Of a stretch of 64,000 bases of DNA, positions 1-64,000 are shown one piece after another. A program made the translations under genes and the position numbers. Under the pieces are notes generated by a model that saw only the letters and a list, made by a program, of their open reading frames with translations, was not told the origin of the DNA and searched no databases. Numbering within the stretch: position 1 is the stretch's first letter; every line of letters begins with the position of its first letter. This DNA comes from Physcia stellaris. Lineage: Eukaryota > Ascomycota > Lecanoromycetes > Caliciales > Physciaceae. The stretch is from positions 366,500 to 430,499 of the forward strand of contig JABSSW010000042.1 in NCBI GenBank assembly GCA_018902385.1. Direction: 5' to 3'.

Positions 1-626
1 ACGATGCAAGGTTTGGAGCAGAAACACCGCAAAAGTTATGGTTATCCACCGCCATTCGATCGCTAGACCACGCCGTCGAGCTGATGTATCATCCGACGGC
101 AGCAGAAGTACCAGCAAAAACCATGGCCCTCGCGGCTATCGAAGGACTGTTCACACACCTCCCAAAGTCGAAAGAGAACCCTAAGAACGAAGACCACATC
201 ACCAAGCTTCAGCTCGCTTCATTTAATTCCCTCTTTGCACTTGGAACAGGCATCAACAAGGGACTGGGCTTGAGTCATAGCCTAGGGTACGCGCTGGGTT
301 CACCATACGGCATCCCGCATGGAATCACGTCCTGTTTGACGCTTGCCGGCGTTGTTCGCCTCAAGTCTCGGAATCCCGACGACGCGACGCAGCTGGCAAG
401 AATATTACCCTTCATTGGGCAGACCCGAACTGGAGATGACGAAGCAGATGCGATAAAGGTTGGGGATGCCATTGACCAGCTTGTGAACGAGCTGGGCTTG
501 ACAAGCACACTGAAACAATACGGTGTTGGCGAAGATCAGGTGGCGAAGATTGCAAAGACTGCTACCAAGTCGGAAGAAGGTGAGCTGTATGACAAGGTCT
601 CATCGCTGGTACGAAGTATGTTGTAA
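1..626 (+). CDS. Iron-containing alcohol dehydrogenase / maleylacetate reductase-like, 3' part
   Basis: The gene runs in from the left edge: the frame is open from base 3, before the internal Met at 84, and the residues read there (TPQKLWLSTAIRSLDHAVEL) fit the metal-binding half of the family. About 207 residues are visible. The segment GLSHSLGYALGSPYGIPHGI, with its His residues in GLSHSLG and IPHG, is the conserved Fe/Zn-binding region of group III alcohol dehydrogenases; the short C-terminal helical domain resembles maleylacetate reductases, which reduce maleylacetate to 3-oxoadipate with NAD(P)H in hydroxyquinol-type aromatic catabolism. The stop is TAA at 624-626. The N-terminal nucleotide-binding half lies outside the window, so the choice between maleylacetate reductase and another Fe-ADH cannot be settled. 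No frame break is visible. Confidence 0.85.
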   Translation, partial: DARFGAETPQKLWLSTAIRSLDHAVELMYHPTAAEVPAKTMALAAIEGLFTHLPKSKENPKNEDHITKLQLASFNSLFALGTGINKGLGLSHSLGYALGSPYGIPHGITSCLTLAGVVRLKSRNPDDATQLARILPFIGQTRTGDDEADAIKVGDAIDQLVNELGLTSTLKQYGVGEDQVAKIAKTATKSEEGELYDKVSSLVRSML

Positions 627-1934
627 AATGTGCAAAAATTCCCAATGACTCTTTCCTATGAAATCTTTTTGTTCCGTCATTCAATGTCTGCCTGAAGCCC
701 AATGTAGAGAACTGTCCGGATGCCAGGTGAATCCTGCCGAAGGCCATCAGTGTCTTCATCTCAAGGCGAGCCATGCCGAGAGAGCGGGGTTAATGCTGCA
801 AGGTTGCGTATGCTTCTGGTTTATTTTCAGGATACGTAGATTCTCATTACGTACATGTAGTAAGAGGTGGATGCGTAACCTTTCATGCCGTTCTTTCCGA
901 TTTTGGATGCGTCACACTTCGAGGATGTCAATGGAGTACCCTTGCATGTTAGGTCAGTGGGGCAAGCTGTTCAAGATGTACTCGTATGAACTTCAAAATA
1001 CCAGAGTTACTTTACTCTCAGCATCCTAGAGGTCAATTCGAATCGGCGATCCCGCATCCTGCATACCGTTAGCCCTAAACTTCTCCGCAATTCGCTTGTT
1101 TAGCACATCCGCTGCGGCCCCGGGATCTAGCCCCCTCTTCAGTCTTCTCCATCATTGGCGAATGCCAATTGACTTTCCCATCATCTCATCTTCTTCCTCA
1201 CAGTCCGACCAAGCCCCGCAATATAAATCCTGTACTCAATTGACGCGGCAAGTCGCTTCCATGAGACACTTGTATACGACTATGTAGTCTATGTGTATTG
1301 CTATCGATCCCAGTTCATTCGTGTAATTTCTACGAGAGTGCGGTGCCTTTCACATCTTCCCAAATATTGATGCGGGGTAACGGTTCTCTACTACCAGCTC
1401 TCTCCTGGCATTGGACGCTTCTAGGAATGTGGTGTGGTACCCAGTCGGGCGGTGTTGCCTCTGTCATGGTCAACGCCGCCTGTCAAGCTGCGCGAACTCA
1501 AAATCCCGTGCCAATGATCTGCATTGCTCGCCCCTTTTGCCTGCCCTTTGCCAGTGCAGTCCTTCTTCTCTGCATACCAAGTCCTGTTTCTCCATATCGA
1601 TTGGCACTTGACGTGTCAAGGATCCCAAACAAGGTGGGGTAAAGACCCAGAGTAGGGAGATCGAGATGAGTGACCATCCTGGTCCTGGTCGAACATGCCT
1701 TCTGTTCCTTTAGGCGGTTGACCAACAGGTGAATGGCGGACACCAGAAAGGAAAAGTAAAGGAGAGGAGATCCCCTATTCTTCTTCCGTATTACCGAGTG
1801 CGGGGAGTCCAGACGGTTGCAAAAAATATATGAAGCAGTTTCATGCCAGAAAAGGATAATCTTACATACCAGCTGTCGCTGCTTGTAAGCTCTTGCACTC
1901 GACAACAGGTCGGAGGCTTCGATTTTTAGCAATC
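627..1934. other. Intergenic, no gene seen
   Basis: About 1.3 kb between the dehydrogenase stop and the alcohol oxidase start. The open frames here are short, lack family resemblance and overlap on both strands. It must hold the terminator of the first gene and the promoter of alcohol oxidase; I cannot point to individual sites. Confidence 0.6.
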
Positions 1935-4486
1935 ATGACAATCCCGGAGGAGGTCGATATTATTGTGTGCGGAGGTGAGCACCCTTATATTCGATCACTG
2001 TTCTTCATACTGATACATTCGAATAGGTGGATCGGCAGGATGCGTCGTTGCAGGCCGTCTGGCCAATCTCGACAGAAACCTCACAGTTCTTCTTATCGAG
2101 GGCGGCGAGAACAATCTGAATAATCCATGGGTATATCGGTAGGCAGCATACATATCCCAATATGACAGGCGACTCAGTATTATCAAGGCCGGGTATCTAC
2201 CCGAAGAACATGAAGCTGGACTCGAAGACTGCTTCGTTCTACCACTCGAAACCATCCAAATGGTTAGCGGGGCGAAAGGCTATCGTACCGTGTGCAAATA
2301 TCCTCGGAGGCGGATCGAGCATCAACTTTGTGAGCGCCTTCCACTCCATAGCAATGGCTCTGCGTGCTGACAAAACGCAGATGATGTACACCCGTGCTTC
2401 AGCCTCAGACTATGATGATTTCCAATCCAAGGGTTGGACCACCAAAGAGCTTCTTCCCTTGATGAGGAAACATGAGACCTACCAGCGTGCTTGCAACAAC
2501 CGAGACATTCACGGGTTCGAGGGCCCAATCAAGGTCTCCTTTGGCAATTACACCTATCCTATTGCTCAAGATTTCCTTCGAGCTGCCGAGTCTCAGGATA
2601 TTCCCATTACGGACGATCTTCAAGACCTCGTTACGGGTCATGGGGCTGAACATTGGCTGAAGTGGATCAACAGAGATACTGGCCGCCGAAGCGACTCGGC
2701 TCATGCCTATATACACTCCACAATGAGGTACAATGGCAATGTTGTTTCGCCTGTTGAAGTCAGCTGACAGGACTGCCTTAGGAATCACGGGAACCTCTAC
2801 CTTATGTGCAACACCAAGATCGACAAAGTTGTACTGGAGGGAGACAAAGCCACTGCAGTTCAAGTCGTTCCCATGAAGCCCCTCCACCCCCAGGAACAGA
2901 AGAAGCGAATCATCAAAGCTCGCAAGCAGATTGTAATCTCATGCGGAACCCTTAGTAGCCCGTTAGTGCTTCAGCGATCTGGCATCGGAGACCCCCAGAA
3001 GTTGAAGGCTATTGGTGTTGAACCTAAGGTGGACCTCCCGGGTGTTGGTCTAAACTTCCAGGATCACTACCTCACCTTCTCGGTTTACCGCGCCAAGCCG
3101 GACACGGAGAGCTTCGACGACTTCTTGCGCGGTGATCCTGAGACCCAGAAGAAGGTTTTTGAACAGTGGAATGTGAATGGTACCGGGCCATTAGCTACCA
3201 ATGGCATCGAAGCCGGCGTGAAAATCCGGCCTACACAGGATGAGCTCAAGCAGGATTATATGAAGGAATTCCGTTCTGGATGGGAGAGCTACTTTGCTAA
3301 GAAACCTGACAAGCCTGTTATGCACTACTCCGTCATCTCGGGGTAAGCATTGCCGCCATCAATTCCTCTTGCTCCACTAATTTTTCACACTAGCTTCTTC
3401 GGAGATCACATGCTCGTCCCGCAAGGCAAATTTTTCAGCATGTTCCATTTCCTCGAATACCCATTTTCTCGCGGTTCTACCCATATCGTCTCTCCAGACC
3501 CATATGAAGCTCCAGACTTCGATGCGGGCTTCATGAACGATGAGCGTGATATGGCGCCTATGGTTTGGGGCTACATCAAATCTCGTGAGACGGCTCGCAG
3601 GATGGACGCGTATGCCGGGGAAGTCACTGGGATGCATCCGTGCGTTGTCCTTACCCTCTCTTCTTTATGCAAACTACATATCCCCTCTACTTATAAAAGG
3701 TCAACGCGCTGTTGTCTAACATGGGTACCACATCACAGATTCTATGCCTACGAGTCGCCCGCCGCAGCCCAAGACCTTGACCTCAAAGACACCAAAACCT
3801 ACGGCGGCCCCAATCACCTCAGCGCCGGCATTCAGCACGGTAGCTGGAGCATCCAAAGCAAACCTGGAAAACCACCAAAGCCGAATTTCGTCACCAGTAG
3901 CCAAACGGAGAATATCAGGGATGATCTTAGTTATAGCGAAAATGACATCAAGGCGATTGAGGAGTGGGTTAAGAGGCATGTGGAGACTACGTGGCACAGT
4001 ACGTCCCATCCTTCTTCCTTGCCGTCTTCTCCAGTCTTGTATTACGGCCTTCCTGATCAACTTCGCCGTCTCTAAGCTGTAAATTCTGCGAAGAGTATAC
4101 TGATGAGGGAAACAGGTCTGGGGACATGTTCAATGGCCCCTCGCAACGGCAACTCCATTGTCAAACAGGGCGTCCTCGACGAGCGCCTAAATGTCCACGG
4201 CACGAAAAACTTGAAGTGCGCGGACTTGAGTATCTGCCCTGATAATGTGGGATGTAATACGTACAGCACGGCGCTTTTGATAGGCGAGAAGGCGGCGATG
4301 CTGGTGGCGGAGGACTTGGGGTATAGTGGGAAGGATTTGGAGATGAAAGTCCCGTAAGTCATTCTTTCTGAGACATTTCTCCACTAGAGCGGACGATTGG
4401 TGAGGCTCGGAGTAGTGCTGACGTCTACCTTGAACAGGGTGTGGCACCAAGGGACGTACGAGACAACAGGACAGGCACGCCTGTAG
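1935..4486 (+). CDS. Alcohol (methanol) oxidase, peroxisomal GMC flavoenzyme
   Basis: Oxidises methanol or other short primary alcohols to aldehyde plus H2O2 in peroxisomes. Nine exons join in phase: 1935-1974, 2027-2138, 2188-2329, 2381-2727, 2782-3342, 3394-3639, 3739-3998, 4116-4353, 4438-4486. Every intron is GT..AG, and the product is 664 residues, the size of methylotrophic-yeast alcohol oxidases. The FAD-binding GGGSAG motif at 13-18 is split by intron 1. The GMC catalytic pair is the His in TTWHSLGTCSMAPR (about 569) and the Asn in VGCNTYSTALL (about 617). The last exon encodes a 15-residue tail ending Ala-Arg-Leu, a canonical type 1 peroxisomal targeting signal. Intron 3 is 51 bp and keeps the frame open, so the gene can look longer than it is at that point. 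The start is the ATG directly before the EEVDIIVCGG beta strand. No frame break. Other aryl-alcohol GMC oxidases are excluded by near-continuous similarity to AOX. Confidence 0.95.
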
Positions 4487-4937
4487 GGTAAGTGTCGATG
4501 GTCTTGGCAAGCGAGCTTGTACAGAAGGTGTATCCTAGTACAGGTAGCTGAAGCTGTTTGAGAAAATCTACTCCTGGCAAGGTCACATGTATGCAGACTT
4601 CATGAACGATCAAGGGGCACCTGCGAGTACATAATCCCAATCTCTTATCTTTTATCTCTTGGCGTAAAGATCACGCTAGATGACCTCATCCCGTGGATCC
4701 TTGTCATCAACAAAACGCGTCTCCCTCTAATTTTCTAAACCCACAACGCCATTAATTACTCACATAATGCGATAATGTCCAACAACATTGTGTCCACTTT
4801 TTCCAGATCTGTCTTCCTCCGCATGATCTGAAAGTCTTCTCTCCTATCTTCTTGATTATATGGTCTCGAAAAGCCTTATATCGCAGTACGAGATCTAATC
4901 GTCTAACTTCAAACCGTTCTTGAAGACTTATCGAGCC
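4487..4937. other. Intergenic, no gene seen
   Basis: 450 bp between alcohol oxidase and the LRR gene. It holds the AOX 3' UTR and the LRR promoter. No recognisable feature. Confidence 0.6.
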
Positions 4938-6775
4938 ATGTCCAGCCATATCCCCGTTGCAGGCCTACCATTGCAGGAAACCGAAGGGGATTACCATCTG
5001 CCTTCGTGGCGCAATCTCAACGATCAAGCTATCCTGAACAATGACAATAGAGAAATCAACAAAAAGCGCGACCTTGACGACTTTCTAGCTACCTCTAGCG
5101 ACCCACCTTTGTTCTCTAGCGACGACGTCCCGTCTGCGGCAGAGAATTACATACAGCCTAGGATGAAGCGGCAAAGGAAAGGTCCATGGTGGAGCCGCTC
5201 TCAAGCTATTCAGTCGTCACATCGTCGGAAAAGAGGAGGGTTTACCCGTAATATTGACAGTGCTGTTTGGATGGGCAGCGATGCGACCGAGGAGTCGGTT
5301 GATTCAGAGGGTACACCCACGGAGGAAGTCATTTGCCAGCAAGAGGTGGTTGATACTGGGATGCCAATGGAGGACGAAACTGCTGCTTTCGATCGAAGCG
5401 AGCCATCGCAAGAACATGGGTGCTTCGAATTAGCCATGAAGTACATAGAGGTAGGTGCTCCCGACCCACCCCTTCTGCTCTGCCTTCAACCTCTCAAGTA
5501 CAGCATTATCCATCTACCCAGAGACGCCATAAGTTGCGGCTACCTACCTGCAAATTGAAGAGCTGACACTTCTCGTATCTGCAGGATCCTGGATTACGGA
5601 GCGGTCCGGTCTTTCCTTACTGGGTACAGCAGCCGGATGACTTAGAGGCATACCATGAGGCCCAAGGAATCGCGTCTAAAAGGGTCGAGCAAGTTCTCGA
5701 GACAGGTGAAAAGGATTTGGATCTATCGTACGTATGCACTCAACTAGCATAGGCCAAATCCTTTCTTTAAACGCCACTCATTACTATAATACTTTGTTCT
5801 AACATCCTACGTAGGTCTCTCAACCTAAAGATCCTCCAATCGTTGACCCTTCGGCCGTTGCAGTATTTAACTCGACCACTACGACACGATACTCGACGTT
5901 CTCACTGTCCTGTCAGCGAAGCCTACTTTGAAGAGCTTGCACAGCCACTTGAACTTAATCTGTCTCACAACCAGCTTGAAGAGATACCTGAAGAGGTCTA
6001 CAACCTAACCAACCTCGAATTCCTGAGCGTGCGGGCCAACGACATAACCGAGATACTACCTTCAATCTCGAGACTCCGTCAAATGACCAGTTTAAGTGTT
6101 GGGAGTAACAAACTCAGATGGCTTCCTGGTGAACTAATCGGCCTTATGTCTACAAACTTAGAGCGTGTGACAACTCACGGTAACCCGTTCATTCATCCCA
6201 TGCTATCGGTAGGGTCAGATCGGGAAGAACGAGACTTTACTTTTCCGTCGTGGTCCGGAAGGCCCCTGTGTAGATTCCGCTCAGAGACTGCATACCTCAA
6301 TATCGATGGGACCTGTATTCCCGGCTGGGCACCTGCTCCGTCCCAAGTCGCTGAGAGCGTGCCCTCACAGAATGCAAATGGCCAAAGGCCCACCAGTGTA
6401 GGACCCGCAGCCGATGAGAAGAACCACATCCCATCACTGTTCGAGCTTAGCCTACGAGCATGCTACCACGCTCCAAACCTAGCTCAGCTGCCATTCCTGC
6501 TACCACCAGCGTGTCCTCCTTCCATTCCTCGGCTACTGAAACATGCCTGGCGTGTCAGTATAGCTGGTGGCATGCAGTGTTCGATGTGTGCGAAGAATTA
6601 CCTAGTTCCAAGGACAGAATGGTTGGAATGGTGGCGCTGCCCTCAGATACCTAGCAGTACCTGGCCCGGAAACCCTCCCATACCTTTTATCAAGAAAGGG
6701 TGTAGCTGGGCTTGTGCACCGAAAGAAATTGATGGTACCGGGTCACAGGTCATAGGGTGGACAATACCGGAGTAA
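4938..6775 (+). CDS. Leucine-rich repeat protein with fungal-type C-terminus
   Basis: Three exons (4938-5450, 5585-5727, 5815-6775) give 538 residues. The N-terminus is low complexity with a DLDDFLATSSDPPLFSSDD block and basic stretch typical of a family of fungal LRR proteins. Two to three LRRs lie around residues 266-344 (LNLSHNQLEEIP, LEFLSVRANDI, SLSVGSNKLRWLP). A C-terminal CSMC ... EWLEWWRC segment near residues 470-495 looks like a small cysteine/tryptophan motif shared by that family. Introns have clean GT..AG ends and keep phase. An in-frame TTG lies upstream at 4920, but the ATG at 4938 begins the conserved N-terminus and is the better start. Role unknown; LRRs suggest protein binding. 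It converges on the RNase H gene, with 80 bp between the stops. Confidence 0.85.
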
Positions 6776-6855
6776 TATTTTTCTAAACATGCAGGCTATC
6801 TTCGTTTCACGGTGCTCAAACCCTGTTCAAGCCTTTCCCTCTCGCTCATCGATGT

Positions 6856-7524
6856 TCAGGCGGCGTCAAACGCAGCGTTGACCAGAGCATTAGCGTCCGC
6901 GTTCTGTTCCCTAGGAACATGCCAGAAGAGAACACATATGCCGGCGTCCTCCAGACGACCAATCAAGTCATCCACCTCACGAAAAAGAGCTGCATTGGTG
7001 ACCGGCTGACCTCGAGCATTCAGGTACCCAGTTCTCTTCCACTTGAAGATCCACTCCGTCATGCCCTTCACGACATACTCAGAGTCCGCCCTAATAATCA
7101 CCGTTTGACGTGGTAGCTCCACTTCATGTATCTCATCCAAGAAAATAAGAACCTTTAACGCAGCCTTGCACGCCTCTAACTCGGCTTTCTGGTTCGTGGC
7201 TGGTCCGTCGAGACGCTGCGAGACGTTGAGAACCGTTTTACCGAAGTGGACACCGATTGCGGATCGAGCTTCAGGCTTCCCACTATCACGACATCCGCCA
7301 TCAATGGAGACCACTTGCGCCGAAGAATAGTGTGAGCCACAGCACGGACAGGAATAGCCTTGAACGGGATATTGCATAACGTCGATGCAGAAGCCCATGG
7401 TTTCCCTGTGTATAATCTCGGGGTTGAAGTCCGCCGGGTAGAACTTGGAGGGGATGAAGCGACGGGAAGCTATCAAAGCACGGCGCCCACGGCGCCTCTC
7501 GACGCGGCTGGCTTCGGGTTCCAT
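6856..7524 (-). CDS. RNase H-fold protein (RNase HI-like)
   Basis: Single-exon 222-residue protein. The RNase H core spans about residues 70-215 with the expected carboxylates: Asp75 in VVSIDGGC, Glu115 in NQKAELEAC, Asp147 in IIRADSEYVV and Asp210 in REQNADANALVN. These would bind two metal ions and cut RNA in RNA:DNA hybrids. Upstream, at about 59-62, is a CPCC cluster that could be a small metal site, as in several short fungal RNase H proteins. No reverse transcriptase flanks it, so it is a free-standing host gene, not a retroelement fragment. Composition matches neighbouring genes and there is no frame break. Confidence 0.85.
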   Translation of the reverse strand: MEPEASRVERRRGRRALIASRRFIPSKFYPADFNPEIIHRETMGFCIDVMQYPVQGYSCPCCGSHYSSAQVVSIDGGCRDSGKPEARSAIGVHFGKTVLNVSQRLDGPATNQKAELEACKAALKVLIFLDEIHEVELPRQTVIIRADSEYVVKGMTEWIFKWKRTGYLNARGQPVTNAALFREVDDLIGRLEDAGICVLFWHVPREQNADANALVNAAFDAA

Positions 7525-8820
7525 ACCGGATTGCGAAATTTAATATGATAAGGCGAAAGCTTGTCGACTGAGGGATCCACTGCTGAGCGTAATATGCTTC
7601 CCGTAAGAATTCTCTGTGTTTCGAAGCTTTGAAAATTATGGAGGTCCTTTGGAATGACTATTATGCTTGTCGAGTTGGGAAGAAGATGAAGAGAACATTT
7701 CCAACCAAGGTCTCCTAAGGGATCGTGACTGCTTCGAAATCGCCGTCAAACTGTCGACTTCTCCTTGCGTACAGGACCTTGCACAGAAGGAGCAACGGGC
7801 AACGGGCACATTATGTAACCCCAGCAATACTTTCAAGATCAGGTATCCTCCTCCCAGATTTCAAAGAAGCTCGCGATCTCTAGTGAGGTAGAATGACAAG
7901 CCAGGTGTCGGGCAAAGCTCCATTGGCCTTTTCGGGATACTAGATTTCGAATAAAATGATATCGTATTCACAAAACCAGAGATTCCGGAGAGAGACAAAT
8001 ATCAAAATTAGAAAAGGAGCGATGCTTGCTTTTAGCTGCACACTTGCTTCCTTTTTCCCCTTTGTCTACCAGAAAAATGTATCCCTGCCATCCAAGATTT
8101 CCAGAGATGGAACGATGCCTAAGGCAGGAGCGAGCGAACATTGGAAGGGGAAAGGAAACGAGAAAAGCCAAGCAGAAGAAGAAAAAGGGGAGGGAAAGAG
8201 AATGCACTGTAACGATGCTTCACTGTTTCTACCCTACACGCTGGCCTCTTGCAAGAAATTCTGACTCTTCGATCGCGCCGCCATGTCTCAAACTTCCTCC
8301 TCACGCCCTGAATCCGCCCACCCCCTCAAGCACCTCCAAACACCACACCAGATCTCACGTCCCTTATCAAAGCTCTGCTCTCCTGCCATCTCCTCTCCTC
8401 TCTATCAGTATCTTCAGTCTCGATGGTTCATGCAGCCGCCGACGATGCGCGGAGATGATGACTTTGCGTGGCTCGGAGGAAATATGATGGGGGTAGGACT
8501 TGGGACGTTGAACTGGCTCGCTGAGGTAAGGTACAGACAGGGATTAATGAGTTGGCGAGCGTGGGGGTTTGGGTCTCGTGCTGTGTGTCAAATGAGAAGC
8601 AGAAAAGAGAGGAAGGGAGTGGTGGGGTTCGTGGTGGGGGCTGGTATATCCCTTTTTTGTTTTGTTCTATTTTTAAATGGGGTTTTCCCCTACAAACAGC
8701 TGGTATACCTGCATTGAAGGTTTACCATTTCGAGGGAAGCTGTACCTTCTACGCCTATAAGCAACCAGAACGGAACAATGGGCTCTGCTAGAGTACTTGA
8801 ACTCTGATTCTCTTCTCTTT
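7525..8820. other. Intergenic, no gene seen
   Basis: About 1.3 kb upstream of the RNase H gene and downstream of the permease. It contains purine-rich (8130-8210) and pyrimidine-rich (8285-8420) stretches that produce spurious open frames rich in Lys/Glu or Ser/Pro. No domain is recognisable. Confidence 0.55.
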
Positions 8821-11280
8821 TCAACAAGTTTTTTCTAGTCCATGAACCCAGTTATCCAAAATCCCATGCCTGCGACCTTCCTCACCACCCCCTATCCCAA
8901 GCACTTCCCCTTTCCTCCAATTTCCCCCTCCCCAATTCTCCCCTTCCACACCCCCACCCCCATCAAACATCCCCCTAACTCCCACCCTCGGCCCTCGATA
9001 CCTCTCCCTCCCCCACCCCCAATAATAACCCACAAAAACCCCAGCACAGCGACCCAAATCACACAGCTCCAATTCATCTCCTCCGGCTCGGGGCGCGGCG
9101 CCGCGGGCACGAACTGGAAGACCCAGAAGACGGCCAGGAAGGCCAGCGCGGCGATGTTGATCGCTGTGCCGGATTTGTAGCCGAGGGAGAAGCGGGAGGG
9201 GGCAAGGGGGGTGGGGTGGAGGTGAGGCGCGCGTGGAGGATACCTGGGGGTGAGTGAGTGGATGGGGGACTGGGAAAGGGGAGTGAGTGGATGGGGGACT
9301 GGGAAAGGGGAGTGGGGTTGGAGTGGGGGCGCACTTACACGCGATGCAGATGATATAGCTAGTCACCAGCCCTGACACGTTCAGCGAGACGAAGATGCCG
9401 TATGCGACGGAGCTGCCGATGGCGATGGAGGTGAGGCAGAGCGTGAAGAGCATTGAGAGCGCCATTGCGTTTAGGGGCCTACATTCCATTACATGGCGAG
9501 AATGATTAGCAGGAAGCACGCTTTCGGGAGCAGGAGTGGACTTACACCTCGAGAGTAGGGTGGACTCGGGAAAGCCAGGCGCTGAAGGGCAGACCGCCGT
9601 CGCGGGCGAATGACCTACGTACACATCGACTCGTTAGCCTTTCTTTCTCTGTGGGCTGCGAGGGGGTTACCAAAGCTGCCGCGAAGTCGTGGTCACGCCG
9701 TTGATGGAGCAGGAGACTACGAGGATGAGGATGACGACTGTAAGGACCTTCGCGGCCGCGACCGAGTTTGTGGCGTTCAATACCACTGCAATATACGGTT
9801 GGCCGGTGGGAGACCCCAACGCGGCGTCGATGTCTCCGAGGCTGAACATCAGAGTTACTGCGATTGTGGACTGGTCAGTATATGTACTGGCGCACATAAC
9901 CAGTTACGGGGAAGAACGCACCGACGATGATGAATGAGGTTATATAATTCGAGATTGCCGTAGCTACCATCGAACGCGGAAGTGCCCACGCGGCGTTCTT
10001 GAGCTCTTCGGCTAAATGGACCGTTGAGTCGGCACCGCTCAGGTAGGGCACCGGCCCGTTCAGGCCAGCTAGACATGCTAGTCCGATAGTTGGCCAGCCG
10101 TTGGTTTCGAATTCGGTGAAGACGGATGAGGCGGAGTTGTGGGGAGCCATGATCCTACAGGAATAATCAGTATTTGATTTAGGAGACTTTTTTTCTTTTT
10201 TCTTTTCTTTTCTTTTTTTTTTTGGAAATAAGGGTTTGATGATTAGGGGTACGCACCAAAGTACGACGACGAAAGCAAAAAAGCCAAGGACGTGGATAAA
10301 GGTCACAGTGCCTGCAATGACAGGTAGTTTCCGGTAGAGGACCGTGTTGGCGAAGATACATAGGAGTAAGACTGCCCAAGAGAGCATGGAAGTTTGCCAA
10401 CGACTTGGGACGTAACTGGGGTGGCTGAGATTGATCAAGGCCTCGATTTGCTCCGCAGACGCCTGCATCGGTTGGATTAGCGATACTTTGTCGGATAAGG
10501 CATGTGGCCTTCCTCACATAGCAGGTTGCCGCCAGACTGGTTTGCCATCCTAAGACGCTGAAAAAACCAACACTGTATGAAAGAATCTTTTGATACTTTT
10601 TGGGCGCGACTGGTATGAATTAGTGGGCTACTGGCTGAGGACAGCGAATGTAACGTACACTCCGAAGTCCTGAGCAAGAAGTAGGAAGTCAATGCGAGTG
10701 CGAATTCTATCGCTTGATAGAGAGTGGGTCTCACCAGTGATATTGCCCCCTAGATTGTAAAACAGTATATTCATCAGCCGAGATCAAGATCTAACGGGGT
10801 TTGGGATATGCTTTACGCTGTAGGCGCCATACTCGCCATTTCCGCCATAGCTTCGAAAGTGTTAGCCAGTATCTCCTCCTCATGTTGAAGTGACCTGACT
10901 TACACAGGCAGACAAGGAATAAGCCAAATATCGCTACGAGCAGCATGTAAATAGTCCCCGCCTTCCCACCATTCCCCAACGTCAACACCACATTACTAGC
11001 GCAGATCTCGTCAGCACATTCAACTCCTCACTCACAGTTTCACGAAGAGTGGTGAGCTGTACATCAACGCAAACTCCCACGAACACCCCAAGATCATCGC
11101 GTAGCCCGTGATGCTGAAGAAATGGAACTCGCGGCGCAGCTCTTGTTTCTTGCCCATGCGCACCATGTCGCGCTGATCCCACTTGTTGCCCAGTTTCTTG
11201 GATGTTGCGCCGGGGGTGACGTCGACGAGCTCGTTGATTTCCGCGTGGGGAAAGAAGCGCGACTCTTTGGTGAGGTCCAT
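8821..11280 (-). CDS. Amino-acid/GABA-type permease (APC superfamily), twelve exons, two frame breaks
   Basis: Integral plasma-membrane transporter. Exons in gene order: 11036-11280, 10904-10995, 10817-10850, 10735-10749, 10659-10669, 10518-10609, 10257-10462, 9922-10154, 9671-9857, 9546-9614, 9339-9478, and a last exon from 9243. All are GT..AG and in phase up to exon 11. Family landmarks are KKQELRREF at the N-terminus, SMAEMASMAPTAGQYHW, SEFAPKKYQKILSY, ADSTVHLAEELKNAAWALPR and RQLWSFARDGGLPF, with about 12 hydrophobic segments. Exons 4 and 5 are only 15 and 11 nt. The last exon needs two frame changes, near 9206-9211 (a run of six G on the plus strand) and near 9022-9042; each equals one missing base, and the exon total is two short of a multiple of three. 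With both changes the C-terminus reads through RERYRGPRVGVRG to the stop at 8821; without them a frame stops at 8892. Substrate (GABA, choline or another amine) cannot be decided. Confidence 0.85.
9252..9310. repeat. 29-bp tandem duplication in a permease intron
   Basis: The unit beginning gagtgagtggatgggggact occurs at 9252 and again at 9281, in direct tandem with no mismatch, followed by a partial third start. It lies in intron 11 of the permease gene. Confidence 0.85.
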
Positions 11281-11626
11281 GCTGGCTGCTGTTGGGCTGG
11301 AAGCTTGCTTGCAAGGCATACAAAGGGCACCCTACGATAGTAAGGATAGTAGGTAGGATAGGAGTAGATATATGAATATCTGACGTAATTGATGAAGCAA
11401 GATACGGTGATAGGTAGCGACTCAGATGAGCTGCGCTAGAGCATCTGCAATCGTTGCACAATAGACGAATAGCGGAGGGAAACGAGACAAGGTGGAGCTC
11501 GCACCGCAGTTTCTGGGTCTCGTCCACATCTCACCAAGCTATCACTTTGACAGACTTGACGAAGGATTCGAGTACATAATATAGACATCAATTCATTGGC
11601 GCGATTATGTAAGTCTCTACCTTAAA

Positions 11627-11951
11627 TTCTCGATTTCGAAACGCTTGCGACTCCTTGGCAATTTTTTTTTACCACATTCCTTTCAACCTTCAATTTTCAA
11701 CGCAGTAAAACTCAACAACAACGTGTTCAAATCGTTCAAAAACAACAACGATTGTTTTGTGAATGTATGCGATCACAATGAAGTAAAATGATGTTTCAAA
11801 GTCAATTTTTGATCGAAATGATAAAATTTGACTCATTGAATCGGGCGAAATGTGCAATCAGGGTTAGGTTTGTGAAATAATCTTGGTGAGAGGTGGGGTA
11901 ATGTGGTAAAAAAAAATTGCCAAGGAGTCGCAAGCGTTTCGAAATCGAGAA
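11627..11951. mobile_element. MITE-like element with 52-bp perfect terminal inverted repeats
   Basis: Bases 11627-11678 and 11900-11951 are exact reverse complements over 52 nt, starting ttctcgatttcgaaacgctt on the left and including a run of nine T/A. The 221-bp interior has no open frame of note. Total length is 325 bp, between the divergent ends of the permease and the P450. Flanks are AAA on both sides (aaa before 11627, aaa after 11951), too simple to be called a target duplication with confidence. Size, long TIRs and lack of coding capacity fit a non-autonomous DNA transposon; no transposase is in the window. Confidence 0.75.
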
Positions 11952-12686
11952 AAACTCTGATGATGTGTGCTAAATTAGTGCCATACTAGTAATTGGCTAG
12001 CTTAAAAATTACGGTTCTTCCCACGATCGACAAGTGGATTTCGGTCCAAATCGCCCAGTATTAGGTAGATCCCTTCATGAAGATGTTGGAAACGAGAAGT
12101 CGCGTCCGCGTGTATGAGCAACACTATCTATAGCATTTATTATTGGGTGAATCAGCAGCAGGATATATAATTAAAACATCGAAGGAACAAGAGTGGGCAA
12201 CTTTTGCCGGTGGACTTGGGATCGCTTGTGTGTGCGAGATCGGATGAGGAATTCCTTGACGATGAGGCTGCATGCCAAGAAAGTAGGATCCTGCCTCACA
12301 CTTGATACAACGCCTCGAGAAGGCAATACTCGCGAGATGACTTCCTCCCTCGACATGGTTAGTCAGGTCTTGCTCGGTGCGAAATACCCTCCGTGGGTCG
12401 AAATGAATGCAGGATAATGATGTGTGATATGTGTTGAATTTGCCAGCTGAAAGAATCACGGAGAAAAGGAAACAGAAAGGAGAAGGGAAACAAGAGCGTA
12501 TTCTGCGGAGGGGATTTTGAGTGAGATGAAGCGAAGAGAGGAAGAGAAGGGCGATATGCGCTTTCGGGCGCTTTCGTTCTGCTTGAGTCAATATAACACG
12601 ATCATAATTCATGTTTACCCAGCACATCCCTCTCGATCGTCATCTCTCTCTTGGAACTCCGTACCTTTATTCCCTCGTGCTTCAGC
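11952..12686. other. Intergenic, no gene seen
   Basis: About 700 bp between the MITE and the 3' end of the P450 gene. No coding sequence or RNA gene is recognised. Confidence 0.55.
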
Positions 12687-14496
12687 TTACTCAGTCGCAT
12701 ACTTGCCCAACACATCCCTCCGCACCACCTCGAACTCCCTCTCAATCGTCTCCCCCCTCAAACCCCTAACCCTGACATCCGCCTCAAACGGCCTCGCACA
12801 GCACAACGAGCCCTCACTATACCCAGTCCGATAATCCACATCCACCGTCCTCCCTTCCATCTCGCGAAACTCGAACGCCCATAACAGCTTCGCGGTCGCG
12901 AGCCACAGGTTCCGTTCCGCGAGGTGGATACCGGGACACAGGCGCCTGCCCGAACCATAACCGTAGTGGTCCCGCTGGGTGTAGTCGGGCGCATTGGCGA
13001 GGTCGGCGGCGGAGCGCAGGGCGGTGGTGGCGTGGCGGGCGGGGAGAAGGTCGAGGGCGAGGGCGTGGTGTGGGGGTCGTGGTGCAGGCCGTAGGTGTTT
13101 ATGAAGACGGTGCTGTGCGCGGGGATGTGGAAGCCGTTAATTGTATCCGCTGATATATACAACATATGTCAGCGGGGCATTGGTAAATGATTGGGTGGGG
13201 AATTATTTATACCTTCGATTGTGGCGTGCGGAAAGGCGAGAGGTGTTACGGGCCGCCACCGCATCGTTTCTTTGACGATCATGTTGATGTATGGCAGACT
13301 GGAGAAGTCGGACCAGATGGGGGATCGTGAATCGTCGATGATGGCGTCGATCTCTTCATGAGCCCTCCTCTGCACCTCCGGAAACTTGATCATGGCTTGA
13401 ATGAAAGCTAAAATGATGGCTGAAGTCGGTTCAGACCCTCCCTCCATCAGTGCCCCGCAGAGAGAATTGAGCTCATTGCGGGATAATTGCAGCTTGTCTT
13501 GTTGGTCTAGCACTAGGTCTATGAAGGACTCCGAAGTACCGAGTTTGAGACGATGCGCCATCACCTGGGAGACCAGTGGGCTATACAGTGTATCCATGGC
13601 CTTACCAATATTCCGGCAACGAGTACGCCAATTGTTGAATATCGATTCAGGGAGCAGTTTGAGAATGGGGAAGATATCGACTGGCGGAGTAGCTCCAGCT
13701 TCCGTGACTTTGGACCATTCTTCCATCAGCTTGTAAAGCTCAACAAGATGTGGAGCGTTGACTGTGGTGCTGCGGGTGCCGAGTACTAGGCAGCCGTTGG
13801 TACGCTCTTATCATGCCAAATTCAAGAAATCAACTTACACAAAGCTGTGATAATACTATTGCTGAATCGCTTAGGGTGCTGCATTAGATCTTGGGGAGCG
13901 ATGAGGAAGTCCCGCATCATCTGCGTCGCCTCCGCATTCTGTAGAACGATGTGTTGCTTCTCGCATTTGGCCTCTTGGAAAAACTGATGGATGAGTTTGC
14001 GGAACTTGCGCCACTTGTCACCTTGGTTCATGACCAAGATATGGTTGCCGCGGGTAATCAGATCGTGCGAAACATAGGATGCTGGCCTGTTACTATAATT
14101 CGAACTCCTCCCGTCAATCAGTGCTTTTACCAAGCTCCGGTCTGTCAGCACTATGGCTGTTCCGGATCCCAGCTTCAGAGAGAATATGCCGCCATATCTC
14201 TGAGCCCATTCAGTGAACCTTGGTCACTTATTAGTGCCACTAAATTCCCTCGTATTGCAAGGCTTTTACTTGAAATGGGCTCCACTCTTTGGAAGCTGGT
14301 GGAGATTACCAATTAACGGGAGTGTGGGAGGTCCTGTACATGTCAAATGATGTAAATTACCTCTAGACAGTGTACCATGGCGGGACGTAGTCGTACCTGG
14401 TGGGAGGTTCTTGGCCCGTCGTCCGGTATTCAGTAGAACATAACAAAGGCCAAGACAGAAGGCTACAATGACCTGCACCAGAAGCAGCGAGACCAT
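12687..14496 (-). CDS. Cytochrome P450 monooxygenase (O-methylsterigmatocystin oxidoreductase-like), one frame break
   Basis: Heme-thiolate monooxygenase of the ER membrane. Exons in gene order: 14397-14496, 14270-14333, 13839-14218, 13213-13785, 12687-13149; introns are GT..AG and in phase. About 526 residues. Landmarks: N-terminal hydrophobic anchor (residues 1-25), proline hinge NLPPGPPTLPLIGNLHQLP, I-helix MEGGSEPTS near 295-303, K-helix ETMR at 354-357, and the heme loop YGYGSGRRLCPG with its cysteine ligand (plus strand about 12930-12966). The heme loop is in another frame from the K-helix exon: exon 5 is 463 nt where 464 is needed, and the change lies about 13031-13045 in a C-rich stretch, equal to one missing base. 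The family resembles CYP64-type fungal P450s used in secondary metabolism, but no biosynthetic backbone gene is nearby. Substrate unknown. Confidence 0.88.
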
Positions 14497-15396
14497 GCTG
14501 GGTCCACTTCAAACAGTACTCCAAAGTAAAACTTATCAAAATAGATCCAAGGAGCGCAACTGATCAGAGCGGAATCGGAAGATCTGGCCAAATCGTCGTG
14601 TACGGCGAAGGTTATTCTGATCACTGAACGTCCGTAGCAACAAGAAGATCACGTTTTCGGCCGATCGCTACCTTATTACTTCGAGTGCTTATCTCCCGAG
14701 GAATTGCTTTTGCGAGGAAGTACGGAGACCCACACCATAAGTTCTGTCAGGAGGGTTAGGGTCTGGCCCGTTATTTGGGGGCAAAAGCTTACTCAACCCT
14801 AACCCAGCTGACAGAACTAATGGTGTGGGTCTCCGTACATGTAAGCAATGCCCTAAATCTGATAATCATTGGAATTTCTAGGGTTGAGCTCGAAAAGCAC
14901 AGAGTTGATCTTGGCAAGTACTTCCTTGGGAAAGGCACTTCGTCGGGAGATCGAGTACGTCTTTCCTACACGCTTCGATTGAAACGTCTTGGAACAGCAA
15001 TTGGGTAAATTATATGGCAGTGTTTTGTCCCCCTCCTTTCCACTTCTCTGCATCTCAATCGATGTCATCAAATAAAGGAGTGATTTTGTGGATGATGATG
15101 GAAGGGAAAACAGGGAAATAATGTCGTCATGATACTAATTCGACTTGAAGCTGGCGGGACATGCAATCAGGGTGAAAGCAAACATACTGTTCAATACGAG
15201 GAGTAGGAGCATGTGGGATTTTATTTGCGGACAACATTTTGTCCTAATCTGGCAGACTAAGCGAGATACGGTCCGTGCACCCACGAGCCTTGGCATTACC
15301 AGCCTCTCTCGATTTACGCTGGCGATCAAGTCAATGCACGTCTATCGAGAGTACAGATCAGCTGATCTCAGAGCATAATCTCGACTTATCGTGAAT
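14497..15396. other. Intergenic with hairpin, no gene seen
   Basis: About 0.9 kb between the P450 start and the edge of AT island 1. Apart from the inverted repeat at 14720-14838 I see nothing that can be assigned. Confidence 0.55.
14720..14838. repeat. Near-perfect inverted repeat (hairpin), 43-bp arms
   Basis: Arms 14720-14762 and 14796-14838 match as reverse complements at 40 of 43 positions (left arm begins gtacggagacccacaccata). The spacer is 33 bp. It could be a miniature fold-back element or an RNA hairpin in the P450 upstream region. GTAC at both ends is part of the arms, so no target duplication can be read. Confidence 0.8.
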
Positions 15397-15560
15397 GAAA
15401 ATCGACTGATTCGTTCGACGAATCGTTAGCGCAGAATTTTAAATTTCATTTAATTCATTTTTTGATCTTCGATCTCTTTTTTTCGAATACATTTTCAAAA
15501 CATATTCAAGATGACATCAACTGAGAAGTAAGTCATCGATATTTCATTTTTTCGATGAAG

Positions 15561-17280
15561 AATTCATTGCGAATACATTATTAATAAATTTAATCGCGTT
15601 AAATACGAAAAATACAAAAAACGTTGTTTCGTTTGATTTTTTTTAGAATTTGATGTAAATTTTTTCATTTTTTTCATTTCATTTTATCATAATGTATTGA
15701 TAATGTATTCAAAATGCATTATTGATATGTTTTGATCATGCACGAAATTTTTGAAAATATATTGATAATATATTTTCAATATATTATTGACAAATCGTAT
15801 GACGATTGTATTTTTTTTTGATTTTTTTCAAATTTTCGTAATTGTTTTTGAATTCATTAATAATGTATTTTCAATATATTATTCATTTATCAAATGATTT
15901 GTCGAATTTTTTTTTTTTTGAAATTACTTTTGAATATATTGTTAATATGTTTTAAAATAACGATATTTTCGTTTTGTATTCAGATCAAATGTTTTGCATT
16001 GTCAATATCGACAAATTGTTCGATTTTTTCGATTTTTTCAACAATTCGATAAATAATTTTTAAAATGTTTGAAATTGTTTTTCAATATATTATCAATGAA
16101 TTAATAACATATTGTCAAATAAAGCAATTTTGATTATATTGAAAACTTGAAAAATTATATTCAAAAACATTTCAAAAATCAAATTATTTTCGTTGAAAAA
16201 AAAATTGTACGTCGTGAAATTTTTTTGATTGAAAAACGCGACGCGACAAATGATAAAATATTTAAAAAATTCATTTTTAATTTATATTTAATATATTAAC
16301 AATACATTAACGTTTTTCATTTGCATGATAATTATCAAAAAAATTCACGACAAAAAAAAATCAATTCAAAAAAATACGATCGTTGAATCGATCAAAAAAA
16401 CGACAAACAACGTTCGTAAAATCAAAACGCATCGTTCAAAAATTTTTATCAAAAAAATCAAAAATCACGTCAATGTGAATAATATATTTCGAATGTATTT
16501 CAAATATATTTTTGAGTTGTCGAATAATAAAATTCGTTTTTTTTTTCAAAATATATTGAAAATATATTTTGTTCTTTGTATTTTTTGTCATGATAATCAT
16601 TTGTTAATATATTCGAAATACATTAAATTAATTTCACGATCGCAAAAAAATTCATTGATTGAAAACGTAAATGCAACAATTGCGTTGAAATTAAAAATCA
16701 AAATTCGAATTGTTTTTTAATGTATTTGAAATACATTAACAATTTATTAATTTGTTCGATTTTGAAATTACGCAAATTCGAATGTATATATTGAAACAAT
16801 TTTATCGACAACGACAATGATATTTTCGATGATTTCGACGAGAAATTTATTGTGAAATTTGAAATTTCAAAGAAATCGATTGTGATTGTACAATTTCAAC
16901 GAGAAATTCGAGCATTTTTCGAATGAAAATGAAAAACTTTGATTACGATAATGAAATCGCGAACAACAATGATGAAATTTTCGACAATAATTTTTAATCA
17001 ATGTCGAAACAAATTTTTAATGCATTTTTAATGCATTAAAAATTATTCGATATAATAGATTGATTAAAATTCGAATAACAAACAATGCATTCAAAATGCA
17101 TTGAGAATATATTATTGATTGAGCATGACTCTCAGACTCAAAACATGATTCTCGTTCTTAATTTATTCGTAATATATTTTTTATGTTCGCGCCTGACTTA
17201 TGAATATATCACGAAAACGTATTTCATATCAATTATTTTTAAAAATAAATTGATAATATATTATTAATATATTGTCGTGA
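15561..17280. repeat. Dispersed arrays of 11-bp AATRYATTNNN units, left flank
   Basis: Short arrays of two to four 11-nt units, each an 8-nt palindromic core AATRYATT plus three variable bases, recur every 60-250 bp. Units read exactly 11 nt apart at 15561/15572/15583, 15691/15702/15713/15724 and 15756/15767/15778; similar arrays follow near 15860, 15930, 16080, 16280, 16480, 16550, 16605, 16720, 17020, 17085 and 17240. Between them the DNA is Lys/Ile/Phe-rich in any frame. A possible short first exon with a GTAAGT donor lies at 15510-15528 (ATGACATCAACTGAGAA before it). Confidence 0.75.
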
Positions 17281-17405
17281 TATTGTGTGAAATTGAAAAC
17301 ATAAAAAGTTTTTTTTCGTTTAATTCGAAAAAATAAAAAATTAATGTCAATAAACAATACAATTTGAATTTTATAAAATAAACGAATATTAAAAATTTAT
17401 AATTA

Positions 17406-17725
17406 TGTAAAACTCGTATTAGAAATAGTATAGTCTAATGAATTATTGACATCAGAGATGTATAGCTTGAAATATAATATATTGATTTATTAATCGCTAC
17501 AAAACAGATTACGTTTTGCAATTGCTTTTTATTTGCATTTTATTTATTCAATCGTACGAATTCGATCGACTTCGATTGAAAATATGAATTTGTTGAATTT
17601 ATCGTTGATCGAGTTGTAAAATGATTGAAATTGATTTTTTTCGAAATCATTCGAACTTCGATAATCGAATTGTTTGACGAGATGCGAATCGCATTTTCGA
17701 AAATTTTGAATTTTTATTTTTTACA
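17406..17725 (-). repeat. 3' LTR of gypsy-1
   Basis: 320 bp, TG..CA ends within an inverted TGTAAA/TTTACA terminus. Pairs with 23708-24025. Differences from its partner are nearly all transitions (see findings). Confidence 0.95.
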
Positions 17726-19269
17726 TACGTTTTTTTTTAAACATCGAAATTTCTTGAAATCAATATGCTAACAGATTGACGTATTTTGTTTGTTTTGACG
17801 TGTTTTGTTTGTTTTGATTTTGCATTGATTTGAAAAATCATTATGATCGTGATTTTCGCATTTCGAAATATTTTTGTTCGAATTCAATAGTCAGTCTGCG
17901 TTAAAAACTTGAAAGAACATTTTCTTGAATGACTCAAAAAAAACATAATTTGATGAATCAATTGCTTGCTGCTTTCATGATCGAGTGTTTGATTTCGTAC
18001 AATTCACAATTTTCGATATAATGATTGACAGTTGATTTGTTGACAGAAAATTTTGAATTCGAACATTTTTTCATTTTTTCATTTCGTTATTTCGAATATC
18101 AACATCGATATCAAGAAAAAATGTGCTAACGCGATAGACGTTCATTAGTCGCGATCGCATTGATATTCAAATTTCGAAATTTTTTTTTATTTTATTTCAC
18201 ATTTTTATTCAACGACTCATCGTTCGATCAAATCGAATAACAATTTTTGAAAATGTTTTTGACACAATTCAACTTTTCATGCGTCGTAAATTCTAGACAA
18301 TAAATAACACACAAAGTTTTGAAAACGAAAATGTGTTAACATGCAATAAATATTTCAATTCATTTTTTCGTGATTTTCGATGATTTGTTTTTTTATTGAC
18401 ATCAAATTTTTTTGAATTTTCGTTGTGAAATTGTCGCAAAGTTTTTCGAAAATGTTTGATAAACGATGCAAATTTTCAAATCGCGTTTTCATAGTTTTTT
18501 CATTTTATCAAATAGTAAAAATCGAATTCGCTGTAAAATTTGTCTGAAATCTCATTTGTTTTGAAGATTTTGTTGTTCTTAATGATTTCGATTTCATAAA
18601 ATTTCTTCGTGATTTTCATTTTTATGTTCTCGTCGAGTTCAATATCTTCAACTTGATACGAAAATTCAAAAAAATGTGACGTATGTTTTTTCTTTTTTTA
18701 ACATTGAATTTTTCTAAAAAGAAACGTGAAAGACGTCGTGAATGCGTCAACGTTTGAATAAATTTAAACGATAAATTTGATTTTTTATAATTTCTAAAAT
18801 TTGAAATGAATCAAAGAATTTTCATTTCAACTTTTTGTTTCGTTTAATTTTGATGTTTTTATCGTTCAAATTCACGTAATTTTCGACGTTGTATGACATT
18901 GATTTCGTACGTTCGTTTTTGTACATCGTTTGTTGTTGTTATGTCACGAATAAATTGTTTTTCAATATTCGAAATAATTCAATTAAATGTTCAACGTGTT
19001 TTTTTGCGAATTTGAATTTAATTTTTTTGTTTCATGTTTTTTCGAAAAACATGCGAAACGAATATTCAAACATGATTTCGAACGAAAAAATATTTGTGAA
19101 TGCGTGTTTGTTGTTATTGTAAACGAATTCGATCATGAACAATAATTCTATTCAATCATTTTGTTCGAAATTGACAAAAACGCGAAAAAATTGTTTCATG
19201 ACGTTGTTCATTCGCTCGATTTGTTCATCGATTTAAAAATGAAAAACGATTGACAATTTACGTTTGATT

Positions 19270-20028
19270 TTAAAACGTAACACAATGCATCGTTGTATTT
19301 GAATGTGAAAATGAAATTTTTGTCGATAACGATTGACGAAAAAAATCGTGAAATCGAATGATTTCGCGAAATAAAATTTCGATCAAATTTTTTGCGAAAA
19401 TCGTTTTAATTATTGATATGTAATGAATTATTTTCGTTAAACGATTCACAATCATTAAAATCGAATCGTAAATCGTTTCATTTCACGTTTTATTTGAAAA
19501 AAATTCTGTCACGAAATTCATGAAAAAATCAATTCATTTAAATTCAAAAATTGAAAAAAAAAATTCGTCGTATAATTTGTGTCGTGAAATTTTGTTTCGT
19601 TTGCAAACGACGCATGTTTTACAATGTTTTTTGATTTGTTGTCGCATTTCAAAAATTTCGATAAAATTTTGATTCGATCAATAATATTTTCGACGTATCA
19701 ATTTTAACGTTCGTTCGATGTCGAAATAATCAACGAACGAATTATCGTGATTGACACGAATAACGTTTTCACGCAAATTTTTTGAAATGTAAACGACGTC
19801 GTCGTAATACAAAAATTCATTTTTGTGTTGTCAATGATTTGTTTCTGTTTTCGAAATAATTAATTCTCGACATATTTCAGAAACGAATTGATTTTTATCG
19901 ATCAAATCTCGAACGAAATTCAACAATGAAAATGTTGATTCGTCGTTATATGTCGTTTTTTCTCGTAAAACAATTTGTATTCGAATTTTATGCATTGCGC
20001 ATTCAAATACAATCGTTGATTTTAACAC
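19270..20028 (-). pseudogene. gypsy-1 integrase remnant
   Basis: The frame at 19270-19455 begins MIVNRLTKIIHYISI, matching the integrase core start (VVDRLTKMAHFIP type), followed by LIEILFREIIRFHDF. The frame at 19831-20028 is the stretch between RNase H and integrase. Frames are discontinuous with stops between them. Catalytic integrity is lost. Confidence 0.8.
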
Positions 20029-20092
20029 AAAAATTTTTCATTTTATGAGTGTCACGTTTGATTTTTGCTCAATCGAATGTTTCGAATTTTTT

Positions 20093-20190
20093 GAATTTTT
20101 TGAATCGAATGTTTTCGAAACAACGTTGATTGAAATTCGATTTCGTTTTGAATTTTTTGAATCAAATGTTTTTGAAACAACGTTGATTGA
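20093..20190. repeat. Internal 41-bp direct repeat in gypsy-1
   Basis: Two copies at 20093-20133 and 20150-20190, both starting gaattttttgaatc, 57 bp apart with two transitions. On the minus strand they encode the repeated peptide INVVSKTFDSKNSK between RNase H and integrase. Confidence 0.75.
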
Positions 20191-20848
20191 TTCGATATTT
20201 TTTGAATCATTTAAATGCGATCGACGTTTCATGTTATGTATCGCATTCATGAATCGTCTCATGACATACATCGCATTCATGATTTTGATCGCATTTATTC
20301 GCATTTTTTCGAAATGTTTCGAATTTGCGATCAATGATTTTGCAATTGTTTCAAAATTTGACGATTGTTTTCGACGTTTTTTTCAATAATCATCATGTGA
20401 TCAAATCGTTTTGAAAATTCGTCAACAAAATTCTTGTTATCGAAACGATAATCGATTAAGAAATTATATCGATTTAACTTTTGAATTCATCGAATTTGAC
20501 GTGACGACAATTTAATTGTGATTATAAATTGTTTCAGATTGCGATGATCAATAAAAACAAAAATTTGTTTTTGCGTTTTCGAAATAGTGTTTTCATTGTT
20601 TGAACGAAATCACAATAATCAACAATTTTTTGTCATGAATTTCGTAATTGCATTCGATCGAAATCATTTTGCGTGAAAAATACGCAACAAAATGTCAATG
20701 ATTTTCGTCGTTTTGTTGACATAAAATGATTTCGATGATTTTGTCGAATACGTCGATTTCGATTCGAATAACACGCTCGAAATCGAAATGACGTAAAATT
20801 GATGTTTCGATAAATGTTTTGCGAAATCGTTTGAAAATTTTCAACGTT

Positions 20849-21031
20849 TCATTGATCAAAAAATGTGAATATTCGAAAATTTGTTACGATTTCGATTTTG
20901 ATTTCGTTTGCGTTTACGAGTATTTTTCGTAATTTTGCGATTTTTTTTAGCATAGCGATCAGAAATTCAACAATTTTACTGAAATGTTTAATAAATCGTC
21001 GATAAAAATTAACGATGTCGAAAAATTGCAT
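20849..21031 (-). pseudogene. gypsy-1 RT/RNase H connection remnant
   Basis: The frame carries FFDIVNFYRRFIKHFSKIV, the conserved NFYRRFI motif that follows the gypsy reverse transcriptase palm, with several mutation-type substitutions. Confidence 0.85.
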
Positions 21032-21400
21032 GATGTCGAAAACGTTACGAAATACAAATCATTGTTGAATAATTTCGATTTTTTTGTTTTGCATTCGTAT
21101 TTTTTGAAAAAACAACGAATTCAAAGAAATTTATCTCGTCAACGAATCATTTGCATTTTTCAAGAACAATATATAGTTTATTTTTTTAAAACGATCAAAA
21201 ATGCATTTGACATCGTCGACATGAATTTCGACGTTCATCGAATAAATTACTATATCGTTCAAATATATTATGACGTTAATATCGAGACGAATTGTCAAAA
21301 TTCGATTGATAAAATTTTGAAACGTCGTCGAAACGTTAATGAAATCGAAAAGAAATACGTTATATTCGAAATGATCATATCGAATACGAAAAATTGTTTT

Positions 21401-21817
21401 TCATTCGTTTTCATGTTTGATACGCAATCGATGATAAGCAGCAATCAAATCGATATTGATATATTTGACGATTTTGTTGAATTTATTTAGATTTTCATCG
21501 ATTAACGATAAAAAATATCTATTTTTTATCGTGAAAACATTAAGATTTCTGTAATTCACACATAGACGTAAATTATCGTTTTTTTTAACGAACAAAATGA
21601 ACGTTTCTGCAGAAAATTGTGAAAATCGAATGAAATCGTTAACTAAATGTTTTTCGATGTAAGCACGTAATATTCGAAACTCATTTTCAAATAAAAAGTA
21701 AATTGATTCATGCGACGATTTCTTGTTTTTTTTTAAATCAATAGCATGATCGTTTGAGTCATGATTCGATAATTCGTAAATTTTATTTTCGCTATCGAGT
21801 TTTTCATACGTTTTCAA
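21401..21817 (-). pseudogene. gypsy-1 reverse transcriptase remnant
   Basis: Motifs visible: DHAIDLKKNKKSSHESIYFL, YIEKHLVNDFIRFSQF, LRLCVNYRNLNVFTIKNRYF and INIDLIAAYHRLRIK. The substitutions Pro-to-Phe/Ser and Gly/Asp-to-Asn are those expected from C-to-T on either strand. Confidence 0.9.
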
Positions 21818-22131
21818 AATATCGAAAAGCGTGATTTTGACATCGAGTTTTTTTTTTCATTTCAATCAAAACAAATTCTATTTGAATTCGTTTTGAAACG
21901 TGCATTTCATACATGTCGAATTATTTGTCAATATACACTCGTACGAACATGAAATACGTTTCAATTTCGTTATCGATGACGTTTATGATCAATTGTTTTG
22001 ATTCGATGTTTTCGATACGATTCGTCGTGAAAATGAAATGTTTTTTTGCAACGTCAAATTTTGATATTGTCGTCGTCTCAATTCATTTTGATTTTCGAAA
22101 ATTGTATTCAAAGCATGTTTAACGTTAAATT

Positions 22132-22320
22132 TCAATTCAAATTCACGATCAGAAACGATTTCTCGAAAAAACGACTGATTTTTTTGACGTTTGACATTTC
22201 GAATTGTACGAAATAGACGTTATATGTTTTCAAACGATGATTGTCAATTGTTATTGCATCACAATCTAGAGCTTCGAAACGACGAAAATCGAGTTTTTTC
22301 GCATAGACATGATTTATCAA
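22132..22320 (-). pseudogene. gypsy-1 aspartic protease region remnant
   Basis: The frame MINHVYAKKLDFRRFEALD matches the segment just after the D-S/T-G-A motif of fungal gypsy proteases (xLINHAYAKKLG). The catalytic triad itself is upstream of the open frame and not readable. Confidence 0.6.
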
Positions 22321-22651
22321 ATTAATTTTCGTTTTTGTATCGAGTATTGTTTTCGATTCGTTTCAAATTTGATTTTTGCTTTGTATGTTAATTTTGATTT
22401 TAACGCATTTACGAATCACAAGTTCTTTAAATTTTTTGCGTCGTTTTCTTTTTTTGTTAACATGATTTTTGCTCATGTTTGAAAAGAACGACGTATCGAA
22501 ATCAAAGTTCGAAAATTTCTTTTTTTTAGCGATTTGAACGAAAATCATCAAATCGATTAGTTTTTTGATTGTTCAAGAACTTGATCAGCGAAAATGATTT
22601 TGTTTTTTTTGTTTGTGCAAATTTCGATTTGATGATTTGATTTGTCACAAT

Positions 22652-23266
22652 TTATACAATTATTTTTGTTTTGAATTTTTTTGAATTCGCTGACGAATCA
22701 ACGATACATTCGAGTATTTTTCGATTTGATTGATTCGTGATTCGAATTGATTTTGTTAATATTTTTGATTTTTTTATTTTTGAATTTCGCAGTTTTGAAT
22801 TTCTCGTTTTCGTTTTCAAAGTTGTCAATATCGAACGAGATTTTACGCTTTTTGAAATTTTTGAATTTTTTTTCAAAATTTGAGCGTTTTTCATACGCTT
22901 GAGTCGTTCAAACAGTTTCGTCTTTGTGAAAATTTTCTTTTTTTTAAGAAGCATGCAGCGAAATTTCAAACGTAATTCGTCACGAAAATCGTTGAATTTC
23001 ATTGTTTTCGTGAATTTGAATTCGAATTTCAATTCAGCAAACATATTTATTCGTTCGACGTTGTAATTTTTAATCGATTGATTGTGATTTTGTTTGTGTT
23101 TGCGATATTTTTCAAAAGATTTTGTTGCAACGTGATTGCTCGCTCGATGTCGTTTTTCAAAAATTTTTGAATTCGATTCAAATGTATTGTTTGTTTGAAT
23201 GAAAATCGATTTTTGCGTTTCAAAATTTGTTCGCATTGCTATTTGACTTAAAATAAATATCAACAT
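22652..23266 (-). pseudogene. gypsy-1 gag remnant
   Basis: 204-residue open frame directly inside the 5' LTR, highly charged and Lys/Ser-rich, in the gag position. Assignment is by position; no zinc knuckle is preserved. Confidence 0.55.
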
Positions 23267-23707
23267 ATGCGATTTTGATTAAATTCGAAAATTGAATCAT
23301 GTGATTCACGTTGTTTTGCGTGAATTGATTTTTCATTTGTTTGCAATATCTTTTTCACTTTTTGTAATTTTTTTCTTCATATTGATTCGATGTCGTTTCG
23401 ATGATTTTCATGACGAAAAATTTTCAAACAGAATCAAAAACAAAAGTAAATGAAATAAAAACAAATGAAATAAAAATTGCAAATTTCGAACGTTCGACAA
23501 TTCGAACTTTGAGTTTGATTTTTTTTTTGTGATTTTTTTCGATCTGTTGTTTGTAATAAATCAATCAAAAAGATAAATCAGCATTTTCGACAAATTCAGA
23601 AAACAAATCATTATCAAAGTTCGACATGATGTATGCGAGACAACAGAACTGTGTTTTGTTAAATATACACGAATGACATCATTCTGAAATATGATAACGA
23701 TTAGAAT

Positions 23708-24025
23708 GTAAAACTCGTATTAGAAATAATATAATTTAATGAATTATTGACATCAAAAATGTATAGTTTGAAATGTAATATATTGATTTATTAATCGTTG
23801 CAAAACAAATTACGTTTTGCAATTACTTTTTATTTGCATTTTATTTATTCAATCGTACGAATTCGATCGATTTCGACTGAAAATTTGAATTTGTTGAGTT
23901 TATCGTTGATCGAATTGTAAAATAATTGAAATTGATTTTTTCGAAATCATTCGAATTTCGATAATCGAATTGTTTGACGAGATGCGAGTCGCATTTTCGA
24001 AAATTCTGAATTTTTATTTTTTACA
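23708..24025 (-). repeat. 5' LTR of gypsy-1
   Basis: 318 bp partner of 17406-17725, followed by the AATTA target duplication. Confidence 0.95.
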
Positions 24026-24030
24026 AATTA

Positions 24031-25304
24031 CAAAAAATTACGAATTCAAAATTCAAAATATGCAAAAAAAATGTTACGAACATGTTCGACAAATAAATTT
24101 AATAAATAATTAATATGATAAATAAAACATTTAACAAATATATCGAAATCAACGAATTAAATTTCAATTTTTTCAATTTTTTCAAAATTAACGTAGTTCG
24201 AAATTTAATATTCGCGTATTATTTACAATTTCAACATTTTGTATTTGTTTCAAATTTGTTTTTGAAAATTTTTGTTTAATCAATCAATCAATATAATCAA
24301 TTCAAACATGTTTTGTGATAAAAATTATTACGAATCGAATTTCAATTATCAAAAATTTAAATTCAACAAATAAACATCATAAATGTTGTTTAAATAAACG
24401 TGTTTGTTAATTAATTAAACGAAAACAATAAATAAATAAATAAAAATAAAAAAAATGATAAAATTGAAAATAATATACAAATATGAAAAATTTAAATCAC
24501 ATTAAATTCGAAATTCATTGTGTAAAATATTCAAAATTCAAATAAAAAAATATTACGAATCGAATTTCGATCAAATTATATTAAACAATTCGATTATCAA
24601 AACGAAATAATCATTGAAACGATTAATTTAATTATGTTAACAATTAATTTTTGATAAAATTCAATTATGTATTTTTTTACATTTTTAATAAATCAAATTT
24701 AACATTTAAAAATCATAATTTTTATTGTTATAAATTTAATATAAACAAAAAATTCAACGATAAATTTCATAATTGAAATTATATATTGTGTTACAATAAA
24801 TTTGATATTTTAATGAAAAACAATAACGTAATAATTGTTTATTGAAACGTTATATATAAACGATTTTGAATTTTTTAATTCTAAATTAATTGATTATTAA
24901 TATATTAGAAAATTTATATAAATTGACTTCACAACATTCAATTTATTTTTAATATATAAATTTTTTTAAATCGAATTTCTTTCAATTATTCAATGCATAA
25001 AAGATTTGTAATATATTTAATATATATTACAAATCGAAAAGATTTTCGCTATTGTTTGAAATTTGATTTTTTAACAACGTCAATTTCAATTTTTCACGTT
25101 CATTTTTCAACTTTAATTTTTTCAATTTAGTTTGTTTCAATTCAAATTTTACTTTTCGTTTTTTTAAATTCAAATTTGTTTGTTGTGACAAAACATTTGA
25201 ATTTATAAAAATTTGAAAAACAATTTATTGAAAAGCAAACGATGAACGCGAATTGCAAAATATTAAAAAATATTAAATATTGATTATTAATGTTTTTTAA
25301 TAAT
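24031..25304. other. AT-rich DNA without recognisable gene
   Basis: About 1.3 kb right of gypsy-1, almost only A/T with short homopolymers. It probably belongs to the element interrupted by gypsy-1. No 11-bp array as clear as in the neighbouring parts, and no domain. Confidence 0.5.
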
Positions 25305-28300
25305 TTATTTTTCGATTGTTTTTTTCGCGTTTGTTTTTTCACGTTCAAATGATTGCGAATTTGATCGTTTTGACGATTTTGACGATAATCGTAAATTTTC
25401 TGACGAAATAAATCGTGATAAAATATTTTCGATTGATTCAACAATATTTGAAAAAATTGCAAAATCGCGTAAACGTTTTTTCGCTAAAAATAAATTAATA
25501 ATATATTTTGAATGTTTTGACAATGCATTTTACATATCGATTTTTCGTTATTTTTCAAAAAATTTTCAAACATTGTTTTCGATCGATAATTATGTTGAAT
25601 ATCATGTTGTTCGAACATTTCATGTTGAAAAACATCTCGTCGATCAATAGATTTCTCACTACGAGATTATAAGATTAAAAATATATCAAAAATATATTAA
25701 ACATGTATTATTTACTTCTTTATTGTTTTTAGCAGAGTCAATCGCCGTCTTAATGCGTTGCTCTTATGATGAGTCGTTTCTACTGCATTAATGTGTTTTT
25801 TTATTCGAACAAAAATCGTTTTATTTATAAATGTGTATTCGATATTGTAGTTTGCAGCAATAACATCGATTTCTTTGTGTTTGCATCATTCTTGAATGTC
25901 AAAATTGTGAGATCAATAGTTTGAGAAGAAATGTGTTAATAATAGATTAATGACATATTAATAACATATTAAAAACATATTGATTTACTTTTGATAGCTT
26001 GTAATAACTCGTGATATTCTCGTTCCGTCTGACAATCCAATAATTGTTGAAAAAACGGATATTGAATTATCGTCATTTCGATAGTACTCAAGATTCGAGC
26101 GATTTCTCGAAGAAAATGAATACGACAAAACATTATTGTCGATTTCATGTGTTCGTTTGCAAATCGATCGTGAATTCAATCGATCGACGCGAGATAGTTT
26201 TCTAATCTTGATTTAAATTAATAATGAATTTAAATGAATTGAAAATAAATTTTTAATAAATATTTAATACATATCGTACATCTGTTCTTTGTTCATATTC
26301 ATCACGACTTCGTACAAGCTTGTTTCATGAATATGTTGTCATTCAACATTTTCATTTGTTATTTGCTTTATTAAAGCGAACACATGTTTGAACATTAATG
26401 TGTAATAATATGAATTTTGTCGATTCATATAAATTTCACACAAAATTACATTTAAAAGAAATTAATAATTTGTTGAAAATACATTTTGAATTTATTAATT
26501 ATTTTTTTTTGTCGTTCGTCGTAATATGCAAATATCATTTCGTTAAATCAAAAAATTTTTGATTCTTTTAAATGACATGTCAATTTTCAAAGATTCAAGC
26601 GTAAGTAAGATTTGTGCTTGTTCTTTGAAAAAGCATATCAACATGGCGAAATCATGTTCAACAAAAATCTCTTGAACATACTAAAGAATAAATTAATAAT
26701 ATATTTATAACACATTAATAATATTTACTTTTTGATCATTGACATTTTTCGCTTTAGAATAGACATAATGTCGAACGGCTTCAATATTCTGTTCAAATGA
26801 ATAATAGAACATTTGATACTTTTTTAAAAGTAATTTAATTTTATCCGTATTAGTCAAAGACGCATGAGTTTCAACTAAAGTTGAAATTTGACGTTTCGTA
26901 CAAAATTTCTGTACGATAGAATTGATCAAGAAATGATTTGTAAAAGATTAAAAATATATTTTAAAAATATTAACAATGTTTACTTAGACTCAAGTTGGAG
27001 TCATTGATTCTTTGAATCAGATTGTAAATGAAAGTCGTCAAATCTTTAGATGTTTTTGACGAATCTGGCGATGAATGTGTGTGTTTATCAATTGACATAA
27101 ACACAACATAAAAACATGTTCAATTTTTGAACAAAAAAAAATAAAAAACAACGTCGCAAATTTTTAATTGTAATGTTTCGCGATCAAAAACATGATCGAA
27201 ATTTAATAAAATATTAATAATTCATTAAAAATGTTTTATCAATATATTTATTTATTACAAATTAATTGTCTTGTTTCGTTTTTTTAATTCATAACAATTT
27301 TCAATGTCAATTGAACGATTAAACGTTAATTGACGTAAAATGTCAATTTTCGCGTTTAATCGATTTGAAAACGATTGAAAAAATAATCATTTTGTTTTCG
27401 ATAATTGTGACATCGAAAATGATATTGAAAAATTTGAAATATTGTTTATAAAATTATTAATAATATATTAAAATCTTATTGTATAAAATTTATCGCATGT
27501 TTTTGAATGAATATAAATATGCACGAATTTTGAAAATTGTCGCATGTTTTATTTTGAAAAAAACGTTTCTGAATCGCACTGAATCAGTTAAAGAATTAAG
27601 TTAATAAAATATTAGAAATATATTTTTAATTCATTTATTTTATTGTCTCACGTTTCACTGTTCTCTCGGTACGTTCACGACGAATTCGTTGAATAACATT
27701 TCAAATCGAATAATCCAGACGATAATATTTCATGGTGTTTATAGATGCATTTAAATGTTCACATATTTTGAAATCAGTACAACGATATTCAATATGTGTG
27801 CATGTTATATCATCAAGTATTGAACAATATGCGTTGCGAGAGAGACGAGTTTTAACATAGCAAAATTGAAGCTAAATATATTATTAAATCATTTTGAATT
27901 CGTTTAAAATATATTAAACTTACATTGTCGATAATCTTGATATTCATCGAATCTTGTTCTCGTCAATCGATTACATAGGTCGTTTTCTTCTCACTGAAAA
28001 AGAGAAATTCGAGTAATTTCAAAGTATAAATAATTTCTTGCATCGTGTAAATTACAACGCTCGAATTGATATCGATTGATACTTCAAAGACTTCAAGATT
28101 CTATAATACTTTTAAAATATATTAAAAATATTTTATTACGAAGTAAATCCGAATGCAAATTTATTTCTCATCTCGTTATCATTATTTGATTTTCTATTCA
28201 CGAGTTTCGGTCTTGAATGAGCGATAACGATATTTTTCAAAATCTTCAATAGAAAATATATTATTAATATGTTGATAATATATAATATGACATTATATCA

Positions 28301-28495
28301 AGTATATCTCATAACTGTTCTTTTTCGTGAATATTCGTTCGTCGTGAATTTTGCGATTTTCGAAATCGAATATCATAAAAAAAATTTAAAAAAGATTAAT
28401 TGTTAATAAATTATTAACAAATTAACAATATATTAAACACATATTTTTTTTATGTCACTGTTCATTGTGTTTATTTTAAATGATGAAAAATTTTG
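25305..28495 (-). pseudogene. Intron-rich degraded gene, family not recognised
   Basis: Read on the minus strand this part alternates between exon-like stretches of about 200 nt and AT-rich GT..AG intervals of about 50 nt. Clear introns are 27872-27923 (GTAAGT..TTTAG) and 26681-26728 (GTAAAT..TTTAG); others are near 28105-28150, 26210-26275 and 25945-25990. Exon segments stay open over 50-70 codons: one reads LVETHASLTNTDKIKLLLKK, one CRIHFLREIARILSTIEMT, one CTDFKICEHLNASINTMKYY with several cysteines. Occasional TGA codons sit where TGG is likely. A possible first exon starts at the ATG ending at 28495. The 3' end near 25305 is a Ser/Lys-rich tail. It is less mutated than gypsy-1. It could be the transposase of the TIR element, but I do not recognise the family. 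Confidence 0.45.
25670..28450. repeat. Dispersed arrays of 11-bp AATRYATTNNN units, right flank
   Basis: Same unit as in the left flank. Best array: 25931-25990 (five units on the minus strand, AATATGTTTTT, AATATGTTATT, AATATGTCATT, AATCTATTATT, AACACATTTCT). Others at 25680, 26685-26728, 26945, 27880-27920, 28110-28150, 28260 and 28390-28450. Several lie exactly inside GT..AG intervals of the degraded gene. Confidence 0.75.
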
Positions 28496-28678
28496 AAAAA
28501 CAAAAACGTCAACTGATTATATATGAAGATCAGATTATGCGCTAAATCGTCGATCATTTTTCGAAAAAGCGGAAGTCAGCCGATTTTCTCTGCGGGTCGG
28601 ACGACTAAGGGGCTAGAGGTCAGTTGACCTGCATCCTGACACCTATCTACTCCGTACGCCAAATCATTGCTACTCTAA

Positions 28679-28823
28679 TGTAGAACTAGGTGGCCAATCA
28701 GGGGCCGCCAAGAGCTTAGTAACTAGTGCGCACTCCAATGACATTGGATGCTAGAAACCATGTAAATTAGCACTAGATAGAACATCATGCAATCAATGAT
28801 TTACGACTCCATGCAGTCTGACA
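28679..28823 (+). repeat. 5' LTR of copia element
   Basis: 145 bp, TG..CA ends. It shares the segment ccgccaagagcttagt through cagtctgaca with the 3' LTR. Confidence 0.95.
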
Positions 28824-28835
28824 GTTATGAGCCCG
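28824..28835 (+). promoter_or_regulatory. Primer-binding site matching the anticodon arm of initiator tRNA-Met
   Basis: GTTATGAGCCCG directly follows the 5' LTR. Its complement, GGGCTCATAAC, is the anticodon stem-loop (CAT anticodon) of eukaryotic initiator tRNA-Met. Copia and Ty5 are known to prime from a cleaved half of this tRNA, so the same is inferred here. Confidence 0.8.
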
Positions 28836-29011
28836 GATCACGCTTAATTGTTGCATCCAATACGTGATCTAATTGACTATTGAAACCTCCAGCATTCGAT
28901 TGCTTCGGCAGGCTAACGAGAGGTCAGAACACCGCGAGAACACTCCTGTGTTTACACCCTCCTACAACAACAACCAAGAACCCCTTCCTACTTATCCGCC
29001 CGTCCAGCACG

Positions 29012-32000
29012 ATGACGGATACGAAGCGAGAGCTCAAGCTGAGCTCCTCCAAGGACTGGGACGCGTGGCTTTCAGTCGTACGAGCTAAGGCCACCGGATA
29101 CTCGATTTGGGATCTCATCGACCCATCCAAAGATACTCGGCCAACGGGCAAATTTGAGCCCGTAGAGCCCAATCTCGATGCACAACAGGGTGTGGATTTC
29201 ACCGAAAAGCATGCCCGATACAAGATCGCGTTGTCGAAATACAAGAAGGAGCTTCAAGACTGGAAGGAGCAGAAGGACTCCATGGCAAAGATAATCGATC
29301 ACATCTATAGTACAACAACGGTTACAAACCTCATCTTTATTCAGAGTGTTGAGATTCATCCATGGACCGTTTTACGTGCTCTCAAAGCACGTCTTGCACC
29401 CACCGATTCGGCTAGAAGCTTGGAGCTGGAGCAAGAGTACAACCGCTTGATCAAGGGACCATCGAATCGTCAGAGCATCGATGTCTGGATAGACGACTAT
29501 CTGAAGATGCTGGCTCTCGCTAAGCAGGCGAAGATTGCTGAGGTCACCGATAGCAAACGAGCGTATCGTGACTTTCTACAAGCAATCGACAAGACGGCAT
29601 CTACCTTCGCTGAAGTATATCTACTCCAGCAAGACAACGTGACGAACCACGAAACACAGCTTCTCACTCTCATCGAAACCTTCCGCCATCACATGCGCTT
29701 GAAGGAAGCTAGGAGAGGGAAAGGAACGATATCCAACTCGGCATTCGCAGCTGACGAAAGCAAGGATACAAACGGTCGAAACTCTTCTGGCACCTCGTCA
29801 TTTCGAGGTCAGAATCAGTCTCGAGATCCCTGCATTTGCGGAAAGAAGCATTTCTACGGCGATTGCTTCTACCTCAACGAGAACATACGTCCAGATGATT
29901 TCAAACTGAAGCCAGAAATCGTGGCTAAGATAGACGAAGCAAAGAAGAATCCAAAGAAGAGGAGGCAAATAGAACAGAGCATCAAGCGGGCTGACGAAAA
30001 ACGTCAGAAGAAGGACGATAATAACAAGAGCACAGAAGCCGAAGTAGGGTCCTTCGCCGCCATCCACGTCAATGCCATAGGGTCGTTTACAAGCGACTCG
30101 TCCTCGTCAAGTTACTCCCTTCGTTCGTCATGGCTTATGGATCACGGCTTCGGCATCCACGTGGCCAACAGCACAATGAAACAACGCTTCCAAAAGGAGC
30201 GGGATTGCACAGACGGATCGAAAGTTATGTCCGGCATGGGACCACTTCCTATTCTGGCATATGGCCGGATGCGTATCGACGTCGATACACCCACAGGAAA
30301 GAAGCCAATGGAGCTTCTAAACGTCAGTTACGTACCAGACTTCATGGTCAATATCGTCGCGGGAAGCATTCTCGCAGACAAAGGACTGCACTTTGATACA
30401 GCCCATGGGCATCTGCACAGAAACGGTGCACCGATCGTCCGCGTACCACGAGTAGGAGCACATTACGTCCTCGAAGATAATAGGTCTGAAGGGGTGGGCA
30501 CCTTCGCAGCCACCGTGCGACAAGGATCTACTCTAGAATGGCACCAGCTTCTCGCCCATGCGAATAATGACGCCATACAGCATTTACAAGAAGCAGCTGA
30601 AGGGGTGGAGCTCACCAACAAGGATAAGGTGCCACTAACTAACAAATGCGAAGAGTGTGCCCTCTCCAAAGCACATCGAATTGTATCCAAATCCCCTGTA
30701 AAGTCAGAAACTTCGGACAAGCCGTTCTATCGTATTACATACGATCTCATCGATATGACAACGGCCTTGAACAAGCACAAGTGGATATCACACGTGGCAT
30801 GCTCCGAAACAGGCTTCCACATGATATACACGCACGAGAGCAAAGGACAGGCCACGGAGGTGCTTATTCGGGCCATCCATACAATCGAAACCAGATACAA
30901 CGGCAAGGTCGTATTTGTACGTTCTGACGGCGAACGTGCGTTAGGCACCCAATGGGGTAATTACTGCGCACTCAAGGGCATTACATCTGAGCCCTCGGCC
31001 GTTGATACTCCAGCACAGAACGGCCACAGCGAACGACTAGGTGGCATACTGTTGACCAAGTCACGAGCAATGAGACTCGAAGCAAATCTACCTGTTTACC
31101 TATGGCCGTGGGTCAACGAGACGGCTGGTTACATAATGAACCGTACACCCTCCAAGAAGCATGGATGGAAGACACCGTTCGAAATGGTTACCGGCAAGAA
31201 GCCGAATCTTGCTCACATCGTTCAATATGGAGCAAAAGCATACCCCTTGGATAAGGATATTCCAAAGAAGGAAAAGATGAGGGCCAAAGCACACATCGGC
31301 TTCCTTGTAGGGTATGACAGCACCAACATCTTCCTAATTTGGATTCCTAGTCAACGAAAGGTTATACGTACACGTGATGTCACATTCAACGAAGACTCAC
31401 GTTACCGTCCTAACGAATTAGACCTAGCCCAGCTCGTCAACGAGCCCTTCCTGACTAACGATACGCTTGACATACCGCAGAGCGATTTCACGAGAATAGT
31501 GGACATCGAATCAGACAGCGACGAAGATGTATGGGAGTTAGCATCTACAGGGTCCATTACCGATCGCGATGCAAAGAAATCTCACAAGCAAGTAACTGAG
31601 GACGATTCTGGACCAGGATATTTACCCTCACCTGCTCCATCTTCGTCAAGGGGTGAGGACACGTCAAATACGCCTGATCCTTCGTATCCTTCGTCACCTG
31701 CCGCTACAGAAACCGCTACAGAAAATCCCTCGTCACCTGCCGTTGCAGAAACAGTGGAGGAACTACCCCCGCCTGCACCGCCGTTGAAAGAGAAGAAACC
31801 GAAGCATTGGGCGAAAACAACGATTGACGAGGTCAATATTCAGCCTGAAGGGTTCACTCGTATTCGCAAACCAAATCCGCTTCGAGGCTTCAGTCATTAC
31901 ACCGCCCTAGAGGATGCGTCCGCAGGAGGAATGCGTTCATTCTATGGAGCATTCATGACTTCAATGACGAAGGAAAAGAGACCGCATCGTGACGATCTCC

Positions 32001-33612
32001 TCGCCGAATCACGTTTCTATCATCAGATGCTCAAGCATCCTGAGGCCGCCGGATTCCTACGGGCCATTGACGTGGAGATCAAGGCATTACAGTCAAAGCA
32101 GACCTGGAAGGAGGTTCCATGGCATCATGCCAAGAACGCAGGAAAGACTTCTATACCTACCACGTGGGTATTCAAATACAAATTCGACAATGAGGGATAC
32201 TTGGTAAAGCATAAGGCTAGATTGTGTGCCCGAGGAGACCTCCAACAAACCGAGCAAGATGTCTATGCTGCTACACTAGCTATTAGAATCTTCCGAGCAC
32301 TAATGGCCATAGTAACCGCCTTCGGTCTTAATACTCGTCAATATGACGCGGTCAATGCATTCGCTAACAGCGATATCGATGAACCAATCTATTGTAAGCC
32401 GCCTGACGGCTGGAAGGGGACAAGCAATGTGCTATTCCTTCTATCGAAAGCACTTTATGGCCTGAAACAGTCTCCAGCATTATGGTATCGACATCTGTCG
32501 GCTACTCTCAACAATCTAGGTCTGGAGCAGGTGCTCGGCATCGAGTGTCTATTCATCAATGACTACATGATTCTATTCTTCTTCGTGGACGATATAGCAG
32601 TCATGTATTATCCACAGTACTCCAAACAAGTTGACGCCTTCGAAAACAAGCTCTTCGAAGCATATGAGATGAGAAACATCGGCGAGATCGAATGGTTTCT
32701 CAATATTCGCATTACACGCGATAGGGAGCAACAAACAACGTCGTTTTGTCAGGACAGCTACATCGACAAGCTCATCAGCAAGTTCAACATTGATATGGCC
32801 AAGAAAGGGCCAGGATCGCCTATACTCACTCATATTCCGATGGTAAAGAATGAGGGTAATGCTACTCCCCAGGAAATCCATATGTATCAGCAGAAGGTCG
32901 GCTCAGTCAACTTCGCTGCAACAACAACTCGGCCAGATGTAGCCGCTGCAGCTTCGTTACTATCTGAATATCTTACGAATCCATCTAAACACCATGCGGA
33001 GCAAGCGACTCGAACGCTAGAATATCTAGCACACACCAAATACTACGCCATTGTCTACAAAGGTCAGGCAGGTCATGAAACCACCATCTTCCTAGCCTCG
33101 TCAGATGCGTCATTCGCAAACGATCTAGACACTCGTCAGAGCTCAAATGGATACTGCTTCATGCTCTTCGACGGTCTCATCGATTGGAAGGCCACAAAGC
33201 AGAAGACAGTCACAACTAGTTCCACCGAGGCCGAGTTGTTGGCCATGTCAATGACGGCCAACACCAAGATGTGGTGGGACCGTTTCTTTGAATCAATACA
33301 AATGAACATGGGGGACCCACTCACATCCAATGCGATAATCGCCAGACTATACGTGCGTTTACTATGCCAGCGGCCAAACTAACCACTAAGTTACGTCATG
33401 TCGATATACATCGTCACTGGTTACGTCAGGAGGTTCAGAAGGGCACGATTAACATTCAATGGACTCCTACAGCGAGTATTCTGGCCGACGGTTTCACCAA
33501 GGCCCTACCGCCTCAGAAGCAGAAGGCGTTCGTGAAGCTGATTGGTCTAGAGTCTATTTCGGTACCAGGTTCGAAGGAGGACGACGAATCCGGCCAATCA
33601 GAGGCCGAATAG
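29012..33612 (+). CDS. Copia gag-pol polyprotein, one frame break before the end of RNase H
   Basis: The ATG at 29012 starts MTDTKRELKLSSSKDWDAWL, a copia gag N-terminus. In order: gag; a short knuckle CICGKKHFYGDC; protease with WLMDHGFGIHVANST at 30130 (Asp-His-Gly where Asp-Ser/Thr-Gly is usual); GAG-pre-integrase (EWHQLLAHANN, CEECALSK); integrase with Asp in ITYDLIDM, Asp in VRSDGERA and Glu in NGHSERLGG; RT with KHKARLCARGD, YDAVNAFANSDIDEPIYC, ALYGLKQSPALWY and FVDD at 32580-32591; RNase H with SDASFANDLDTRQSSNGYC and SSTEAELLA. The frame ends early at 33382, while the missing end (RHVDIHRHWLRQEV) is open to 33612 in another frame. One base short at the GGGGG run 33310-33314 accounts for it, and 4,601 nt is one less than a multiple of three. 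Confidence 0.93.
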
Positions 33613-33672
33613 GCCGCATCGAAAAATAGGTAAAACACCAAGGGTAGGATGAAATATCAGATATTTCCTCCT

Positions 33673-33681
33673 AAAGGGGTG
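33673..33681 (+). promoter_or_regulatory. Polypurine tract of copia element
   Basis: AAAGGGGTG immediately precedes the 3' LTR at 33682, the usual place for plus-strand priming. Confidence 0.75.
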
Positions 33682-33834
33682 TGTAGAACTGGGTGCCTGG
33701 GCAACCAATTAGAGGCCGCCAAGAGCTTAGTCATTAGTGCGCACTCCAATGACATTAGATGCTAGAAACCATGTAAATTAGCACTCGATAGAACAACATG
33801 CAATCAATGATTTACGACTCCATGCAGTCTGACA
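33682..33834 (+). repeat. 3' LTR of copia element
   Basis: 153 bp, followed by target duplication TCTAA at 33835-33839. Confidence 0.95.
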
Positions 33835-33914
33835 TCTAATAATCATTACACAGATAGCAACATTCAGCTCTAGTCCGGTGAGTGGGACTTCTGAAAAAGG
33901 ATTGATTGTGCAAC

Positions 33915-35816
33915 ATGTCTCGCGAATCTAGAACTCCAACTCCAGGTGGGTACTTTTTGAATATCCAGTATAGTCTTTTCAAACTTTTCCGCTTGATCAC
34001 AAGCCCTGTCTCGAGAGTCCAGATCCAAGACAGGTCTCAACATTCAACGACATGTCCCAGAACTTCAAATCACTGACAAGGTTCTTTCACAGAGGGGATC
34101 TCCGAGGTAGTGGCAAAATTCTGGCGGGCGGGCAAAAAATCCAGCGGCCTGTCCGAAACTGACAGCGATGACTGGGACATGGACGATGGAGATGAAGACG
34201 ACACCGATGATGAAGAGTTTCCCTGGCTCAAGCGTTTGCATGCGGTTGCGCAGGATCCCCACGGCCAACAAGTAGGACGTTGCCAGGGCATGCTTATCTC
34301 CCGTGACAAGATCCGAGGTAATTTTCTGGCCGAAATGGATGAGGTGAGCCAGAGCGCATCCGACTTGAGCTCTGCGCTGTTTGATCGTTGGGGATGTCTG
34401 CAGTCCCACTTTTACGAACATCCGATCAAAAAGGGAACCGGGGCGTGGGGACGTGAACTTGACGAGGGGCCCTTTCTCCTAATCGAAATCTTATCTATCA
34501 ATAAAGAGTACCGGAGACAAGGTTATGGCAAGAGACTGTTCGCAGATTTTTGGGGGCAGGCTCTCGAAGCGGCACCGGACTGTGGTTTCGCCGTGGTATG
34601 GCCAACGCATCTGAACGATGATACCTTCGAAAGTGAGAATCTTACAGCCGAGCAAGCCGATAATGTGTACTCGGAACTAAGCAGAGCGTCGGAAGACTTT
34701 TGGAGGTCGGTAGGGTTCCGACGTATTGGCACGAGTGTTTGGTTTGGTCTAGCCACAGACCCAAATCACAACGCCCGAGGTCTAAGTGCGGTTGAAGATT
34801 ACAGACGACCATACAATCTCCGGAGACACCCTTTCCAAGCCGGCCAGACATGGCCGTGTGATCAAGCTATCTTTGAAGCCGACGATGATAGTACGTTATC
34901 ATTATTGAAAGCTCGTCAGGAATCGACTCCAGCCACTGATCCTCTCTGGCTCTCTGTCGACGGCCATGGGAACACCATTCTGCACATCGTTTCTATCACT
35001 CGTAGAGCGTTAACATTGACTTGGCTCCTTCAGCAACCTTTCGCCAACACCCTACTCACTATACGGAATCTAGAAGGCAGCACGGCGTTAGAACATTTAC
35101 AATCGTCACTCGAAAACTATAGAAGGGCCAAAGAAATGTTTACCGACGATTTTGACGGGTTTACGCCAAACGAGGTGAAATGTCTAACACTTCTCAGCGG
35201 CATTGCCAAACCTTCATCTGACCAATTCCTTCGTCTTAAGTACGGCTGCACTTGCGGTGCCTGTCTAGCGGGTTTTATCAGTCCCCGATTATCACATGCA
35301 CTGGAGACTCAAGCCTATCTTGCTCGTGATATGATGAAGGATCATCTGATTGATACTTCAGGATCAGAATGGGTGAGCTGTTGGAGTGATAACCTAATGC
35401 ATATAGCACCAGAAGTCAGACGTCGACTCCGCACCAACAAAGCCTTTCGACGGTCCTTCATGACTATTGTCGGCTACGTCGCTGAATTACTCCAAAGTAA
35501 AATTATACCGACACAATCCCAGCTACAGGATCTCGCCAAGAGCGAAAAGCTATCTCATTTGGAGAACTTCCTCAACCGCGGTGGCAACGTGTCGTCCGCG
35601 GTCCTGGCATGTTTCGATCGCGTGCTGGATGAAGATGTATACATCGGCAATGGAGAGCATCAAGAAGCCTTCGAGGAGGATCTCAAGGCGTTACCGGCGT
35701 GTCGAAACGATCGCGAATTCGTCTTCGCGTGTCGACGTTATTGTCTTCTCGAAGGTTTACCAACCAATGCTGCCAAGCACGTGGCTGCGCGGATAAAAAT
35801 GGGCTCATTCGATTAA
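33915..35816 (+). CDS. GNAT-like acetyltransferase domain plus ankyrin-like repeats
   Basis: Two exons (33915-33945 and 34093-35816) give 584 residues; the short first exon MSRESRTPTP joins in phase through a GTGGGT..CAG intron. An acidic Asp/Glu stretch lies at about 30-53. A GNAT acetyl-CoA motif is at about 138-162: LLIEILSINKEYRRQGYGKR, with the R-x-x-G-x-G/A core as RRQGYG. Ankyrin-like helices are near 300-346 (GHGNTILHIVS, LEGSTALEHL). A Cys cluster CTCGAC and a helical C-terminus follow. It resembles a lineage-specific family of fungal proteins with no assigned substrate. The copia 3' LTR ends 81 bp upstream of the ATG, so its promoter has been replaced or displaced. Confidence 0.85.
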
Positions 35817-36572
35817 GTATCGAACCATTAAAAGTAGGATCGTTCTTTTGCACATCTCTTTCAGGAAATTAATTGCGTAACAGGCTCTATGTTATGCCCT
35901 GAATCGGATACAGCACCTATTCCTCGATGTCGAAAACAAGTTTCGAACATCATTCTGAAAATGATTGTGCGTGGGGTTGATTCTATCTATTTGCCGTTTA
36001 CCTCAAACTTCAATTCTAGGAAGGGGGAAAAGCATCTGTGGGTTTGCGAATTTCAAGATCCGACGTGGCTTGTTGCTCAAAATATGTGAGACCCTCATAT
36101 AAAACGCATTTTGACGAGTGATCGGTTTCAAAACCTCACACATGGTTTCCGGTTGCTCGACTGCTGATTGAGGCAGAGAATAGTTTACAGGAGGGCTTCG
36201 ATGAGTTCATGAAGTCCAGAATCCACGGAAGAAACAGGTACGAACAATTACGATAAGACGAACCCGTGATTCAAACAGTAAAATCGGTCAAAAACAGGAC
36301 TTGCCGTTTCGTGCCCTACGTAAAGCCCTGCTATGTACTCAAGATTAGCATCTGCGCGGGAGACTTCCCACATCAATCTTGGAAGATTCAAATCCAGGTG
36401 AAGGATGTGTCTCTTTTCATCAAAATAATTCTTAGATTCATTATAAGCGGATTCGCTTGTCTCTGGCATTATTCCCTATTGCAACACAACATCTGAATGT
36501 TGAAACCTCAAGCACCCGATTTCCGCCAGTGCGAACAGACTGGTTTTCATTTTTTCTTTCTTCGGCTTAATC
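35817..36572. other. Intergenic, no gene seen
   Basis: About 0.75 kb between convergent gene ends. No recognisable coding sequence. Confidence 0.55.
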
Positions 36573-37564
36573 TCAGGCCTCTCGAATAGCGTCGGAAGTG
36601 GTTCCTTTAGCCACACCATGAGAGTCTGCAAGCCAAATTTGGGTTTCATGTCCTTTCTCTCGCACCAAATGCGGTCCTGGGCCCCTCATTGGGACAACTC
36701 CTTCAAAGCCATGCCTTATTCTCTGGAATGGATTGACTTTATTTATGATGATAGGATCCTCCGGATACCCCGTCGGCCAAAGTGGGCTATACCAATCACA
36801 CTTTGCCGACAACTCCACCACCTCCCCCGGGCGCCCAACCTCATCCACACCATTCCAATACGGGACAAACCCATTCTCCTCGCCGCCTCCTCAGTCAAGC
36901 TGACCACAAACGGACGAGGGGGTGTCGAAGGAGCAAGCCCCGTGTTATTCCTCCACATGACCTCTGTCCAATTCGCCGTAACCCACGCATAAGCGCCCCA
37001 CAGAAACTGTTCCGGGTCCGTCCAATTCAGAAGCCCTTGGTCCTGGTGGCCTGCCGGAAGGCTGGAGTTGTAATAGTCGTAATGGTAGATATTCGGCTGC
37101 GGATCGTGCGGGTCATACGGGATCGGGACGGACTCCACCAGCGAGCCTGAGCCTACGGACCAGGCGATCTGCGTGATGGGGAGATCGGGCACGCGGATGT
37201 GCACCTGCCAGGTCGTGAAGTTCTCGTAGGGGTAGGTGACTCGGTCGGAGATGTAGGAGTCCCACTCGAGACATTTGGCAGTGGTCGGGACGTACCAGAC
37301 CGCGTCGAGCTCTGGGGTGCGATCGTCGAGGAGGACGAATGGGTCGAGGGCGCCCTCGCTGTCGAGTGCGACGCGGATGTCGTAGTGGGAGAGTCCGTGG
37401 AAGGAGGTCCGGTTGTGGATTGCGACTACGACTTGGGGAATGCCGAATCGAGCGGACGTGCCGTCGTAGAAGCCATGTGATGTGGTGGAGATGATGGCTG
37501 GTGTTAGTGGGACTGTGGAGTAGGCGTTTAGGATTTGGGGCGGGTAGTGGGTGATGATGACCAT
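36573..37564 (-). CDS. Unrecognised protein with many N-glycosylation sequons, one frame break
   Basis: I do not recognise the family. The main frame (37564 down to 36743) is rich in aromatic residues and N-x-S/T sequons (NRTSFHG, NFTTWQ, NSSLP, NWTDPE, NWTEV, NNTGL), suggesting passage through the secretory pathway, but there is no clear signal peptide. After VSLTEEAAR near 36871-36890 the frame turns nonsensical, while another frame continues as NGFVPYWNGVDEVGRPGEVV ... CDWYSPLWPTGYPEDPI to a stop at 36573. One missing base in that GC-rich stretch joins them; the span of 992 nt is one short of a multiple of three. Expected length is about 330 residues. A missed upstream exon could supply a signal sequence. 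Confidence 0.6.
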
Positions 37565-38498
37565 GATGGCTGTGGACGTGTGAAGAGGGGTTCTTGGCTA
37601 ATTAGGAGAAAAAACGATTTTAAAGAGCTGGCGGTTGTCTTTCCCAGACGATTGAGCGTGCGTATTGGCGACCTTTGCCATGCGAGCCATGCGACATACA
37701 ATAAGCGACGGTACTCATTACGCGCAGCAAGAGGCTTGATGCATATAACACCCATATGGATAGAAATCTTCTCAGCACTGGCAAAGAGCACCTAGATTCA
37801 TGATAGCGACATGATCTTCAAGCACTTTAATCACACAGGATGACACGGCGTCTGGAGTTTTCGGTCTGAATCCGTAAATATTGTAGAAGGACAACTGTAT
37901 TTAATTTGGGCCCCCTATTAGGTATTACGGGTCCTGCATCAGTTCATACTCGTCCATCTTACAGTCCAGAGCGATGTGAAAGTTATTTGATTAGATATTC
38001 CATGTATTCGGCGACGTTTGTGAGACCTCGGCAAGTCTTCCGGGGTTCTTTTCCGGGTAGCTTCCGGGTATGGCGGTGGAAATAACAGACTTGGGGTGAG
38101 ATTAGCAAATGGAGAGTGGACATAGAAAAGTGGGAGGTGGATATAGTGAGTCTTCTCAAGAATGGCGACAAATCTACGGAGCACTCCGTAAACATATCAG
38201 ACCCTGATCACGCTTGTCGAAGAAGCTTGAGATAGGCCAATATATTGTTTTTCATAAAGGTCAGTGTCTACATACTGTCGTCTTCTTGATTGCTGCCAAG
38301 ATATTTCTTCTTTTGTAGTGACATTCAGATCTCAGACGAAAAATAACAATTATATTTCATCAAAATAAGAGACTTGTCTATTGTTTCCATCCTTGTGTTG
38401 ATTTCTCTACTTATGCAAGCTAAGATCGTCATCATCATCGGACTGTGCTCAATGAGCGGCACAGCACATGCTACATTATTCGTCGTCTATCGCGTATC
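37565..38498. other. Intergenic between divergent genes, no gene seen
   Basis: About 0.9 kb with promoters of the flanking divergent genes. No open frame with family resemblance. Confidence 0.55.
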
Positions 38499-39980
38499 AT
38501 GTCCAAAGACGCGCAGCCAAGGAAGATGCACGGATGTTCAGACGAGAGCAATTCTGTTTTCGCAAAGCTCGCGGTTGACGATCATGTCAACCTTCAGTAT
38601 CCTCAAGTTCTTTTCCGTCCGTCTCTTTTGGCAGGCTCCAGTCAAGGAAACTCCGCAGTCCGTGACCAATCTTCGACCCAAAAACTTACGCTGTTCGACG
38701 TTGTCGGATTGACTGTCGTGATGCTCATCTCATCCACCTTGTTACTTCTCTACTGTATCCCTGTCAGTCTCTCCGCCCCTCGTGCAATTGCAACAAACTA
38801 CACAACGGCGGACTGGTTATCCAGAACCCAATCAGCAGTCGATACGCTTCAAAAATGGTATAACCCAACCACGGGCCTCTGGGAAACTACAAACTGGTGG
38901 AACGCCGCCAACATTCTAACCACGCTTGGCAACTACGCCCTGCTCAACCCATCCTTCGCACCCGAATTTGAACGCATAGCACAAAACACCTTCATCAGAG
39001 CGCCCATCTCCAAACCCCGCGTTCTCAAAGTCCGAACATCGACTTCATTACACACATACACCTACCCCAACATCCCGGACGGGTTGAAAGCCCCACCAGC
39101 CTCCAACGCTGGAGATGGTTTCCTGAACTGGTACTATGACGACGAAGGCTGGTGGGCCCTCGCCTGGCTCAAAGCCTACGACGTCACCAATAACCCGGCC
39201 TACCGCGCCGAAGCAGCCAAAATCTTCTTCGATATGACGAAAGGCTACTTCGCCACCTGCGGCGGACTATGGTGGGACAAACGTCACACCGCCAACGTGG
39301 CCATCGCCAACGAACTCTTCCTCGCCGTCGCAGCCGGGCTCGCGAACCGCGTCCCTGTAATCGAGAAGCCGTATTATGTAGACTGGGTCTGGAGGCACTG
39401 GGCCTGGTTTCGAACGGCGGGCTTTTTCAACCTGGATTTCGTTATCAATGATGGTCTTGATTTGAATACGTGCCAGAACAACAATGGGATCGTGTGGAGC
39501 TATAATCAGGGGGTTATCCTCGGCGCGCTGGTGGAGGCGAATCAGACGGGTATGTACCTGCGGCCGGGTTCGACTCCGTTAATTTATAGCCATCTTGTCG
39601 ACCGCACCGTGTTACATGCCCTCCGCAAGTTGTTGGACAGGGACGGCATCCTGCACGATGTGTGTGAGCCTGAGTGCGGGGACGATGGGCCGCAGTTCAA
39701 GGGCATTTTCATGCGGAATGTTATGCAGAGCAGAGCCTTTTTGGAGAAGTCGTTCGGACGTTTCGATGATTCGAGGACGGCGATAGGGCGGAATGCCGAC
39801 GCGATTTGGAATAAAGATAGAGGAAGAGATGACAAATTGGGATTAGTCTGGTCCGGGCCGTATAGGGAAGCAACGGCAGCGACACAGAGTTCGGCGCTTG
39901 ATGCGCTGGTAGCTAGATTGGACTTGGAGATTAATGGTGTGCTGGGCGCGGGCACTGGCGAAGGAAAGGACACAGCATAA
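38499..39980 (+). CDS. GH76 family alpha-1,6-mannanase-like protein with N-terminal membrane anchor
   Basis: Single exon, 493 residues. The first ATG of the frame is at 38499; a GTG further upstream is not a likely start. A hydrophobic segment at about 68-90 (LTVVMLISSTLLLLYCIPVS) after a polar N-terminus predicts a type II membrane protein. The catalytic part starts near 105 and has the GH76 Asp-Asp pair at 214-215 in NWYYDDEGWWALAWLKAYD, plus GGLWWDK, YKNAIAN-type ANVAIANELF and WSYNQGVILGALVEAN. GH76 enzymes cut alpha-1,6-mannan, and the related Dfg5/Dcw1 proteins process GPI-anchored wall proteins. No GPI signal is seen at the C-terminus, so this is more like the secreted or membrane-anchored mannanase branch. 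No frame break. Confidence 0.92.
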   Translation: MSKDAQPRKMHGCSDESNSVFAKLAVDDHVNLQYPQVLFRPSLLAGSSQGNSAVRDQSSTQKLTLFDVVGLTVVMLISSTLLLLYCIPVSLSAPRAIATNYTTADWLSRTQSAVDTLQKWYNPTTGLWETTNWWNAANILTTLGNYALLNPSFAPEFERIAQNTFIRAPISKPRVLKVRTSTSLHTYTYPNIPDGLKAPPASNAGDGFLNWYYDDEGWWALAWLKAYDVTNNPAYRAEAAKIFFDMTKGYFATCGGLWWDKRHTANVAIANELFLAVAAGLANRVPVIEKPYYVDWVWRHWAWFRTAGFFNLDFVINDGLDLNTCQNNNGIVWSYNQGVILGALVEANQTGMYLRPGSTPLIYSHLVDRTVLHALRKLLDRDGILHDVCEPECGDDGPQFKGIFMRNVMQSRAFLEKSFGRFDDSRTAIGRNADAIWNKDRGRDDKLGLVWSGPYREATAATQSSALDALVARLDLEINGVLGAGTGEGKDTA

Positions 39981-42812
39981 GTCCACATCTTCCCAGCTTT
40001 ACAAATCTAAACGGTAGGTCGCTGGCATCTTACCCTAATGCTGCGTACTTCCCTCATTGCTATGTACAGGAACCTTGGTGTTTTGGGCCTGGCCGGCCTG
40101 TAGGCCTTTTGCATGAGCGAAACAGCTCAACGGAGCAGCTTTCAAAGCCTGACTACTCCCTCTGTCTCTGCGACTGAATTATGGAGCGAAAAGAAGAAAA
40201 TCTTCAACGAAGGTGATAAACAAAGCCTCAGAAAGAGGTGATAACGCCGATGAATATCAAAAAACATAATGAGTGAACGAGGCAAAAAGAAGAGACGAAA
40301 GATGAGGAATGAAAGAAATGAAACGTTGATCTTCTTTTTAGTTACTCGTAGAGGGCCGGCTTTTTCAAGCCTTTTTCAACTTTTCATTCGTGCGTTAGCT
40401 CCTATGTCTAGCCTGGATAGTCTGTCTTACTGGAAATTCGAAAAGCTGCCTTCATCTGTACGCTCGCTTGGCTGGTATATTGCACTATTTCTTCATTATT
40501 CATCAGATAGTAGGCACTCCTCTCATGAGAAACACCAAATGCTGAGCTAGGGACTTTAGGACCGTATTCTAGCCAATGAATTTTCCGTTGTTATCTCTAC
40601 TTCTACTACTAAATATATTCAGGGCGGTGTTTGGATGCATATCAGATCCTAGATGATTCGTTGCATTGTTATTGAATTCAAAGGATCGTGTCGAAACGTT
40701 ATCTGCAATGAGATCGTTTCGCCCACTCTGATTCTTACTCCTACTGCTAGCACTGTCTCACTACCTCCATCAACTCTCTCCATCGATTCAATACTCTACA
40801 CTACTCTACTCTACACTACTCTACACTACTCTACTAATCACATCTCCATTACCGCAACACTAGACACTCTCTTGTCCCATATACATCAACATTCTGCATT
40901 ACAGCCCACTCTCTTCCCTCGTCCTCAGTATTATTCCAATTACCTCAGCAATCTCTCTTGCAAAATCTAGCCTCGATCACATCTTCAAGTCCTACTCTCT
41001 TCTCCCACTTTTTCCAAGTTCTCAATATTCTACCTACCTCTTTCAAGCCTCCAACCATTCAAAAACCCCACATATTAGCATTCTCATCTGTTTCGAATTT
41101 CCTACAAGAACATAAAACCTACACCATACTTACTCCAAGCACCCTTTACAATACCTCGTTATCATCGCCCATGTCCATTCCGCACCCCATCTTCGTCTTG
41201 ATCCCGCCCATTCTCATCCTCTAACCTACGTCCATATCCTCATCTTCATCCCACCCACTCTCCTCCCCCCTATCCTTAACCCAATCCATCAACCCCCCAC
41301 AGCTCCCATAGATTCCGTGTCCATTCCGTGTCCATCCCGTCTCCACTTTCTCGTCCTCTTGATACCTACCCCTACTCTATACCAATGATTACTTCAATAC
41401 CTGCCCTTACTCCTTGCCAACTCCCTGCCAATGATTACGTAATACTCACAGAACACAGACTTCGCGGGTGGGTAGGAAAGGCTGTGGATGATGTGAGGAG
41501 AGGAGGGGGTGTGGAGTTCGGGTTTTGATTTTGTGTGTTTTCTCCAAAGAAAGGGGGCGCGGTTGTGGTCTGGGGTAGGCGGGGGATGGCGAGGAGGAGG
41601 GGAGGGTTGGAGGGTTGCAGGGCTGGAAGATGCAATTGAGATCCATGACATATATAAACCACTGATCTCCAGGACGGACAGAAGGGACCGCCATATAAAT
41701 CTGTATCGTCTGTGCGGCTATTCATACCCGACATCATCAGGAAAACGTGAAGAGAGATTGCTTTGGAAAATAGAATGAGCTGATGTCCAACTTCTGGCAT
41801 TTCACCTGTATCCTGCAAAGAGACCACCCTGACCTTCATCCCCAACCCCCTCTCGCATCCTCTCTCCCCTAACTCCAGAACACCCCAAAATCGTATATCT
41901 ATACCCCATCTAGGACCGCAGTGGCGAGATTTAGACACTCCCCAACACTTGCTGCATCCCATCTCCTTTTCGAAAATCCGCACATGGGAAAGGGCTCATC
42001 AAGCGTCAATGTGACAAATTACATTAACGATTTTGCGCCGAAAAAACAGGAGGAAAAAAAAGCGTTTTATCATTTCTCTGGCTTTCCTATTCTTCACAGG
42101 GAAGGATGTTGCTCGCTTTATAGTTTATACGTACTTATCATAGTCATTAGGCAAGGATGGTGGGGTGATAGGTTGTTTCCTGATTTTGTTTCATGGGAGA
42201 GATATAATTGAGTGGGGGAAAGGAGTAGCTATCTATCCAAGCACCCCTTCTCAACGATCATAAGTTCCATGAACTGGTAACTGAAGGGGGCTCTCGCTAC
42301 CCCTATCTCATACCCCAGTCCCTATCTGAACCCAAGAATCGCGGTCCGAGGATGCGGGGGCAGAATCAGATATTGGACATACGAGCTTACCGTATCATCA
42401 TTCCTGGCGGATATCTTAGACGCGTGGTGTTGGGCGTCGGAGGGCCGATGTAAGGGAAAGTATAAGGGAGGCATGGGAGGGAAAGAGAGCTAGGGAAACT
42501 GTGGGTATCCGTACATGGAAGGGGAAAGGGGGTGTAGTCAGGAATCGCTAAGCTCGAGGTAAAGGGGCAGGAATAGGAAGACGACGAAAATGCTGGTCTA
42601 TTTACCGATTACGATTACACGCCCTGCAAGTAAGAGAGTCTCTCGCAGCGACGGCGCAGGTTTTATCTTGAAAATTTACTCGTTCCGTTTAAAGTTATAA
42701 GGTGGCCCTATGGACAGTACCCATCTGCCAAACAACCCCACACTGAGAACCATGGAATCAAGCCCAACACCCAAACCGCTCCCATCCCCATCTCCATCCC
42801 CACAAAACCCAA
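39981..42812. other. Long intergenic region, no gene seen
   Basis: 2.8 kb. 40735-41390 is strongly pyrimidine-rich on the plus strand and gives Ser/Pro/Leu-rich spurious frames; 41440-41900 has complementary G-rich and C-rich stretches. Nothing with a domain or a splice pattern. Regulatory DNA for GH76 (3') and the small secreted gene (3') is expected only at the ends. Confidence 0.5.
40793..40835. repeat. Microsatellite-like tract
   Basis: Imperfect tandem copies of actctact / actctacact over about 43 bp inside the pyrimidine-rich region. Confidence 0.8.
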
Positions 42813-43171
42813 CTAAAAAGGCGTCCCAGTCCCCGTCCCCCTCGCGACCAAATACGCCCCCGTCCCCGTCCCGCGCGGCACCAAGACCGCACCCGTACCT
42901 GCAGCTGTCGTGGTAGTATTCGAGAACTGCCGTTTACTGAATGCAGGCTTGCCGGTAACGCGAGGCATGAGGATTGCCCCGGTGCCTGTTCCGTAGTTGC
43001 GAGCCATCAAGGCCACTCCCGTGCCTGTGCCTCGAGCCATCAGGAGCGCGGTGGTGGTGGTGGTGTTTGTGAATTGGCGCTTCTGGAAGGGGGATTGTTG
43101 AGCGGGTTGCCGGATGTTAGGGATGAGAGCGCCAGCGCGAGGATGAGGGTGAGGAGTTTGGTGAGGAGCAT
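42813..43171 (-). CDS. Small secreted protein with KR-preceded repeats, one frame break
   Basis: The ATG at 43169-43171 starts MLLTKLLTLILALALSSLTS, a good signal peptide. Its frame then runs into nonsense, but an overlapping frame reads FQKRQFTNTTTTTALLMARG and on to a stop at 42813. One missing base at the five-G run 43089-43093 joins them (359 nt is one short of 360), giving about 119 residues. The mature part repeats: KRQFTNTTTT and KRQFSNTTTT each follow a Lys-Arg pair, and short units of the type (A/V)xL(M/V)(A/P)RGTGTG occur about five times (MARGTGTG, MARNYGTGTG, MPRVTG, VPRGTGTG, VARGTGTG). Dibasic KR before each repeat suggests Kex2 cleavage in the Golgi and release of peptides. No peptide-modifying gene (UstYa-like) is adjacent. 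Function unknown. Confidence 0.65.
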
Positions 43172-44841
43172 GGCTGTATTCGAAGGATTGGGGGTGATGA
43201 CGAGGGAGTGGGAGTCCTGATATGATTCTGGGGACGGAGATAAAGTGTGATAGATGTTCGGGAGTATCAAGTAATGAATGATTGAAAGGGAGGGTTTCTT
43301 CAATATGCTAAGTCATAAGCCCCATAGGTCTATCTAGGAAGCGAGAGAATTGCTCACTACTGCAGAGAGTGGGCAGTACCAGGGAAAATAAACTACTTTT
43401 GCTTGCACGAAAGAAGAAGACGAATCATACTTATACCTCTACCACTGTTGTCAATACTCGGCTGCCTTGAATGCTCGGCTCTCGGTGACATCCTCCAGTT
43501 GCAGTCATACGAGACTTAGCATAGATATGAAGACCAATGCCCGGCAATGTTCCAGCGCCAACCTCGGAATCATGGTTTACAGGTCCAGGAGCAATGCTCA
43601 TAGTTTCGAATCAGTATTTGTAAGCTGCTTTGTGCAACTCTAACAGCCCTCTGCGAGTAATCAAGCGAGAGTAACGAGGCGAGGATATCTAACTTTTCGG
43701 GTTGGAAGCTCGTGTGATGTTATCGTTCTTGAAGTTTGATAGGGAACCATGTCGGGATGAGAAGATAAAGCCATCCAGGGGAAGCGATTCCGCCTTCATG
43801 GTGTGCCTGGTTGTCTTGAGTGTTCCGAGTATTATAGGCGAAATGCTAGGATGAAATCCTACACAGGAAAGCATGAATCTCAACAGCTCCAGAGCCGACC
43901 GGTGCTCACTCCGACTGGATGGATGTTGCCGGATCAGCTGAAACTTGCGTGATCGGAACTACCCTTTGCACAAGGCGACGAGCAGAGCGGTCCGTTGACA
44001 GCGGAAGCTAGGGGAAATCCTACAGTTGCGGTAGGAGTGAAGAAATCTCATTCGGCTGTTTGCCAAAACCGGTGATGCGTTTCAATTGGACTCGAGTCAG
44101 TTGGTTCAGCCTCATCAACTCGCAAGGTGCCAAACCCGAGGCGTTTCGGATTTGTGAGAGGCTCAAGCATTGAAGAAGAGCGTCATCCTCTGACAGTGAT
44201 ACGATTACATGAGCGTCTCGGAGTGTTTTCTGCATGATGCAAGGAAGATCACAGGCTACATGGACAAAGTTGGACAGAGGTGTGTGGGTTGGTGCGAGTT
44301 GAGGTCGGCGGAGTGTTTCCCCCTGTCCGGAAGATAACAAGCGCCAAGACAGCCGAGGATGCTTCTGCCGAGCTACATCTGACAGACGGACTGGCAAACT
44401 CCGAATGAAACAGACGAATGATAGGGTTTGCAGGATATCTATCTTATCTTGTCTCAGTCCAAAGAGATATCATCTGCGGATGTCTCGAAAGTAACAGGGA
44501 GTGCCCCGAATGGTCAATATACGGAATAGCAGCACGCGCGAGTGAGCGAGTCGCTCAGGCTGAGACCGGACTCCGGGTGTGGGTTCAATATATCCGGGCG
44601 AAACAATAAGAAGCCTTACAGAGATCGAGGGAAGGCCTTTCCATTGAAGGAAGTTCGTACAGTAACCAACACGAGCAAGGTTCTTGTGTTCGTAGGAAGG
44701 GGCCTGCGCCAGAGTATGCTCCTCATTTCTATGACTCCTAGCATACAGTGCATCATCCATCCTCCATCGCTATTTTGTCATGAGACATCCATGCAATCAC
44801 ATCTTCCATCTACCTCCACCCTCTGCTTCCCCCATTCGTAT
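43172..44841. other. Intergenic, no gene supported
   Basis: 1.7 kb. A 125-codon minus-strand frame at 44020-44397 has no start context, splice signals or family resemblance that I can defend. Otherwise nothing. Confidence 0.5.
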
Positions 44842-45474
44842 CTACTTCCTCCGGAAACTGCACCCCTCCGTCAATCGTGCCTTGCCGCCGGTAGGTTGAC
44901 ATAGGACGGTCGAACATCCGCCGCAGATGACGACGGTTTGGGCGTGCGAGAAGACGGTGGTGATGGTGAAGCAGCCGGGGCATTTGACGTCCATGAAGAA
45001 GGAGCGGGGTGCGGGTACAAGCATCTGGAGAGATAAGGAAGTCAGCAGTCTGAGAGGTTACTGGAAGGTTGCGACGCGGAGGTCGAGGTGTGGGAAGAGC
45101 ATAGTTCCTCTGATGATGGAAAGGGAGAAAGCAACCCTCGCAGAACATGGTAGTGAACAATTGTAGTGAACAATTGAGCCCATGTATGTGCTTCTGATGC
45201 TTTATTTGAGACTCGCAAGCCAGAGTATGTTGCGGCAGGCGGGTGCTCATTGTTGACCCGCAGCTTGTAAAGCACACGACCACCGCCAAAGGTCTCGTGC
45301 AGCTCCATTCACTCTTCTCCGAACCTAACAGCCAACGTACCTTAAGCTTGTGCTTTCTCGCCTCAGCCGCTGGGCTGGGATTCAATAAATCGACTGCGAG
45401 AACCTATTCACCCCGGCGCATCAGCGGAGACTCCTCGCACTCGTACGATTGCCACGCTGGGACTCTCTCACCAT
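44842..45474 (-). CDS. rps27: 40S ribosomal protein eS27 (S27)
   Basis: Zinc-ribbon protein of the small ribosomal subunit. Three exons: 45472-45474, 45341-45403, 44842-45024. Exon 1 is only the ATG; its GTGAGAG donor joins the acceptor GTGAATAG so that the protein begins [22 protein letters not shown], the standard eS27 start. Exon 3 carries the C4 zinc site CPGC ... CGGC ([13 protein letters not shown] and [12 protein letters not shown]) and the conserved end [14 protein letters not shown]. Total 82 residues, the normal length. Intron 2 (316 bp) has a 15-bp direct repeat (AATTGTTCACTAC twice). No frame break; a single-copy housekeeping gene expected to be strongly expressed. Confidence 0.97.
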
Positions 45475-46062
45475 CTTGGCGACCTGTCGGGTTCTTCTGT
45501 TGTTTGTTGTTGCGTTCGGCTACTTAGATTGTCGCTGCAGGTACTTTGGCGCAGTCTGAGAGGTGGAGGACAAGGTAGAGACAGATGCTGCTTGCTGAAG
45601 GGAATTTGGGTGATGGACGAGTTGATGAGTCAAGAGATCTTGAAGGTGGGTAGCGGATGCGCTAACCGCAACGGGCTTGCCGAAGGGCTGTGCCCTAACT
45701 GTGTACATCAACACCAATGCATGAAGTGTTTTCGAAGTCCCATGTCAAGAGCACGCTCCTTCGTTCTGATAAGATTTACATGGTACATTTCGATCTCACG
45801 TAGTTCCGAATCCGCATTGAAAGACCGAAGAGGCAAAACTTCCCAGGAAATGCATCGATTATGTCTGATATTGAATGCACGCATACATTGTCCTTCAACC
45901 GAAATTGCATACGTCTGATTTTCGATCGTTCGACTCGTCTCTTCCTAATATAGCTAGAGCTACTTCCAAAAGGTAAGCTTCATGATCAGAGGAAACGACT
46001 CCAGGTATCCTTCTCGTAGATAGCCATCGAATCTCCATCCCCCAAGCGTGGTCTGCCTTCAC
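45475..46062. other. eS27 upstream region
   Basis: About 590 bp between eS27 and the F-box-like gene; it must contain the eS27 promoter. No gene recognised. Confidence 0.5.
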
Positions 46063-47453
46063 TCAAGTACTCGAGGTAATGGACTTCTTCGCTTGTCTCT
46101 CTGCCTGGATCTCTTTCCCGCGCTGGATCATTTCCTTGACCACATCGTTCTCTTGTTGAAATAATCGAGCACCATTGACATCCAGTAACCTCGCCTGTAT
46201 CAGCTCGGCATACTCTTGTTGTTGTTCTTTTGTCCATTGCGTGTAGAGTCCCAGTTTCCAGTGGGCGTCGTAGTTCCCCAGATAACTATTAGTTACGGAC
46301 ACTTTGGCTCGGGTCAGTGGGAGTGTGGCCAATTTTCGTGCACCTTCCAGGTACTTGGTTTCAAAACAACGGGCCTTGTACTCTTTGTCGAAATAGCTGG
46401 CAGGAAATCTGGCATTGATACATAACCATAGCTCACGTAGTCCTTGCAAAGACCTTACGAGAGGCATAGTAATGGCGTCACTCCACAATGGCGTTCCTCG
46501 CAGCGCGAACACGACTACCAGTCGTAGCTTCTTGATCAGTCGTTTCTGGAAATTGGTTCTCTCCCCATGAAGCGACTGAAGGACGGAACATCATTGAAGG
46601 AGAAGATGTTGCTTTCCCACAAGACTTGGTTGGCTTCGGTGTATATTTGCCGGCAGGTACGGAGGATGCCAAGATGCATTTCCCTGTCATAGCCATCTCG
46701 CTTACGGAACACTGCCCCTGGAGGACCATACACGAGGGTGTCCTTGGCGCGCCGCCATTCGTCTTGTGAGTAACTCACGCGGAGGTGCCCGATCAGAAGC
46801 TGCTCTTCCTCCTTGTCCATCTGTTCATCGCGCTTGCTAGAATAAACGAAGGAATTCTCAGAGGAGCCATCACTGTCGGTTTCTTCTTGCATGCTTGAGT
46901 CATCCGTTGAGCTCCAATCCCCACTAGCCTCATAGCCTTTTGCATTGATATTGGTCCGTGCCTTTAACAGAGTTGAGTCGTGGGGAGGAGCTGTGCGTCC
47001 ATCGCCAGTAGACGCAGGAGAACGACCTGTGTAGCCTACGAGGTGACCGAAAAGAGAGAAACCGCCTTCTCCTGCACCGCCGTAGGTCCAATCATCATCC
47101 TCATCCTCGATGCTTTCGGCCGCAGATGGATCGCATACGAGCAAATGCCAGCGATTGGAGTGTTTCTTCTTAGCGTCCTGTTCAACGCAATTCTTGAGGT
47201 GGATGAGTCTGTCTCCCAGCATGTAATTGAAGATTTCCCGACGGATCTCGACGGGAAGGCGAAGGAGAGGAGAGGATTCGGCGTTTTGTTTGATTCTGCA
47301 TAGATAGATTAGCCGCTAATCAGTCTTTTCGCCCTTTTGATGGGGGCCGACACACATGGCTTTCGTGGCTGCGGTTTTGGGGGCAGTGAAAGTCATCCGT
47401 TTCCTTGAATGTCGATTCGATGCCTTTTCGGCATCACTTTTGCGCTTGGTCAT
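46063..47453 (-). CDS. F-box-like fungal protein (DUF7730-type), one frame break
   Basis: Exon 1 is 47356-47453 (MTKRKSDAEKASNRHSRKRM), exon 2 47295-46063, joined by a GTGTGT..GCAG intron in phase. After a basic N-terminus comes LLRLPVEIRREIFNYMLGD, an F-box-like helix pair common to large fungal families, then an acidic low-complexity insert and the conserved ILRTCRQIYTEANQVLWESN block. In the next segment the frame stops (SRFMGREPISRND), while another frame carries on with NFQKRLIKKLRLVVVFALRG to KSITSST at 46063. One missing base at the four-C run 46563-46566 (plus strand) explains it; exons sum to one less than a multiple of three. Expected 443 residues. Likely a substrate adaptor or simply a lineage-expanded protein; partner unknown. 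It lies 215 bp from AT island 2. Confidence 0.75.
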
Positions 47454-47667
47454 TCTAGCTGCACAGGTGGAGCGAACAGCAGAGGAGAGACTTTATGAGA
47501 TGGTGGGCTTGGAGAACGCGTGGGCCCAGCAAAACGCGCGGATGAGGCCGGAAAGTTTGAATAACCCAGCGGAAACGTTCCGCGAGTCTTGGCACAGTGG
47601 ATAGCACCATTATTTCTTCCCTCCGAGCATCTTAGAAGGAGACAGGCACTAGGCTAGTGGAGATTAG

Positions 47668-47750
47668 TCATCCAACGTGTACTTAATCGACCGTCCGATC
47701 TCGTAAATTTCTTCATGCATTTTCTATTTACAAAATCATCTTTTTGCTTT
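47668..47750 (+). repeat. Left terminal direct repeat of outer element
   Basis: Starts tcatccaacgtgtacttaat. It matches 62350-62433 except for nine C-to-T changes in the right copy and one transversion. Similarity fades after 47750. Confidence 0.7.
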
Positions 47751-48679
47751 GATTTTATTTTGACGATCACGATGCGATTCATGTAATTTTGAAATGCATC
47801 ACGTTGTTTTTTAATTCGTCATTGCATCGTTTTATCGATCATATTTTGTGATTACGAGCATTTCATTTTATCGTCATCAATCATCGCATTTCGTTTCATT
47901 TATTTGAAGTTTGTCAATTGCGACGTATAGCAATTTGCTTTGTTTTTTCTTTTACTTCAGCTCGATAATTTCTGTCTGACTATTGATTTTGCTACAATTA
48001 CAACTACAGTCGATCTTCTAATTTGCTGTCGTCACTACAACACGTCGTTTACATTTTATCACATTTGAATTCAGCAATCATCACGTTGAAATATCACTTT
48101 TTTTTTATTCATTTAGTTTCGTCGAAATCATTCAAATACGAATTGTCAACGAGTTTCACATCAAATTCGACAAATAGTTTTTCAAAAACTGATTCGTCGT
48201 CATTCGAAAACAATTTCACTTTGTCATTCAATTTCGAAAAATACGATTCAACGTTCAATACAGTGACAAATAATCAAAGTCTTTTGTTTTATTTGAAAAA
48301 ATTACACGTCATTTGTCATTTTACAAAGACGTTTTTTTGATTTATCGAATTTTTTTTTATCATCATTTTCGTTTGTCGCATATTCATTTTTCGATAATTT
48401 CATATCAATCTCAATAAAATCATCAATTATTGATACATTTAACACGTCAATTATCATGACGTATCAACTAATTGATTTTACGTTCGTTTTTGTGACATTT
48501 TTTTTGATCAAAACAACATATCAACGTCACGATGATTCAAAAAATTCGAACACGAAATGTTTGATTACAAAACAATTGCTATTGATGCAATTTTTGTTGA
48601 CAAATATTTTGAATCAATGAACATGTTGTTTATCGACGACGTTGCAAACTGATTTGAAAATCATTTTGATGCAATACGT

Positions 48680-49231
48680 TTGTTCAACGATTCAATATTT
48701 ATTCAATTCACAATAATTTCATTCAAATCATTATTGTGTGAACGTTTTTTTAACAAAATCGTCGAAATCATTTTTGTATCATTCGACGTGAAATTGATCG
48801 AATTACGTCAACGTGATGATGAATTTTTAATTGATTATTACAAGCGAATTATCAATTTGATGCAACGAATAAATGTTAAAAATAAATTTGTTTTCGTTGT
48901 TACAATTATTTTTATTTTGTTTGAATTTGTTATGTTGAATATTATATTGCGTGCGTTCATTAAAGACTTGTTGAATTTTGAAATTCGAAAAAAAACTATT
49001 AAAAACATGATTTCGTCAAATCGATCATTACGTACGATATATCAATTAATTGAAAAAATTCGTCGTATCAATATTGAAATCAAAAAGTTTTTTGATGAGA
49101 AATTTAAATACGATGAATTATCATTTTACAAAAATTTAATACAGCGCAATTTATTTCGTCATCAAATAAAAATTTTGTTTACGAAATATCACGTCGTCAA
49201 GTTACAAACACAGAAACAAGAATTTCAATAA
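48680..49231 (+). pseudogene. Outer element gag remnant
   Basis: 183-codon frame with a retrotransposon gag pattern: LRQRDDEFLIDYYKRIINLM, then LRAFIKDLLNFEIRKKTI and SLRTIYQLIEKIRRINIEIK. Such xLRQxxDES(L/V)xxYYxRxxxLM sequences are typical of gypsy gag. Degraded by substitutions rather than frame loss here. Confidence 0.75.
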
Positions 49232-51845
49232 TCAATTTATGAAAATTTCAACATTGTTACAGTTTCGATTCAGTTTCAGATATTTGTGATGAATACATCA
49301 TTATCAATTTCAATTGCTTTTCGTCAATCATTAACTGTTAATTTCAATCGAATCAATGAAACGTCCAAATCGTCACAATCAACACGAAAACAAATTGATA
49401 AATATCAATTTATTGTCAAAAATTTATTTGATCGTATTATTTTTAAAAATTTTTACATCAATGATATTAAGTTATGAATTATGAATAAAAACGATCGATT
49501 ATGCATTAAGTGTGATCATTTGAATCACATATTCAAAAAATGTAATGACGATGTGTTATCGTCGTGAAAACAATCGTATTTACGTGAAATAATGTTCGAT
49601 CAATCAACACAAATAAATTTCGCACAAATTGATTTTGAAAATTTCGATGACAACGTTCGATTTTATGATAATTATTTTATTTTTGATTTTTCAATTACAT
49701 TTTTTGACAAAATTATTTCGTTTACATCAACAATTTTGATGAATGATGTTTTAAACAATTCGATTAATCATTCTATTCACGTCGAAATAATTGATTTGTT
49801 TATGCGTTTACATGTTGATGATGTCAATGCTGTCGATGCATTGTATGACGAAAAATTTGAAATTAACAAGCGTTCACATGTTGAAAAAAACTCGAATCGA
49901 AAAAATCAACATTTAATCAATTTGAACGATTGACATCGATTTTTTTTTTTTTAATCAGCAATTTTTTACACAATCGATAATTGATCAACAATATCAATTT
50001 CAAATTGCTGTCGATTTCAAATTTAAAAAAAACAAAAAAATCAAAAAAAAAGTTCGAATCACAATCAATAATTGACATGTTAAACGACGCATCGAACAAA
50101 TACGATTCAATTATATTAATACGACAAATATTTCAAAACAACAAGATTGATTTAATTTGAATGAATTTCATAACGTGATTTTTCACAATGTGTCGAAAGT
50201 TCAAACGTTTTTGTACACGCGTAATTAAAAAACGTGAATTTAAAAAAATAATTGATCAATCAACACAACAATTCAATTCGATGATATTTCAATATATTTT
50301 TCAATTTATTTCAACATATCAAATGTTTGTTTTTCAAATTTTTCAACAAGTTTTTCAATCAATACAGCAAACGTATGTATTTATGTCGTCGATTCAGTTT
50401 GATCAAAATCAATTTTCACAAATGTTTTCACAATTTGTTAATCAGCAATTTTTCGATACAATTTTCAATGTTACAACATCACAACAAAATGTCGAACGAC
50501 ACACGCGCTTTTTGAATGCTATGATAAAATTCGATAAAATTTTCAAAATATCGTGCATTATAATCAAATCAAATGATACAATCGTTTTGTTGAGCAATCG
50601 TTGCATTCAAACAAATCAAAATTTTGACATGAATGTCATATTTGTTGACATGATACGTCATTTCAATTTTCAATTACATTCGTTTGAAAAAATTGATTTC
50701 AAGAATTTATTTATGCGTACAGTCGATCATAGAAAAATCATATTACATCATTATGTCTGATTACGCGTAAATATTGAAAAAATAATTCGAAACATACGTT
50801 GTTTTGTAATTTCAAAACTATTTCAAATCATGATTTTCGATGAGACAGAACATCTTAATCTAATATTGAAATTATTTTGATTTTATTTCGTGAACGTTTT
50901 AATATTCATTCGTCAATCAAAAATTATGATTGATGACGTGAATCAAAACGAAACAATCAAAATTGTCGTTGAATCGAAATTAATGTTTTGTAATAATCAT
51001 AATTTATTAATGTATTCAAAGTCAATCATGACAACGTTTAACAATAAACAAAAAAGACATTTACAATTTAAAGTCGAAAAAGTCAATTTTTTCGACTCTT
51101 TCGACTCAAATGACAATGATGAAAAAAATGATTTATTTGATATCGAAAACTCAATACATTCATTTTATTCAATGCAACTTTTTCATTAAATTCTCAATAT
51201 GACGTTAAATTGTTTGAACATTCATTTTTTCAATTTAATCAAAATGTTCGTTTCGAGATTCGTGTAATTATTGCGTTTCAACAAATTATTAACTCGAAAT
51301 TCAATATTACATCATTGACATTAATCAAAAAACGTGATGTTATTCGCTTCATTGATCGATTTGATTATTCAATTTCAATTTTCAATGTATTCGACATTTT
51401 TAATTATTTTGTCACGTTCGATAAATTTCGAATGAATTCAAATAAACAAATCAATTCGTTTTCAATTCGATTTATTAATCGATCGTTCATAGATTCTAAC
51501 ATATCAAAAAATGTATTAAAAAAATGAATTGTTTTTGTCGAACTAATTTTAGATTCGTTTATATTTAATGAAACAAATAAACACAAAATGTTGTGTTTGT
51601 TTTATCATTATCGTCATTTTAATGACATTGATTTGACGAATTTATCATGCATCGATTTATTTATTCACAAAATTCGAATCAAGTTTGACACTAAGTCAAT
51701 TAACATTATTATTCAAAAACGTTGATCAATTCATATCGAATGATGATTACGCAAAATCATTATTGATGACATGAAAAATGAAATTTACGAATTTATCGAA
51801 TCAACAAACGATCGTTTGTCACGTTGAAACGTCAAAACTGTTGTA

Positions 51846-52460
51846 ATGAACAAAATCGAAAATTTTACATCAAAAAATGAATTTAAAATGATTTTCGATT
51901 ATTCACGAATGAACGAAAAATTATCAAATAATCATTTCGAATTGTTTAACAAAATTCACGATAATTTGTCAAATTCACGTTATCGTTGTCTATTCGCAAC
52001 AAATTTGAAACACGTTTATTTCATTATATCATTTCATTCGAATGATAAACACTATTTTTTTTTTACAATATTCGATATTGATCAAATGCAATTTATTCGT
52101 ATGCAACAAAATTCGCAATCAATTGATTTTATTATGATTGAATTGACGTATCGTGATTTTGATGCGCTATTTTTTTTCATTAAAAAATTTTCATTGTTAC
52201 ATTCAAATGATTCAGCTAGTCTATCGATGCTTACTTTTTATATAAATGACTTTTTCGATGATTTTGTTAATTTCGAAAAGCAATATGTTTTTTTGAAAAA
52301 ACATTTTTTATTTCGAATCGAATGAGCACGTTTATTATTATCATTCAAAAAATTACAATTGTTTGTTGAAAAAATCAAAACATTAAACGTCATTCATTCT
52401 GTTGATGATTTTGTTCGAATATTGAAAAAACGAATAATCAAAATAATTCGTTGATCAATG
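51846..52460 (+). pseudogene. Outer element reverse transcriptase remnant
   Basis: RT palm motifs are recognisable: FKMIFDYSRMNEKL, LFATNLKHVYFIISFHSND, and FYINDFFDDF, where YIND stands at the YMDD active site (a GG-to-AA change). The reading continues past the stop at 52323 as ARLLLSFKKLQLFVEKIKTL. Confidence 0.8.
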
Positions 52461-53589
52461 TCTAAAAATCAATTCGACGTACGTGACTTTTTAAATATCG
52501 TGAATATCATCAAACGTTGAATCAAGAATTTCGCAAAATTGATTAAATTATTCACACGATTCATTGATAAAGTCGAATGACGTTGACAGAAATTTGAACA
52601 ATTGTTTTTCGAAATGTTACGAATCAAATGTGTTATTAAATCAAACATGCATGACATCAATTTATGTTTGATTGTTCATTTCTACATTGATGTATTTGAC
52701 TTTGCAATTGAATTAATTATAATTCAATTTCAATCAATTGATACAGTGAACATTACTGTTATCAACAACAAAACGATTGAAATATTTATTTTTATGATTC
52801 ATTCGCATTATCATTTATTCGACGAAAATATTTTATTTACAAACGTGAATTGTACGATATTGTCACATTCGTCATTAAATACGATTATTTGTGCAAGCAT
52901 TTTTTTTTGTCAATTGTCATACACACGAATCACAAATCGTTTGTGCATTTTTTGAAAAACGATTTTCATGAAAATATTTATGATCATTGAACAAATCAAT
53001 TACGACGATTTAACATCATCATTCAATACATATTTGATCATCGAAACAAAATAATCGACGTTTTATCAAAAATCTTGTTCGACGTCGATTGTAATAACAA
53101 CAACATTATCAATCAATTACATGAAAAAATCACTAATCGAAATTTTAATTGAATATGAAAAAATGACAAAAAAAAATTCGATGAATTTTTAATTATCTTG
53201 AATTCAACACACAAGTCGAAAGCATTAAAACATGATATCATTGATGATTTGTCAATTTTTTTTTTTACAACAATAACGCATACGAATGTTAATTGACAAA
53301 TTGTTTATAACAAATTTGTTTGATGTGATGCGATATATCGATTTCTTGTTGAACAAAACGAAACATTTACAACGAACACAATAAAGCGATTTTTCGACTA
53401 TCGAATAATAATTGACATTTTATGAATACATCGTCGCGAATACTATTTGTCATGCATATTTGAAATTAAAATACGCGATGTACTTGTCGACGTTCATGAT
53501 AACAATGATCATTGAATTAAAATTGATATCATGATTAAATTACGTGACAAATGTTATTGATCAGATCAAATTCAAAATGTAAAAAAATA

Positions 53590-54060
53590 CATAATCGAAT
53601 GTATCGATTGTGTTAAACATGATTCAATTACTCGATCACAATCATTTAATTCAGTTTTTGTGATTTGTTCGTTTCAATTTTGTGACATGAATTTCATTGA
53701 GTCGCTCGACGAAACTATCAATGATTGTCGATACATATTAATGATTGTGTGCTATTTCAATCGATTCATTGTATTTTTCGTTTGCAAAATCAACAACGTT
53801 GAAAACGTATTGTGATGTTTACGTTTATTTTTCGCAATGTATCGACGATTTTACGTTTTTTATGTGAATTCAAATCAGCATTTCAACAATTCGATATTAC
53901 GAAACTTTTTCGAGACGAGAACACAATTATTGAATACAATTCGTCTGATTCATTCAAATTTACAAACATGATAAAATTATTCAACAAATTTTTTGAAAAA
54001 ATGTTACGCAAAAATCATTTCGACGTGAATTGAAATCATCGCATTTCAATTGTTGCTAAA
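53590..54060 (+). pseudogene. Outer element integrase core remnant
   Basis: Read through stops, the plus strand gives CVKHDSITRSQSF, FIESLDETINDCRYILMIVC, FNRFIVFFVCKINNVENVL and FFAMYRRFYVFYVNSNQHFN. This is the integrase core, with the first Asp lost in the DMNF region and the second at the VNSNQHF (VDSGQHF-like) position changed to Asn. Not functional. Confidence 0.75.
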
Positions 54061-54103
54061 TTTGTGAACAATCGCATCATTGATTATTTTGAAATCAATT
54101 TCA

Positions 54104-54318
54104 TGTGAAATGTCATGCATTGATTGAACTAATACATAATTACACGAGAATTTCTAAGTAGAAAGCAAATACATGAAAATCTGTAAAAACATATGTAAAA
54201 AATTAAATCGCTTGAATGCGTCAAAACGATTTTCGATTTTAACATTCGATATGATAAAATAACAATGTTAACACGATGTTAATTTGTCAAATGTTGAATT
54301 CGATACACGTTCGTCACA
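54104..54318 (-). repeat. 3' LTR of gypsy-2
   Basis: 215 bp, TG..CA ends, partner of 61393-61607. Confidence 0.95.
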
Positions 54319-55781
54319 TTATTTTTCGTTTTTTTTCAATTTCGTTTCGAAACGATTAATTGATTTTTTTCTTTGAACGTTTTGCGCGATGTAAATATGT
54401 TTTTGAATGACGTTGAATTGATTGATCGTCGAAACAAAAAAATAAACGCGAAACGTCGCGAAAAAAATTTCGTCAACGAAATAAATTCGTTTTGATTTCG
54501 AAAACATTCATATGATTATATTTTGAAATAAACAGTTTGAATTTATTAATAAAATCGTCGTGACAATTTTTAATGTATTGATATTTTCGAACATGCGAAA
54601 ATTGATGTGTACATTGCATGCGACAAAACGTGAATGCAATGAATGTTTTGAAAAATAATCAATTCATGTCATTCGTTAAAAACAATTTTGACAAATATTA
54701 ATAAACAAATCATTGAAAATTTGATTTCGCGTATGAACAATTTCGAAAATTTTTGCAATATCAAATTGATATCACGAAACGAACAATTTGATCAAATTGA
54801 TGAAATTTTTGTTATCACGATTAACACGTCGACGTTATCGCATATAAAACAATTGATTCGTACAATGCATTCAACGAAATATGCATATATTAAATTTTTT
54901 GAAAAACAAACATTTTGTACGAATTTTATAAATAATTTCGCGTGTCATTAATAAGCAATTGAAAATTTTGTTGACGAATTTGTAAATGTTCGAATTTTTT
55001 GACAATTTGTTGTTTATTCATATCATTGCATGACATTTTACATTATCATTCATTGTTCAATAAGATTTGACGACAATTTTTGAAAATGTTTTTGACACGA
55101 TTCAATTTTTCATGCGACGTAAATTTTGATTGTAAATAACGCAAAATGACAACGAAACGAATGACAAAAAAAAAAATCATTGACGACAATTTGAAAATGA
55201 ATTGTAACGAATTCGATGACAATTTTTTTGATTCGTCATAAACAATCAAATTCACGATTTAGTCATTTCGCAAAGCAAATTTTGTTGTTTTTGAATTAAT
55301 TTCGTGAAAAACATCGACGATATTTTGAACATTTTGAAATTCATCGTCGTCAACATAATATCAAATGCGATCGTGAAAATCTCAATTCGATCATTTACAA
55401 CGATATTGAAAACGATGATAATAATATCGAAATTGCAATATGTCGTCGATTTTTCATTCGAACGTTTCATTTGCGATAACAAATTTCGAAAAATCGTTGT
55501 GTTGTTTTTTCAATGAATCGTTGAAATTTTTTTAACAATCAAAATGAAAAACTGAATGAATGTGCATGTCATCGAGCAATTCGAACTCGTAAACAATATT
55601 TCGTTTTTAACAACGAAATATGAATTTAATTTTTGTCATTCAGTTTGTCAAATAAACGAATCGTTTTGATGTGACGACGATTTAATCACACATAATTTTT
55701 ATTTCAAAATTGATAAAAAAACGAAATTTGTTGATTCGAACAGTCATTTTTTGTTTCGACATCGACAACATTGATTTTAAT

Positions 55782-55967
55782 TCATTCGATGATACGATTC
55801 ATTTTTTCGACAATGAATTCGTTTTGTTTGATTAATAAACGTTTTTTAATGATTTCGTAATCATTCAAATTTGAATCAAAAATCATTCGAAAATGATAAT
55901 TTTTATTGATGAAAAAAAAAATGAATTCGATAATTGCGAAAACGTTATTGTTGTCAACGAATTTCAT
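55782..55967 (-). pseudogene. gypsy-2 integrase C-terminal core remnant
   Basis: The frame begins MKFVDNNNVFAIIEFIFFFI, matching the LEFAYNNSVHATTGFSPF-type segment at the end of the integrase core, followed by NKNYHFRMIFDSNL (GYHPRM-type). Confidence 0.75.
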
Positions 55968-56603
55968 GATGTCGATTCAATCAATTCAATCGTTTTAACG
56001 ATAATTGCAATATAAACGTAAACGAATTTCAATGTTTTGATTAATTCGTTCGATTTGATCATCGATTTGAAATTGAAACGTCGTGAACAATTTACATTTG
56101 ATTTTTAAACGTTTGCAAAAAACTTTTCAAATGCGATTCACAAATTGATCATTTCGATTCGAAACGATTGAAAAAAATAAATCATGCGTGCGAAATACGT
56201 AATGAAATAATATTATGACGCAAATTTCGATTGTCAATTCGTCATTATCGATCACGTAAAAAACATAATGTCGTTTTTTGATTAATCGATCGATAATAAT
56301 ACAAATAACGTTGTTTTTTTTGAATTCAAATAATTCGATTATAAAATTTATCGAAACATTTATTTATCGTTGATTAAATATTGACAATAATATTAACAAT
56401 TCATAACGATTATCGTGTGAAAATTTAAATCGTTGACATTTGTGACAATTACGAATGTAACGTTTGATAAATAATCGCATATTGAATCAATAATAATAAC
56501 GTTTAATGAATTTTTCAATGCGATTCATGTTTGAATGAACACAAAAAAATTGATCGTGAACATCGCGAATTATTTCAATTATGAAATTTAAACGATTTGA
56601 CAT

Positions 56604-56936
56604 TCATAAATTTTTGTTTTTGAAAAAAACGTCGTTTCGATCGAAACATTTTTGCAAATTTATTTTTTCGTTAATAATTTGCTCATCGATCAAAATTTGA
56701 CGATAATTGATACAATTTTCATTTTTTCGATTGATTTGCATGATTCGTTCGTACAAATCGTTTTGAACGTCAATCGAACATAATTGCAATCGAAAAAACG
56801 ACAACAAAACTTGTTTTTTATAAAATTTTCGTTCGTCGTCATCGACAAAACGAAATTCAAACATTCGAATCAAAACGTTCGTTTTAACATTTTTGACTTC
56901 GAATTGATATTGAATTTTGATGTTGTAATCGATCAA
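56604..56936 (-). pseudogene. gypsy-2 RNase H to integrase spacer
   Basis: The frame begins MIDYNIKIQYQFEVKNVKTN, the conserved end of gypsy RNase H (DYDIxIxYxPGxxNxxADALSR), with G, P and D changed as expected from mutation, then a typical linker. Confidence 0.8.
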
Positions 56937-57412
56937 AATTTCAATTCAACGTATTTGACGAAAAATGAATTATTTGTTTGTCATGAAAATTTTCAAATTT
57001 TTATGATCGATGTAAATTTCGACGAATTCGTTGATGTTTTCAAATTCGAATTTTTAATGTTTCAAACATCGAATAATAGCTAAAAATTCTTTGTCGTATA
57101 TCTCGTAATTGCATTCGACGAAAATCATTTTTTTATTGAAAAAAACAATCGAATGAAAAACTTTTTCGTCGTCGTATTGTGATAAAATTTCATTTAAATA
57201 TCAATTCGAAAAATTTGTTTTTAAAATTGCTTTACAATTGCGATCGTAATGTCGAAAAATTGAAATTTCGATCATTTGTTTTTTCAAAATTTCGAACGTT
57301 TCGTTAACGAAATCGATTCATTCGAAATCGATTTTTTTTTTGATCATTCGAATCAAAAACTTGACGAATTTCGAAAATGTTTTGATGAAACGTCGATAAA
57401 AATTGCAAAAAT

Positions 57413-58690
57413 TTACAAATGTTTGCATTTTTTTGATGCACGTTGAACGAATTCAATCGACAATGTTTTGTATTTTTTAAAATTCATGCGTAAATTTTTC
57501 GTTGATAATATGATTTTTAAAAATGAAATTTTCGTTTTAAAGAATTCGCATTTCTTGATATCGATTTGAAATTCGATTTTTTTTAATTTTTGAAATATTT
57601 GAATGAAATGTCGTTCGTGTTTTTTTCGAATTTTATTATAAATGAAAATATCGTTCAAATACATTTGACAAAAATAATTGATATATTCGAATAACAAATC
57701 GTTCATATAATGTTATCAATTGATTGAATCATTGATTAATTCGAAAAACAATACGTAATATTTGTAAATGCTCAATGAATATATAAAAATTGTAAAATTT
57801 TCGTTTTGTGAATTCATTCGAAATTTGTTGAAAATCGATATAATGTTTAATTTAAACAAAAATTTACAATCGATAATTTTAACGAAAATTTTTTCGATTA
57901 ATGAAATAAAATAATTATTGCGTTTGATTATGACGTTCAATTTTCGATAATTCACACACAAACGAAATTGATTGTTTGATTTGACAACGAATAAAATGAA
58001 CGAAACATAAAATGTTTTGTTTGAATTGATAAATTTTTTTTGAAAATTTTCATGAAAATATTTTTGTAAAATTTCGAATTTTTTAAACGATAAAAAATAA
58101 ATTCGATTTCGAAACAATTGAATCGATTTTTCAATCAATTCGATTTTGTGATCGTAAAATTTGTGAAAAAATAATTTATCGATTTTTTTGAAATTGAATA
58201 CGTTTTCGAATCGCTTAAAAAAATCAAAAATTTTACGTTTCAATTTTTTTACGATTGTTTTCATAATTTTAAACGTTTTTTTTGAATTCATATCGAAATC
58301 GAATTTCGTTTGAATTAAATTTTTTTTGACGTTGTCAATAATTTCATTTAATTTTTTCATGATCAACGAAAACGTTTTGATTTTTTTTTTTTTTTTAAAT
58401 TCGATCAGAAATTGAAAAACGATCGCGTCGATAAAAAAAACATTTAAAAAAATATCGAAATTTAAATCGTTTTCGTATTTTTCATTGTCGAAAATCGTGA
58501 TTTTAAATTGTCGATTAAATCGTCGAATGAATTTTTTGATTAAATTCGATTTTCGAATAGAAAATTTCATAAATGTAAATTGTTGAAATTTTTTTATAAT
58601 TTTAATACGTCGTTTTTTTTTAAAAAATTTGACGAAAAAATATTTTTTATCGATTTTTTCAATAACATATCGAGAATTGAAATTTAACAC
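57413..58690 (-). pseudogene. gypsy-2 reverse transcriptase remnant
   Basis: Two adjacent frames. 57716-58690 holds FHKFYDHKIELIEKSIQLF, LFVVKSNNQFRLCVNYRKLN and KLNIISIFNKFRMN. 57413-57706 continues with INYFCQMYLNDIFIYNKI, where YLND sits at the YxDD active site, and KKCEFFKTKISFLKIILST. Confidence 0.9.
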
Positions 58691-59100
58691 GATTTTCGAA
58701 AAAATTCATCGTTTTCGACGTAATTTTCAATTGTAAATCGAAATAATCGAATTTTGATCGTTTTCGACGATGAACGTTTTTGCAAAATCGTATATTTTTG
58801 AAAATTTATCGATGTTAAAAACTTTTCGAATAACGTGAAAAAAAAAAAAAATATTTTTTGATGAATGTCGTTGTTGAAAAAACGTTTTCAAATTTTTAAA
58901 CGTTTCGAAATGAATACAACAATCAAATTTAAAAATGATTTTATCAATTTGCATGTTCAACATCACGTCGTGCGCGTTCATTCAAAATTTATTCAAAATC
59001 AAAAAATGAACGTTTATTTTCGTGATGAACATAAAAATAAATAATTCAAAATGATTTTGCATTGTGAATGTGAAATAAATAACATGAATAATAAATTTAA

Positions 59101-59349
59101 TCAAACGATCGTCAAATTCGTTGACGTGTTTAAATCATGAAAAATTACAAAATTTATTTGAAATTTTTCACAAATCAATTGCGCAATTTTTTCATCAATG
59201 AAAACAAATTCAATGACATTTGTATTCATTAATGTTTGTACGTTGTGTTCGTATTTATCGAAAATTAATGTACATTGAATAATTAATGAATTGTTTGTGA
59301 ATTTATTAAACGTGTTGAATGTTTTGAACATTGTTGAAATCGACAACAT
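59101..59349 (-). pseudogene. gypsy-2 protease region remnant
   Basis: 82-codon frame in the protease position between gag and RT (LIIQCTLIFDKYEHNVQTLM, NVIEFVFIDEKIAQLICEKF). The pattern fits the fungal gypsy protease segment where D-S/T-G has been mutated; assignment rests mainly on position. Confidence 0.55.
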
Positions 59350-59647
59350 TTTTTTCGCGATTTTGAGAAGATTTAAATTTTTTTCGATTCATGTTCGAAT
59401 GAAAATTTCTCGTTAATTTCGTTGATTTCATCGTTCGTGATAAATTGATTTAATTGAATCGAATTTTTGAACAGAAAGTCGATTATGTTGTGAATTTTCA
59501 AAACGTTTTTTTTTTTACGTAATACTTTTTGAATGTAAAAAACAATCGATTTTGATTTTGAACAATTTTTTGATCAATGATTCGACGTTTCGCATTTGTA
59601 ACAATTTGACGACATTTTTTTTTTAATTTGAAAATTTTTAAACGCGA

Positions 59648-60145
59648 TCAGTTTCGAGACGAAAAATTTTTAAAAATTGACGAAATGAAAACACGAATAA
59701 AAAATTTGACGTTAATTTTTTTATCAATTGTTTGATTAATTCGAATGAATGTTTCAAATTTAACGATTTGATAATTTTTCAAATTGTAAAATTTTTGATT
59801 CATCGTTTCGATCAATTTTTTCAACGAATTGATATCGTTGAATTTTTCATTGTTGACGATAATTCGTTGAAAAACAAATGTTAATTTTTCGCGAAATTCA
59901 TCAATCAAAATCTGTTGAAAATAATTGAATAATTGATTAAATAAAAATACGAATTTCGAAAAAAATTTCGAAAAGCGTTGATTGATATTCATTTTGAAAT
60001 TTTTGAATTTATTTCGCACGATACGATCGATGTTTTTTTCGACAAAAATTGTAATTAATAAAATAAACATTTCGTCGATCGTTTTGAAAAACAAAAAATT
60101 ATGTTTGCGTCGAACAAAAACATGATCGCGAACGATTTCATTCAA
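59648..60145 (-). pseudogene. gypsy-2 gag remnant
   Basis: 165-codon frame in gag position next to the 5' LTR, with MNINQRFSKFFSKFVFLFNQ and LKKLIETMNQKFYNLKNY segments of the gag capsid type. Confidence 0.65.
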
Positions 60146-61392
60146 TCATAAAAACACGATCAAAATTTTCATTTGATTCGTTGAATAATAATCATTGTTG
60201 ATAATGAATTTGTCACGAATCAATTATTTTCAAATTTCATATGATAATTTCGAAATGTTTTGTGAAAATTTGAAAAAATTCGAAATTTTAACATTACGTT
60301 TTTTATTTTTTGTAACGTTTGTATTTGAAAATAAAACGAAAACGATAATATCGATTCTTTTCAAATTAATTTAAAAAATGACGTTTTCGATCGTGAATTG
60401 AAAATTTTCGATAAAAAAATCGTTATTTTTAAATTTAAAATCGATTTGTTGATTTCAAATGATTTGAATCGTATTGACAAATTTATTGTAATTATCGACA
60501 TGTTCGTTTCATTGAACAATGCAAATTACGTCGATATTTTTATCGACGCGTAATTTTTCGAAAATTTTAAAAATTGATGTCGAATCATGACGAACTCAAT
60601 TGATCAATTGTGTCTCAATACAAATGTTGAAAAAATTTTCACAATCGTTTTTTTCTATCGAAAATTGATGAACGTTCTCGAAATGACAACAAAAAATGTT
60701 CGAATTCAAAAACAAAACAATGAAATCAAATAATTTTGTTTTGATTTAAAACAACAATACGATCGATTTGAATAATACGTTTGTCTCATGAATGCAAATA
60801 TGTTGAATGACATAATTGTTTGTAAGAAAAAAAAATTTAATTTGCAAAAAAAAATCGAAATCGAAAAGCGTTTGCAATAAGAAATAAAAAAATCATTATT
60901 TGATCATTATCAGTTGCGAAAAGCAACGAATGATATGTAACGTGTTGTTTAAAAATGTGATAAACAAAATGAATAATTGATATTTGATTCGTGATGTTTC
61001 GTTATTGATGTTGATTTTTGATGAAATCGAACGTCGTTTACATAATTTGTCGTTTTCGTTCAATGATCGAAAATAATGTCAATTCGTCGTTTCGATTTGT
61101 AACGTACAATTTCGTTGTCGTTTTGCTAAAATATCGAAATGATTTTTTCGTGAAAATTTACATTCGAAATCGTTGTTTTTTAAAAAATAATTTGCGTGAA
61201 ATAGAATTTCGATGTTTTCATTCGAATCGTTTGAATTTTTGATTTTACGTGAACAAAACTTTCTCGTTTTCGTTGCACGTTTAGAATTTAATTGTTGACG
61301 TTTTAAATTTTCGCGTTTGATTGAAATTTTGTTTATTGAATAAATTGTCGTATTTCGAACAACTTGAAAAAATTAAAATGATTTAAAAATAA

Positions 61393-61607
61393 TGTGAAAT
61401 GTCATGCATTGATTGAACTAATACATAATTACACGAGAATTTTTAAGTAAAAAGCAAATACATGAAAATTTGTAAAAACATATGTAAAAAATTAAATCGT
61501 TTGAATGCGTCAAAACGATTTTCGATTCTAACATTCGATGTGATAAAATAACGATGTTAACACGATGTTAATTTGTCAAATGTTGAATTCGATGCACGTT
61601 CGTCACA
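61393..61607 (-). repeat. 5' LTR of gypsy-2
   Basis: 215 bp, followed by TTTCA target duplication. Confidence 0.95.
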
Positions 61608-62349
61608 TTTCATTGACATCAATTTTGAAATAATATCGAAAGTTTCAATTATCATTTCAATTTTATTAAATTTTTCAGAACGTGAAATCAAAATTTGACA
61701 CGATAAATTAATTACATCAATCACGCATGTTAGTCACGTTAAAAATTATTTTCAATATCGAACAAAATTACACGATATCGTTCGAAAAATCACACGTCGT
61801 CGACGTGAAATTGAAACACGTCGTTACAACAAAAAGATTAAACAAATAATTCATCAAATAAACAATTTGATCATGTTATATCAAAAAATTTTTGACAAAT
61901 TACAATCTCGTTGACGCGAATCATTTCAAATTATCGATTATGAAAATATTCATGAATTTTCGTTCACATTACGTCAATCAATTACAAAGCGTGACATACG
62001 TGATACATTTCATTAAAAAATCATCTAAAGACGTTTATATCGCGAATTGATTACTTATCGAACAGCATTTTTGATCAATATGAATCGAATCAAACTGTAC
62101 ATCGATCACGTAAACAGCGACGCAAGACTTAAAAAGAAAAAAATAAATGAATGATGTTAAAAGTTAATCGTAAAAGTCAACAGAAATAATTAACATGAAA
62201 TAATCAGTATGCTAAACAAAATGTTTGTTTTGATTTGATATATTATTCGAGCAAAAATTATATCACAAATTAAATGTTGTTTTGATCGCTGAAACTCTTG
62301 TTTGTTATATGAAAAAAAAAAAGACAAAAATTAAACTAGTAAAAATGAA

Positions 62350-62433
62350 TCATTCAACGTGTACTTAATCGATCGTTCGATTTCGTAAATTTTTTTATGC
62401 ATTTTTTTATTTACAAAATCATTTGTTTGTTTT
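62350..62433 (+). repeat. Right terminal direct repeat of outer element
   Basis: More mutated partner of 47668-47750, beginning tcattcaacgtgtacttaat. Confidence 0.7.
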
Positions 62434-64000
62434 GCATTTATTCTATTTTAGAATGTTGTACGAGTACTTTTTTTATTTTTTCTTTGAAAACGATTTTGAT
62501 ACAAAACTGATTATTTCTGACATTCATTTAATTTTTCTTCTCTGTTCTTGTCGCTATGTCATTTTTTGATTGTACGTATGCTTGAAATGCTTGATATAAT
62601 TTCGTCAATTGACATCAAATTTCTCGTGCAACTTTTCGTCTTTTTTTTTTGTAACGATATTATGAATAACATCATTGTATTTATTAGTCGTTTCGTGATA
62701 CATCGAACGTTTTTTTGAAATCTTGTTAAAATCGATATCTTCCAGAATCTTGATATACGTGACTAGAACAATAGATCAAATAAGTGCGTCGCGTAACTAA
62801 ATTTGCATTTATATCGATGAAATAATACGATTCAAATTTCAACAAATTATGATGCTCGCGCACGCAAAAATTGACATTAATCAATTTTATTACGTTATAT
62901 TGTGTTCGTGATAATGCGTCGACGTTGTACGTCGTCGTCGTCGTCGCAATGACAAAAATCAAAACGATAAACATAAATGATCACAAAATTCGTTTATTAA
63001 ATCAAAAACAATTCAATGATTGATTGATAAATATAAGTCGTATACGTTAACGAAAGTTTTGAAAATACGCAATCGAATTCTATACGTTTATTTTCAATAA
63101 ATTTCAAAGAAATTTATCGAGTTGAAAATAATCAACGTCAAAATCGAAAAAACTGAATGAAAAAACAAAATCGAAAAAACGATCGATTACATGACGTTTA
63201 CAATAAACACAAAAATGAAAAATAAATTCAAAAACGAATATTTCAACAACAATTATAAAATATTATTGAAAATCAAAAAGAACTGAAATTTATCGACGAT
63301 ACACAATTCATGAAATTCAAAAAAAATATTATTCGTTGAATATCAAGAATTTCAAAAATATGTCGAAATTTTGAACAAAATCAAAAACTGAAAAAACAAA
63401 TTGATGTTACAAAAATCAATTTTAACAATCGATAAACGAACAATTATTTGTTTTATAATGAAATTAACACATGATCGAAAATATCGTTCGTTGATACAAA
63501 TTTGAATCGTCGTATCGAATTTCGCGAACGAAAAAACGAAAATCGTTATTATGAAAAAATATCGTCAACAAAAACACGTGAAAAAAAACATCGATGCGAT
63601 CGAAAACAACGAAATCGAACAACAAAAAAATTCAAAATTTGCATGTAAAAATTGCGATAAATACGCATTCAAATTTATGTTGAAATATTCATTCAAAATC
63701 GATTTTCGAATGATTAAAAAAAAAAATGAAAAAAAAAACGCAACGTAATAAAATCGACACATTGAATGACAAAATCAAAAAAATTAAATTTAGCGCGTTG
63801 ATTTACATTTTCGAATTCGATATCGATAAAATTATACAAATTCAGCAATGAGAAATATCGATTGTCGATTTCGTTAACGAAAACAACAAAAAATTTCCAA
63901 ATTTAAAAAAATTTGATTGTTTCGAAACATTGATTTCAATTTTACATGTAACGAAAATCGAAATTTTTCATTGACGTATCGAATGTGACGAACGTATTAT
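62434..64000. other. AT-rich, hypermutated DNA to the window edge
   Basis: No domain can be assigned. A plus-strand frame at 63551-63748 contains FACKNCDKYAFKF, which could be a decayed zinc finger, and a minus-strand frame at 62726-62974 is open but unrecognised. The island continues beyond the window. Confidence 0.45.

Follow-up and report, generated by a model that had tools for sequence, protein, structure and literature searches.

Repeat-induced point mutation (RIP) in Neurospora affects cytosines in the order CpA>CpT>CpG>CpC (PMC5496416), and a 2025 kingdom-wide survey describes a CpA preference as common to RIP-like defences (PMC12543289). In Trichoderma reesei, C-to-T changes arise in duplicated alleles through a cross, CpA and CpG being hit about equally, then CpT>CpC (PMC5496416). 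CpT joins CpA among the dinucleotides preferred in Botrytis cinerea, Sclerotinia sclerotiorum and Magnaporthe oryzae, with no mention of CpC in the text of that paper (Amselem et al. 2015, PMC4352252); Botrytis and Sclerotinia apparently have two RID/Masc1 class I accessions each (PMC4352252). Basidiomycetes undergo RIP-like mutation at CpG/TpCpG (PMC4014442). In Ascobolus MIP, a methyltransferase of the RID/Masc1 family (Masc1) acts on duplications and the outcome is reversible methylation (PMC7862722).

The hypermutation described here was found in the window (the whole stretch of 64,000 nucleotides of Physcia stellaris DNA that was analysed) and elsewhere in the same genome. It shares with Neurospora crassa RIP the C:G to T:A change on both strands, the presence in transposons, the sparing of genes and the occurrence of RID-like and DIM-2-like genes in the genome. 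The C-to-T change recalls T. reesei, CpT is among the targets as in the Botrytis group, two RID/Masc1-like genes are present as apparently in Botrytis and Sclerotinia, the context is other than CpA as in basidiomycetes, and a RID/Masc1-family methyltransferase is found as in Ascobolus, except that here the sequence itself is changed. The target order, as read from the sequence comparisons, is however CpC > CpT >> CpA, CpG. CpC, last in T. reesei, comes first; CpA is a weak late target, near background in the before/after comparison given below; CpG stays at background. No CpC-led RIP sparing CpA was found in the passages retrieved on RIP context from open-licence papers; an earlier report elsewhere is possible. 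The nearest counter-case is Rhizoctonia solani AG8, for which Table 2 of PMC4014442 gives mean heterozygous-SNP spacings of 214 bp at CpC, 370 at CpG, 422 at CpA and 491 at CpT, although the text of that source stresses CpG. In AG8 genes and repeats are affected alike and CpT is the rarest context, whereas here repeats only appear to be affected and CpT ranks second.

The signature occupies two blocks of the window, the second of which holds a pair of LTR-like repeats.

15400-28600, no strand assigned: AT-rich block 1, CpY-depleted and CpR-retained, with sharp borders (within about 100-200 bp)
47700-64000, no strand assigned: AT-rich block 2, reaching the window end, with the signature of block 1 (CC 3, CT 287, CA 2096 and CG 1748 on both strands)
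54103-54320, no strand assigned: LTR-like repeat from another hypermutated element, the second in the window, pairing with 61392-61609
61392-61609, no strand assigned: LTR-like repeat, partner of 54103-54320

An earlier note on this DNA had proposed counting dinucleotides in AT-rich against gene blocks. The count revealed a depletion of CpY in the former, with observed/expected (O/E) ratios of 0.01-0.05 for CpC and 0.19-0.32 for CpT; CpA stood at 1.24-1.36, CpG at 3.3 and TpC, also enriched, at 1.42-1.43. In the gene blocks of the window all four CpN lay between 0.88 and 1.07. The TpA/ApT ratio, rather than rising as in N. crassa, drops from 0.67-0.71 in gene blocks to 0.45-0.52 in AT-rich blocks. 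All four AT-rich probes taken from the window were multi-copy, three of them at 40 or more places each and one with a single further copy (94%). The two repeats of block 2 differ at 5 CpT, 2 CpA and 1 CpG, with zero transversions. Outside the window, in 10 kb of AT-rich bins chosen by composition, repeat or otherwise, C was followed by G 1080 times, by A 1152 times, by T 26 times and by C once. A forward model converting CpY (p 0.9) in the window's GC-rich DNA reproduced the AT-block composition with a KL of 0.008-0.017, compared to 0.09-0.11 for CpT-only, 0.09-0.13 for CpH, 0.10-0.16 for all-C and 0.31-0.38 for CpA conversion.

Block 1 contains the gypsy-1 element, for which the note had proposed a RIP-like process with a CpY preference.

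17406-17725, putative minus strand: gypsy-1 LTR, 93.5% identical to 23706-24025; 3' LTR if the element is minus-strand
17726-23705, putative minus strand: gypsy-1 interior (both strands: CpC 0, CpT 161, CpA 740, CpG 742)
21131-21400, minus strand: reverse transcriptase piece of gypsy-1 (RVT_1, E 2.4e-4, 21.3 bits)
23706-24025, putative minus strand: gypsy-1 LTR, partner of 17406-17725; 5' LTR if the element is minus-strand

Pfam searches with five pieces (four from gypsy-1, one from 57716-58690) returned one RVT_1 match, below the Pfam cut-off of 29.6 bits; if this weak match is a guide, gypsy-1 would read on the minus strand. A weak Nudt16-like match from the same five pieces was taken as chance, and the tRNA scan was empty. 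Alignment of the LTRs gave 19 transitions, 15 at CpT/ApG (7 CpT, 8 ApG) and 4 at CpA/TpG, plus one A/T transversion and one 1-nt indel, in exact agreement with the earlier counts. Finding at least 15 of 19 changes at CpT has a hypergeometric P of 1e-9 (90 C-bearing sites, 20 of them CpT). Such an LTR pair is not diagnostic by itself, because in N. crassa Tad1 copies, too, CpT changes outnumbered CpA ones in a RIPCAL analysis (PMC2621366). The interior had been described as keeping C almost only before A or G, which holds, and CC, called rare, is wholly absent from it. Both LTRs likewise lack any CpC, and the pair is therefore unable to display a CpC change. Comparison of 21 gypsy-1 interiors showed all 476 countable CpT columns to be variable, with a mean share of C of 0.12. 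CpA-to-TpA, which the note had set against its own reading, was not the main change among genome copies: in 16 LTR pairs, variable sites amounted to 156/196 at CpT, 60/501 at CpA, 9/545 at CpG and 4/4 at CpC. The genome copies examined thus back the proposed CpY preference.

The direction of change could be set with a copia family having both intact and hypermutated copies, the intact copia of the window serving as the "before" state.

28694-33834, plus strand: un-mutated Ty1/copia element; its terminal repeats, 130 bp each, lie at 28694-28823 and 33705-33834
28880-33382, plus strand: intact copia ORF, 1500 aa (RVT_2, E 1.6e-34)

Relative to this element, the copy L056 carries C>T changes at 462/530 CpC, 326/643 CpT, 34/685 CpA and 28/610 CpG. 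In two little-mutated sisters, L054 and L055, 2-9% of C had changed to T in every context. The numbers of transversions are alike (92 in L056, 83 and 86 in the sisters), but transitions are far more numerous in L056 (918, against 153 and 175); a difference in age therefore does not explain the hypermutation and was rejected as its cause. Both strands of L056 were hit (CpC 223 plus/239 minus, CpT 139/187), and the 3' base decides the target, the 5' base having little effect (CpC conversion was 0.89 for ACC, 0.79 for GCC, 0.92 for TCC and 0.90 for CCC). Six further copies gave 434/450 at CpC, 490/618 at CpT, 52/590 at CpA and 19/672 at CpG. In a lightly hit patch of L055, changes fell almost only on CpC, affecting 20/45 CpC, 2/45 CpT, 1/39 CpA and 0/48 CpG (CpC vs CpT, Fisher P 1.2e-5); at CpC they were more frequent on the plus strand (16/29) than on the minus strand (4/16). 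The claim that the mutation follows "CpT, not CpA" thus stands as to the sparing of CpA, but L056 and the L055 patch make CpT the tail of a process whose first and strongest target is CpC. Together, the sequence comparisons establish the context rule, the direction, the overall strand balance and the presence in transposon DNA but absence from gene blocks; the retained CpA and lost CpC are the diagnostic features.

The rule leaves its mark on stop codons. All 25 comparable TGG (Trp) codons of L056 became TGA, compared to 0/23 CAA, 1/33 CAG and 0/18 CGA converted. The genome's RVT_1 matches (150 scored of 527 candidates) contained 250 TGA, 33 TAA and 3 TAG stops, and its RVT_2 matches (137, from 150 of 165 candidates scored) 401 TGA, 101 TAA and 3 TAG. 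CpA is not wholly exempt, since TAA makes up 101 of the 505 RVT_2 stops and CpA changes climb in the heaviest copia copies (13/98 and 15/99).

Measured against the usual description of RIP, C:G to T:A transitions are the overwhelming change in L056 (918 vs 92 transversions) and putative RID-class methyltransferases are encoded (L035, L033); the CpA preference, typical and not strictly defining, is absent (CpA 34/685 vs CpC 462/530). Published RIP thresholds are PI>1.15, SI<=0.75 and CRI>0 (PMC7882544). Of the AT-rich kilobases tested (39, each with GC below 0.31), none passed them, the maximum PI being 0.69 and the minimum SI 1.11, nor did any of 79 GC-rich control kilobases. The apparent rule is nearly the opposite of the one by which fungi are known to defend themselves, and the usual detection test therefore misses the affected DNA.

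The search for a RID homologue, suggested in the earlier note, identified two RID/Masc1-like loci, L035 and L033, in addition to a DIM-2-like one, L034. L035 and L033 match PF00145 and share 39% identity over 195 aa plus a common N-terminal stretch; L033 and L034 are 26% identical over 178 aa, the methylase domain being longer in L034 than in the other two. L035 and L033 are likely paralogues of the RID/Masc1 kind, a class set by comparison among the genome's own three proteins. None of the three gave a match to the BAH domain, which therefore does not separate the RID class. The RID-like genes are apparently split by introns. The set of methyltransferase genes points to a filamentous ascomycete.

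Classical CpA-first RIP at saturation would leave only CpT differences segregating between copies, and CpT-dominant alignments are known from RIP-proficient fungi (PMC2621366, PMC7882544). Such a process should have turned CpA into TpA; the AT-rich blocks display the opposite, with CpA retained (1.24-1.36) and TpA/ApT low (0.39-0.52), CpA is near background in L056, and the lightest patch is marked by CpC. We rejected this explanation on the retention of CpA and regard it as very improbable. Equally hard to credit is a non-enzymatic or general mutational bias such as AT drift, UV damage at dipyrimidines or 5mCpG decay. In its favour, AT-rich blocks filled with transposons are common in fungi. 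However, block borders are sharp, and copia sisters that differ by about as many transversions have changed little; UV and CpG decay were discarded since TpC, the expected UV target, is enriched, as is CpG, which decay should have removed.

Strictly C-to-T hypermutation of retroelements would also be expected of an AID/APOBEC-type cytidine deaminase with reverse-transcribed cDNA or exposed single strands as its substrate; among the strand counts, the one point for such editing is the lean seen in the small patch of L055 (16/29 vs 4/16). In L056 the 3' rather than the 5' base sets specificity and the strands are about equally affected, as they are in the gypsy-1 LTR pair (7 CpT, 8 ApG). The genome gave no APOBEC_N match, a weak argument given that the profile was also silent in every control genome. 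We set this possibility aside as improbable. Instead of a single CpY activity, two enzymes might act in succession, one specific for CpC (e.g. the second RID/Masc1-like protein), the other with a preference for CpT (e.g. DIM-2). The CpC:CpT rate ratio is near 13 in the L055 patch vs 1.7-3.8 in heavy copies, three methyltransferase genes are available, and a 2026 review ascribes a CpT preference to DIM-2 (PMC13297926). Yet the L055 ratio has a wide error, with 2 CpT events behind it, saturation compresses CpC rates in heavy copies, and a single enzyme with two rates also fits; the two-enzyme scheme thus appears rather unlikely, though well ahead of the other three.

We consider it likely that the C-to-T changes, made on both strands at CpC and then at CpT, stem from a RIP-like, methyltransferase-driven CpY hypermutation. 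Dispersed transposon copies would be targeted by the RIP-like pathway. Its enzyme would be a cytosine methyltransferase of the DNMT1 family whose 3'-base specificity has changed, either the DIM-2-like protein or one of the two of RID/Masc1 kind; it would act on repeats, and C, or 5mC, would be deaminated and replicated into T. Timing in the sexual cycle and recognition of homology are presumed. Three copia copies about 94% identical (the window's vs L054 and L055) are nearly un-mutated in a family with hypermutated members. This is unexpected under efficient homology-triggered RIP and counts against simple homology triggering; hypermutation might come in episodes, be silent at present, or take its cue from something other than homology. 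A tentative proposal, which we hold with considerable doubt, is that a DNMT1-family paralogue, likeliest L033, could be a dedicated CpC/CpT repeat mutator nearly inverting the RIP rule, possibly with CpC and CpT hit in two successive steps, and able to turn every transposon Trp codon into TGA.

Near-saturating hypermutation largely sparing CpA in one genome contrasts with the CpA preference that the 2025 survey finds shared (PMC12543289). If such genomes are more common, index-based surveys would undercount RIP. In this genome CpC leads, CpG does not rise above background, a single family has both intact and mutated copies, and there are two RID-like paralogues. This contrast makes two questions testable: what residues in methyltransferases of the RID/DIM-2 type determine the specificity of RIP, and whether the methyltransferase itself performs the deamination.

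The two AT-rich blocks of the window (15400-28600 and 47700-64000) are depleted in C before C or T (CpY). The observed/expected ratio is 0.05 and 0.01 for CpC, 0.32 and 0.19 for CpT, 1.24 and 1.36 for CpA and 3.27 and 3.33 for CpG, with TpA/ApT at 0.52 and 0.45; the gene blocks have all four CpN ratios within 0.88-1.07. These counts agree with the CpY preference that the earlier note had suggested. Borders of the hypermutated DNA are 100-200 bp wide. The signature extends beyond the window. Eighteen 3-kb stretches of the genome (44 Mb, 147 contigs) were sampled at preset positions on eighteen contigs, all known from gypsy-1 matches and hence a non-uniform sample; 10 of the 54 sampled kilobases were AT-rich (GC < 0.3), and these bins, picked by GC alone, carried the signature in 10/10 cases. 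In the pooled 10 kb, both strands counted, there are 1080 CpG, 1152 CpA, 26 CpT and a single CpC. Bins of one AT-rich stretch (L053, G000:C90:24001-27000) have a GC of 0.19-0.23, a CpG ratio of about 5 and fewer CpA than CpG, a possible sign that, in the oldest DNA, CpA is slowly hit as a third target.

To model the composition, GC-rich DNA of the window was converted under different context rules, and the resulting dinucleotides were compared by KL with those observed. CpY conversion with p 0.9, a single value for CpC and CpT fitted to gypsy-1, matched the observed dinucleotides at KL 0.008-0.017; alternative rules gave 0.09-0.11 (CpT only), 0.09-0.13 (CpH), 0.10-0.16 (all C) and 0.31-0.38 (CpA).

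Features of the window:
17406-17725 and 23706-24025, LTRs of gypsy-1; minus strand, if a weak RVT_1 piece at 21131-21400 is a guide
24001-25000, segment adjoining the gypsy-1 LTR; GC just 0.152, short A-rich tandem arrays
28694-33834, un-mutated copia with an intact 1500-aa ORF
54103-61609, a second element of LTR type, whose 218-bp repeats share 96% identity with 0 transversions between them; signature as in gypsy-1
14720-14838, imperfect palindrome (about 120 bp, 78%), ~0.6 kb outside the AT-block border
25130-25240, imperfect palindrome (111 bp, 75%)

Re-alignment of the gypsy-1 LTR pair reproduced exactly the tally of the earlier note: 19 transitions (15 at CpT, 4 at CpA), one transversion and one 1-nt indel. 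With 20 CpT among the 90 C-bearing sites, chance placing of the transitions gives P = 1e-9. The claim that interior C stands almost only before A or G also held, with 740 CpA, 742 CpG, 161 CpT and no CpC when both strands are counted. An interior probe was then compared with the genome (40 places scored of 398 candidates), and 21 rows were retained, namely the window copy and 20 of the 39 other scored copies. Both LTRs were usable in sixteen rows (L014, L016, L017, L019 and L031 were left out). Summed over these pairs, variable sites amounted to 156/196 for CpT, 60/501 for CpA, 9/545 for CpG and 4/4 for CpC, so that the predominance of CpT over CpA recurs among copies; transitions numbered 265 and transversions 73, and L032, whose second LTR aligns badly, accounts for 36 of the transversions. 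Interior columns were counted if they had at least 12 of the 21 rows (two partial) and an invariant next base. All CpT (476/476) and CpC (4/4) columns were variable, C being the minority at CpT (mean 0.12); variable CpA (361/602) and CpG (134/532) columns retained a C majority (means 0.82 and 0.79).

The direction of change was read from the intact window copia, which gave the context of each change in its relatives. In L056, a hypermutated copy with a GC of 0.34, C>T affected 462/530 CpC (0.87), 326/643 CpT (0.51), 34/685 CpA (0.05) and 28/610 CpG (0.05), with T>C at 0.7-4.7%. The 5' base matters little for CpC (ACC 0.89, CCC 0.90, GCC 0.79, TCC 0.92), and conversions fall on the two strands in roughly equal numbers (CpC 223 and 239, CpT 139 and 187) and spread over the entire element. 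L054 and L055, GC-rich copies 94.6% and 94.5% identical to the window copia, show 2-9% C>T whatever the context, the 9% being CpC in L055. Transversions are similar in L056, L054 and L055 (92, 83 and 86), with 918, 153 and 175 transitions.

Six further copia copies, about 800 bases each and biased to the less changed as they were picked near the top of 33 matches, had converted fractions of 0.95-0.99 (CpC), 0.58-0.88 (CpT), 0.04-0.15 (CpA) and 0.02-0.04 (CpG). L055 contains a 350-bp patch directly inside its first terminal repeat (element bases 131-480) that looks like a single light hit, with 20/45 CpC, 2/45 CpT, 1/39 CpA and 0/48 CpG converted, and a strand lean (CpC plus 16/29, minus 4/16); the counts outside it are 12/443, 10/558, 6/598 and 6/524. 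Since CpC is hit near-exclusively in the light patch and near-completely in heavier copies, it is the first target. CpC and CpT may both be served by one enzyme with two rates, or separately by two enzymes.

Stop codons provide an independent consequence. Because GpG is CpC on the opposite strand, TGG to TGA is the sole single-step stop under CpY conversion; CpA conversion would yield TAA and TAG from CAA and CAG. Over 1494 codons compared with the window copia, L056 had TGA at 25/25 TGG and stops at 0/23 CAA, 1/33 CAG and 0/18 CGA; no stops occurred among 1492 and 1499 compared codons of L054 and L055. Genome-wide, RVT_1 matches (150 scored of 527 candidates, 140 stop-bearing) held 250 TGA, 33 TAA and 3 TAG, and RVT_2 matches (133/137 stop-bearing) 401, 101 and 3. 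The TAA share implies that changes other than CpY build up too. Two RVT_1 matches of equal score (G000:C5:1166521-1166997 and G000:C12:60312-60788) lie in open frames > 1000 aa with no stops, perhaps an element that moved recently and is still un-mutated. Three of the four stop-free RVT_2 matches are the window copia, L054 and L055.

The earlier note had proposed looking for a RID homologue. A PF00145 search of the genome gave four matches at three loci (L033, L034, L035), in DNA of normal composition and with no Pfam match to a BAH domain. L033 and L035 have RID/Masc1-like features as judged from their predicted products: L035 has an 816-aa frame with an EQT motif, a type we take to mark RID, and L033 has PCQ, EET where ENV is expected, and GNAVPP past two apparent introns (splice sites judged by eye). 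They share 39% over 195 aa of methylase core and 34% over 149 aa of N-terminal stretch, vs 26% over 178 aa between L033 and L034. The latter, with an 1118-aa frame, a methylase domain of about 390 aa and ENV, is read as DIM-2-like. According to excerpts of Amselem et al. (PMC4352252), smaller class I RID/Masc1 domains (about 240 vs 400 aa) occur in ascomycetes, and a flattened table there apparently gives Botrytis and Sclerotinia, both CpT-bearing, two class I accessions each.

In the portions consulted of the following sources, the RIP order is CpA>CpT>CpG>CpC in N. crassa, with CpC last in T. reesei as well (PMC5496416); a 2025 survey makes CpA preference common to RIP-like defences (PMC12543289); CpT signatures alongside CpA are already known (PMC4352252; PMC10998396); Monilinia has the classical CpA-to-TpA pattern and also double changes from CpC to TpT (PMC8959702); and for Rhizoctonia solani AG8 a table has CpC as the shortest-spaced heterozygous SNP context, genes equalling repeats, the text stressing CpG (PMC4014442). 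No report of CpC-led, CpA-sparing RIP was found in searches on RIP context within an open-licence library. With the thresholds excerpted from PMC7882544, 0/39 AT-rich kilobases (maximum TpA/ApT 0.69, minimum substrate index 1.11) and 0/79 GC-rich ones pass the RIP indices; CpY hypermutation is invisible to this usual test.

At the level of sequence, these comparisons showed C-to-T change at CpY on both strands of transposon DNA, CpC ahead of CpT, with the gene blocks spared. A RID/DIM-2-type methyltransferase pathway would drive it, because enzymes of this type commonly recognise the base that lies 3' of the C they target, and RIP is the known fungal process of such form. The proposed mechanism does not explain the escape of the three copia copies, a multi-copy family about 94% identical with long open frames (1500, 1624 and 1257 aa in the window copy, L054 and L055), when others at similar transversion distance were mutated. 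Unlike in N. crassa and T. reesei, CpC, the least favoured context there, comes first in P. stellaris.
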